Below are positions 1 to 64,000 of a stretch of DNA of 64,000 nt, in pieces (positions within the stretch are counted from its first letter, which is position 1; each line of letters opens with the position of its first letter). The DNA comes from Isoetes taiwanensis (Eukaryota; Streptophyta; Lycopodiopsida; Isoetales; Isoetaceae), in the NCBI GenBank assembly GCA_021234155.1, contig JAJEKV010000071.1, positions 2,429,138 through 2,493,137 on the forward strand, written 5' to 3'. Below the pieces are notes generated by a model. The model saw only the letters and a list, made by a program, of their open reading frames with translations. It was not told the origin of the DNA and made no database searches. The translations under genes were made by a program, and so were the position numbers.

Positions 1-134
1 AAGGAGGTAGGGTTTTTTTATTAATGATTAAATTACATGTGGTGACGTGTTAAATGTCCTGGGACTCATAACATATGAGGATATATTGTTCCTACTCAAA
101 TGAGAAGGAGGAGTACAAGAAACACATATGTAAA

Positions 135-175
135 CTAGTCATGGTGCCCAGCGTTGCTGGGCATGATTTGGAATC
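135..175 (-). mobile_element. Helitron 3' terminus
   Basis: Read on the minus strand this is a typical Helitron 3' end: a 7 bp stem hairpin (GCCCAGC, loop, GCTGGGC; plus-strand 146-162) followed by a short spacer and a terminal CTAG at 138-135, flanked by A at 134 on the plus strand (T on the minus strand), as expected for A^T insertion. The same terminal hairpin occurs at five other Helitron ends in the window. The element body extends to the right; its 5' end is not firmly identified. Confidence 0.75.
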
Positions 176-627
176 TACAAAATGTTGGGACACCTTCAAA
201 ACATTGCATTTGACGACATTGCATTGTTGGAACTTTGCACTTCCCTTCAGCTACATCCCTTATAAATTGTCTATATCACCATTGAAATTGATATTCGAAA
301 AGGGAATGCAATAAAACCAACTTTAAAAGCAAATTGTCAAGACATGGAAAAAATGTTGTTGTGGAAATTATGTCCTAATTATATCTTATGCGCCATGCTG
401 AAAATTAAACACTTAAACAGAGAAGAAATCATGATGAACCTATTTACCAATCATTATAATGTGCAACCAATGAAGACATTTTTTGGCCAAAGTTTAGAAT
501 CATGAGTAAAGGGTACATCCTCTATGGGAGCTGCATTTACATATGCATAGACCTTTTAAATAAAACTGCAATAAATACTGCATTATTAGATGTTGCTTTA
601 TAGCAAGAAAAACCAATTTTATAGATA

Positions 628-665
628 CTAGTTATGGTGCCCGGCGTTGCCGGGCTTTAGTATCG
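628..665 (-). mobile_element. Helitron 3' terminus, variant hairpin
   Basis: Second minus-strand Helitron 3' end. CTAG is at 628-631 and the hairpin at 639-655. Here the stem is GCCCGGC / GCCGGGC, that is, an A-to-G change matched by a compensating T-to-C change relative to the other termini, so the stem is kept. The base before CTAG on the plus strand is A. It may pair with the minus-strand 5' end that was split at 9306/12119. Confidence 0.75.
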
Positions 666-974
666 ATTTGAAGGGGAGGGGTGGTTGTTTGGTTGTTGGC
701 TAATAAATGTTGCAATTATGTTCATGGTTGGAGATCGATCTACAACTGGTGTGAGGTGATTAATGGTGAGATGAATTTAATTTTGCTAGATTGGATAAAA
801 TTTTGATATAGGAATCTCCAACATAATATGTATCATTATCTTATCTTATCTTATTATAGCTGCTACAATTATCATTGAAGTATATACAACTCTCTCTTTA
901 ACAATGTTAAGCCTTTAGAATCCATTCAACTAAGCAAAATAGGAATTGATGTGGTAAAAATTTTGAATGTGAAA

Positions 975-1068
975 TTCATATTTGTATTTCATATGCTAGA
1001 TTTTGTTTTTCTAAAAGAAAGTTCATATTTGTATTTCATATGCTAGATTTTGTTTTTCTAAAAGAAAG
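975..1068. repeat. Direct tandem duplication, 47 bp x 2
   Basis: Positions 975-1021 and 1022-1068 are identical 47 bp copies, head to tail, in AT-rich non-coding DNA. The perfect identity suggests a recent slippage or a local assembly duplication. Confidence 0.85.
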
Positions 1069-3087
1069 TAAAATATTATGTACAGAACCCACAAAAGCAT
1101 CGATTTTGGTCCTACATGCTCTAAAGAAATGTCTCATGTTAAAGATATGCCATTCTTAAATGATAGTTTCTTTTAAAGACATAGATTAAGGTTTGCAAAA
1201 AGATCCTTTGTAATTTTTTTAGATTCGACCATCCATTGCAATTATAGGTGGTTTGAATAAAGCTGGAAAAGTAAATCACGACCAATGCAATCTTACCTGG
1301 TTTGAATAAATCTGGGCTAGAAAATAACGTATAGAAACCTTTGTATTACAAATGTAGAACATACTCAAGTACCAAAGTCATACTAAGCATCTTGCTTAAA
1401 CAATGGATAGTAGTTTGAATGCTTAATTTGACAGGTCATTCTTTGAGACCTGTCAATAGTTTTATTTGCATTATTAACAAAGGCATTTACGAAGATTAAA
1501 AACATTGCTGCAATTCTGGTATTTGTAGGCATTACAATTTTTGAAGCATTGAGCCTAAAAAAAAGAACAATTTCTTCATTCTCTTCAATACGGGCTCATC
1601 AATTTCCATGTTCATTATTGCAAATTCCTCCTATTTGTCCTCCAAAGTTATAATCCATTAAGCTTTTTTTGCTTCAGTCTTGAATACTTCCCGTATATTG
1701 GGAGAAACCACTATTAAAGCTCACAACTCGATGTAGAGATAAACAACTACGAACTGTACAATGTTTGCCTTAATCAATCTGGAGAAATGATCATATAGGT
1801 ATTGCTCAAGAACTGATAAAACCATTAGATTCAAATGAGGATATGAAAAGGATCATGCGAAGTTGAAGCAACATGCCAGAGGATAGTTTATGGAATAGCA
1901 TGCCCACTTCCATATCCATAGCACTTATGGATTCAAATCCACAACACATTACCGATGGCATGCATTCAGGTGACAATGCCTCACCCCTGGATATAAAGTC
2001 CATTTGCTTGAAAAGGCAGATTCCTCGTGACATTCTTCAAATTAGGCCATAATGTGCTTGTATAACATGTTTTAGAGTAGCCACTGCAAATTCTAGTTAA
2101 GAGCTATGTCATGCATAAAGTCCATGTATGGAATAGCCCTTGCATGTGCTGCAAGGTACACATACCAGAATGATGAACAAAGGTAGTGATATGGGTTTTT
2201 ACAACTGCTCTTATTTAGACAACCCATTCGCATCGAACACTTCAAAAGCATCTGGAAAATGTCTCTTGTGCATAGCCTGCATTACAAATTCCTCAATAAG
2301 AAAAATGAGAGAAACAATATTTCACTCAGACCTAAATTAGTACCTCATATTAATCATATTAAGATGGAACCAAAATTAGCTCCAAAATGGAGCTCAGTTC
2401 TATTGAACAAAAATAGAAGAAGTACCAAATCTAGCAACACATTCACAATGCAATTTAAAATACAAAGAAAATGCAAAAGTTGTCAATGACTCTAAAACAC
2501 CAGGGGCACTATGCCGACAACTAAGATAAAAAATCAAATCCGAAATGAGATGCATGACATTACCTTGGTCAGGGATGTGATTAAAAGGGTTCCTTATAGT
2601 GGAGTAAATGATGAATTTTGTATGTCTCGCATGTGAGGCTCATTTACATAGTTCGATTAATGGGTGTTCCATTGCATAAGTAATTTAGACCCCGAGATTT
2701 TTTATACATTGTATCATTATACAATCTAGCATTCGGATTCAAATATTGCTTTCATGTTCTTTTAACTTTTTTGAGTTCGTTGAACTGAATGTGGAAATAC
2801 ACTGTAATCAAAAACTGAGTTATGCTTCTACAGTTGTAAAAATTTTGCAACCAAATTGAGAGAGATAAAGCCTCTAAATTTGTTAGTAAAAGATGACCCC
2901 ACACAACCAGACATATACCAAAGAAGGAAGTACGCAGCTACAGTTAAGAGCTTCTTTATATCCTGTTATTATGACATTTGAACAGAGTAACAGCATGACA
3001 TGCTCTTGATCATATACAAAATAAACTTAGTGCATATCCAAAAATTTACAATTGCAGTTCTATACCTTAAAAGCATTAGCCTTATAT
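1069..3087. other. AT-rich sequence without recognisable gene
   Basis: Only short open frames with no recognisable domain are present on either strand. There is no clear LTR, TIR or RNA gene. It lies inside the candidate minus-strand Helitron. Confidence 0.5.
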
Positions 3088-3207
3088 TTAAGGTTCTTCT
3101 GCAGAACTGCTGCTTTTGACTTTGTAAACTGCCCAAGAGAAAAGAGGCAATGAAACCAGATAAGTAATGCCAAAAATAGCTGGTACTGCTATAACCCATC
3201 CAAGAAC
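3088..3207 (-). pseudogene. Possible 3'-terminal exon of a small membrane protein, unrecognised
   Basis: On the minus strand an acceptor-like TTTTGCAG is followed directly by a 40-codon open frame that ends in TAA at 3090-3088. The peptide is a single strongly hydrophobic stretch (it starts VLGWVIAVPAIFGITYL) followed by a short polar, serine-rich tail ending AEEP. This looks like a last exon with one transmembrane helix and a soluble C-terminus. I do not recognise the family. Upstream exons, expected at higher coordinates, were not assembled. It lies inside the candidate Helitron, so it may be a captured gene piece. It could also be a chance open frame. Confidence 0.35.
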
Positions 3208-4489
3208 CTGCAAAATGGACAAAACCAATGATTCAAGAAGTAATATTGTATTGAAATTCATATGTTTAAAGGCGTAAGGTTCTTACAGCATTTAATATCC
3301 CCATTAGAATTTCATGTTTCGTATCATCACCCACGGACCATATGGAGTTGGTTGCCAATAAGAGCCTACTTTGCTTGGTAATCAGAATGGTATGATCAAA
3401 CTATTCAGAGGATATCCATAAGCAAAAGAGTTGAAAGCTCAACCACTGATTATGTCTTCACTTGTACCTTAATTCTAACGGTGTGGCAATAAGATTGGCC
3501 AGCAGAATCAGAGGGGGATTACATCTCGACGTCAGCACAGCAATGCTGCATCCACAAAGCAGTGCGGTTACACTTGGAAGGAAAAGATTATAAAAAATGG
3601 CTTCAAATTTCATCACTATTCCTTCCTGCACTTATATACAACATTCTCGCAGACCTGTTAATAATGCTGCATCGAGAAATGAGATTGTTAAAAGATCACC
3701 TGAGTTGCTCCAAGCTGTTTTTAAGAGAAGGGTTAGGCAAGGATATCAGACGTAATTAAAGAGCATTCTTACCTGAAGCAAAACTTCTAGTATGATATTG
3801 AAGCGAAACTCCAAGCTCCACCTACAATTACAGTTTAGGTTTATAGGACCAAAGCAAATAACTGCAAAAGAGTTACAGAATGAATGCATTACAGACCAAG
3901 ACAAAGAGACTTGGAGAAGAAAATCTGCACAAATAGTGATGCACATAGGCATGGCTGCATATGATTGCTATCTGCGAATATACACCCCAAATACTTATCT
4001 TGGAAGTGGAATTTATATAGATTTTCTTAACAGTTTCGAAATGGCCTAAACTGTCGAGGTTGGATTGAGATTGGCCTGGATTCATATAGGAATAGGTCGA
4101 AATTGACCATCAAGCACCGATTTGGAGTTTTGAATGGCAGATTTGCATCGAAAGAGCTTAGAACCCAAAGAACGATGTAGAATGTTACAGCTCCACTGCA
4201 TAAAGCATATAGCAACATGTGACTGTAACGCTAAATATTCCTTCAGGGCTCCCAATATAGAACACACATAAAGCAAAAGATGATCTGTCATTGCAAATGG
4301 AAAGACATATAGGGAAAATTTGTTAACAGCCAATAGTTACAAATACACAAACCTGCACATATGCTTATGCATGTGTTGCCAGCTTTTCCAAGTGATGGGC
4401 ATTCTAATTTGCTATACGTCGAGAATCAATCTCTAAGCCTAAGCCTGCCTTGCAGACATAAAAGCTTAGTTGAGCATGACTGTTTCAGA

Positions 4490-4728
4490 GAAAAACTTGC
4501 TGCCATACCCAAGTAGATAAGACCGTTTGAGAATAAAGATTGTTGCCATATCCTGCTCTTGATCAACAATGATCTCCATGTCATATATTAATAGCATTCA
4601 ATCAATAGAGGCTGAAAAAACTTGCTGCCATACCCAAGGTAGATAAGATCGTTTGGGAATAAACATTATTGCCATATCCTGCCCTTGATGAACAATGATC
4701 TCCATGGCACATATTAATAGCATTCAAT
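4490..4728. repeat. Imperfect tandem duplication, ~122 bp x 2
   Basis: The segment beginning near 4490 (AAAAACTTGCTGCCATACCC) is repeated from about 4612, with roughly 90% identity, up to the shared ATTAATAGCATTCAAT near 4602 and 4728. No coding potential is visible. Confidence 0.75.
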
Positions 4729-7700
4729 AGCAAGAAGGCTCTTCTATTTGACTGCTCACATCCTCTGCACTGTACGTAGCATGCTATGCTCACCTCTGCT
4801 AGAACCATTTATGTAAACCCAGATATTAAACTCAGAACATTAAACTTGGGGTATATGCAGATTTAGATTTGCATGTATCTGAAGATGTGTCCCCAGCAAC
4901 CAGCATTTGAAGAAGTTGAAGCTGGAGAAGTAAAAGTGCACCGTAAATGAGTTCCGTCTGTATCCTTTGTTTCGTGCCTAAAGAAAAAGCAGACGGGCGG
5001 CAAGTTTTAACTCGAAAGAAAATGAAAAACTTACCTGTATGTTAAACCTCCAGCCTGATATCTGGGTTTTTTTTATTTTTTGCTGCAAACAGATGATCAA
5101 AGCTTGTGTGATGTTTATTTCTCCCAGCTAAAGCTTAACGAACACAATTATGCTCCTAATGAATGCATTTACAACAAATGATAGAAAATAAATTAGTGTA
5201 GACATGTCATGTTCTATACTGAAGAAGTTTTTGAAGATTAGGTAGGATAAGCTTGCTTGTAGCTTGCTCTTTGGCAAAACTATTCTAGTGATGGTCTTGA
5301 AATTATAGAAAGGGACATGAAATAGAACCTTGTGCAAACCTGAGATAAAGAAACAAACAGATCGAACTTGAGCAGCTTCATACGCTGAGGAGATATGGTT
5401 CAGAAGACCAATGACATGTCTTTGAATGTAGCACATGGATTCATGGAAGCAAAAGAATAAAAAATAAGGCAGAGCAGAGCTTCCATGCCTACAACAACCT
5501 TAGCCTAACCTTGAAGGATCTAGCAGACATTTATTTGTGCAATACACAAATGAAGCTTACCTCTTCAAAGTGTGCAATATACAGTGGCATCAAAATAGAG
5601 TATTCCAATCAGTGTCAAACCGTGGATTGAAATTCTTTCTCTGAAATCATTACTTAAGAGTCTTTTAGCATAAGCTCCATGCGATTTGTCAATGATGGCA
5701 AAGAACCTTCGTGGCAATGATTGGTGATGGCACCCTAAATCTGGCTTCATATTCAGACATGAACGATGTCTTACAAAACTGTTCATTGCATAATAAGTTC
5801 TCTTGCATGGCGTTAAGCCTAGACATAGAGCTCTTAGATGATGATAATATTCATGAAAAGAAGAATTAAAGGATATAAAAACGCACCTATGTTGAGATAA
5901 AGACTGGTGAAGTCGAGCCATATAAATCAAGCTCAAGATCCTCTTCATAATAGAAACACCTCTGCCGTCGATTTGATAAAGCGTAAAGAAACAGCAGATC
6001 GGTGACTTACAATCAAAAAACAATATGTTATCTGAGAACTGGGAGATCATGTTGCACAAAGGTCTTTGTGAGGCGAGAAACGTTGAGCTTTGAGCAATCG
6101 TCGCATGCAATCAATCGCCAAGTGGAATCGGATAAGGAAGAGATCGAAAATGTCGGAACCCAAAACCAAAATCACATGGAAAAAAAATTCTCGGGCTCTC
6201 TCGATTTTTGGATAATCGGGTTTTTTTCCCGGCATTGAAAAGCCCTAAAACCTTAGGAAATCCGTTAAAAAAAAATTCCAAAAAGGTTTTTCTCTAGACC
6301 GGAAAAACCGAATTTAAAAGATAGATAGATTACGATGTGTTACAAAGCCAAAAAATATAGAAATATGGAACAACGTTTTTTGACAGAAAAAAGGTTCTTT
6401 TAGTCTGATCAAATTGCATCCTTTTAAACGTCCCCACTTGTTCTTGCATGTAATGCTTGTCTTCATCAATAGTACACCAGAATGTAAAAGCACGAAGAAA
6501 TAGACCAACTAATATCCCACGTGGCTCCACCTTTTTATCATAATTACATTGCTGCCGAAGCAACCTAGAGTGAAATGCTCAGTCTATGAAATAAACCAAA
6601 TGATGCTTAAAGTTGAATAAGAAAGAAGTATAAAAGACGTTCCTTTTGCTTCCAAAATTCTTGAATAGAGATAGCAAACAAAGCCATACTTTAACTAAGG
6701 TCTTGAACTATGCAATACCATACCTTGGCTAGAATGCCTTGTGCAATACCATACCTTGGCTAGAATGCCTTGGAATCACTCAGATTTGAGCATCTACTCC
6801 AACCATATGAAGGATTGAAAAAAATCTTAGTGATACAAATGGGACTGTTTAGAATATTTTGATGCATCTTTCTTATCATTCCACTTTCTTCCATGGGACA
6901 TTTTCCTAGAACACTGTCAAAAGTTTTATTGTAATAAGTCACTGGACCGAAACATAAAGCTTAGCTTAAGGAAGATCGTGCACATCCAGAATAGAATGGT
7001 CACCAGAGAAGCTTAAGTCTGGCGGACATTAATCCCTACTCAAAGTCTTCCAATGCGTTTGAGAAAAATCTGCATTGCACAAAATAAGCTAAAAGTTAAG
7101 AGATTGCCCACATATACAGATACCAAATGATTAAAGGCCCTTAACGCCATCAGTATGTATCATGTCCCGTTGGTGATCTAGAAGGATGCAAAATGGCGTG
7201 CAGGTGGTAGATTGATGCAATTTGGCTTGCAAGGGTGATCCTGCAGACTGGCCCCTGAACTTCCTATATGTGATGAGTTCTTATAGCATGATATTATGTC
7301 CTGGTAATCTTCTTAGACACTTTGTTTGTATCCCTCAAGATTTAATTCTATGCAGACCCATAACTATTATAGGCCAAACGTGGAGACTCCAAGATCTTTC
7401 AACTATCGGGCAGATTCTTGAAGAGCATATCAGCATATATACATCTTTGAAAGTTGCCATTGGATCCAGTATCCGTATCAAGTTTCAGAAGACCTAAACT
7501 ACATTTCAAAATAGTGATTCTTGATGGTAAAAAGATTGAGCAGAACAGGGGAAAGCTTAATGTTAAGAAATAATAGAGGGGAGAGTATATGTAAATCAAA
7601 AAATAGATTAATACCTGATTGCATGCCTAAATGATTTGCTGTGAATCAAACAAAGAGAAAATTAGTTAAAGTCTCGTGGGTCAATAAAACAACAATTCTC

Positions 7701-8281
7701 TGATGAATCTTACTCTGTTGATGTGCTGAATTAAGCCCAGCTGCCATGAAGCATCACCAAATCTGCTCCAAGGATCTACTTGGCGGGAGCTTGGTCACCA
7801 TAAGTCTTGAGAAAAAATGGAGCTAGGCCGCCAAAGCATTCGTGCTTTAGAAGATTATGGTAAAGCAGGCAGGTCTGGAGGTTGGCTTTTAACTATGCAA
7901 AGGCTCTCATGTTAGTTTTTAGTAGAATCCGATCTTCTGTCATGATAGAACTTCTTTAGGGGTAAAGCTATGCCATATGAATTGCATGCTCTCGTATCAG
8001 ATTTTCCAAGTAGTGATAGCTTTGATGACCAAAAAGGCCCCCTATGGAGTTATCTATGTTATCTTTCCGTATTTTCATAAACTATGATAGCAAAACAGTG
8101 GTGCCTTCCTTTCCTTGTCTGCTGTAGGTCATCATTCATGTTCAGTTCTTGTTAGTTCTATTTATGTAGAATTCATTTTATAAGGAATCTAATAAATCCA
8201 GTATTTCTGTGATTTGTTTTTACCAATTTCTTAAATGTCTTCTACAATCACAACTTTATGGATTGAACGTTGGTGCTGCAG
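4729..8281. other. Non-coding or unrecognised stretch
   Basis: Contains several short ORFs, the longest being 181 codons on the minus strand (6110-5565), none with a recognisable domain. Splice-like signals occur on the minus strand (for example donors near 5563 and 5034) and may mark a decayed multi-exon gene, but I could not build a convincing protein. A short local duplication is at about 6710-6772. Confidence 0.4.
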
Positions 8282-8781
8282 GTGTTAAAATTCATCCAGC
8301 AATATACCGTTCAAGGAAAAACTCAGCTTGCTGGGAATTCTGTCTACACTGATTTACTCTCCATGCGAGTACTGCAATCTGGCTCTGAATTAGTTCCTAG
8401 TTGGCAAGAACTTTGTGCTTGTCAGTATTATCACATTTGGAGCCTATGTCCAATATGCAATAGTTTCGTTTTCAATGGGTGATAATATATGTTCATGGTT
8501 TGCTGCTCACAGAAGTACATGCCAACTCTTGCATCTCATTTCTCACATGTGCTTGTGGATGTCATGTTAGCACGGTGCAGATGGTTTCCAAAAGGTATGA
8601 GCTTTTTCGTTTCAATTTAGGGAAAGAAAGATATTGAATGTGTTCGCTTCCAGATGCATCAAAATTGCCTGCAAAGCAGAATAAACATCGGGCTCTAGAA
8701 GACATTAAAGAGAGCATAGCAGAATTCAAATATCTTCGGAAGGCCATATTCAAAGATCCTCAGAAGGCAGTTGGTTTGTAG
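8282..8781 (+). pseudogene. Oligoribonuclease (DEDDh exoribonuclease) gene fragment, three C-terminal exons
   Basis: Three exon-like pieces encode the C-terminal half of an oligoribonuclease (ORN/REXO2 family), which degrades 2-5 nt RNA in organelles and cytosol. Exon a (8282-8367) follows a CTGCAG acceptor and reads VLKFIQQ... then LAGNSVYTDLLSM, matching the family's AGNSVY motif. Exon b (8513-8594) reads KYMPTLASHFSHVLVDV and ends ...RWFPK before a GTATGA donor. Exon c (8654-8781) follows TTCCAG and reads HRALEDIKESIAEFKYLRK, containing the catalytic His and the last catalytic Asp of the DEDDh set, then a stop at 8779-8781. The b/c splice phase is consistent. The N-terminal exons with the first acidic residues are not found nearby, exon b lacks a few residues of the usual DVSSV segment, and the donor of exon a is unclear. 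It lies in Helitron-type DNA, so capture is likely. Confidence 0.72.
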
Positions 8782-8999
8782 GTCTTGGATATCATCAGTT
8801 AACCATATTTTCACAAGGTATCTTAATTGATGTGGACCTAATAAATTATTATCTGTTCACCTCCACTGCTCGCTCCTCCGGTCCTCGATCAAGCACAGGG
8901 GATCTGAAGAACATGGGCCAATTTTCCCAAATATGGGCGTGGCTTTGGCGATGAAGCAAAGCAGTGCAGCGCATGCTCTTGAAGCTTCAGGTAACTGCA

Positions 9000-9105
9000 A
9001 AGAAAGTAGAGCAAGAAAAAACTGAGAAACTGTTACCTCAAGAAGCTGCAGCTCGCCAGCATCCGAGAAACTGTTACCTCAAGAAGCTGCAGCTCGCAGC
9101 ATCGG
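9000..9105. repeat. Short tandem duplication, ~45 bp x 2
   Basis: GAGAAACTGTTACCTCAAGA plus the following AGCTGCAGCTCG segment occurs twice in a row (about 9018-9060 and 9064-9101), with a one-base difference at the junction. Confidence 0.7.
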
Positions 9106-9937
9106 GGCTCTGCTTAAATCTGCCTTCCTTTCCTTGAAATCAAGGACCCTCGGCTATTCTAGTGTTTACGTCACTTTTTTTATTTTTTGGACGTCACTTT
9201 TTAACCCCTTTTTCTTACGTGACTTTTTAAGCCTAAGATCGAATCATGAAATCTCGACCGTCTAATTTAGGGCGTGGTCCATTACTTGCACTAAAACATT
9301 ATAATATCCTATATTATAATGTTATGTCGTAATTCCTGGATTTGGATCCAGCCCTAGATCGGACGGCCACAGATGGCCTAACCAGATCGAAGGGTCCAAA
9401 CAAAGCCCCTTTTTTTTAAATATAATCTCTTTTTTCGATGGTCCAAATGCCCTTTATTCTGCGAAGCCCTTCCGAGTCTGACGGCCATGACCACATCAGC
9501 CTGTAAACACGTTTTTTTTTCCTTGCCCTAGCTACCGCTGTGAGCACAGCAACCCAGGCCTTGATCGATTCATGTAGTTGCCCCATGGCCGTTTTTGCTT
9601 GCAGGATTTTCCGGAGGAGAAGCAAGCGACTTCATGCCTTTTTTTAGCTTGGCTTTTCAGGATTTCTCGCCAGAGAAGCAAGTTGCTTCATGCCTGTCAT
9701 TGGCTTTGAGGTAGATATTCCGGAGGAGAGACAAACTGATAATGAGGGTTCATCTCAAAACCTCTGTTCATGGTTCTAGAAAGCAGGATTTTGGAATGCG
9801 TGGATTCTGGCTTCTTATTATAAGTATAAAATGGCATGATGCCATGTCCAGCACTTGGCATGGATATATTCTGCCGAAGTCTTCTACAGTGCAAGGCCTT
9901 ATATTTAGCGAGATCATGTAATACAGATTCATGGCTA

Positions 9938-10180
9938 CTATCTCTGGAACCTCGATTGGGTATCTTCTGAATCCAGACTCCTGATTTTCGTTTGGGTTTT
10001 GTTGAAGAAAACAGTGTCGTTTCTTAGTGGGGCATTGTCTGGATAAACTGGAGTTGGGGAAGTATATGCTCCTTCGTATCTCAGAATTGCCGCTGGTGGT
10101 ATAGGCTCCCTGTCTCTCAAAGGCGGAAACCACTATGTAATATTGGCCTATTGGGGTTGATCTGCAGTGACTAAGAAAGT
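9938..10180 (-). pseudogene. Captured laccase (multicopper oxidase) fragment in Helitron copy 1
   Basis: Antisense to the Helitron, two overlapping frames together resemble the end of the second cupredoxin domain and the following linker of plant laccases, secreted enzymes that oxidise phenolics. Visible pieces, in order: VTADQP, then GQYYIVVSAF in the neighbouring frame (compare the family's GRYYMAAR-F), then PPAAILRYEGAYTSPTP and PDNAPLRNDT in the next frame. At least one frameshift separates them and no copper-ligand His motif is included, so it is a non-functional fragment. The same fragment is present in the other two copies. The family call rests on my recollection of laccase sequences. 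Confidence 0.6.
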
Positions 10181-10574
10181 GTATGTCTGGCTTGGATGGA
10201 TCTGAGATGAGGTATTTTTAATTTGCTTTGTGTAGGATGCATCAATTTCTACCACTGTTAGACTGTAATTTGCTATCGTGATAAAGAGATTTGGAAGCTT
10301 TTCTTTGTTAGGTTGAAGCAACTAACGCTGCATTTTCTTATAACAAAAGCAGCAAAACAAACCAAACCAGCAAACCACCAGGCCAGCAAATCACCAGGCC
10401 AGCAAATCACCAGCAAACGTGTAGAACAGCAGCATGTGCATAGTTTTTCTTCTGCTTCGTGTGAAGGTAAATACAATCTCTTCTGGCATTATAGCATGTC
10501 GATGTAAATATGCAAAAGTGTAGGTTCAGGGATCTTATTTAGGAGATGGAAACTGGCCATGGAATTGTCATTAG

Positions 10575-10945
10575 TGTTTGGTTGATTTGCAGGTCTGTCC
10601 ATCCAAAAGTGCTACAAACCAGTTATGTTGTTTCAAGAGAAATTGACGTCTACATTTTGCTGAATAATCCATGTTTGAACTATAAATAAAGCTATCTGAA
10701 TAATCCATGTTTGAACTATAAATAAAGCTATCGGAGTTTAACTATTGTGCGTTTGCTTTCCAATTGAAATAAGTTTCTGCCTGTTGTGCTACATCAATAA
10801 TGCAAACATAATAATATGCATGTGTTTTTAGGATGCACATCATTAGTGTGGGTTGCTTTGCAGGTCTGTCCATCCAAAAAGCGGTACAAACCAATTGTGT
10901 TGTTTCAAAAGAAATTGACGTCTACATTAAATTGACGCCTACATT
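10575..10945 (+). repeat. Internal duplication within Helitron copy 1
   Basis: A ~75 bp segment beginning TTTGCAGGTCTGTCCATCC occurs at about 10589 and again at about 10858, with some divergence. Between them, at 10660-10738, a 38-40 bp segment (AATCCATGTTTGAACTATAA) is duplicated in tandem. Both features are shared with copies 2 and 3, so they predate the amplification of this family. Confidence 0.75.
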
Positions 10946-12134
10946 TGCTGATGGTAATTCATGTTTGAACTGGAAAAAAAAAGCTATTCTGAATCTAAAT
11001 CCGAAGCTGCAAATTGGGGTAAGCTTTGCTTTGCTTTTTAATTTGTTTTTGAACAGCTAAGCTAGGGCTTGAATAGGACAATTTTTTTCTACTGTTGTGG
11101 TACAACATTTAACCTCTAGACGTTTCTCTTTTCAGGATTGCATCATTTAGTCTGGTTGAATACCTCATAGAAATTGCACTATGATCTTCGAAAAATAGAA
11201 GTTTGTGCGTTTGGCACAAGCCAGTCTATGTCTACTGCCACATAAGTTCAATACAAAAGAAATTCCTACTTATATCATCCAGCAAAAGGTCATGGAAGTA
11301 AAAAATTTGAGATTCCTGTAACATTATGGATATTTATGCACATCCAATAGTATTTGAATTGTACTCTTCATTCTTTATAATACATTCCATCTTGCAGTTA
11401 TTGTTAGTTCTTACAAGGCAATATAACCATGCCCAGTGTGACTCAAATGTGGATCTGATTGTTCAGTTGGTTGCATCACTTATTGTACAGGTACTTATTG
11501 GAAGCTTGATACACTTATTGTACTTTTGGAATTCTTTATTCGATTCGAATGTTGGCTGAATTGCCAATGCAAAACCAAATTTAAGAACATTGATGGTGTT
11601 ATTTGAAATGCCATGGTGAAATGGCAAAAATAGAAAAGCATTATCATAGATAATAAATAATAACACCTTACAAAATACTTTGCATGCATAAGCAACATCT
11701 GAAGTCGTGATATTTTTTATCGCATGCATAAGCAACACATGAAGTCTTATCCGATTATGTACAAAGCTTACACAAACTAAAGCGGTACAAAAATACTAAT
11801 GGACTAAATTATTGCCCAAAGCTACGTGAGAGCAAAGAACCCTTGCTATGTGAGAGCAAACAACCCTTGACATTTTAAATGTTGGGTCAACTCTAATATT
11901 ATAATTTTTTGCATTTAAAAGGACATTTAAAATGTACAAGCTTGAGATCATATACCTAGGCCACAAGGTTACATAGGAAATTGTTTCTCCTTATGCCATT
12001 ACGATTGGTAAGGGCTTGAAGAGTTTGTCATGGTCTGTAATGGTTCGCTTTTATCATTGCGGCCATAATATTTACATGCCCCCAACTTATGCCCAGCAAC
12101 GCTGGGCACCTTTACTAGTAAGAATAAGATAAGA

Positions 12135-14180
12135 TATAAGATATTAAGGAAAAAATAATTAAGCCATTGGACTAAACTAACGTGACAATGGGCTTTAGGT
12201 TACAAGTTAGGGTTCCGTCCATGAATGGACGGAAAAGCACATGACGGATCCGACCACCAAGTTCTTACAAACGGTTCCAAGAATAGCTGGAAAAAACCTC
12301 AAGTCCCTAATGGACCAGACGGTATTAAGGACAGGTAACGACCCTATCTATGTATTTAACTGCTCAGGCTTTAGAAATCGCTACACTGGCAGAAGTCCCC
12401 ATAGCAAGTCGAACTGCTCAGCCGGATTTGCTTATGGGCAGGAAAAAGGGTGATTTAAACATGGCAACCAGAAGGAAGATTGAGGCTGAGATGAAGAATG
12501 CATCCAAAAGAAAGAAGTTATTTGATTTCCACAAGGTAGCAAGAACCTCTGGGATGGCAGAATGCACCACTAAGGGAAATAAGGAAGCTGCCAACACTGA
12601 GCAGGAAGCTAAAGACGTCCCTGTACAAGAAGGCAAGGAGAATGAAGAAGTTCTATGCATTAGCATTAAGGATACTCGCAGAGTGAAGCTCAAAGATGAT
12701 CCGGTGATCAAGGGAGCAAACAAATGAGCAAATTCGACATACAAGCTATTCAAGCAAATCCTCAAGACCACCGTGTTTCTTAACTAGTTTAAATTCTCTA
12801 TTTACAATTCTCATTATAGATCTACAAAGTTTTATGATGAAATCAGATATGCATGAGTCTATGAATGTCATGAGTAAGATCTAATGTAAGGGATCTAATA
12901 TTATGGATCTAAAAGGCGATACATGCTAAAGAACATTTGATGTTAAAGAAAGAATATAGATGAAATTATGATCCAGATTTAACACTTTGGGAAGATTGAT
13001 CCGCACATGAAGGATTCTTCGGATATCTCAGATTTGCATATGTTCATGGACATCATAAAATTAGAAGGAAAGATCTAATGCATTGGGTTGAAAAACTGGA
13101 AACACCTTAAGAAAACATTGGAGGTTTAAAAGACAAGAAAGAATACATATGAAATTATAATCCATCTAAACACTTGATGGAGACTAATCGGCTTAGGAAG
13201 GATTGTCTGGCTTCATTGTTAGTATAGAGCATGAAGCATAAAGTCTTACCACATTTTTAATCTCGCTACCAGACCAGCCAAGGTAAGTGGTTGTATTTTA
13301 TTAAAAAAGGATGGCGGCAGAAGAAGTAATCGAGAAGACCGGATCACCCGGTGTCCGGACATAAAAGGTTTAGAAATTTTCGCATAAACAGTCTTACAAC
13401 TTGCATCGGGCAAAAGTGAAGGGGATAACCCAAGAAACTTATAGCTTAATTGTTAGTGACTTAGGCTTTTACCCTACTCTGGCTAATCCGTCCTCCTGGT
13501 TTCCTTCAAGTAGTAACCGAAGTTTCTTGCTCTTTTGCTTTGATGATTCTTTAGCATAATGGATGATCAAGCTGCAACTATTTTTGGACATGGTTATTGT
13601 ACCTTCATTATGAAGTAAGATCTTTTCAAAAGAATTGTGGCCTTGCTGAAGGCAATATAATTACATATTTCTTTATTGTAATGTTTTCACTATGTATGAG
13701 TTATTAAAGATAATAGAAATCTTTGGAAGCTTTTAGAGAAATTTCTGAGATAATAGAACAGTAAGTTACAAGTATATACATTGTGACCAAAATGATATTA
13801 ACAAAAACATGACCATGGCCTTGAAGGAAGTCACCTGCAACCCAATAGGACTGCAAATTGTACTCTAAAGTTCTTGATTGTATCAGGGGTAAAAAGTCAT
13901 GGACTTAAGGTTTTTTTTTATGTTCACAGACGCTGATTTTCATGTACAGACGCTTTTGATCGTTGTTTTTCAGACGAAAATCTTCCGACGCCGGAAATTT
14001 TTTTTTGCCGTATTTTTTACGTTTTATACGGCAAATATGTGCCGTATCATACAATTCATACGTATTCCGTATAAAACGTACAGCATATTGAACCTATCCC
14101 TGATTTACAGAGGAAGGTACTTTTATATATATAACAATTTGATTTACACCAAAAAGGATAGTTTTATATATAAACTTTAA
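12135..14180. other. No recognisable gene; charged 125-codon ORF of unknown status
   Basis: A plus-strand ORF at 12350-12727 is rich in Lys, Glu and Arg and has no recognisable domain; I do not call it as a gene. From 13884 (CAGGGGT) to 14102 (ATCCCTG) lies a ~219 bp AT-rich segment with hAT-like terminal bases and short inverted motifs (TTTTATACGG / CCGTATAAAA), but I found no matching 8 bp target duplication. This segment abuts the C-terminal side of the histone-like ORF. Confidence 0.35.
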
Positions 14181-14681
14181 CTAAGTACAAAATTTTGAAG
14201 CTTCTAGGGCTTCTCCTTGCAGATCCTCCTCGCTAGATGGAGACCCTTGGGCATCACTATCACCCTCTTCGCATGGATACACAAATTGCCCTCCTCGAAA
14301 AAGTTGGACCAGCTCCGCCTCTGCTGCCTCCTGCAGAGATCGGAACATTAGGGGTATGACCCTATAATCGGTCCGAAACTCCTGCGTGATCTCCCGGAGG
14401 AGCCATTCGAATGACGCCTTCCGAATCAGGAGATTAGTGCATTGTTGGAAGTGCCTAATCCCCCGAAATACACGAGCATGCTTCGAGTTCGGCCCATGGT
14501 GAATCTTCTTCGGCGGCTCCGGCCATGGTGGCAGTGGCTTTGGCTGATTCTTCGGCCTCCCGCCCTTAACGTACTTTTGTACATTTTTGCAGTACCAGTT
14601 ATTGTACCTCTTCCATCTAAGGAGGTACTCCTGGTATCCTTTCTTCCGCCTTTGGAATTCGTCGTCCTGCTTGAGAACCAC
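14181..14681 (-). CDS. Histone H3-like protein, partial fold with proline-rich linker
   Basis: A 166-codon ORF whose residues ~69-129 align with the histone H3 core: ARVFRGIRHFQ (alpha-N region), LLIRKASFEWLLREITQEF (alpha-1; canonical H3 has LLIRKLPFQRLVREIAQDF), then a loop of canonical H3 length and SLQEAAEAELVQLF (alpha-2). After alpha-2 the similarity stops: the alpha-3 segment (HAKRVT...PKD in H3) is replaced by an acidic tail (EEGDSDAQGSPSSEED). The N-terminal part (GGRPK, then PLPPWPEPPKK) matches the linker of the larger H3-like gene at 36823-38003 (GGRPT, ELPEPPKKP), so the two are paralogues. No ARTKQT tail was found in the immediate upstream sequence. The loop-1 length argues against a CENH3. 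It may be a truncated pseudogene, a remnant of a related retroelement, or one exon of a larger gene. Confidence 0.7.
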   Translation of the reverse strand: MVLKQDDEFQRRKKGYQEYLLRWKRYNNWYCKNVQKYVKGGRPKNQPKPLPPWPEPPKKIHHGPNSKHARVFRGIRHFQQCTNLLIRKASFEWLLREITQEFRTDYRVIPLMFRSLQEAAEAELVQLFRGGQFVYPCEEGDSDAQGSPSSEEDLQGEALEASKFCT

Positions 14682-15759
14682 GATTCCATTATCTTGAAAT
14701 TATTCCATCACATTTTGAAATTTACAAATAGTGACAACCCCAATTTCAACAATGTAGAATTGTATGTAAATACTTTTTATTACCAGCTTTAATTCTAACA
14801 GGTCTCAAATTACAAGTTCACTTATCACAAGCCAGTATTCCACATTCAAGTAGATGTAACTCAAGTAGATAATCACACGCCAGTATTTCACATTCAAGTA
14901 GAGTAAGATACTCATATACTGAAAGTAAATGAAAGCATGAATGCAATGAAAATGCACTGAAAGTAGGACTATCTTATCTTATATTATAATGTTTTAATGT
15001 AAGTGTGTAGTGCATCGAGCCCTAGATCCTAGGGCCACAAATGACATGATTACATCGAAGGGTCCAGATTTAGTTTATTTTTGGCTAGACTCTCTTTTGC
15101 CCATTAGGGAAATTTAGTTTATTTTTGGCTCGACTCTCTTTTGCCCATTAGGGATATTTCTTCCAACTTAATCTAGGGTTTCTTTAGGCAGAGCAGCGGA
15201 CTTTGAGGTGCCTCGACTCACTGAGATGGATGCAGCCAAAACAGTGTAGTGGTGTTCAAAGCAGTTGAAACGGAGGGGCACGGTGTAGAAGTATTTGTTG
15301 CAATGCTTTTCATTCAAAGCAGTTGAAGCAAAGGGGCACGAAGGGGTCTAGATCAGAAAAATTTGTGGAGAGAGGGCGACATAAAGCTTGAGTTTCTTTT
15401 TAAAAGATTTTCGATCCTTACCTAAGAATCCAGCATTGTTGAAGGCGGCGTTGTAGATTGTTGGGGTTATAATGTGGCGTTACAGTTTCTTATTAAGGTT
15501 TTAAACTGGAGTTGTGCCCATTAGCAGAGTTTCTGGAGTTGTCACCAATTTAGGAGCTGGAAGCACGATTCAACATCAAGTCTTCAAGGTTTTATTTATT
15601 TGCTCTAAAGGGATTGCATGCAGTATTTTTCCCTTCCTCCTTCTTGGTTCTTTAGGTGTTCTATAGACAGGACAGTGGATATTGATACAGAAAAAGGAAA
15701 GGGGCTCCGAAGACTATGGCATCTACATCTAGAGGCTTCTGCTTGCTCAAGGCTTCAGT

Positions 15760-15915
15760 TGGTACATTCAGAGCCTTACTGTGTACATTCACAGTACTTA
15801 CAATTGGGGTGTGGAATTCAGCATCCCTAATGTTGCTATGTTAATTTCTATGATCGGTTTCTTTTGTGGAGCCCCAGGTCTCTATGATATTAAAAGCCTT
15901 GGGGCAATCTTTTGA
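15760..15915 (+). pseudogene. NPF (NRT1/PTR) transporter exon fragment
   Basis: An open frame of 51 codons after a TTCAG-type acceptor contains TYNWGVEFSIPNVAMLISM and then GFFCGAPGLYD, matching the plant NPF/PTR stretch that runs along two transmembrane helices (family pattern: WG-G-GIP-VAM--S---F--G-P-Y). NPF proteins are 12-helix proton-coupled transporters of nitrate, peptides and hormones. The fragment ends in TGA at 15913-15915. A further piece of the same family is at 17729-18290 on the same strand, so both probably come from one captured gene. Confidence 0.65.
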
Positions 15916-16110
15916 CTCAAATAGCTCAAGTATTTGTTGCAGCAGCTTGAAGATGAGAAACTTTCTGCAAGAGAGTCTACTTCATGAGTGAGAGATAATG
16001 AATCTACCACTAAGGAAGCAGAGTGGTTTAGCATATTAGCGACTTTAGGTCAGTTAACAATTTCAGGGAGAATGCTCATGTTGCCATCTAAACTATTCTG
16101 AGCCTTTTCA

Positions 16111-16160
16111 TCTTTACTATATCTTTAATGTTTTACTGTCGTGGATCATGCCCTAGATCC
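16111..16160 (+). mobile_element. Second Helitron-like 5' end (nested)
   Basis: After A at 16110 the sequence TCTTTACTATATCTTTAATG, then TTTTACTGTCGTGGATCATG and CCCTAGATCC, resembles the 5' termini at 14972 and 9307 (TATTATAATG then a CCCTAGATC block). It interrupts the NPF fragment pair, which fits a nested insertion that brought the mannanase fragment. The divergence is substantial. Confidence 0.45.
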
Positions 16161-16290
16161 AATGGCCGTTATTTGTTTGGTCCATCTCACGGTTGAAAAA
16201 ACAAAGTCAAAGGGAAAAAAAAAAGATTGCATTGGCTATTTTCTCACTCTGTTTTTTCTTGCGAGAGGCCTGGACTGATTGGACCGTAGC

Positions 16291-16580
16291 TCTGCTTAGG
16301 GCTATGTCAAACGAAGAGTCAATTTGCCACAGATGCCAAAACACTGTATTATCTGGAGCGAAATATCCAGATCTTCATGCATTCCTGTTGGTCGGGGAGC
16401 TCTATTTGGGGCTATGGCAAATGAGGAGCCGATTTGATACAGATGGCAAAACACTAGATGGCAAAACACTGTATTATGTGGAGCAAGATATCCAGTAATT
16501 ATGTATTATCTATTTAGGGCGATGGCAAATGAGAAGCCGATTTGATAGATGGCAAAACACTATATTATGTGGAGCTACAA
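16291..16580 (+). repeat. Three tandem ~70-110 bp units
   Basis: Units starting near 16291, 16401 and 16509 share GGGCTATGGCAAATGAG, GCCGATTTGATA, GATGGCAAAACACT and GTATTATGTGGAGC. The second unit contains an extra internal copy of GATGGCAAAACACT. The units are 80-90% alike. They abut the next duplication at 16571. Confidence 0.75.
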
Positions 16581-17047
16581 TGCTATGCAGAGCTCCTTGG
16601 GAGTCTATGATGAACGAGGAGTCTATGACTTACGAGCCCTGCAGGTCTGTTTGTTGGTTCTAGAGTGAAAGAAGTAATGATTTTGCAGTTTCTGAACATT
16701 GACTAACTTAGATAACTTGGATTTGACGTTGTACAAGGCTTAGATTATGTTGTTTCTGAAGCTTCCAACAACGGCATCAAGTTCATTCTTATCAAAGATG
16801 GAGGCTACAATGCAATGCACTCCTTGGGAGTCTGATGAATGAGCCCTGTAGGTTTGTTTCCTGCTTCCAGAAACAAAGAAGTAATAGGTTTGCGCTTTCT
16901 AAACATTTACTAACTTAGGTTACTTGGATTTGACCTTGATGTTGAACATGGCTTGGATTTTGTTGTTTCTAAAGCTTCCAACAACGGCATCAAGCTCATC
17001 CTTACCTTGATCAACAATCACGACGACCTGGGTGGCAGACCTGGGCG
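16571..17047 (+). pseudogene. Endo-beta-mannanase (GH5) exon fragment, duplicated in tandem
   Basis: Two direct copies (16571-16799 and 16800-17004 onward) each contain part of a plant endo-1,4-beta-mannosidase exon. In copy b the frame from 16932 reads GLDFVVSKASNNGIKLIL, then LINNHDDLGGRPG, ending at a GTAAGT donor at 17048. Plant mannanases have the pattern GLDFV-SEA---GI-LIL-L-NN--DFGG at this position, near the start of the (beta/alpha)8 barrel. Copy a (16735-16804) reads QGLDYVVSEASNNGIKFIL and then diverges. Catalytic glutamates are not included. Mannanases act on cell-wall mannans. The whole is a transposon-borne fragment with no complete frame. Confidence 0.6.
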
Positions 17048-17728
17048 GTAAGTATGCAGCCTTCCTTGGATTTGAGTTTTAGTCCATCTCTTAATGTGTC
17101 CTTTCGATATACTTATGCTGTCGAGCATTTGTATTGCACATGTTGAACATTTTAGTGCTCCTCCTCACCTCTTGCACTAGCAAATCCATGAATATTTCTA
17201 TTCATTCCCACAATTTGAGGTTCTATAGATTAGATTATCTCTGATACTGATCCAACAAACTATTTGGCCCATAATATTAGCTGCTACATACTTATAGGTT
17301 TTACGTAAGTCATCACCGGGACTGGACACTTTATAGTGAAGGAAAGCAGATTACATAATAAACTTCTCCATGATAATATCTAAACACTGCTGCTTTGGAA
17401 GCATAAGGCTAATATATTGTTGAAACATCCATGAAAAGAGCTTTGGCAGCTAGCATTTCGCCTATCCCTGTATAATTAATGCCTGCAAATTGTTGTAAAA
17501 AGTGTCATTGTGGAGTTAAAGAATGTACGATTTGCCAGACATTGGTATCATTATTTCTATCTGCAATATACTCCTGTCAACGACAATTAGCTACTACATT
17601 CCTCTCTTAAAGCAGATTCTTTCTGCATTGCTCTGCCCTTTACTCTCCAACTTTGTTTATTCTTGGTTTCTCATATTTAACTTTTTCCTTCTCAATACTT
17701 ATGCTCAATTTTATTTGTTGTTTGCAGG

Positions 17729-18290
17729 ATATAGGCACAATGGATGACAACACATGGACAGAGCCTTGCTATACAATATACACAAACACTACACATAAAA
17801 CTAACTCATCATTTCACATTTCCAGTTGCCTTAGTTGGTTCTTTCGACTGTTTGCAGTCCCCCTTTTGCTTGCAGTCTCCTATCATGCTTCACCATGGTA
17901 ATGGCAACATTTATGGAGACAAAGGATCAGAGTGGCCACCAGCCATCATGTGCTAAACAATCCCATAGCAATTCTTCCAATGATTGTGTTTTGGATTGAT
18001 TTGCAATATTCCTGCTTTGGACTTGCAGATCTATTCACATTTGCAGGGCTGCTAGATTTCTACTATGGTGAATCTCCTGAGAGCCTACACAACATGCCCA
18101 CTTCTGTCATGGTTGTGTCTAACTCTCTGGGCTATTTTAAAGCAGCGCCATTGGTTCTGTTGTCAATGGAATAATCAAGCATGGTTCCAATATGGGTTGA
18201 TTGCCAAGCAACTTCTGATGGCTCCTTGCAGTCATAGGCTTTATCAATTTCATGGTCTATGTTTTTATTGCGAAGTGGCAAGGGAGGAGA
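17729..18290 (+). pseudogene. NPF (NRT1/PTR) transporter C-terminal exon, frameshifted
   Basis: After TTTGCAG at 17728 the frames together follow the C-terminal quarter of an NPF transporter: a TMD motif near the start (QDIGTMDDN), HFTFPVALVGSFDCL (family: HF-IP-ASLGSF), MVMATFMETKD (family: A--VE-KR), then LPMIVFWI, FGLADLFTFAGLLDFYY, ESPESLHNMPTS and SLGYF. Near the end, WLLAVIGFINFMVYVFIAKW matches the last helix and its W at the C-terminus. At least two frameshifts and one stop are present, so this is a pseudogene piece. It is separated from the fragment at 15760-15915 by the mannanase-bearing insertion. Confidence 0.72.
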
Positions 18291-18663
18291 TTATACAGTC
18301 GATTATTCTGCCTCCAAGGATCACAAGAAGACTCTTCAAGCTTTTGTGTAGATACCAACTCCAACTCTTATTAATGAATGTTTAAAACTCATTTTCCTTT
18401 TCTTTTTAAAGGTCTGCCAAGTAGATCAGAGCTATGAAATCATGTGGAACGCGGCCATTAAATGAAGGCATCATTACATTCTTTGTCTTTTCTATATTTT
18501 GGAAGTGTTTCTTTTAGTTGGAGACCTCTATGTTAGAAGGGCTTTTGTTATGTTACAAGAGGATCCCTTGACGACATTTTAAACCGAGGTCTACTAAAAT
18601 CGCTATATCTAAGGCAACTTACAACTTGCCTAACAGAACTGAAAAGAAATTTAAGATAACTAC

Positions 18664-20318
18664 TGTGACGTCCCCTACTCGTACACGATGCCCGCACTGT
18701 ATACAAATAGGAGTTCATCCCCCATACCAGCTCCACACTGATACAGGGCCCTCCACAATCACTGCACCCGTAACGAGTCCCAGTGGGAAGAGTGAAGGGG
18801 TCATTTTACCCCGTCTCCCTCAGGGCCTACCTAGCTACGGAAGTGTAAACATACATGTCAGTATACAAGAGCATCACATATCCACCTCTAGGGTGGTACA
18901 TCACATCTGCATAGACAATGATCAGCACAATGCATAAGGGAAATCCTACCCAAGGTTCAGACACAGGGATGGACTGACAAGCTTGGGTCTCCAGAGTTCA
19001 TTGCAGACAGAATTCATGGCAATGGATTTGGCTGGCATAAGAACATGGCATTGGGTTGTCCACTCCATCCGCCCCTCCTGTGCACACTTTGCAGAGTAGG
19101 CTGAAAAGTGTTGGGACCTGACTGTAGCTCGCCGGGTGCATAGCCAAAGGGGCTATTCCTGGGTTGCATCTCCCCAGTCCCGATGGAGCAGGTAGGGATC
19201 ACTCCCCCCAGAGATCTCCATGCTGACTCAAGGTGACTAGAGGGCCACTGCCCTTATTCGACTGAACCCACTGGAAGGTGAACCCCACCCCACGGGTGTC
19301 GAGCCCATGCCCTGCCCGCACTCAGTGGCAGGCCATTAGACCTAGTCACAATGATCCCCGGTAGCACTAACACACCATAGGGATCGTTCAAGAGTCAGAA
19401 CACGAATCTCCTTCTTAGCCAGTCTGGCCCCTTCACCCACAACCAGCTGGTGTGGTTCTTGTACACAGGCCGAATCTATAGTGTGCTAGAGAGGCTAATC
19501 TAGGAGCATCTACTACCAAGCTTTAAGTCTCTACCCCCCTTCCTAATACAAGGAGTTCATAGAGATACATCATCCATATACATCACAGAAGAACTAAAGA
19601 ACTATATCTAATCTATATCATAGAGTTAGGTTCTTTAGTTAGAGTCTGCTATCTAGAGATCTAGAGGGCTGCTATGGGCAATTTAATATGCTAAACCTAC
19701 TGATTCAATGACTAGAAGATGGTTTAGGCTATTAAATTGGCGAAATACCTAATCCTTGAGTTCCTCCTCCTGACCTGAGTTCGACCATCCTGCTGAAATG
19801 CTCGAATCAAGGGAAATTAATGGTGCAATTCTCTCAGACAGAGTCTGGGAGGCGGTTTTGACCCTTGGGGCAGCCAAAACAGAGCTTTAAAACCCTAGAA
19901 ACGAAATTGGGCAAGTTAGGGTTTCCCTCCCTAAATAGACAAGGGGGTTGGTTAGGGTTTCCAATTATCCCCTTTAGGCATGTGGGATAATTGGGAATGG
20001 CCCCACTTGTCTTAAATGTCTAGGTGGCATAAATACACCTACATGGAAAGGTGTGCACTTAAATAAATGTGCACATTGGTAAATGTGCACATTAATTGCA
20101 CACTTGGGTATGGCCTGTCCACATGGGAAAATGTGCACCTAGATAAATGTGCACATGGGTAAATGTGCACATTAATAAATGCACACTCCTTGCAAGTTGC
20201 CCCCTAGGGGCTACCCGCCTGGCTATACGTCGGCGTACACGTCAGTCGGGGTGGCGTGTACGCGTGACGGGGCAGTATAGTATACGTCTGGGACCGTATA
20301 CTGTGCTGGAACGTCACA
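18664..20318 (-). mobile_element. LTR of a Ty3/Gypsy-type element (minus strand, 3' LTR)
   Basis: On the minus strand the LTR begins TGTGACGTTCCAGC at 20318 and ends ...GACGTCACA at 18664, giving TG...CA ends and a length of 1655 bp. It is a diverged relative of the plus-strand LTR at 31474-35851 (1570 bp without its Helitron): the starts (TGTGACGTTCCAG, then TATACGG), the block around 18935-19560, and the ends (TTTGTATAC, CGGGCATCGT) align in reverse complement. A polypurine tract lies immediately before it, so it is a 3' LTR. The internal region is expected to the right, but no coding was recognised there. No 5 bp duplication of the outer flank could be tested without the other LTR. Confidence 0.72.
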
Positions 20319-20333
20319 TTCTCCCCACCTTGA
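20319..20333 (-). promoter_or_regulatory. Polypurine tract for plus-strand priming
   Basis: On the minus strand AAGGTGGGGAGAA lies directly before the LTR start TGTGACG. This is the expected place and composition for an LTR-retrotransposon polypurine tract. A second similar purine run (AAGGTGGGGAGA) is 40 bp further in. Confidence 0.65.
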
Positions 20334-20424
20334 AATGATGTTGTCCGCAGCATCGTGGGTCTCCCCACCTTGGGATCTTCCTAACCTGCAATCAACTTGA
20401 TGCATCCAATGTATTACTATTATA

Positions 20425-20945
20425 CTTACACATTTATTAAGATTACCTTAAGGTAATATTTTTAAATCATTATTAGTATGCCATTACATTATCAAATAAC
20501 TTGTCAATTCGTAACTTCTATTAAAACAAGGTACTTATTAGTCTCCGTTATCACAACATTTAGTTTATCACAATTTAACACTTTCATATACAATTATTAT
20601 TTAAGGTACTCTTCATTCCTTGCAACACATTCCAACAAAATTTGTGTTGCAAGTCTTCACACCTTAAAATCCTGCATTAATTTTACAATATCTATAATTA
20701 CATACTTACTATCTTAATTATTAGGATTACTCTAAGATAATGTTTAAGACATTACTGTACTATTTCATTATCCAGTTAACTTATCACTTCCTAACTTAAT
20801 CCACGCAAGGTAATTATTAACCTTACTTAATACAACATTTAAGCTTATGAAAGTTTATCAATTTCATACAAAATTTACACTTCTAAGGTACTCTTCATCC
20901 CTTGCAACACATTATAACAAAATTTGTGTTGCAAGTCTTCGTAGC
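20425..20945. repeat. AT-rich diverged tandem repeats, ~280 bp
   Basis: The segments ~20425-20665 and ~20700-20945 align along their length: both contain TTAAGGTAATA/CTAAGATAATG-like starts, AAGGTACTCTTCATTCCTTG and then AAATTTGTGTTGCAAGTCTT at the end. A weaker third relative begins near 21549 (ATTACCCTAAGGTAATATTT). No coding is visible. Confidence 0.7.
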
Positions 20946-23900
20946 TCGACCTCCTTGCCCTCCGGAGCGCTCTATTGGCCTGCAGGTCGACCTACGTTAT
21001 TACCATTTTAATTATTAATAAAATTTTGGTTATATGGTGACCACCCCACCTATCTACATGGATGCATGGCTAATCTCCCGGCGTAGGAAGAGGGTGAATC
21101 TTCCATTATGGCCGTGGAGATAGCGCCCTATAATGCCTATATGCCGCTCATGCCTACACCCTAGTTGCCACAGCGTGGAGGATAGGTCCTTCCCGTATAT
21201 GGGCGTGAAGGCCAGATTCCTCCTATCAAAGCATATATGGGGCTAGAGGTGCTTTTCCTATCAATGCATTCCTGAATGACCTCCTTTCTCTCGAGGTCGT
21301 CTACTTCCGTGGGACAGAAGTAGACTTTCTAATCTACCTTCCACTCATCCAAGCGGAAACGCGGACATGCCTACATTGACATTACATCACGCCCTAAAGA
21401 TCACCGTAGTGGTCTCATCATCGGTAACAACGCATGCAACCCATACCTAGCATAGTTTGCATGCGCAGATTAATCTTAACTACACATAGAATTAATCTAC
21501 ACAATTCGACATGCCTGAGCCGATTTTTGCTGGCTCCTATAACGCATGTGATTAACATAATTACCCTAAGGTAATATTTATGAATTAACATTATCATAGT
21601 ATCGGATACATTACTTCCGATAGTACAATTATATTTACTCTAAGCTTTGCAATATTTAACGACTTTTAGATCGCGATTATTTAAACAATAACCCTGATTT
21701 AGACCTATTGTATCATAGACAAGGTTTTAATTATCATACACAAGAATTAGGTGTGCTTCTTATTCTCTTCCTTGAGTCCTGCATTACCCTTGGAAGTATA
21801 TCCCTAAGATGCACTTAAGTATACCTGAATTCTATTTTCGATTTATATTTACAAGGACCCCAAGGTCATATAGCTATTCTTGGAAGGAATTGCATCCTTG
21901 CTACCTCACATTACCGTTGTTATTTAACTTATTTCCCTATGATACATATACGTACAACAATTTCTATGCAGTTATTAGGATCTATATTTAACTTATCTAT
22001 AAGACACATTAAAGCTTATAATACATGCGCACACCTTACCTAAGGCTAGAACGCATCCACCCATTGAGCCGGCGTCGAGTAATTTTGGAGATGACTTGGT
22101 CGTTGCATTGCTCCCATAGTCTTGCTCCACTTCATTGGTGTAGTTAGCTACTACGTCTCGTCTCGCACGTTGAAGGCCTCCTGAGCTATCTATCTATCTA
22201 TCTTACGTTCTATTCGCTTCGGCCATTGCCGGAGTGAACTCTATTCTACGGGTCGGTCAATTCGATGCAAGTACGTTCAATCATAAGATTGAGCCCTCCC
22301 ACTTTCTTCGAAAAGAAAATGGTCCTGCACCCCTTCAATGACGTTGTACACAACGTCATATCTATTCTCTCCCCTTAAGAGGTTATACACTTCTTACTTA
22401 GCGCATTAATTTACTAGCCTTAGCTAACATATATCGCACATATTATGTTATCATTTGTTTCAATATAGTTATGGGTTACCTACTTAGTTAGAACGAGTCT
22501 AAACCACAAGGTTTTGTCATCACGACAATTCCTTTTGTCTCAAAAGACTATTTGATTACTATGATTCTTATCTTAGATGTAATATGTACTATTCTTTTAT
22601 GTTCTAGAAATTCCCCCTTTCTTAGTTATTTGAACTCTTGGAATATTCCTACCAATCGAATTGATGCCATCGTAACAAGTTGGCCGGACTTGTTAGCACA
22701 CCAGCCCTACCGGGCCTACAACCTTTCCTCGAATTCTAGCCTATCCACGTGTAATTTCCATGTCATCAAAATCTGATTTGGCTTATTTTACACCATCAGA
22801 TCTCTGCTTTTACAAATCTAAGGCCAGGGAAATTAGAAATTCGGTCAAAAATAAGGCACGGAGATGGGAAGAGTCAGGGAATACCTTATTCTTTGCGTCG
22901 AGCGTCGAGGTTGTTCTATTGATTTCATTTTGTGCCCTCCGTCTTCGTGACCTGTTCAGGGATTCAAAACTTTTTTTCAGGCAACAAAACCATCTATCCT
23001 TGCTTTTGACGACGGCCTCTCCTTTCCATTCTGGCGTGGACGCATGCATCTGAGCGGCATGAATCGGGTTTAGAGGTATGGGTAAATTGTTGCCCAAAAA
23101 TCTCCTTTGCTCTGCAAGGTAAATCGATGCTCTATGTGCCAAAACCTGTAGCATAGAATCAGGTTTACTGTAGCATAGAATCAGGTTTACAAAGATGGGT
23201 AAATCGTTACCCAAAAATGCCGTTTGAAAATCCTGCAGGTCTGCACATGTGAAAGAGCAATTTTCTGGCTAGTTAAAGGCCGTCCATTCTAAAACCATTC
23301 AGATATTTCACAGCTCCAAGCTTTCCTTCTTATTTTGCAGATCAATCCCCTAGTTCTTGCCTTTTTCCCATTTGGGTGTTTGTCCCTGATCCCAAATTCT
23401 AGCTTAAATTATTATGTCTCGATTTCAAACTTCCCCCTTCCTTGCCATGGCAAAAGGAGCCCTTCAATCTTGAATTAGGCAAATGTGGTTCTGGGATTTA
23501 TGCCGTTGCAAGATCTTTGCAGTCCCAAGGAACGCCCATTAAGCTGCATTTGCATGATGCCATTTTTGAATTAATTCCAAGTCGTTTTCTTCCATCGCTC
23601 TGTGTATTTCCTATTGTAAAATAATATCTTAGATTTCCAGGCACTACATGGGCAGGTCTTTTTCCATCCAGATGCAATGGGTTTTGAAACACGCGGTTAG
23701 ATCGGTTAGATCGGAACTGCATCTTGCATCTGCTTAAGAGCAGCTTATTCTTTAGCAACCTGCAACAGGTGTGTTAATCCTTTCAATATCCTTTCAATAT
23801 CCCAAAGGGTTCTAAAAGGGTAACAGAGCACATGCATTAAAGATAAACTTCCAATTATTCGTTCTGCCAAATAAATAGTTGCATTTCTTAAACAGGTCAT

Positions 23901-24051
23901 AGCGTTTTCAGATCAGGATGACTTTCCTTCTGAGTGTTTCTTGATCTCCTTTATGACTGTATGCAGGTCCTTGGTTGTGAATTGGCACAGATCTGCATAT
24001 GTTGGTATTAGGGATTATGGGTATATGAATTGCACACTCATTTTGCCAGGT
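20946..24051. other. Unrecognised internal or intergenic sequence
   Basis: No protein family was recognised. A 134-codon minus-strand ORF at 23214-22810 has no known domain. Two near-identical ~17-25 bp segments (TAGCATAGAATCAGGTTTAC) repeat at 23150-23190. From ~22750 onward there are many TTTGCAG-type acceptor motifs, as if introns of a broken gene, leading into the exon-like pieces at 24052. Confidence 0.4.
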
Positions 24052-24381
24052 CTGCGCCGAAATGCATTTCCAATGTTATAGGGCATGGTATATTTGCAGC
24101 TTCTGCATGTCAAATTCTACTTGAAGCTGGAGTATCCGTTAATCATAGTCTAATTGGGCTTCGAGGTTAGACTCATAACTTACTGCCTTCAGGTAAAATT
24201 TATACTTGGATAAAACATGACTAATGCTCTGCTCTTATTTGCAGCATTCTAAATTAAACCAGAAGCAAAATAATTTTGTTAAAACATACATATCAGTATT
24301 TTTCTGCTGTTATCATGTCAAATGTGATATGGCAGGTTTGATGCGGACATCATTGGATTCCATGGATTTTGATAGCGTATG
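24052..24381 (+). pseudogene. Two exon-like pieces of an unrecognised protein
   Basis: After TTTTGCCAG, an open stretch of 38 codons includes SAPKCISNVIGHGIFAASA and then CQILLEAGVSVNHSLIGLR before a GTTAGA donor-like site near 24166. A second piece after ATGGCAG near 24336 continues in phase (GLMRTSLDSMDFDSV) to a TGA. Codon use and the matching splice phase make this look like a real gene's C-terminal end. I do not recognise the family. Upstream exons are unresolved. Confidence 0.35.
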
Positions 24382-24797
24382 AGACCTGGTGCTTTTACAA
24401 CCAATGTTGTTTCTTACCAGCGATTTTCTATGCTGAACACCATATTTGGGGATTTGGTAGTGGGATTTGAAAAGCAGGAGTCAAGGCCTTTTGCCCAAGG
24501 AGTCTCTAAGCTGGCAAGGTTTTTGAGGGAGGTCTTTCTTCTCTAAGAATCATCCGATCTCCAACAATGCGTTGTGACAAAGGTATTTTCTGAACCAAGG
24601 CTCCTCTAGTGCCGGAATGGCTGTGGCAGCCTGCCTTTTATCTGCAAACCTTTTTCTCCTCTTCATCCCCCCTCTTTTAGTTCTCAACCATGCTGCACAA
24701 CACAACTATCAGAAGGTTTTTTTTTTTGAGCATTTGAACTCAAGAATCTGTAGGCCCAGGGTAGCTTCTCATCAAAGATTATTCTATCTTCAAATGC

Positions 24798-25294
24798 TTG
24801 ATCATGAAAATGGAGCACCCATATCTGCGAAATGTCAATGTTGATTGTGAAAAAACTCAGCAGAGCCCTAAGAGCCCTAAAAATGTATTGCTTTCAGTGT
24901 GGAGGATGATGAGCAGGGAGGATAATAACATATTAGATGATGCCATTCCATTTGAAAGCGAAGTAGAAAGTCGCTTGCATGTACCAAAAGTGGAGGAGGA
25001 AGAAGGTGCTTCTTTTCTGCCTTCAATTTCTTAATAGAAAGACTGGACATGTTGCATTAGTATTATATGCCTTGTTTGCTTTATTTGCAGAGGAGGAAGA
25101 CATCACTGTGACTAGCTATTTCAAAGATAACCAAAAGCTTGGGCTAAAGCAAGAGGATATTAGAGAAATACCCTGGGAAATTATCAAAAGGTTCTGGTAT
25201 AATCCGGCATTTTGCAAGTTTCGGCTATCTCTTTTGGTGGCTAACCTCACCACGGCATTGCCATTATTTATTGGCGGGTTGTGCGTTAATATCA
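24798..25294 (+). pseudogene. Two exon-like pieces of an unrecognised membrane-anchored protein
   Basis: Piece a (from ~24798) contains SREDNNILDDAIPFESEVES and ends in an acidic run VEEEE before a GTGCTT donor-like site near 25003. Piece b starts after TTTATTTGCAG at 25091, continues with acidic residues (EEDITVTSYFKDN), then EIPWEIIKRFWYNPAFCKF and a hydrophobic stretch (LSLLVANLTTALPLFIGG) up to a GTGAGC donor-like site near 25296. The acidic-to-acidic join is consistent. The hydrophobic end suggests a membrane segment. No family was recognised and the gene's start and end are not visible. Confidence 0.35.
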
Positions 25295-25310
25295 AGGTGA
25301 GCCAGCGGTG

Positions 25311-28300
25311 AGAAAATGGAGTTTACATTTTCTTGCAGATTCCTCTTAAAGGAGTTTCTCGGCAGTATGGAAGATTTTGAACTTGTATATCAGTGTAAAG
25401 AAATGATCTGCTGCTGCATATGAAGCCAGGTATGAGGGCTGCTTCTCGGCATGCTGCCATTACGTTTTATTTAACTGTATGTTGGGGGGATTCTAGTGAC
25501 ACATGTTCTTATTTTCCTTGAACACAAAAAGTACATTGATTTTTAGATAAAACTTTTAGACCAATCAATAGAAAACCTTACACTATTAACATGTTTTGAT
25601 ATTCAGTCGGGTCCTGTGGCATTCCGCACATAGAGAAGTCTACACATCCATTTATAATAACTTTAAGACAAGTATTCAAATGTGAGCCTCTTTGTCCTTT
25701 CTATTTCAAAACCGGGAAATGCAAGCGTAACTATATTATCTACTTTTATTTCACGAAAAGTGTCGATTTTAAACACGGCAATATGCTTGGCGGATGTGGT
25801 TGCTTATGCAACCCATGTACCATCATATCTCTGACCACATGGGGTTTGGGTCATGGTAAGATATGCTTCTAAAAATATTGGTCATTTAAACATGGCTATG
25901 TTATGTATGACCCAAGAATTGATGCATTTTGATAGGCTTCGATCATCAATTCCAAAGCTCATTTCGAGGAATAAAGATAAAGCGGCCGAATCCTTGGGGA
26001 GCTCGGGTTCTTAGATGGGTTTGGTGCGGTTGCTTCGGTTGCCCTTAACAAAGTTGTTCGATTATCGTCAAAGTAGCTAATTTCCCAGACTCTTTTCTTC
26101 CACAAGATGTTTTTATCTGAGCCATTGATAAAATCTGCTTTCAGACTAGCAAAAGAAACCCATGCTTATATAGAACACAGTGCACGTTTTATCCAAGGGC
26201 ATGGTATTGCTGAGAAGTAAATATATACTGCAAATACGTATTTATTGCTTGTAAATTATATCAAATTTACTATCACCATCTGGTCTCTACCAGAGATCTG
26301 ATTTGTAAAACATCAACAAAAGTTCTGAATGGAAATCCATCTATTATACACTGTCAAATTGAAATCATTATCGCAATATGATCCCTATGAAACGTCAAAT
26401 CTGCCGCATGTGAAGTGTCTTCTTTATGAGCCCTCCATCAAATCTATCATTCATTATTGCAAAAGTTTGTCCATTATCTGCGTTTGTAGCTGAACTATGC
26501 TAGACGAGGGAGGCTTAGCAGTAGGAACTCTGGGTAAAGAAGGCTTTTCGATTTGAAAACCAGCCTATTGAATTAGAACACCATGTACACAAAATGAACT
26601 CAAATTATGCAATGGTGCCTTATATGTTAGTAGTAGGTTGGCAAGAGTATGAATTCACCATACTTATCATTGCATCCACCATTTGATGCTCTTAAAAGAC
26701 TACCTCACAAAAAGCTATTGGAAAGTGTTTAACAAAGAGTGTCACCGTACTCATCATAGCATCCACCAGTGTCATAGCATCCACCATTTGATTAAGCTAC
26801 CCACGAAAAGCCTTTGCAAAGTGTTTAACAAAGTGTCTGTATATTATTGGTGTAGCTTTGCCATTGTCCCTTTCCCATGAGTTAAGACAATTATGACTTA
26901 TCTAATAATAAACCCCAATGCCATGGCTCTATGCACACCACAGTCACTAGTAGACTCTCTTTGCTAATCTAGCTATGGGACATGACAACACCATGCTTTC
27001 TGTAAACTCATCTACCTAAATTTTCCTTAGAGCTATTTGCAGTACAAGTACTGCCTTTTGATGGGCATGCCAATTCCAAGGAGCAAGACAAGAAACATAT
27101 ATATTTTACCTCTAAATGCAAACGTCCTTTGAGAATTGGAAGGCGTCAGGTGAATCAATTTCCATACAAATATTTCAAAAAATCATTGATGAGGAGACCA
27201 TACAAGAGACCCAAAAAATTATGATACGGACAGATATATCAAACATGTGTAATTCCTAAGTGGGAGGTTTCACTTGTGCGTACCAAAGATGCTAAGATAA
27301 CCTAAAACTTAACGGAATCCATTACGTTAGAAGTTAACTTTGCGACTTAAGTGTGATCATGGATTTAATCAAAACGGTTGTATTGCCAGCCAATGTAACC
27401 ATGTGTCTGAACTGAATTGTAAAGCTATGCCTTAAATTAACATAGATACCATTTTCTTAATATAAAATTTAGCTAAAATTAACTCCACGTGACCAAACTT
27501 TGTTATCTCTACGTAATATCATGTTTATCATTTATGTTCATCTTTGTAACTTTTCTTGGCAGATCTAGAGTTTATACATAACAATAGGTAGTGAAATGAT
27601 TAGCGATTCTCACCCTGAATTCTATTCCAACAGGTAGGTATATCTGCAACTAGACATTTATTCATATCAATAGAAAAATTGGTAACACCTTCAATTGAAA
27701 AACATATTAATAGAGACCTTGAACCTTGATCTTTCAAATAATGGCCCCTTGATCTTCAAATACAATAAATTGCCAGAAATGCAAAAATATATACAACCAA
27801 CACTTTGCCACGAAAATAACTTTATACTCGAGGAATCCAAAATTAAAGAATATCAACAAAGAATAAATAGAAAAAGAATAGAAACAATAAAACATATGCT
27901 TAAAAACATATTTTTATCTTGTTTACATGTGCAGCCTAAACCAACTACCAAGCCTTAACCAATATGACCTTGCTAAAGCCTTCTGGTGTGCCTTTTGCTA
28001 GTTAGATTACTTCTTTTCTTTCGGTTGGATTATTCTTTGGAGGTACTAGATTTATACATGGTCAACAATTATCCTAGCAATGATTCCTTCTTAGCGAGGA
28101 GATCAATCTCACCAAGTGGTTTCAATACATTGGATGTCTGTTAACAATCGTGTATAATTATAGTTACTCCTATGCATTTCCTTCCCAATCTTGACGCTTA
28201 GCTCAATATTGGGGCGATCCTTTCAGCGAGAATATCTGGAATTGCCTTCTAATCCCATATGGATGTTACCATCCATACATTTAACCTACTAGGCCCCATG

Positions 28301-30037
28301 GCCTTAGATCCTTGAGCTTGCTAGAAGCTCATCCACTCGTTGCCTGCTTGAAGTAGCAAGGTACGTTCTTCCGAGTCGCTCGATACTTCAGTCTCCTTGA
28401 CGGTGGCTCCTCTTTGATGTAGAGGTTGACTTTGTTCGTTAGAAGCCTCTCATTGCTGGTGGCTTGATGGTGTAGTTGATCACTTTAATTCTTCCATGCC
28501 GCTTTTCAAAAGCCTGAGGGTGGCGTCGTTGAAAAAGATCTTTCATCTTGAACTCCTTTTCTTGGCAGCTAACGACTATGTATCCGATATTGTTTCTTCG
28601 ACTCCATCGATGTCTCATACGTCGAGTCCTCTTGTCGTTATCGTGTTGCCCAAAGAGTGTTGAGGATATTGATTGCTTCACCCTTGCAAATTGCCTGACA
28701 TCTCTTCCTTTGATCTGTTACGCTATGGGAGGGAAGGAATAACAAGGAAACTATACATGCAAAACATATAGCTTACATAATTACAATTACTACTAGAGCT
28801 ATTAGGTCCCCCTTGTGCCTCCCTTCGAGTTGCACACCTACTCCTTGGCGATGTCATCGGTGTTCCTCCGGTGCAATGGTGTTGATGATCTATATCCTCC
28901 TATTTGTACGTCAGCTCATACTCCGGGGTAACTCGTTGATATACTTGGGCCCTCCGATGTTTGTCGGCTATGGCACAACACGCTTTGCATCACATTCTAA
29001 CTAAAGGTGTGCTGGTCGTTGACGCCTCGACATTTCGGTCTGCTTCCTGATCCTGTTCTTGGGCTGCAATTGTTCCCCCCTTCATGATACTTGAAGCTAT
29101 TTGAAGGCGTCTCTTGAGGCTGTGCGCGATTCCTTTGGCTATACTCCTCTGCAGTTGTTCTCTTCTGCAGTTGTTCTTTGAATCGTCCATCCTTGGGTTC
29201 ACCAAGTTGCATGCAAGTCCTCGTGCAAGTCATCGGCTCGCCTCGCCTCACCTAGTTGCTTCTCCATCGAGCTTCCAATCTTCCTTGTTTGATCCCCTCG
29301 GTCACATGGCTTGGACATTGTCACATTCCTCAGTGCTATGCCGTCTTCTTGTCTTGAGGTACCCTCCGATGGTTTTGATTGTGCTCGTCAGTTTTGATCC
29401 TCCTGTTGCCTCTAGGGAGCTCGTGGAAGAAGTCGGTTGCTAGCAGTTCTCCAGCTTTCAGTTCCTAACCTTTGTCCCTCTATGCATGTCAGTCTCTCTG
29501 GCAAGTGAAGCATCATGGCTCTCCTTCCTGCTGGCTATGTTGTCGGGACGATGGATCCTTATATCTGCGCAGCTTCACCCTTGAGTTGAAGAAGTACCTG
29601 CCTTAGATATACTCTTGTCGTTGAATAGCCTGGCTATTATCTTGAACTCTCATTTTGCCGAAGGTGCTTCAGTTGCTATCCTTGTCGTTAAAGTGTCGAA
29701 TGCTTCTACCTTGGGCGTTTGATGTCTCACATGTCGAAGATATGATCAGCTTCTTCTCTTCCAATTACTGGTGGAGTACCTGACGAAGTCGTCACCTAGT
29801 TGTTGAAGGCATATCTCCTCGTCGCAGTGCCTTTCGTAAGTGCATCTCCATCTAATACACGTGTCATAGCGCATCACCCTATATTACCACGAGGTGGAAT
29901 TATGGTCATCGAGATGTTGCCTTCTTAGTTGGCTGATTGATGTCGGGTCGTTCCTCCTTCTATTGTTGAGGCTACTCGTGTCATAAGTTCGTCAAGTGTC
30001 GCCGCTGCCACAAGAGGTAGTGTTGCGTCCTGACGAT
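25311..30037. other. No recognisable gene
   Basis: From 25311 to ~28240 the DNA is AT-rich with only short ORFs. A partial local duplication (GCATCCACCATTTGAT, GTGTTTAACAAAG) is at 26675-26840. From ~28240 to 30037 the composition changes to C/T-rich on the plus strand with a CTTGTCGTT-like texture, suggesting a decayed retroelement on the minus strand, but no diagnostic motif was found. Confidence 0.45.
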
Positions 30038-30616
30038 GTCCTGGTCAATGTTGTTAAGTACGTCAAAATCCGTACGTTTAAAAAACGTTTTTTAAGATTT
30101 TTTGAAGATTTTTAAAATTTTTGAAAAAAATCTTTAAAAACGTATTTTATATAAAATACGTTAAAAATCTTTAAAATCCTTAAAAATCTTTAAAAATCCT
30201 TAAAAATCCTTAGGCTATGATTTTTTTTTAACCAAATATATGATATTCTTGAACTTATTTATCCTTGTATATAAAATTCTTATACTTCTTAACCTCTATA
30301 ATAGTGTTTTTCTAAACTTTCTTAAGAGTTGCATGGCAAAACAGCTATGATATCTATGTACTTGAACTTAATAGTTTCTAATAGCAGTATAAGTTTCTGA
30401 TTTACTTGTTGGCATGCTACGTCTTATAACTTGTAGCAAAAATGTGCATTCTAACAGTAGCAAATATGTCCAATAAAGCAGTGCAAAGAATGTGCAATTT
30501 CTTTATTTTTTATTTTTGGCCATGCCAAATCATAAAAATCCTTTAAAAAACGTGAGGATTTTTATAGAGGTACTTTAAAAATAAAAAACGGGTTTTTTAA
30601 CAACATTGGTCCTGGT
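30038..30616. mobile_element. hAT-type MITE, 563 bp, with 8 bp target duplication
   Basis: The element at 30046-30608 has terminal inverted repeats CAATGTTGTTAA / TTAACAACATTG and is flanked by the perfect 8 bp direct repeat GTCCTGGT (30038-30045 and 30609-30616). An 8 bp duplication and ~12 bp TIRs fit the hAT superfamily. The interior is very AT-rich, with repeated AAAAATCCTT and AAAACGT motifs, and encodes nothing, so it is non-autonomous. Confidence 0.88.
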
Positions 30617-31473
30617 GCAGCGCTGATGATCTTGACATGACCGGTGTTGTCTCTTGTTCTGACATTGGGTGGACGAGAGGTCTTCTACTTGAGGGCACTT
30701 CCGGAAGTGTTTGGAGTCGAAGGTTTGCTTGGCCTCTGGTCGTTCTCCCTCGTACTTGCTCTTCCATTTTGATCTTGGGCTATAGTTGTGCTTCCTTGCT
30801 TCCTCATTTGGTAGTCGAAGTGAAGGAGCTTCCTGATCTAAGCGTTAAATCCATAAAACATGACTCTAAACTCATGTTTCTCCACTATATCTGTGAGCAC
30901 CCGAGATATACAATAGACATATATGCATTTACATTGGGATTTTAAATCATCCACTTTTTCAAAACAATTACGAAGATCTACTTAAATGTTTATACTCCTT
31001 TAGGGTTTCGCCTCCTCCTATCGCATTTTATTCTTCGGTTTTGCTGCATCTTCTTCGTTCTGGTTGACTCCGGGATTCCTTGAGATGCTGCTACTATTGT
31101 TGACCTTCATGTCTGATCCGAGCTCGTCACACCCAGTTGCGAATAGTGTTCGTCGATGTGATCCCTTGAGAAAGATGCTCCTCCTTAATGTGTATGTCCG
31201 TCGTGAGGAATGCGGTGACCGCTCAACGTCCCTACATGCGGTGTGTCGTTGCAAGGTTGCCGATGTGCGGTGCCGTTGATCGCTTGAGTAGGATCACCTT
31301 GATCTTGCAGTCGGGCATTCTTGAATGTCTTTGAAGCTCTGAGATCGTGGTCGGTAGGCAGGCATTGTCATTCCTCCGCAGGTTGAATTTCTGAGTGCGA
31401 CTCATGTTGCTTGGGCTTTGCTTCGTTCCGAGGTGCCTCTCCTGTGCCTGGAAGTGTGGTCATCTCCATTGCC
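30617..31473. other. Continuation of C/T-rich decayed sequence
   Basis: Same texture as 28240-30037, with no recognised domain. It forms the outer flank of the 5' LTR that starts at 31474. Confidence 0.4.
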
Positions 31474-31631
31474 TGTGACGTTCCAGGATAATATACGGTA
31501 TGAATACGTATATTATACTGACACGTCACTAGTACATGTCGACTTAGACGACATGTACGCACCGACCATAAAGGGGTAGTACCCTAGGGTACAACCTTGT
31601 GACCTATTATATTGCACATGCTAAGGCCACA

Positions 31632-34439
31632 TCCTATATTATAATGTTATGTCGTAATTCCTGGATTTGGATCCAGCCCTAGATCGGACGGCCACAGATG
31701 GCCTAACCAGATCGAAGGGTCCAAACAAAGCCCCTTTTTTTTAAATATAATCTCTTTTTTCGATGGTCCAAATGCCCTTTATTCTGCGAAGCCCTTCCGA
31801 GTCTGACGGCCATGACCACATCAGCCTGTAAACACGTTTTTTTTTCCTTGCCCTAGCTACCGCTGTGAGCACAGCAACCCAGGCCTTGATCGATTCATGT
31901 AGTTGCCCCATGGCCGTTTTTGCTTGCAGGATTTTCCGGAGGAGAAGCAAGCGACTTCATGCCTTTTTTTAGCTTGGCTTTTCAGGATTTCTCGCCAGAG
32001 AAGCAAGTTGCTTCATGCCTGTCATTGGCTTTGAGGTAGATATTCCGGAGGAGAGACAAACTGATAATGAGGGTTCATCTCTCAAAACCTCTGTTCATGG
32101 TTCTAGAAAGCAGGATTCTGGAATGCGTGGTTTCTGGCTTCTTATTATAAGTATAAAATGGCATGATGCCATGTCCAGCACTTGGCATGGATATATTCTG
32201 CCGAAGTCTTCTACAGTGCAAGGCCTTATATTTAGCGAGATCATGTAATACAGATTCATGGCTACTATCTCTGGAACCTCGATTGGGTATCTTCTGAATC
32301 CAGACTCCTGATTTTCGTTTGGGTTTTGTTGAAGAAAACAGTGTCGTTTCTTAGTGGGGCATTGTCTGGATAAACTGGAGTTGGGGAAGTATATGCTCCT
32401 TCGTATCTCAGAATTGCCGCTGGTGGTATAGGCTCCCTGTCTCTCAAAGGCGGAAACCACTATGTAATATTGGCCTATTGGGGTTGATCTGCAGTGACTA
32501 AGAAAGTGTATGTCTGGCTTGGATGGATCTGAGATGAGGTATTTTTAATTTGCTTTGTGTAGGATGCATCAATTTCTACCACTGTTAGACTGTAATTTGC
32601 TATCGTGATAAAGAGATTTGGAAGCTTTTCTTTGTTAGGTTGAAGCAACTAACGCTGCATTTTCTTATAACAAAAGCAGCAAAACAAACCAAACCAGCAA
32701 ACCACCAGGCCAGCAAATCACCAGGCCAGCAAATCACCAGCAAACGTGTAGAACAGCAGCATGTGCATAGTTTTTCTTCTGCTTCGTGTGAAGGTAAATA
32801 CAATCTCTTCTGGCATTATAGCATGTCGATGTAAATATGCAAAAGTGTAGGTTCAGGGATCTTATTTAGGAGATGGAAACTGGCCATGGAATTGTCATTA
32901 GTGTTTGGTTGATTTGCAGGTCTGTCCATCCAAAAGTGCTACAAACCAGTTATGTTGTTTCAAGAGAAATTGACGTCTACATTTTGCTGAATAATCCATG
33001 TTTGAACTATAAATAAAGCTATCTGAATAATCCATGTTTGAACTATAAATAAAGCTATCGGAGTTTAACTATTGTGCGTTTGCTTTCCAATTGAAATAAG
33101 TTTCTGCCTGTTGTGCTACATCAATAATGCAAACATAATAATATGCATGTGTTTTTAGGATGCACATCATTAGTGTGGGTTGCTTTGCAGGTCTGTCCAT
33201 CCAAAAGCGGTACAAACCAATTGTGTTGTTTCAAAAGAAATTGACGTCTACATTAAATTGACGCCTACATTTGCTGAGTAATTCATGTTTGAACTGGAAA
33301 AAAAAGCTATTCTGAATCTAAATCCGAAGCTGCAAATTGGGGTAAGCTTTGCTTTGCTTTTTAATTTGTTTTTGAACAGCTAAGCTAGGGCTTGAATAGG
33401 ACAATTTTCTCTACTGTTGTGGTACAACATTTAACCTCTAGACGTTTCTCTTTTCAGGATTGCATCATTTAGTCTGGTTGAATACCTCATAGAAATTGCA
33501 CTATGATCTTCGAAAAATAGAAGTTTGTGCGTTTGGCACAAGCCAGTCTATGTCTACTGCCACATAAGTTCAATACAAAAGAAATTCCTACTTATATCAT
33601 CCAGCAAAAGGTCATGGAAGTAAAAAATTTGAGATTCCTGTAACATTATGGATATTTATGCACATCCAATAGTATTTGAATTGTACTCTTCATTCTTTAT
33701 AATACATTCCATCTTGCAGTTATTGTTAGTTCTTACAAGGCAATATAACCATGCCCAGTGTGACTCAAATGTGGATCTGATTGTTCAGTTGGTTGCATCA
33801 CTTATTGTACAGGTACTTATTGGAAGCTTGATACACTTATTGTACTTTTGGAATTCTTTATTCGATTCGAATGTTGGCTGAATTGCCAATGCAAAACCAA
33901 ATTTAAGAACATTGATGGTGTTATTTGAAATGCCATGGTGAAATGGCAAAAATAGAAAAGCATTATCATAGATAATAAATAATAACACCTTACAAAATAC
34001 TTTGCATGCATAAGCAACATCTGAAGTCGTATATTTTTTACTGCATGCATAAGCAACATCTGAAGTCTTATCTGATTATGTACAAAGCTTACACAAACTA
34101 AAGCGGTACAAAAATACTAATGGACTAAATTATTGCCCAAAGCTACGTGAGAGCAAAGAACCCTTGCTATGTGAGAGCAAACAACCCTTGACATTTTAAA
34201 TGTTGGGTCAACTCTAATATTATAATTTTTTGCATTTAAAAGGACATTTAAAATGTACAAGCTTGAGATCATATACCTAGGCCACAAGGTTACATAGGAA
34301 ATTGTTTCTCCTTATGCCATTACGATTGGTAAGGGCTTGAAGAGTTTGTCATGGTCTGTAATGGTTCGCTTTTATCATTGCGGCCATAATATTTACATGC
34401 CCCCAACTTATGCCCAGCAACGCTGGGCACCTTTACTAG
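31632..34439 (+). mobile_element. Non-autonomous Helitron, copy 2 (2808 bp)
   Basis: TCCTATATTATAATG start after A at 31631; hairpin at 34412-34428; terminal CTAG at 34436-34439; T at 34440. It differs from copies 1 and 3 by scattered single bases and 1-3 bp indels only, so the family moved recently. It is inserted in the LTR that starts at 31474. Confidence 0.93.
32265..32507 (-). pseudogene. Captured laccase fragment in Helitron copy 2
   Basis: Same antisense laccase-like segment as in copy 1 (PPAAILRYEGAYTSPTP, preceded in the neighbouring frame by QYYIVVSAF). The 60-codon frame is preserved without change between copies, which reflects recent copying and not selection on the protein. Confidence 0.6.
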
Positions 34440-35852
34440 TGTGAATATAATATCCTTTTGCCATGTGGCAATAGCCCATTGACCAATCAGGGCCCAGCCC
34501 TAAAGTCGTGGGGATAAAGAGGCATAAACCCTAAAAGGGAAACCCTTTCAGTCACCAGCCCCCATAAGTCAGATTGGAGCAGCAGTGGACGTTTTCTCGC
34601 GTGAACAGTAGCAGAGGAACCGACATTCCTTAGTAGCAGCTCGATCCAAGCCAGCAATCTCGAGATTCAGCAGCATGGACGCCTTCAGAGGAGTGGGAGC
34701 CAGCCAAGAAGCCGGTTAATGGTTGATCCGATAGTTAGATCCGAGTTTTCAGCCCTCATTCCATAGGATTAGTGTTCATTCTTAGCTATAGGCGACCCCT
34801 ACCTAAGAATGATAGATACTAACAAAGGAACATAACCATGTATGATTAGGTAGATTAGAATAGATGTATTCTATTGTTTCAGTTCTGTTGTGATGATATT
34901 GTGACATTCTATGCGCCACTCTTGTGTATTGGGAAGGGGGGTAGAGACCCAGAGCCCAAGTAGTTGTATGATCATAGTTTTAGCCCATTAATTCCCAATT
35001 AATGCGGCCTGTGCATAAGAGCCCGCCTGGCTGTGGGTGGAGGAGCTAGATCGGCTGACAAGGGAGGGCTTGTCTAATCACGGTTGATCCCGTTGGCGCG
35101 TAAAGACGGCCGGGGAGCGCTGTGAGCTAGGCCTAATACCCTGGCACTGTGTGAGGGTAGGGTATGGGCTCGACACTCGTGGGGTGACGCGTCATCTTCC
35201 AGTGAGTTCAAGTCGTATACGAGCAGTGGCTCTCTAGCTCGCCCGTGGATAGCATGAACCTCCTGGAGGAGAGAGATCTCCTCCTGCCTCATTGGGACTG
35301 AGGAGATGCAACCCAGTAGTAGTAGCCCCCCTGGCTATTCACCCGGCAGGCTACGGTCAGGCTCCAATACTTTTTCAGCCTATCTGCATAGTATGCACAG
35401 GAGGGGCGGATGGAGTGGACTACCCAACGGCCATGTTCCTTTGCCAGCCAAATCCATTTGCCATGAATTCTGTCTGCATTGCTCTCTGGAGACCCCAAGC
35501 TATCAGTCGATCCCCATGAGTCTGAGCCTGGGTAGGATCTTCCCTATGTTATGTTGATGTACTGATGTGTGATGCAGTTACTGTGATATGGTGGACCACC
35601 CTTCGAGGTGGGTATATTATTATTGCTTGATGTTATGTGCTCATGTTTTGTTTACGCTTCTTCCGTTGCTAGGTCGATCCCGAGGGAGACGGGATGAATG
35701 ACACGTCCATTCTTCCCCGTCGGGTTCTTGGCCACCATCGAGGGCCCGATGTTAGGTGGACGGCCTCACATCAGCGGGCAGATGCTGGTTTGAGGGATGA
35801 TCTCCAGTTTGTATACGATCGGGGCATCGTATATGAGCCGGGCCGTCCACAA

Positions 35853-35870
35853 TGGTATCGAGCTCGATCT
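35853..35870 (+). promoter_or_regulatory. Primer binding site, initiator Met-tRNA type
   Basis: One base after the LTR end, TGGTATCGAGCTCGATC resembles the plant retrotransposon primer site complementary to initiator tRNA-Met (TGGTATCAGAGC), with one base missing or changed after TGGTATC. Its position fixes the LTR boundary and the element's direction. Confidence 0.7.
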
Positions 35871-36107
35871 TGGCGCACTGGATCGAAAGAATCGCCCAAA
35901 ACCCTATAGGGACTAACTCATCTAGACATTCAGTCTTGGAGGTAAAAGCCCAAGCACAAACCTCGAGTAGCGGGAAAATTTTTTTCTCCCGGGGTAGAGT
36001 TAGTAATTATCTAAGATTAGGATAAATAGAGAACATAGATAAGATAGAACAAACAGTCGAAAAAGCGCTTAAAAGATCCTACTAAATTTCAAGCACTTTT
36101 GGCCAAT

Positions 36108-36174
36108 GACTCCAAGAGTGCACCAGGAGCATGTTAGGTTCAGACCTAATGGCCCTCTCGCGCACTCTTAGAGT
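36108..36174. repeat. Hairpin repeat 1 (upstream of H3-like gene)
   Basis: GACTCCAAGAGTGC at 36108 pairs with GCGCACTCTTAGAGT at the right end. Inside the loop TTAGGTT/GACCTAA (36134-36149) forms a second stem. First of five copies of a two-stem cruciform-like unit of ~67 bp. Confidence 0.85.
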
Positions 36175-36321
36175 AGTCACCCCATATGAACCCTAGAACT
36201 TGGCCTTAAGAACCCCAAATGGTAAAATAAAAGATGAAATCCCAGTTAAAATGCTCGAAATAGCTAGAATTTTATCCTGAAACATCGAAAAACATTAAGT
36301 ACAAGTCACTTTTGGAACAGT

Positions 36322-36389
36322 GACTCCAAGAGTGTGCCAGAGTATAGTTAGGTCCCGACCTAACCCCCCCCTCGCGCACTCTTAGAGTC
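36322..36389. repeat. Hairpin repeat 2 (upstream of H3-like gene)
   Basis: GACTCCAAGAGTG... TTAGGTCCCGACCTAA ...CGCGCACTCTTAGAGTC. The outer stem is ~16 bp with a single mismatch, the inner stem 7 bp around CC. The surrounding DNA is not duplicated to the same degree. Confidence 0.88.
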
Positions 36390-36532
36390 GTCCCTAAAAG
36401 TGACCTCAAAAATTGATTATAAATTACTCAAAGGGTCAAAGTAATAATAGGATCTTGCTTAAAATGCTTAAAATAGTGGGTAACAACATGTAAATTGTGT
36501 AAATTGGATGTGTTGGAGCAGAGAAGGCCAAC

Positions 36533-36599
36533 GACTCCAAGAGTGCGCCAGACCATAGTTAGGTCCCGACCTAACCCCATCCTCGCGCACTCTTAGAGC
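36533..36599. repeat. Hairpin repeat 3 (upstream of H3-like gene)
   Basis: GACTCCAAGAGTGCGC at 36533 pairs with GCGCACTCTTAGAGCC ending at 36600; inner stem TTAGGTCCCGACCTAA. It lies 224 bp before the ATG of the H3-like gene. Confidence 0.88.
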
Positions 36600-36822
36600 C
36601 ATTCGAAGAAGCAGGAGCAAACAAGACCCCAATTTCGCCCAAGATGAGGAGACTTTCGCCAGCAAACTAACCAGAAGACTAAATCGATCGAACCCTAAAA
36701 ATTCAACCCTAAAAATTACGGGACATAGGCTCATTTTTTTAGGGTTTCTCCCGTGCTTCCACGAGCTCCTTCTGATTAGCCGAACTTTTGGCGCCCTGCT
36801 CCAAATCAGACGCTGTCATACA

Positions 36823-38003
36823 ATGGCTAGGACCAAACAAACCACCCGCAAGCCAAAGAAGGACGATAGACCCAGCGCCCAAGTGCTCGCCGCTGAACAG
36901 AAGCTCAAAGATGCTAACGACAAACTGAAGGCTGACATGGAGAGGCGGCCTAGGTATTACAGGAATTTGGAAAAGAGGCGCAGGAAAGAAGAAAAGGCCA
37001 GGAAGAAAGAAGAAAAGGCAAAGAGAAGAGAAGAAAGAGCCAAGAGAAAGGAGGAGAAAGCGAGAAGAAAAGCAGATGAGGAGGTTGCAGAAGCAGAAGA
37101 CGACCAATGGCGAGAGCAAAGAACCAAGAATAGAGAGGATCCCGACCCCAAAGGAAAAAGGGTAATGACTGAAGAACCCCCACCTAAGAAGAGGAGAACC
37201 TCGGTCGGCGTAACCATAAACGAACCAACCGAAGGCGAACAACCTCCAGCCTCGTCAGAAGACACCGATGATATAGCAGAACTCTTGAGGCAACCCTTCT
37301 CGGAATGGGAGAATCCTCACATCAGAAGCCTAACCCTCGTCCGGACACAGATGAAACGCCGGAGGAAGAACCACTCCCAGCTCAAGATGCAGCTGAGACG
37401 CAGATTGACCTACCTCCGCCATTACCCCCACCATTTTTGGAATGGCAAGAAGCAAAGAAACTAGATGCAGAGAAAGCAGCTGGCAAGAAAGCAACCAAAA
37501 TCGCCCGCGACTCGTACACCTTGGGGCCGGAGAGGAGGTACAAGAAAGAATTAGCAGATTACAAAGTATACAAGAAGATGCACGAGGAATACGTAGCCTA
37601 TTACGAAGCAAACAGGGTCAAAGTTGTCGAAGGAGGGAGGCCAACTCGAGAAGCATTCCAGCTCAAACCTCCGCCAGAACTGCCAGAACCCCCCAAGAAG
37701 CCTATGAAGAGATCCCAAGACTCCCCTTTTGCGAGAGCCCTGCGAGAAATCAAACACTTCCAAAGGAGCTATGGATTCCTCATCCCGAGAGCAGCATTCC
37801 AGAGGTTCGTCCGAGAAATCTTGTGGGAGTTCGACCCCAACAAGCAAGTAACCAACGACATGTTACTCGCTTTACAAGAAGCAGTAGAGATGGAGGTCGT
37901 ACATCATTTCGAGGATTCATTGGCATGCACTCTCCATGCAAAAAGAGTCACCCTTCAACCAAAGGATATGAAACTGGCTAAATACATCAAGAGGAGAGAC
38001 TAA
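36823..38003 (+). CDS. Histone H3-like protein with H3-tail mimic and ~300-residue inserted region (one frameshift)
   Basis: The ORF opens with MARTKQTTRKPKK: residues 1-9 after Met equal canonical H3 (ARTKQTARK) except A7 to T, and S10 is replaced by P. A long Arg/Lys/Glu-rich segment predicted to be helical or coiled follows (~residues 20-95), then PPPKKRR (a likely nuclear signal) and an acidic, Pro-rich region. A +/-1 shift around 37272-37330 moves reading from the 36823 frame into the frame that ends at 38003. The last ~88 residues (37737-38000) are a complete H3 fold: ARALREIKHFQ, FLIPRAAFQRFVREI, LLALQEAVEMEV, FED, HAKRVTLQPKDMKLA. Loop 1 has the canonical H3 length, unlike CENH3, although HFQ and LIP-A-F are CENH3-like. 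Composite length is ~390 residues versus 135 for H3. It lies between a primer binding site and a chromovirus body on the same strand. The frameshift may be a base error or a pseudogene mark. Confidence 0.85.
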
Positions 38004-38146
38004 TAGAAGGGAAATTACCTTTTTGTAACTAACAGGGTTATATGTGATGTATGAAATTTTGAATAATAAAGATATATAGTCGTTTAAAAATGTGCATTCA
38101 TTAGGTACAGTATTAGTTTTTGAGCAATTGGGGTAATTTGACCAAC

Positions 38147-38214
38147 GACTCCAAGAGTGCACCAGAGCATAGTTAGGTCCCGACCTAACCCTCTCCGCGC
38201 GGACTCTTAGAGTT
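38147..38214. repeat. Hairpin repeat 4 (downstream of H3-like gene)
   Basis: GACTCCAAGAGTGCACC ... TTAGGTCCCGACCTAA ... GCGCGGACTCTTAGAGTT. It lies 144 bp after the stop codon of the H3-like gene. Confidence 0.85.
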
Positions 38215-38357
38215 ATCCAGCCAACTGGAACAGTCATTAGACCTACTTGCTCCAAACCGGGTAAATAAACAAAGAAACTCGCATTTAGGAAGAAAACTAA
38301 AAGGGAATTACCCCTTCCACCGCATTTTTTGGATCCATTTGACAGCAATAGGCTAAC

Positions 38358-38425
38358 GACTCCAAGAGTGCGCCAGAGCATACTTAGGTCCCAACCTAAC
38401 ACCCCCCTCGCGCACTCTTAGAGTC
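38358..38425. repeat. Hairpin repeat 5 (downstream of H3-like gene)
   Basis: GACTCCAAGAGTGCGC ... TTAGGTCCCAACCTAA ... GCGCACTCTTAGAGTC. It lies just before the start of the first chromovirus unit at 38475. Confidence 0.86.
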
Positions 38426-38527
38426 GCCCAACCTTCCCAAGTTCATAACTTGAGCTAGACAAACTTTAGCCTTCATCCCAAATATCAGGAGTTTTAGAAA
38501 CCCTAAAAATTTTAGGGCATAAATTCC

Positions 38528-38536
38528 CTATATATA
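38528..38536 (+). promoter_or_regulatory. TATA-like element upstream of ORF1, unit 1
   Basis: CTATATATA lies in a block (AAACCCTAAAAATTTTAGGG through ATACCCGTATAACC) conserved in all three units, ~120 bp before the ORF1 start. Equivalents are at 45141-45149 and 59272-59280. A TATA box at this distance suggests ORF1 may be transcribed from inside the element. Inference from motif only. Confidence 0.4.
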
Positions 38537-38648
38537 CCCGTATAACCCCTAAACCTCAACCACAAAGATTGCTCCCCGCGATTGAGGCGATCTCCCGGCT
38601 TACTCAAAGGCTCCCGGTTCCGCTTGATATCGGCAAACAATTCTCGCC

Positions 38649-40170
38649 ATGGCTACGTAATCTTTCATCGGTTGGTATAGCCCCCACGCTTTGAAGTAGA
38701 TGTCAATATAGTATTCCAAGTATTTCAAAAAGAATTTGACCTTTCAGCAACCCTGAACTCCAATCCTTTCTACCAGCAAGTCCTGCAAGAATTCCAAGAG
38801 AAAGTTATCCCTAGCTTACAGAAGATACCGCCATGCATAGGGTACTTTGTACCAAGGACCCAGAATGATGCAAAGCGGCCCTCGGTCATGTACCCAATAT
38901 TGCCAAAGTATTGCGGAACGTAACCAACCGCTTACCAGCCTACATGACCCTAACCAAAGAATGGAAAAGTTTTCTCCTCCTACAACACTGACCTTTAGCG
39001 ATATATCTAGTATATAGGGTCAAACCATAATAGGCTTAACCATCAATTCAGCCACCGGAGGTCACACCCTTGGACGCAAAGTTGATTTAACGACTACCGC
39101 CGGAGTATGAAGAGACCATAGCGTAAGCATCCGAGAGAGTGAAAACTCCGAAAGGTGAAAAGCGAGGATGACATAGAGGTGGACCCAGAGGGGGAACGCC
39201 GGGCGAACAAGACATCACCCGCCTCGAAGCCGACAGACCACCCCGAGGATTGCACAACCAATCGGGTTGGGAATAACAAGTTTAGCACCAATCATAGTCG
39301 AAGGACAAGAATACTTGCCGCTAAATGACATCAAAACCTCCCCTAAATCAGGGGACAGAGGGCTACCGTTGTTGATCTAACTCCTTCACCATCTACGGAG
39401 ACAGCCGGATTTAGAAGACTTCATTGACCAAGAAACTGAAGATTTTCCGTGCAAACACGAAGCGCCTACTTACACAGATACACCATGCTCCGGACATTGA
39501 AGCTTACGGCGCTATCAGAGGTATGATGACGGAAGAACTCCCTACCGAGGAGGAGTTTAGAGCACTTCAAGAGCAGATGGGAATAAGGGGGAAGACAACA
39601 AGAGTACTTCAAGGGGAGTCTTCTTCCTCGCAAGAACAGTAGCAAAATTCCAAGGAGAGCCACAAACCCGACAAGTGTACCTAACGCTCTTCCGGGATTA
39701 TAAGGAATTAGTTCAAGTACCCATCGACAAGATTATCGCCAAGGCACGTGGGTACCTCAGAGCACGTGGAGGAGTACGAGAACAGCAAAGACTCAAATAT
39801 TATCTTCCGCTCCTAATGCATCGGTAGAGTAATAATATTTCACAAGCGCCAGCCCACACGAGAGGAAGCCGCGGCAGATGCTAGTAGCACTTTCGGGATT
39901 TGGCATGCACGCACGCTTATCAGAAAAAGTCGACCATGTTATTTTGGTGAAGCGGAAAATAGCCTTGGGCATTTTCGACTTTGCAGTACCACACCTTCGA
40001 CAAGGTAGGTTAGTAAAGGACAAAGAGCTCATACCTCCCATAGACGGGTGGAAGAGCTAGCATCCGCCATCCGAGGGGGATCAGCAAGGGATATACTCAG
40101 GAACTTGGGAAGTACAGTAGGTACAGCCAAAGTAAAGAAGTTCCTTGAGGATCACCCAGACTATCAGTAA
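38649..40170 (+). pseudogene. ORF1 of chromovirus unit 1, degraded
   Basis: Aligns with the longer ORF1 of unit 3. The start codon is followed after three codons by a TAA and there are many small indels and losses. The 3' end is the best preserved part (stop at 40168-40170). Function unknown; see unit 3. Confidence 0.65.
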
Positions 40171-40328
40171 ATCAATGTAATGGAAATCATGACTACTGTA
40201 TTAAGATATATCGGCTATATATATTAATATAAGACCCTTTTTGAATTGCATTTCAAAATGTCTTTTTGGTATCGTTGTCTTAACAATCATATCATTTAAA
40301 CACCTAATGCAACCAACAAAAGGAACTC

Positions 40329-43300
40329 ATGATAAATGGTGCCAATGTAATATGTGCAGTCAGAGCAGCTAGGAATGTCGACCTTGAGTTCCAAGCCCAA
40401 GGCGATCAGACACCTCTCAGACAATTCCAGCCTCGGGAACTATTCGAAGAGTATTACGCACCGACACCGGAAGAAGAAATCTCGCAGATGAGGTCAGATC
40501 TGCAAGAAATCAAAGCCATGCTGGTAGGCAGAGGAAGAAACAAGCAGGACCAGAATGTACAGGTCCCAGAGGCCCGTTCTCAGCACAAAGGAAAGGAGAA
40601 AAAGAGGAACCGACCCAGATCTTCTAGTTCCAGCTCTTCCGACAGCTCGGATTCAAGCTCGAAGTCCGAGGAGGAAACAAGAAGAACGGCCCGAAGGAAG
40701 AAAGAATAACGGAGGCAGCAAGGCCAATCCGACTACCGTAAGAAGGTCGATTCGCTTTAAGTAATGTTTGAAAGCACGAAAATGGAACAGCTTTTCCGCT
40801 TAAAAACAGATCGTGGATGGAAGTCAAGCATGGCTAGACGAGATGAGTGAGTACGGAAATGCTTACGCATGAAAGATAAAGATAATGGCAGTGGTAGCCA
40901 CCGCTAACTTGAAAGGGGCAGCCCGTATTTGGTGGAGGGGTTATGCTAAAGCCCATGGAATGAGCAGAGACAAGTGCAGGTTCACAAAGTTCGCAAGGGC
41001 CTTCAAAAAGCACTATGTTCCAAGAGAACACAAGTGCCACCAGATGCAAGCATTCCACAGATTGCAACAGGGGAACAAATGCATTGAAATATACGGAAGA
41101 GTTCATGAGGTTGAGGCTATATGTGCCAAAACTCAGCGAGAGAAGAGCAGTGGAAGGCTATCTGGAGGGGTTGAATGAGGACCTATGGAAGATAGTCCGA
41201 GCCCTCAACCCACGCCAAGATTCGGAGGCTTGAAGCTTAAGGCACCGAGCCTACAAGGGACAGGCCTCGTAAAAGTGAACCCAAGCAATTGGTATGACAA
41301 AGGAAAAGCATATGGAGGTCGAGCCCAAGAGCAAACAGTCCATCGCCTGCAAAGACACCATACACCGGAAATCAATGGAAACAGCCAGAGAAAAAGCAGG
41401 TCAGCTTCAAAGAGAAAGGACAAGGGGAGGCTCAAATTATTCAAAAGACAGTCAAGTAGTTCCTCAACTCCATCCCGAAAAGAAAAGCGGCAGGAATGTA
41501 TAGAAAAACAGTTGAAGCTTAGGTGTTTCCAAGTGGGGCATAGAACACACAACCGCCTGCTCAGTAATGAATGCAAAGACTTTATGAGATGGGAGGTTGG
41601 GAGACCCAAACATGTAAGAAGAGGAGGACTAAAGACGCTTAACTATATCCATGGTGAGTGTCACATCTTTGCCGCCATAGACACGTAAAAGCGCAGAGAG
41701 CCGCATACCAAGTAATATCCACGATTGGTAAAATAGCCGCCAAATCTTTTATAGTCCTCATAGATCGTGGCGCTCCCACAATTTCGCCACCAAGGATGGC
41801 ACAAATGCTAAAGTTGAAAACACTAAAGTCTAAGCCTGCACCAAGAGTAGTGTTAGCCGAGCCATCATAAGCACACGGGCCGGCAAGAGGGTGAATTTCA
41901 ATCTAGACTTACCGGGTATCAATATTGAAATGGGAGCAGAGATCATGAGCATAGGAAAATATGACCTCATCATAGGTATGGAATACCTCAATCCGGCGAA
42001 AGCACAAATAGATTGTGGAGAGCGGAAGGTGAAGCTCACGGCGCCTAACGGGAAAATCATAGAAATCTCAGGTAAGCAAGTGACACCTATAATGCAATGC
42101 ATGTCGAGTAAGAAATTACTTAGATGCATCAAAAGGAGCAAGTTGCATACATCTTCAAATTAGAACTTGCGAAGAAGAAGAGGCACCAGAAGATAAGGAA
42201 GATAAACCAAGAAGCAAACTTGTAGTAGCCAAGCTAATAGAGGAATTCCATGACTTGTTCCCCGATGAAATCAAGGAGCTTCCGCCATATAGGGGAGTAG
42301 AGTGCTAAATTGCACTTTCGAACTGTGCACTAAGCCCACGCAGTAAGGCACCATATAGAATGACAGCTCACCTAACTATCGAGTTGAAGAAGCAATTGCA
42401 AGAGCTATTAGACCTAGGGTTCATAAGACCTAGTGTCTCCGCTCGGAGCCCCCATATTATTCGGCCAAAAGAAAGATGGAAGCTTGAGGATGTGTATTGA
42501 CTATCGCCAATTAAACAAACACACAATCAAGAACAAGTATGCCTTACCCTGAAGCGGATGACCCGATGGATCAATTACAAAGCGCCGTGGTCTTCCAAGA
42601 TAGACTTAAGGTCCGGATATCATCAAATCAGAATCAAAGAGGAAGATATTCACAAGACGGCCTTCCAACAAGATACCACCACTATGAATTTGGCCATGCC
42701 ATTTGGCCTATCAAATGCCTTCAAAGAACGTTCATGAGACTCATGAACGATATCTTTCGAGAATTCCTTGACACATTTGTTATCGTGTTCTTCGATGACA
42801 TTTTGGTGTATAGCAAGTCCCTAGAGGAGCATATTCAGCACTTTAGAAGGGTACTTGAGAAGCTGAGAAGACACCAGCTTTATGCGAAGTTGTCGAAATG
42901 TCATTTCGCCACCGAAAGAGTGGAATACTTGGGGCATATCATATCAGCAGACGGCATCTCCACCGATCCGGCAAAGATCCAAGCAGTGATTGAATGGCCA
43001 GCACCAAAGAACATACACGAGGTGAGAAGTTTTTTGGGCTTAGCAGGATATTATAGAAAGTTCATCAAGAACTTTGCTAAGATAGCAGCACCCTTAACGG
43101 ACCTTACCAAGGCAGAAAAGATAAAAGACTGGGTGGCACATTGGCAAAAGAAGGCTCAAGTAGGATTTGAGAAGTTAAAGGAGGCCTTAACAACCGCCCA
43201 TGTCTTAACATTGCATGATCCAGAGAAGGACAAGCTAGTCGCAACTGATGCGAGCAAGATTGCGACGGGAGCAGTCTTAATGCAAGAGGAAAGAGTCGTA

Positions 43301-45135
43301 GCATACGATTCACGAAAGACGAATGACGCAGAGACTCGCTACCCGACACATGATCAGGAGCTATTGGCAGTAGTAAGAGCTTTAAAGATCTGGAGACACT
43401 ATCTATTGGGAAGGAATTTCCAATTAGATACCGACCACCAGAGTCTGCAGTACATCTTCACGCAACCATTGTTGAATTTAAGACAAAGAAGATGGATGGA
43501 GTTCCTCGAAGAGTACGACTTCGAGATTGTATACAAGCCAGGGAAACTCAATGTGGTCGCAGACGCTCTATCAAGGCACCCCTTAACAACAAGGGTGCAT
43601 TGCAATGTCATATCAACACTTACCAGTGAGTTTGGCAAGAAAATAGAAGAAACGCTGCCAACAGACAAGGACTTCCAGGAAGTATGGGCTAGCCTCTCTA
43701 AAGAGGCAAGAAGGGACAAAGAGAGAGAAGCCTTCAAACATTTTAAGAAGGAAGGAAAGCTCTTGTACCATAAAAATAAGTTGTGTGTGCCGGAATCATC
43801 CGGAGTCAGAAGGTTGATTCTCCATGACACCCACAACAACCCAATAGCCGGCCACGCAGTTTTTTTAAAACCTACTTCAAGATAAGAAGTAGTTACTATT
43901 GGCCGTGCATGAAGAAGCAGATAGCAAGGTACATACGCGAAAGTGTCAGCTATGCCGCCCAGACCAAAGCGAACAACTACTAAATCCGTGAGCATTAGAG
44001 CCATTGCCGCACCAAACTCCAAGTGGGAGATAATAAGCATGGACTTCATTACAGTGGCTCCCTAGAACCATAAGGGGCAAAGATGCCTTAATGGTCGAGT
44101 CGACAAATTGTCGAAGATGGCGACTTTGTGCCTTTGTAGGAGCACCGACACGGATTAGACAAATGGGTGCTATTCACTAAGGAGATTTTTTAGACTCCAT
44201 GGGATGCCAAGAGAAATAATCTCTAATAGAGATTTGAAGTTCATGAGTGCATTCTGGCAGGATCTCTTCAGCACCATCGGAACGAAATTGTCAATGAGCA
44301 CGGCTTATCACCCTCGCATGATGGGTGACGGAGCGCACCAATTGGATACTCGAAGATATGGCGGAATTATGTCCGAACAAGAATCAAAGTGGGATGACTT
44401 CATTTACTTGGTTGAGTTTGCATACAATAGCACCAAGCAAGAGTCATCCCAAATGTCGCCGATTTATGATCAACTACGCTATCGATTGCTTGACACCGCA
44501 CACTTGGCACAACCCCATTGTCCAAGGTAGAAGTATCCCAGGATGATACCGTAGAGAGATGCAACAATTGGTTGAAGAGGTGCGAGGATACCTCCCAGCA
44601 GCAAGAAGCCGGCAAAAGAGCATAGCTGATCTAAGACCTAACAAAGAAGGGAGTTCCAAGTAGGGGACAATGTTTGGCTAAAAGATAAAAGTCAAACAAG
44701 CAAAGCTCGCGATCGGCCATTGCAAGAAGCTTGCTCCAAGGTGGGCTGGTCCATTTAAAATTGTCAAAAAGAGTAGGTAACCAAGCCTACAAATTGACTT
44801 ACCAAAGACACCCTCAAGATCCATAGAGTCTTTCACGTAAGTCTCCTAAAGAAACACACTCCTAATCCAGAGGAAGTATTGGAGACACCGAAGTTTATTG
44901 GAATTAACGGACGATCAACTTGAGATTGTTCCCCAGGTTCTTCTCGAATCCATCTTATAAGAAGACGGTAGAAGATCTCAATTTCTCCAAAGACCTTGTG
45001 AAATGGACGACTTACCAATGGAGGACGCCACTGGTACTACAATCGATCTTGAGAAGCATTACCCACAATGCAAGGGTCATGCAAGGGTCATCCCAAATGT
45101 CGAGTTTTAGAAACCCTAAAAATTTTAGGGCATAA
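40329..45135 (+). pseudogene. gag-pol of chromovirus unit 1, multiple frameshifts
   Basis: Polyprotein of a Ty3/Gypsy chromovirus. Gag N-part (40329-40709) has a Ser/Arg-rich end. A capsid-like segment with GAARIWWRGYAKAHGMSRD follows (40885-41178). The zinc-knuckle and protease regions are frameshifted. The longest intact piece, 42539-43885 (448 codons), covers RT from before the FFDDILVYS active-site motif (residues ~84-91), RNase H with an ATDASKIATGAVL start, and the first part of integrase with HDTHNNPIAGHA. Integrase core and the C-terminal chromodomain follow in broken frames up to a stop at 45133-45135. The enzymes copy element RNA to cDNA and insert it. Not functional as read. Confidence 0.85.
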
Positions 45136-45259
45136 ATTCCCTATATATACACGATAACCCCTAAACCTCAACCACAAAGATCGCTCCCGCAATTGAGGCG
45201 ATCTCCCGGCTTACTCAAAGGCCCCGGGCCTGCTCGAGCATCGGCAACACAATTTCGCC

Positions 45260-46787
45260 ATGGTTACGTAATCTTTCATCGCTTGGTATAGCCTCCCCCG
45301 CTGTTGAAGTAGATGTCAATATAGTATTCCAAGTATTTCAAAAGAATTTGACCTTTCAAAGCAACCCCTCAACTCCAATCCTTTCTACCCGACAAGTCCC
45401 GCAAGAATTCCAAGAGAAAGTTATCCCTAGCTTACGTAAGAAGATACCGCCATGCATAGGGTACTTTGTACCAAGGACCGCGAATGCAAACAAATTTCAG
45501 TCATGTACCCAATATTGCCAAAGTATTATGGAATGAACCAACCGCTTACAGCCTACATGACCCTAACCAAAGCAATGGAAAAGTTTTCTTCCTCCAACAA
45601 CAACCTTTAGCGATATATATCTAGTATATAGGGCCTAAAACCATAATAGGTGAACCATCAATTCAGCCACCGGAGGTCACACCCTTGGACGCCTTGTAGA
45701 CCTAATCAAGCATCGGGCTTGAGTATGAAGAGACCATAGCGTAAGCATCCGGGAGAGAGTGAAGACTCCGAAAGCAGAAAGCGAGGATGACATAGAGGTG
45801 GACCCAGGAGGAGGAACGCCGCTTTGAACAAGACATCACCCGCTTGAAGCCGACGGGACCACCCCGAGGATTGCACAACCAATCGGCCTGGGAATAACAA
45901 GTTTAGCACCAATCATAGTCGAAGGACAAGAATACTTGCTGCTAAATGACATCAAAAACCTCCCCGAATGCAGGGACAGAGGCTACCGCGTCGACGAACT
46001 CCTTCACCATCTACGGAGACAGCCGGATTTAGAAGACTTCATTGACCAAGAAACTGAAGATTTTCCGGTGCAAATATGAGAAGCAGCTACTTACACAGGA
46101 CACACCATGTCGGACATTGAAGCTTACGGCGCTATCAGAGGTATGATGACGGAAGAACTCCCTACCGAGGAGGAGTTTAGAGCACTTCAAGAGCAGATGG
46201 GAATAAGGGGGAAGACAACAAGAGTACTTCAAGGGGAGTCTTCTTCCTCGCAAGAACAGGTAGCAAAATTCCAAGGGAGAGCCACAAACCTGACAAGTGT
46301 ACGAACGCTCTTCCAGGATTATAAGGAATTAGTTCAAGTACCCATCGACCAGTATGCGTCAAGGCACAGGGGTACCTCAGGAGCACGTGGAGGAGTACCG
46401 GGAACAGCACTCAAATATTATCTTCCGCTCCTAACAGACGGTAGAGTAATAATATTTCACAAGCGCTTCAGCCCACACGGAGAGGAAGCTGTGCAGATGC
46501 TAGTAGCACTTTCGGGATTTGGCATGCACGCACGCTTATCAGAAAAAGTCGACCATGTTATTTTGGTGAAGCGGAAAACAGCCTTGGGCATTTTCGACTT
46601 TGCAGTACCACACCTTCGACAAGGTAGGTTAGTAGTGACAGCAGCTCATACCTCCCATAGACGGGTGGAAGAGCTAGCATCCGCCATCCGAGGGGGATCA
46701 GCAAGGGATATACTCAGGAACTTGGGAAGTACAGTAGGTACAACCAAAGTAAAGAAGTTCCTTGAGGATCACCCAGACTATCAGTAA
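45260..46787 (+). pseudogene. ORF1 of chromovirus unit 2, partly open
   Basis: The start codon is followed by a TAA at codon 4 and the first half is frameshifted. The second half (46107-46787) is open for 226 codons and gives the C-terminal part missing in unit 3: it starts MSDIEAYGAIRGMMTEELP and ends KKFLEDHPDYQ. No known domain. A mid-region KYYLPLLTDGRVIIFHKRF is conserved in unit 1. Confidence 0.65.
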
Positions 46788-46945
46788 ATCAATGTAATGG
46801 AAATCATGACTACTGTATTAAGATATATCGGCTATATATATTAATATAAGACCCTTTTTGAATTGCATTTCAAAATGTCTTTTTGGTATCGTTGTCTTAA
46901 CAATCATATCATTTAAACACCTAATGCAACTAACAAAAGGAACTC

Positions 46946-49900
46946 ATGATAAATGGTGCCAATGTAATATGTGCAAATGAGCAGCCTAGGAATGTCTAAC
47001 CTTTGAGTTCCAAGCCCAAGGCGATCGACACCTTCTTCGCATTAATTCCAGCCTCGGGAACTATTCGAAGAGTATTACGCACCGACACCGGAAGAAGGAA
47101 TCTCGCAGATGAGGTCAGATCTGCAAGAAATCAAAGCCATGCTGGTAGGCAGAGGAAGAAACAGGCAGGACCAGAATGTACAGGTCCCAGAGGCCCGTTC
47201 TCAGCACAAAGGAAAGGAGAAAAAGAGGAACCGACCCAGATCTTCTAGTTCCAGCTCGACTGGCTGGATTCAAGCTCGAGTCCGAGGAGGAGGAAAAGAA
47301 GAACGACGGGAAGGAAGAAAGAATAACGGGAGGCAAAGAAGGCCAATCGACTACCGTAAGAAGGTCGATTCGACCTTAAGTAATGTTTGAAAGCACGCAG
47401 CCGGAACAGAAGCCCGCGAAAAACAGATCGTGGATGGAAGCGGGCTAGCATGGCTAGACGAGATGAGTGAGTACGGAAATGCTTACGGCATGAAAGATAA
47501 AGATAAAAGGTGGTAGCCACCGCTAACTTGAAAGGGGCAGCCCATATTTGGTGGAGGGTTATGCTAAAAGCCCATGGAATGAGCGAGAGACAAGCGCGTG
47601 TTCACAAAGTTCGCAAGGGCTTTCAAAAAGCACTATGTTCCAAGAGAACACAAGTGCCACCAGATGCAAGCGCCCACAGATTGCAACATGGGGAACAAAC
47701 TCCCGACTGAAATATACACGAAGAGTTCATGAGGTTGAGGCTATATGTGCCAAAACTCAGCGAGAGAAGAGCAGTGGAAGGCTATGTGGAGGGGTTGAAT
47801 GAGGACCTACGGAAGATAGTCCGAGCCCTCAACCCACGCTCAGTATCGAAGGCGGAAGCGAAGGCACTGAGCCTACAAGGGACAGGGCCTCAGAAAAGTG
47901 AACCCAAGCAGTGGTATGACAAAGGAAAAGCATATGGAGGTCAGAGCCCAAGAGCAAACAGTCCATCGCCTGCAAAGACACCATACACCGGAAATCAATG
48001 GAAACAGCCAGAGAAAAAGCAGGTCAGCTTCAAAGATAAAGGACAAGGGGGAGGCTCAAATTATTCAAAGACAGTCAAGCAGTTCCTCAACTCCATCCCG
48101 AAAGAAAAGCGGCAGGAATGTATAGAAAAACAGTTGTGCTTCCGGTGTTTCCAGCTGGGGCATAGAACACACAACTGCCCGTTCGTAATGAATGCAGCAC
48201 TTGCGGAGATGGGAGGTTGGGAGACCCCGACAGAAGAAGAGGAGGACGAAGGACGCGACTATATCCATGGTGAGTGTCACATCTTTGCCGCCATAGACAC
48301 AGAAAGCGCAGAGAGCCAGTACCAAGTAATATCCACGATTGGTAAAATAGCCGCCAAATCTTTTATAGTCCTCATAGACTGTGGCAGTTCCCACAATTTC
48401 GCGTCACCAAGGATGGCACAAATGCTAAAGTTGAAAACACTAAAGTCTAAGCCCAGACCAGTAGTGTTAGCTAGCGGAGCCATCAGGCACACGACCGGCA
48501 AGAGGGTGAATTTCAATATAGACTTACCGGGTATCAATATTGAAATGGGAGCAGAGATCATGAGCATAGGAAAATATGATCTCATCATAGGTATGGAATA
48601 CCTCAATCCGGCGAAAGCACAAATAGATTGTGGAGAGCGGAAGGTGAAGCTCATGGCGCCTAACGGGAAAATCATAGAAATCTCAGGTAAGCAAGTGACA
48701 CCTATAATGCAATGCATGTCGAGTAAGAAATTACTTAGATGCATCAAAAGGGAGCAAGTTGCATACATCTTCAAATTAGAACTTGCCGAAGAAGAGGCAC
48801 CAGAAGATAAGGAAAATAAACCAGTAAGCAAACTACCCAAGCAGGTAGCCAAGCTAATATTCCATGACTTGTTCCCCAACGAAATCAAGGAGCTTCTGCC
48901 ATATAGAGGAGTAGAGTGCGAAATTGCACTCGAACCAGGCACTAAGCCCACGAGTAAGGCACCATATAGAATGACAGCTCACGAACTATCAGAGTTGAAG
49001 AAGCAATTGCAAGTGCTATTAGACCTAGGGTTCATAAGACCTAGTGTCTCCTCGTTCGAGCCCCCATATTATTCGGTCAAAAGAAAGATGGAAGCTTGAG
49101 GATGTGTATTGACTATCGTCAATTAAACAAACACACAATCAAGAACAAGTATGCCTTACCCGAGGCGGATGACCCGATGGATCAATTACAAGGCGCCAGT
49201 GGTCTTCTCGGTGATAGACTTAAGGTGCGGATATCATCAAGTCGAGAATCAAAGAGGAAGATATTCACAAGAAGAACAAGATCGGCCACTATGAATTCAC
49301 GATCCATGCCATTTGGCCTATCAAATGAACAAAGAACGTTCATAAGACTCATGAACGATATCTTTCGAGAATTCCTTGACACATTTGTTATCGTGTTCTT
49401 CGATGACATTTTGGTGTATAGCAAGTCCCTAGAGGAGCATATTCAGCACTTGAGAAGGGTACTTGAGAAGCCGAAGACACCCCTTTTATACGGTTGTCGA
49501 AATGTCATTTCGCCAATCGAAAAGAGTGGAATACTTGGGGCATATCATATCGCCAGACGGGCATCTCAACCGATCCCAAGAAAGATCCAAGCAGTTGATT
49601 GAATGGCGGCCACCAAAGAACATACACGAGGTGAGAAGTTTTTTGGGCTTAGGATATTATAGAAAGTTCATCAAGAACTTTGCTAAGATAGCAGCACCCT
49701 TAACGGACCTTACCAAGGCAGAAAAGATAAAAGACTGGGTGGCACATTGGCAAAAGAAGGCTCAAGTAGGATTTGAGAAGTTAAAGGAGGCCTTACACAA
49801 CGCCCTGCCTTTAACATTGCATGATCCGAGAAGGACAAGCTAGTCGCGAATCGATGCGCAAGCAAGATTGCGTGGGAGCGCCTTAATGCAAGAGGAAAGA

Positions 49901-50606
49901 GTCGAAAGCATACCATTCACGAAAAGATGAATGACGTAGACTCTCGCTACCCGATACATGATCGTGAGCTATTGGCGTTAGTAAAGAGCTTTTAAAGATC
50001 CGGAGACACTATCTATTGGGAAGGAATTTCCAATTAGATACCCACCACCGAGTCCGGCATTACATCTTCACGCTAACCATTGTTGAATTTAAGACAAAAA
50101 GATGGATGGAGTTCCTCGAAGAAAACGACTTGAGATTGTATACAAGCCGTGGAAAACTCAATGTGGTCGCAGACGCGCTCTATCAAAGGCACCCCCTTAA
50201 CAACAAGGGTGCATTGCAATGCCATATCAACACTTACTAGTGAGTTTGGCAAAGAAAATAGAAGAAACGCCAACAAAGGACTTCCGTGAAGTATGGGCTA
50301 GCCTCTCTAAAGAGGCAAGAAGGGACAAAGAGAGAGAAGCCTTCAAACATTTTAAGAAGGAAGGAAAGCTCTTGTACCATAAAAATAAGTTGTGTGTGCC
50401 GGAATCATCCGGAGTCAGAAGGTTGATTCTCCATGACACCCACAACAGCCCAATAGCCGGCCACGCAGGTTTTACGAAAACCTACTTCAAGATAAGAAGT
50501 AGTTACTATTGGCCAGGCATGAAGAAGCAGATAGCAAGGTACATACGCGAGTGTCAGCTATGCCAGCAGACCAAAGCGGAACAACTACGAATTCCAGGAG
50601 CATTAG
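46946..50606 (+). pseudogene. gag-pol of chromovirus unit 2, 5' part to integrase zinc finger
   Basis: The ORF at 47729-49099 (456 codons) contains the end of capsid (ending DLRKIVRALNPRS), a CCHC zinc knuckle CFRCFQLGHRTHNC at residues 137-150, and a retropepsin-like protease with FIVLIDCGSSHNF at ~212-224 (the common form in plant elements is D[ST]G; here DCG). It stops at the junction to RT because one A is missing in an A-run; RT continues at 49096-49602 (FFDDILVYS). RNase H is heavily frameshifted. The last open piece, 50219-50623, holds the integrase HHCC zinc finger (HDTHNSPIAGHA, ECQLCQQTKAEQ), into which the TIR element inserted at 50606. Confidence 0.85.
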
Positions 50607-50995
50607 AAGCCTTATGCAATTAAATTGAGAGATATGACTCATTTTTGCAAGTGAGAAAATTGGTTCACGCATCAAATTAACATTATTTATAAAACAACTC
50701 ATATTCAATAAAAATTTGAAAAGGAATTTGATGTAGTAATCCATAACTAACAACTATCAAGTAGTACAGTGAATTGTAAATTTTATTCCAATGGACCCGG
50801 ACCCATACATAACATCCGTCCAACATATTCCAACGTATCTTTCACAATATATCTTTCACAATGTCTAAAAATTCCGAGCTTTATTCACGAGTGGTTTTTA
50901 ACCCTTTTTTTTTCTCCTTTTCAATTTGTGTTGTGATCCCTGCATGTAGAAAAACATTGAAACACAAAACGTTTTTAAGAAGCATTATGGAATAA

Positions 50996-53801
50996 CTAGT
51001 AAAGGTGCCCAGCGTTGCTGGGCATAAGTTGGGGGCATGTAAATATTATGGCCGCAATGATAAAAGCGAACCATTACAGACCATGACAAACTCTTCAAGC
51101 CCTTACCAATCGTAATGGCATAAGGAGAAACAATTTCCTATGTAACCTTGTGGCCTAGGTATATGATCTCAAGCTTGTACATTTTAAATGTCCTTTTAAA
51201 TGCAAAAAATTATAATATTAGAGTTGACCCAACATTTAAAATGTCAAGGGTTGTTTGCTCTCACATAGCAAGGGTTCTTTGCTCTCACGTAGCTTTGGGC
51301 AATAATTTAGTCCATTAGTATTTTTGTACCGCTTTTAGTTTGTGTAAGCTTTGTACATAATCGATAAGACTTCGGGATGTTGCTTATGCATGCAAGAAAA
51401 AATATAATGACTTCAGATGTTGCTTATGCATGCAAAGTATTTTGTAAGGTGTTATTATTTATTATCTATGATAATGTTTTTCTATTTTTGCCATTTCACC
51501 ATGGCATTTCAAATAACACCATCAATGTTCTTAAATTTGGTTTTGCATTGGCAATTCAGCCAACATTCGAATCGAATAAAGAATTCCAAAAGTACAATAA
51601 GTGTATCAAGCTTCCAATAAGTACCTGTACAATAAGTGATGCAACCAACTGAACAATCAGATCCACATTTGAGTCACACCGGCATGGTTATATTGCCTTG
51701 TAAGAACTAACAATAACTGCAAGATGGAATGTATTATAAAGAATGAAGAGTACAATTCAAATACTATTGGATGTGCATAAATATCCATAATGTTACAGGA
51801 ATCTCAAATTTTTTACTTCCATGACCTTTTGCTGGATGATATAAGTAGGAATTTCTTTTGTATTGAACTTATGTGGCAGTAGACATAGACTGGCTTGTGC
51901 CAAACGCACAAACTTCTATTTTTCGAAGATCATAGTGCAATTTCTATGAGGTATTCAACCAGACTAAATGATGCAATCCTGAAAAGAGAAACGTCTAGAG
52001 GTTAAATGTTGTACCACAACAGTAGAGAAAATTGTCCTATTCAAGCCCTAGCTTAGCTGTTCAAAAACAAATTAAAAAGCAAAGCAAAGCTTACCCCAAT
52101 TTGCAGCTTCGGATTTAGATTCAGAATAGCTTTTTTTTCCAGTTCAAACATGAATTACTCAGCAAATGTAGGCGTCAATTTAATGTAGACGCCAATTTCT
52201 TTTGAAACAACACAATTGGTTTGTACCGCTTATGGACAGACCTGCAAAGCAACCCACACTAATGATGTGCATCCTAAAAACACATGCATATTATTATGTT
52301 TGCATTATTGATGTAGCACAACAGGCAGAAACTTATTTCAATTGGAAAGCAAACGCACAATAGTTAAACTCCGATAGCTTTATTTATAGTTCAAACATGG
52401 ATTATTCAGATAGCTTTATTTATAGTTCAAACATGGATTATTCAGCAAAATGTAGACGTCAATTTCTCTTGAAACAACATAACTGGTTTGTAGCACTTTT
52501 GGATGGACAGACCTGCAAATCAACCAAACACTAATGACAATTCCATGGCCAGTTTCCATCTCCTAAATAAGATCCCTGAACCTACACTTTTTGCATATTT
52601 ACATCGACATGCTATAATGCCAGAAGAGATTGTATTTACCTTCACACGAAGCAGAAGAAAACTATGCACATGCTGCTGTTCTACACGTTTGCTGGTGATT
52701 TGCTGGCCTGGTGATTTGCTGGCCTGGTGGTTTGTTGGTTTGGTTTGTTTTGCTGCTTTTGTTATAAGAAAATGCAGCGTTAGTTGCTTCAACCTAACAA
52801 AGAAAAGCTTCCAAATCTCTTTATCACGATAGCAAATTACAGTCTAACAGTGGTAGAAATTGATGCATCCTACACAAAGCAAATTAAAAAAATACCTCAT
52901 CTCAGATCCATCCAAGCCAGACATACACTTTCTTAGTCACTGCAGATCAACCCCAATAGGCCAATATTACATAGTGGTTTCCGCCTTTGAGAGACAGGGA
53001 GCCTATACCACCAGCGGCAATTCTGAGATACGAAGGAGCATATACTTCCCCAACTCCAGTTTATCCAGACAATGCCCCACTAAGAAACGACACTGTTTTC
53101 TTCAACAAAACCCAAACGAAAATCAGGAGTCTGGATTCAGAAGATACCCAATCGAGGTTCCAGAGATAGTAGCCATGAATCTGTATTACATGATCTCGCT
53201 AAATATAAGGCCTTGCACTGTAGAAGACTTCGGCAGAATATATCCATGCTAAGTGCTGGACATGGCATCATGCCATTTTATACTTATAATAAGAAGCCAG
53301 AAACCACGCATTCCAGAATCCTGCTTTCTAGAACCATGAACAGAGGTTTTGAGAGATGAACCCTCATTATCAGTTTGTCTCTCCTCCGAATATCTACCTC
53401 AAAGCCAATGACAGGCATGAAGCAACTTGCTTCTCTGGCGAGAAATCCTGAAAAGCCAAGCTAAAAAAAGGCATGAAGTCGCTTGCTTCTCCTCCGGAAA
53501 ATCCTGCAAGCAAAAACGGCCATGGGGCAACTACATGAATCGATCAAGGCCTGGGTTGCTGTGCTCACAGCGGTAGCTAGGGCAAGGAAAAAAAAACGTG
53601 TTTACAGGCTGATGTGGTCATGGCCGTCAGACTCGGAAGGGCTTCGCAGAATAAAGGGCATTTGGACCATCGAAAAAAGAGATTATATTTAAAAAAAAGG
53701 GGCTTTGTTTGGACCCTTCGATCTGGTTAGGCCATCTGTGGCCGTCCGATCTAGGGCTGGATCCAAATCCAGGAATTACGACATAACATTATAATATAGG
53801 A
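50996..53801 (-). mobile_element. Non-autonomous Helitron, copy 3 (2806 bp)
   Basis: Minus-strand copy. CTAG at 50996-50999 after A, hairpin at 51007-51023, and the 5' end (TCCTATATTATAATG on the minus strand) at 53801, with T at 53802. Nearly identical to copies 1 and 2. It is nested within the TIR element, so it is younger than that insertion. Confidence 0.93.
52931..53169 (+). pseudogene. Captured laccase fragment in Helitron copy 3
   Basis: Same segment as in copies 1 and 2, here on the plus strand because the Helitron is inverted: VTADQP at ~52937, QYYIVVSAF at ~52962, then the 60-codon frame 52987-53169 with PPAAILRYEGAYTSPTP. Antisense to the Helitron in every copy. Confidence 0.6.
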
Positions 53802-55847
53802 TAGGATCCCAAATCAATGTGAAATTAGAAATCGCCCAAAATTGCAACTTTGTCTAAAGGCTAGCTGCAAGAGATATAGATAGAGATATAGATAAGGTCA
53901 TTGTGCGCATTATTTTATTGATGATTTCATGCTTAATCTTGTGAGGCAGACATGCCAAACAATGAATGGTCTCAAAATTCTGCAATTCAAATCACAGCAG
54001 TATTGGGCAAAAATCCACGTCCAATCTAATTAGAAAAAAACATGCTCCAAAGGAGGTCTGAACCTGGAATTGATCAAGATGAACATCTGGAGTTTCACAG
54101 GATATGTAGGCTGAGAGAATATATATCCCACATAATAAAAAAGATTGCAGGTTAGAAGGCAGAAGAAATCATGCAGAGGCAATCTTTCCAATTTTGAGCA
54201 AGCAATTTGGAGGACTTGCCAATCTTTCCAATTTTGAGCAAGCAATTTGGAGGACTTGGCACAAGTATCTACGCATCAGGAACCCCTTAAGAAGCAAGAG
54301 AGACTCAAATCAATGTGAGGGCCGTGTATGGGAAGGAATCAACTGCTACTGAAGTGCCATTCTCTGAGTATTTCTAATTTCTACTTTGACCAGGTTCAAA
54401 AGATACACAAGCATCTACCATATATTCTGCTCTTCCATTAAACATAGTCAAGGTAAAAAATTACCTGCAGTAGGTAAAGTAGGTAAAGCTGGAGAACGAA
54501 CAACCAGAAAACGGCAAGATAGAGGCTCAAAAATCATCCCTGCAAATCCGCCAGTCACCAGAAATGTGGTGCATTGGATCGCGGACTCAAGTCCTTGCCA
54601 TCAAGTTCACTTTTTTTTTCTACCATCCCTGACAAGAAAACCCACTTCGTTTTCCACAGTAGATCATTTCTTATAGCATTACACGAACCCGTTCTCATGT
54701 TTTAGAGATAGATTTGCTTCCCTTTTCTGAATTGGTAAAACCAGTCTGAAGATATTATTCTCAGTCAATTTTAGTCCGGATCTTGTTTTACAGATGAAAG
54801 GTAATCCCTTTCGAGAGTTCACATTTTTTTTTCTCATTGAAGCTTTTAGCAGGATCTGAGATACGTGCTTGAGAAACAAGAGATATGAAGCAAAAACACA
54901 TCATCGTTTTTCAGAATCGAGTTAGTTAATATGCATAAGAAAGAACTCATGTAGAATGCGGCAAGATTTGGCAAGACCTACCTTGAACTGGTGCTATCTT
55001 GGACGGATTTCTATAATACCTATCTGGAGATAGTATCCTACATGCCGAATCAGTAGCGCTCCCGCAGAATGACGACGTTTTATCCTTCCAAGAACCCGAC
55101 CTGACATGCAAAAACGCCAAGAAGTTGGGATTCAAAAAATGTATGCTATTTTTAGTGCTTTTTTTGAATTCACAGTAACCTCCTGCGCCACGTACAGAGG
55201 CCCAGCACATGAAGACCGACACAGCGAACATGTATGCCTACACAAGCAGCGAACGCCGAAAAAGTTTTGGAAGCCGGTTTGCATTGGGACAGCCGTTTTG
55301 AATGCCCAGGAGAACTAGAAGCCAAGGACAAAATCTTCTATGGCGCCATCTCAACAGAGTTGAGATCTGTAGAAACTACAAATTTTGTAGTCGGGATTGC
55401 AATGTGGCGCAGGAAATTCCATAAAAAACCTAATGGAGATGGGCTCTAAGGCATCTCTTATATTGCGGAAAGGTGCTTCAAGACCATACGATGGCATAGA
55501 ACAAAATAACATCAGGCCGGATGCAAAAGGTAAACCCTCTCTTTATACTCTTGGGATGCTCTTTTCTTTTCATATTGAAATATTTTCCATGCATTTACCG
55601 TACATGTTTTACCCTTTCACCTTTCACTTGTTGTATTAGATTTGTGTGTGTGGTAATATAGTGGATATGGGCGAGTCAAAATATTTAAATACCATTGTTA
55701 TTGTAATGGTGTCGATGGCTGGGTATAATCCTTCCTTCCATCCCTAGCAATATAAGTGTGACAATTTAGATTGAGTATGTAGCATGGCCAATTGTAGGGT
55801 TCATAGATCATAGCTCGAGCTTATTATATAATTGGCTCCTTATAGAT
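53802..55847. other. Interior of TIR element, unrecognised
   Basis: Contains a ~41 bp tandem duplication (CCAATCTTTCCAATTTTGAG..., about 54178 and 54219) and short ORFs without known domains, for example 55234-55449. No transposase motif was found. Confidence 0.45.
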
Positions 55848-56307
55848 CACGGACTTCAGTCCGTAGTCTCACAAACATTGGACTTGCTTATCACATAGTT
55901 GGCTCCTTATAGATCACGGACTTGAGTCCGTAGTCTCACAAACATTGGACTTGCTTATCATATAGTTGGCTCCTTATAGATCACGGACTTGAGTCCGTAG
56001 TCTCACAAACATTGGCCTTAAATCCATAGTTCAAAATAAATCTCTACACTATGGGACTAAGGTCAAATGATATTTTCGTTGGACTTTCTTGATGTGGATA
56101 TGCTTATCTCCATTATTGTTGGCTCCATAAGATGCATTCATTTCCCCAAGTTCACGGACTTAAGTCCGTAATCTCAAGTTACAACTTATGCTCATTTTTA
56201 GTTGATTGGCTCCATAACATGCATTTGTTTTCTCTAGTTCACGGACTCAAGTCCGTAGCTCAAATTCATATTCTCAACTTGAGTCTAGTTTACGCACTTA
56301 AGTCCGT
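55848..56307. repeat. Array of palindromic ACGGACTTnAGTCCGT motifs
   Basis: Three 67 bp direct repeats start at 55848, 55915 and 55982, each with a palindrome of the form ACGGACTTGAGTCCGT followed by AGTCTCACAAACATTGG. Three further variant palindromes follow at about 56153, 56241 and 56291 with different spacing. Shared flanking words such as TTGGCTCC suggest the irregular copies are older units of the same array. Confidence 0.82.
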
Positions 56308-57579
56308 ACCTCAAGGTACCTCTTGTGCAGCCAAAGAACATGACTCAAACGAGTATGACTGACCTCACACATGATTCACAAACTGAACCTGTGGGTTAAC
56401 GGTGCATTTCCATGACCCTGTTCCGGACCCAACCTGGCCTGACCATTTGCATCCAAGTCAGGGTGTTTTGAAGTGTCTATTTCCATGAGGCAAGACTCTT
56501 ATTGCATAACCTACAATGAAGAAGTAAGACTCTTACTCTGTTGCATAACCTACAATGAAGAAGCAACTTACTGTTTCTTCAGGAACAGGTCGGTGGAAGA
56601 ACATGTAAGAATCTAGTGCAGGCTCATCTCATTGGCAGGAGCCTGGCCAGGGTAGCCACCAGTCTAGGTCAAACAGAGCATGGAAACGAGTTTTGGTGCA
56701 CCCTGGCTTACAAGCCTCTAAGATGATCTCACGAAGTTCATGGACTTGAGTCTTTAGTGCCACGTTGCATGTATTTGTATCTTTTTCTGTTTCACTCCAT
56801 ATTGTCTACTGACTTGAGGTCGTCGTTGAGATTCGGAACCTTTTAGTGTAACATTACATTGTGGTACCACTTTCTTATACCCACTCTTCCTTCCGCACTC
56901 AACCTTAGTTTGTGTCTATAATGGAATCATAGATATGAGACTATGGCTACAATTAGTTATAGTAATCTTAAAATATTATATGTTCTCTAGTAAGTTGAAT
57001 AGTGAGAATGGAAAATTGGGAACAAAGCTGGAGATGACAAGTAAACAAGAATATTAGTTGAGAGAATGCTTGGACGAGAGTAGACTTTTTTTCCTCAGCT
57101 AACTTGATTTGTTCTTCGAGGCATTCAATGACAAGACCTCTAGTTTTGTCTTAACGTTTTCTAGCATGGTGCAAAATGAGCTTCATTATAGTGTTTATAG
57201 CTAAGTGAATGTCCAATCAATAAAAAATTAAAACAACTAATTCGAGAGGTTGATTCCAAATGGAAGTTTTGCACACTTCACAGCTCTTAATGTACAAATG
57301 TAAATTACCTCCATTTTTCTATGTATTATATAAATTACCCTTGTGGGCGAGGTGCATACCAATGCACGTGGGCGAGCATTGCGGAGGTGGCAATCCACTA
57401 CCAAGACTTGCTTTAAACTCTTATGTGGCATAAAAGCCCACAAGGGCACTTTATAAAACATAAAATGGACTTGCTAAGTAGAAGTATCTCGTCAACATCC
57501 ATTGGATGGGAATCATAGGTCAACTTGGATTTTCTCATGCTATTATTTATATGCCATTACATCGGCTTGTATCACATCT
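56308..57579. other. Interior of TIR element, no gene recognised
   Basis: Short ORFs only. A partial duplication (TAAGACTCTTACTCTGTTGC and CATAACCTACAATGAAGAAG, twice) is at about 56485-56570. Near 57340-57400 there is a GC-richer patch (GGGCGAGGTGCATACC). Confidence 0.45.
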
Positions 57580-57702
57580 GGAGACAAACAGACTTGAACC
57601 ACTAACACAAGGATTTTCAGCCCTTCGTGATAATGCTGGAGAAGGACTTGAACCTACAATTGTTAGAGTATGAGCCTGATGAGCTAAACCATTCCTCTAT
57701 CC
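57580..57702 (-). mobile_element. tRNA-derived SINE-like or tRNA-like fragment
   Basis: On the minus strand GGATAGAGGAA is followed by TGGTTTAGCTC (A-box-like, 57691-57681) and a perfect B box GGTTCAAGTCC (57654-57644) at the usual spacing. A second, weaker B-box-like GGTTCAAGTCTG is at ~57600. The anticodon stem does not fold, so it is not a working tRNA. The arrangement is that of a SINE head or tRNA pseudogene. The 3' end and target duplications were not resolved. Confidence 0.5.
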
Positions 57703-57891
57703 TAGCAAGGACTACGTGCATGTTGGTAATTGTATTAGTTTTACATGATTTAAAAAAAAAACAGAAGTAATTTGGTAATAATTTCAATAAAACTCCCTTT
57801 ACTAAGATAGTAATACTTTTTGCAAGTAGGTTTCTCTTTTAAATGCATTATTCGTTCATCTGTATCTAATCCAGTGATTGTTCCAATTATT

Positions 57892-57955
57892 TATAACCAT
57901 GTGGGCCCGTTATCACGGACTAATATCCATGTGGGCCCGTTATCACGGACTAATA
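57892..57955. repeat. Direct tandem duplication, ~32 bp x 2
   Basis: CCATGTGGGCCCGTTATCAC followed by GGACTAATAT occurs twice in succession. It is non-coding, inside the TIR element. Confidence 0.8.
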
Positions 57956-58125
57956 TGTGTGTTTAGAATCATCTTTATCTTTGCATATAACTTTGAATGG
58001 TACATTAAGAAGATGATAAAGGATGCAACAAATGACTTCACGATGATAAAAGGACTTCAAAACTAGTCAATATGATTCAAAATGAGAAGTGGGATTCTCT
58101 CAATTTAATTGCATAAGGCTTTTAG

Positions 58126-59266
58126 AGCCATTGCCAGTATCAAACTCCAAGTGGGAGATAATAAGCATGGACTTCATTACAGGGCTCCCTAGAACCATAA
58201 GGGGCAAAGATGCCTTAATGGTCGTAGTCGACAAATTGTCGAAGATGGCGCACTTTGTGCCTTGTAGGAGCACCGACACGGCATTAGACACAGCGGTGCT
58301 ATTCACAAAGGAGATTTTTAGACTCCATGGGATGCCAAGAGAAATAATCTCTAATAGAGATTTGAAGTTCATGAGTGCATTCTGGCAGGATCTCTTCAGC
58401 ACCATCGGAACGAAATTGTCAATGAGCACGGCTTATCACCCTCGCATTTGGATGGGCGCATCGAGCGCAGCAACCAATCGATACTCAAGATATGTTGTGG
58501 AATTATGTCTCGAACAAGCAATCAAAGTGGGATGACTTCATTTACTTGGTTGAGTTTGCATACAATAGCACCAAGCAAGAGTCATCCCAAATGTCGCCAT
58601 TTATGATCAACTACGCTATCGATGTTGACACCGCATTAATTTGGCACAACCCCCGTGTCCAAGGTAGAAGTATCCCGCCAGATGCTCGCCGAGATGCAAC
58701 AATTGGTTGAAGAGGTGCGAGGATACCTCCTAGCAAAGAAGAAGCCGCAAAAGAGCATAGCTGATCTAAGACCAACAAGTAAGGGAGTTCCAAGTAGGGG
58801 ACAATGTTTGGCTAAAGATAAAAGTCAAACAAGCAAAGCTCCGCATCGGCAATTGCAAGAAGCTTGCTCAAGGTGGGCTAGTCCATTTAAAATTGTCAAA
58901 AGAGTAGGTAACCAAGCCTACAAATTGGACTTACCAGCACACCTCAAGATCCATAGAGTCTTTCACGTAAGTCTCCTAAAGAAACACACTCCTAATCCAG
59001 AGGAAGTATTGGAGACACCGAGTTTACTGGAATTAACGGACGATCAACTTGAGATTGTTCCTGAGGTTCTTCTCGACCGATCTTATAAGAAGACGAGAAG
59101 ATCTCAATTTCTCCAGTACCTTGTGAAATGGACGCACTTACCAGTGGAGGACGCTACCTGGGTACTACAATCAGATCTTGAGAAGCATTACCCACAATGC
59201 AAGGGTCATGCAAGGGTCATCCCAAATGTCAGGAGTTTTAGAAACCCTAAAAATTTTAGGGCATAA
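58126..59266 (+). pseudogene. gag-pol of chromovirus unit 2, integrase core and chromodomain
   Basis: Continuation of the integrase after the TIR insertion. Readable pieces: MDFITGLPRTIRGKDALMVV with the first catalytic Asp region, then REIISNRDLKFMSAFWQDL with the second Asp (58089-58535). A third piece (58655-59266, 203 codons) includes HRVFHVSLLKKHTPNPEEVL and ends in a chromodomain: FLQYLVKWTHLPVEDATWV. Chromodomains of chromoviral integrases guide insertion, often through methylated H3 tails (known for related elements). The frame ends in TAA at 59264-59266, reading into the next unit's leader. Confidence 0.82.
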
Positions 59267-59391
59267 ATTCCCTATATATACCCGTATAACCCCTAAACCT
59301 CAACCACAACACTGCTCCTGCGATTGAGGCGATCTCCCAGCTTACTCAGGCGCTCCCAGTTCCGTTCGATATCGGCAACACAATTCTCGTC

Positions 59392-60925
59392 ATGGTTACA
59401 GAATCTTTCATCAGTTGGTATAGCGCCTCCCCCCACGTTGCTGAAGTAGATGTCAATATAGTATTCCAAGTATTTCAAAAAGAATTTGACCTTTCAGCAA
59501 CCCTGAACTCCAATCCTTTCTACCAGCAAGTCCTGCAAGAATTCCAAGAGAAAGTTATCCCTAGCTTACAGAAGATACCGCCATGCATAGGGTACTTTGT
59601 ACCAAGGACCGCAATGCAAACAGCCCTCAGTCATGTACCCAATATTGCCAAAGTATTGCGGAACAGAACCAACCGCTTACCAGCCTACATGACCCTAACC
59701 AACAATGGAAAAGTTTTCTTCTCCTACAACACAGCCTTAGCGATATATCTAGTATATAGGGCCGAAACCATAATAGGCGAACCATCAATTCAGCCACTGG
59801 AGGTCACACCCTTGGACGCAGCAGCAGACGAACGGCTACTGCTGGAGTATGAAGAGACCATAGCAGAAGCATCCGGAGAGAGTGAAAACTCCGAGCAGGA
59901 AAGCGAGGATGACATAGAGGTGGACCCAGAGGAGGAACGCCACGAAGCGGAACAAGACATCACCCGCTTCGAAGCTGATAGGACCACCCCGAGGATTGCA
60001 CAACCAATCGGGCTGGGAATAACAAGTTTAGCACCAATCATAGTCGAAGGACAAGAATACTTGCTGCTAAATGACATCAAAAACCTCCCCGAATGCAGGG
60101 ACAGAGGCTACCGCGTCGACGAACTCCTTCACCATCTACGGAGACAGCCGGATTTAGAAGACTTCATTGACCAAGAAACTGAAGATTTTCCGGTGCAAAT
60201 ACGAGAAGCAGCTACTTACACAGGACACACCATGTCGGACATTGAAGCTTACGGCGCTATCAGAGGTATGATGACGGAAGAACTCCCTACCGAGGAGGAG
60301 TTTAGAGCACTTCAAGAGCAGATGGGAATAAGGGGGAAGACAACAAGAGTACTTCAAGGGGAGTCTTCTTCCTCGCAAGAACAGGTAGCAAAATTCCAAG
60401 GGAGAGCCACAAACCTGACAAGTGTACCTAACGCGGCTTCCGTGATTATAAGGAATTAGTTCAAGTACCCATCGACCAGCCCAAGAGCGCCAAGGCAAGG
60501 GGGTACCTCGAGGGGCACGTGGGAGGAGTAAGGAACAAGACTCAAATATTATCTTCCGCTCCTAACAGACGGTAGAGTAATAATATTTCACAAGCGCTTC
60601 AGCCCACACGAGGAGAGGAAGTCGCGGATGCTAGTAGCACTTTCGGATTTGGCATGCATGCACGCTTTATCAAAAAAGTCCACCATGTTATTTTGGTGAA
60701 GCGGAAAACAGCCTTGGGCATTTTCGACTTTGCAGCACTACCACACCTTCGACAAGGTAGGTTATAAAGGACAAACAGCTCATACCTCCCATAGACGGGT
60801 GGAAGAGCTAGCATCCGCCATCCGAGGGGATCAGCAAGGATATACTGTGAACTTGGGAAGTACAAGAGGGTACGCCCAAAGTAAAGAAGTTTTTTGAGGA
60901 TCACCCGCACTATCAAGAAATCAAT
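59392..60925 (+). pseudogene. ORF1 of chromovirus, best-preserved copy (unit 3)
   Basis: Open for 355 codons (59392-60459), then frameshifted. By comparison with unit 2 the intact protein would be ~480 residues. The N-terminus begins MVTESFISWYSASPHVAEVD. A strongly acidic segment (ESENSEQESEDDIEVDPEEE) is at about residues 164-185. The C-terminal half is mixed-charge. No retroviral or cellular domain is recognised. It lies between the TATA-like block and gag, where most Ty3/Gypsy elements have only a short leader, so it is an extra gene of unknown role. Its length and conservation across units (broken by indels only) suggest it was once a real protein. Confidence 0.7.
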
Positions 60926-61075
60926 GTAATGGAAATCATGACTATCAGATTAAGATATATCGCTATATATATTAATATAAGACCCTTTTGAATTGCATTT
61001 CAAAATGTCTTTTTGGTATCGTTGTCTTAACAATCATATCATTTAAACACCTAATGCAACCAACAAAAGGAACTC

Positions 61076-63585
61076 ATGATAAATGGTGCCAATGTAATAT
61101 GTGCAAATGAGCAGCTAGGAATGTCGACCTTGAGTTCCAAGCCCAAGGCTTATCGACACCTCTCGCACAATTCCAGCCTCTGAACTATTCAAGAGTATTA
61201 CGACCGACACCGGAAGAAGAAATCTCGCAGATGAGGTCGATCTGCGCAAGAAATCAAAGCCATGCGGTAGGCGTAGGGAAGAAACAAAGCAGGACTAGAA
61301 TGTATGTGTCCTGTGAGGCCCGCTCTCAAAGACAAAGGAAAGGAGAAAAAGAGGAACCCACCCCGCATCTTCTAGTTCCAGCTCTTCCCGGACTCCGATT
61401 CAAGCTCGAAGTCCGAGGAGGAAACAAGAAGAACGCCCGAAGGAAGAAAGAATAACTGGAGGGCAGCAAAGGCCAATCCGACTACCGTAAGAAGGTCGAT
61501 TCGGCTTTAAGTAATGTTTGAAAGCACGCAAGCCGGAACAGTTTTCCGCGAAAAATAGATCGTGGATGGAAGTCAAGCATGGCTAGACGAGATGAGTGAG
61601 TACGGAAATGCTTACGGCATGAAAGATAAAGATAAGGGCAGGGTAGCCACCGCTAACTTGAAAGGGGCAGCCCGTATTTGGTGGAGGGGTTATGCTAAAG
61701 CCCATGGAATGAGCAGAGACAAGTGCAGGTTCACAAAGTTCGCAAGGGCTTTCAAAAAGCACTATGTTCCAAGAGAACACAAGTGCCACCAGATGCAAGC
61801 TGCCCACGATTGGGTGGGGAACAAACCGCATTTAAAAATATACCGGAAGAGTTCATGAGGTTGAGGCTATATGTGCCAAAACTCAGCGAGAGAAGAGCAG
61901 TGGAAGGCTATGTGGAGGGGTTGAATGAGGACCTACGGAAGATAGTCCGAGCCCTCAACCCACGCTCAGTATCGGAGGCGGAAGCGAAGGCACTGAGCCT
62001 ACAAGGGACAGGGCCTCAGAAAAGTGAACCCAAGCAGTGGTATGACAAAGGAAAACCATATGGAGGTCGAGCCCAAGAGCAAAGGTCCATCACCGCAAAG
62101 ACACCATACACCGGAAATCAATGGAAACAGCCTGCCAGAAAAAAAAGCAGTCAGCTTCAAAGAGAAAGGACAAGGGGAGGCTCAAATTATTCAAAGACAG
62201 GGCCAAGCAGTTCCTCAACTCCATCCCGAAAAGAAAAGCTGGCAGGAATGTATAGAAAAACAGCTTGTGCTTCGGTGTTTCCACTGGGCATAGAACACAC
62301 AACCGCCCGCTCAGAATGAATGCAAAGACTTATGAGAGATGGGAGGTTGGGAGACCCCGGCTGCAAGAAGAGGAGGACTAAAGACGCCGACTATATCCAT
62401 GGTGAGTGTCACATCTTTGCCGCCATAGACACGTAAAGCGCAGAGAGCCGCATCAAGTAATATCCACGATTGGTAAAATAGCCGCCAAATCTTTTATAGT
62501 CCCATATAGACCGTGGCGCTCCCACAATTTCAGCGCCACCAAGGATGGCACAAATGCTAAAGTTGAAAACACTAAAGTCTAAGCCTGCATCAAGAGGTGT
62601 TAGCCACCGAGCCATCAGCACACGACAATCCAAAGAGGGTGAATTTCAATATAGACTTACGGGTATCAATATTGAAATGGGAGCAGAGATCATGAGCATA
62701 GAAAAAATATGACCTCATCATAGGTATGGAATACCTCAATCCGCGAAAGCACAAATAGATTGTGGAGAGCGTAAGGTGAAGCTCACTACCTAAAAAAAAA
62801 AATCATAGAAATCTGAGGTAAGCAAGTGACACCTATAATGCAATGCATGTCGAGTAAGAAATTACTTAGATGCATCAAAAGGGAGCAAGTTGCATACATC
62901 TTCAAATTAGAACTCTGTCAAGAAGAGGCACCGTAAGATAAGGAAGATAAACCAGTAAGCAAACTACCCAAGCAGGTAGCCAAGCTAATAGAGGAATAAC
63001 ATGACTTGTTCCCCGACGAAATCAAGGAGCTTCTGCCATATAGGGGAGTAGAGTGCGAAATTGCACTCGAACCAGGCACTAAGCCCACGAGTAAGGCACC
63101 ATATAGAATGACAGCCACTTAACCATCGAGAGTTGAAGAAGCAATTGCAAGAGCTATTAGACCTAGGGGTTCATAAGACCTAGTGTCTCTCCGTTCGGAG
63201 CCCCCATATTATTCGTCAAAAAGAAAGATGGAAGCTTGAGGATGTGTATTGACTATCGTCAATTAAACAAACACACAATCAAGAACAAGTATGCCTTACC
63301 CAGAGCGGATGACCCGATGGATCAATTACAAGGCGCCAGGGTCTTCTCCAAGATAGACTTAAGGTCTGGATATCATCAAATCAGAATCAAAGAGGAAGAT
63401 ATTCACAAGACGGCCTTCCGAACAAGATACGGCCACTATGAATTCACAGTCATGCCATTTGGCCTATCAAATGCCCCAGCAACGTTCATGAGACTCATGA
63501 ACGATATCTTTCGAGAATTCCTTGACACATTTGTTATCGTGTTCTTCGATGACATTTTGGTGTATAGCAAGTCCTTAGAGGAGCA
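61076..63585 (+). pseudogene. gag-pol of chromovirus unit 3, truncated in RT
   Basis: Gag capsid piece at 61562-61858 (GAARIWWRGYAKAHGMSRD) and 61723-62319. The zinc-knuckle and protease regions are damaged by small indels. RT at 63236-63589 is the cleanest copy in the window: it starts [20 protein letters not shown], then [30 protein letters not shown] and [15 protein letters not shown]. The upstream frame joins RT only if one missing G is allowed for (TCGTC versus TCGGTC in unit 2). Confidence 0.84.
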
Positions 63586-64000
63586 CTAGTAATGGTGCCC
63601 AGCGTTGCTGGGCTTATGTTGGGACCTTATAAATGTTTTGGCCGCAATGACGTTCTAGAGGTTTATGAACGCTGAAAACAAACATAGCTCTTTCATGTTA
63701 CACACTGTTAATTTGGGAGGGAACACAAATTCGAAATAGCATTCAATACATTGCAAATGTTAAAAGAACTTAATCAATTGGTTCATGACTTGCATATGGG
63801 TTGTATGCTAGAAGCATAATTTCAAAACCAAAATAGTGTTAGCGCGGTCTGTGGTCCACGCCATCGAGACAAGCCATGAAGTCGCATAGGTCAAAGACTG
63901 GCTACGGTGGTGTGCCAGGTGAACCCTCCGCCTTTTTCTCCTTAGGCGAGGGGTGCGCCGTGGGTGCCCTTTGGCCGCTTTTGTTTACGACAGGGCGAGG
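63586..64000 (-). mobile_element. Helitron 3' end, continuing beyond the window
   Basis: CTAG at 63586-63589, hairpin GCCCAGC/GCTGGGC at 63597-63613, then GGCCGCAATGA near 63640, a subterminal word shared with copy 3 at ~51048. The rest differs from the 2.8 kb family, so this is a different Helitron sharing the same 3' end. A GC-rich stretch begins near 63840. Confidence 0.85.

Follow-up and report, generated by a model that had tools for sequence, protein, structure and literature searches.

The question raised by this locus is whether a histone H3 gene located between the primer binding site and the gag-pol body of an LTR retroelement belongs to that element or only lies beside it. The DNA analyzed, referred to here as the window, is a stretch of 64,000 nucleotides from Isoetes taiwanensis, in which the H3-like coding region occupies positions 36823-38003. 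The sequence-only reading of this region had proposed one open reading frame, a description that gives way to a pair of overlapping frames, offset by one base near 37.3 kb:

36823..37464, + strand: ORF-A, the H3 tail (MARTKQTTRK) and a Lys/Arg/Glu-rich segment; no Pfam match
37272..38003, + strand: ORF-B, a helical linker, a proline-rich part and the H3 fold; identified by Pfam, PDB matches, structure model and fold search

The bounds of ORF-B extend from stop to stop, with the first ATG at 37305, and its frame differs from that of ORF-A, which it overlaps by 193 bases. ORF-A begins with MARTKQTTRKPKK, followed by the Lys/Arg/Glu-rich segment, whereas ORF-B comprises the helical linker, a proline-rich segment with a PEPPKK end, and the H3 fold with its terminal HAKRVTLQPKDMKLAKYIKRRD. 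A single-base shift at 37.30-37.33 kb, the position of which was set by eye, joins ORF-A and ORF-B into a single reading 393 positions long, counting one X where the two frames meet. A programmed −1 frameshift was rejected because the stretch scanned contained no strict slippery heptamer (two loose ones were present). The sequence AATAAA at 38065..38070 (+ strand), 3' of the H3 region, may serve as the poly(A) signal for an H3 mRNA.

The region encodes an H3-like histone, and this identification is firm; both the tail and the fold are real, and each is located where the earlier reading had placed it, the tail starting at 36823 and the fold finishing at 38003. ORF-B matched the core-histone family PF00125 (Histone) at 4.3e-22 (79.1 bits, cut-off 26.4) and, among PDB entries, H3 chains at 3e-19. 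The AlphaFold2 model of ORF-B, built from 27 sequences, had a mean pLDDT of 70.2 and a pTM of 0.35; the three core helices are confident, with block means of 87-94, the first fold helix is lower at 68-76, and the model is poor before residue 80. A Foldseek search of the PDB returned 417 matches at E <= 0.001, and the best 50 of the 417 are chains from nucleosome or histone-octamer entries. Nine of the first ten residues match the H3 tail, with A7 replaced by T. No second ARTKQ-type string was found elsewhere in the window by six-frame search for ARTKQ, RTKQT, TKQTAR and KQTARK. Over 89 aligned columns the fold is identical at 41 positions to Arabidopsis H3 and likewise at 41 to Arabidopsis CENH3, and loop 1 has the canonical H3 length. 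In our alignment, the residues of the H3-H3' contact (H113, R116, D123 and L126) are kept, and R63 and R83 are not. Compared with H3.1 and H3.3, the locus shares nine of ten tail residues, the full histone fold and the HAKRVT and PKD motifs, and differs in what lies between: tail residues 11-38 are not retained, and about 295 unrelated residues, charged, helical and proline-rich, separate the start of the tail from the fold, in keeping with the ~300 estimated previously.

A second H3 with a long linker is located elsewhere in the window:

14181..14699, − strand: partial long-linker H3 copy with one frameshift; Pfam match at 2e-7 and linker match

Its linker and the ORF-B linker, aligned across 57 codons, gave a score of 87, as against a mean of 30 and a maximum of 56 among 2000 shuffles. 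Because this diverged copy shares part of the linker, the insertion between tail and fold is a real part of the protein rather than junk. Over the codons of linker and fold, the two copies are identical at 86/151, 89/151 and 54/151 bases for codon positions 1, 2 and 3, respectively, and at only 3 of 23 fourfold sites. Thus, with positions 1 and 2 kept and position 3 near saturation, the two genes are related through an old divergence, and constraint acted on the protein during much of the time since. ORF-B is further from ordinary H3 than the second copy, which is identical to it at 49/88 positions. Speaking against such kinship, a tree of the fold alone (47 sequences, 91 columns, weak support) does not place the two as sisters: ORF-B groups with the metagenomic protein P0121 (0.83), whereas the second copy joins P0010 (0.53).

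Searches of 5.8 billion proteins, which find only relatives of similar length sharing exact five-residue words, gave 147 hits from 276 candidates (120 listed) and 8 from 593. PF00125 was present in all 125 distinct proteins among the matches listed. The linker was found in none of these 125, for which the best score against the two window linkers was 44, compared with the 87 that these linkers score against each other. Searches of viral contigs and of prokaryote-genome contigs yielded no relatives. P0121, a metagenomic H3 of 352 aa, resembles the locus in its ARTK tail, its long insert and its H3 fold (39/88 identical), and differs in having a C-terminal extension and an insert without detectable similarity. 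As P0121 follows the same plan, H3 proteins with long inserts may be commoner than known. The P0121 cluster has 29 members.

The surroundings of the H3 region comprise the following features:

34442..35851, + strand: 5' LTR (LTR1), 5' end cut by a Helitron, ending ..CCACA; from LTR alignment and sequence
35853..35864, + strand: primer binding site, TGGTATC-GAGC, with one base missing; from sequence
36105..36177, + strand: hairpin 1 (z −4.69, repeat family)
36322..36391, + strand: hairpin 2 (z −8.70)
36533..36601, + strand: hairpin 3 (z −8.76)
38147..38216, + strand: hairpin 4 (z −4.48)
38357..38426, + strand: hairpin 5 (z −10.15)
38473..45087, + strand: gag-pol unit 1 (chromovirus), frames broken; from Pfam and repeat comparison
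45088..59216, + strand: gag-pol unit 2, interrupted at 50612-58121 by 7.5 kb of inserted DNA; from repeat comparison
59217..63585, + strand: gag-pol unit 3, truncated where a fourth Helitron has its 3' end; from repeat comparison
18664..20318, − strand: second LTR of the same family, TGTGACG..GTCACA; from alignment with LTR1

The order along one strand is LTR, primer binding site, three hairpins, H3, two hairpins and gag-pol. The one-strand layout and the distances proposed in the sequence-only reading held: the primer-binding-site-like sequence starts at 35853, 970 bp 5' of the ATG, and gag-pol unit 1 starts at 38473, 470 bp 3' of the H3 stop. The site at 35853 resembles a tRNA-iMet primer site. 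An ungapped scan for primer binding sites allowing two mismatches gave three places, below chance, and the gapped site at 35853 is not among them. The terminal CA of LTR1 is at 35851 by sequence, whereas the scripts took its 3' end as 35849.

LTR1 and the minus-strand LTR are 72% identical over 1039 columns. The latter is preceded by a polypurine-tract-like (PPT-like) sequence, and no primer binding site was seen after it; these features mark it as a 3' LTR of another element. A matching 3' LTR of the H3-bearing element, with an enclosing target-site duplication, was not found in the window, where the gag-pol array reaches 63585 and is cut. Three repeats of 2.8 kb (9306-12126, 31631-34447 and 53803-50995; identity 98.8-99.4%) were considered as LTRs and rejected on their Helitron ends. 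Helitrons start with TC, end with a 3' hairpin followed by CTAG, and insert between A and T, features present in all three repeats. The copy at 53803-50995 is located within the 7.5-kb insertion, which has terminal inverted repeats and splits gag-pol unit 2. Besides this Helitron, the insertion (50612-58121) has 26-bp inverted ends and a tRNA-Met gene (57633-57707).

The five near-identical hairpins of ~70 nt (36105-38426) all lie between the primer binding site and gag, three 5' and two 3' of H3. Within each group they are spaced 211-214 nt apart, about one nucleosome repeat. Each consists of two inverted half-sites, AAGAGTGCGC-n10-TTAGGTC; the window contains 10 such half-sites, every one inside the five hairpins, against a chance mean of 0.11. 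The hairpins gave no sign of covariation, none of 22 pairs having a change on both sides. Their spacers are mostly unalignable: in 19 of 21 stretch pairs, the observed score was reached by more than 10 of 300 shuffles. H3 and gag have in common a short leader motif of 13 exact bases, a match equalled by 2 of 300 shuffles and, under softer scoring, by 4 of 200.

At least three gag-pol units of ~6.6 kb each follow head to tail over 38473-63585 with no LTR between them. Their Pfam domains are RVT_1, RT_RNaseH, SH3_Tf2-1 and Chromo (the chromodomain at 3.3e-9), and this domain content, RT-RNase H and an integrase with a chromodomain, identifies them as a Ty3/gypsy chromovirus. Among the best 120 of 7414 RT-RNase H relatives, those that are named come almost all from land plants, with identities of 44-64%. 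The frame of the chromodomain runs directly into the leader of the next unit, which contains a telobox-like motif and TATATA. Each unit also carries a 389-residue frame before gag (59290-60459 in one unit) with no Pfam match. The model of this frame (ORF1), with a mean pLDDT of 38.6, was too poor for use. Two of three cage aromatics of the chromodomain, the first and the last, are missing by comparison with the HP1 positions. Passages of PMC6317226, PMC3350952 and PMC3059260 describe a chromodomain type without these aromatics in vascular plants from Selaginella on, its ligand not known. The plant chromoviruses with type II chromodomains treated in these passages (PMC3350952, PMC6317226, PMC3059260) share with the present units the Ty3/gypsy RT-RNase H, SH3_Tf2-1, the chromodomain and the missing cage aromatics; they differ in that here an H3 block precedes gag and three gag-pol units stand head to tail without LTRs between them.

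Residence of H3 in the retroelement is favored because the hairpins flank H3 and because its base usage is like that of gag-pol and unlike that of the second copy. At fourfold sites, the composition of H3 (149 sites) was not distinguishable from that of gag-pol (674 sites; p 0.075, which is not proof of equal composition), and it differed from that of the second H3, for which the sites are few (53 sites; p 0.0007). An A-over-T skew begins at the primer binding site; the LTR shows none. The suggestion that H3 lies inside a retroelement locus is thus favored by the order of parts, the fourfold composition and the skew, and is weakened by the sharp left edge of gag-pol unit 1. Units 2 and 3 have this very sequence edge too, each immediately after a chromodomain, and the edge also fits a gag-pol array located beside an unrelated H3 block. 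The window contains one copy of the H3-bearing element. The second H3 was considered as another copy of this element and rejected: the nearby LTR, at a distance of ~4 kb, is a 3' LTR, and neither gag-pol nor the hairpins gave a match near the gene. As this element-free copy has part of the linker, the family of stretched H3 proteins is probably older than the element copy at 36823-38003. Taken together, the odds are about even that the locus represents the 5' portion of a vascular-plant Ty3/gypsy chromovirus that carries a captured, fast-evolving, long-tailed H3 between its primer binding site and gag, with an older long-linker family behind it.

A possible but unlikely alternative is that part of a long-tailed host H3 mRNA entered the element by random capture, and that the copy is dead and of no use to the element. 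Captured genes are described as common in plant LTR elements in passages of PMC3726574 and PMC7264820, the H3 region carries one frameshift, and the adjoining gag-pol is broken in many places. Against such a passenger, the 1181 bp of H3 show a single visible shift as compared with about 14 insertions or deletions expected at the private rate of unit 1 (52 private insertions and deletions in 4359 bp; P about 1e-5), and this shortfall may reflect later constraint on H3. Among the differences between the gag-pol units, third positions are not clearly overrepresented, 1-bp indels are frequent, and both transversions and transitions are elevated at CG and CHG sites. We infer that these differences look partly like long-read error in methylated repeats; a technical origin is therefore possible for the indel contrast between H3 and unit 1, which sequencing error may distort, and for the shift in H3 as well. 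The old constraint seen between the two H3 copies also speaks against a passenger, although it may predate the capture.

That the locus is instead a host gene or pseudogene of the long-linker H3 family, ringed by nested transposons so that LTR1, H3 and gag-pol are unrelated, is improbable. The second H3 copy lies in DNA lacking gag-pol or hairpin matches, nested elements fill the window and the left edge of unit 1 is sharp, all of which a host gene would accommodate; it would leave to coincidence the hairpins on both sides of H3 between the primer binding site and gag, the element-like base usage and A-skew, and the common strand. A CENH3 carried by a centromere-directed element is very improbable and was rejected on loop 1 length and tree placement: a variable N-terminal part, the letters HFQ, LIP and VTL, and a fold identity to Arabidopsis CENH3 equal to that with H3 are shared features, but loop 1 lacks the insert of plant CENH3s, the ARTKQT start is kept, the two plant CENH3s compared pair together in the tree apart from ORF-B, and the integrase ends in an ordinary chromodomain and not in a CR motif. 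The CR motif is said to mark centromeric elements in passages of PMC3059260.

If the H3 is a captured resident of the chromovirus, a sequence of steps can be proposed. A long-tailed host H3 would have been captured into the chromovirus leader and then kept. The LTR promoter would give rise to an H3 mRNA of its own, ending after the AATAAA at 38065, and the protein would pair with host H4 and join nucleosomes on or near the element DNA. There, the end of the tail (A1 to K9, including K4 and K9) would be offered on a long flexible arm. The later tail lysines of H3 used by silencing enzymes are K14, K18, K23, K27 and K36; these are absent here, and the resulting chromatin may therefore be poorly read and written by the usual silencing enzymes. 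The hairpins may act as cis signals of the leader in packaging, dimerization or expression. Pairing of the H3 tail with the element's own chromodomain appears less likely, since the two missing cage aromatics, together with T7 and P10 in the tail, weakly disfavor the tail as its ligand. The further proposal of a retrotransposon lineage with its own selected H3 and a chromodomain integrase, which would use this histone for self-made, hard-to-silence chromatin or for integration guidance, is doubtful.

Passages of PMC6317226, PMC7264820 and PMC3726574 describe additional open reading frames and captured genes in plant LTR retrotransposons; by the definition in PMC6317226, an eORF-5'F lies upstream of the polyprotein and reaches at least 250 codons. 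The present locus is similar in having an additional forward frame upstream of the polyprotein in an LTR element, and unlike these cases it encodes a histone H3 with its tail. Read across the shift, the H3 frames amount to 393 positions; because of the one-base shift each single frame falls under 250 codons, with 243 for the fold frame and 213 from the ATG for the tail frame. The passages of PMC6317226, PMC3350952, PMC12786077 and PMC3726574, and those of PMC5408684, PMC11963269, PMC7264820 and PMC3059260, name no histone as LTR-element cargo, a statement about these passages that does not claim absence from print. In PMC3726574, PMC5408684, PMC11963269 and PMC7264820 the word histone occurs 0 times, and in PMC6317226 once, on H3K9.

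Were the H3 to move with the element, the protein by which hosts silence a retroelement would come from that retroelement itself. Element and silencing would then be in a conflict open to direct test, and histones would join the cargo of LTR elements. Even without co-mobility, a conserved long linker separating tail from fold in plant H3 proteins would represent a new H3 architecture.
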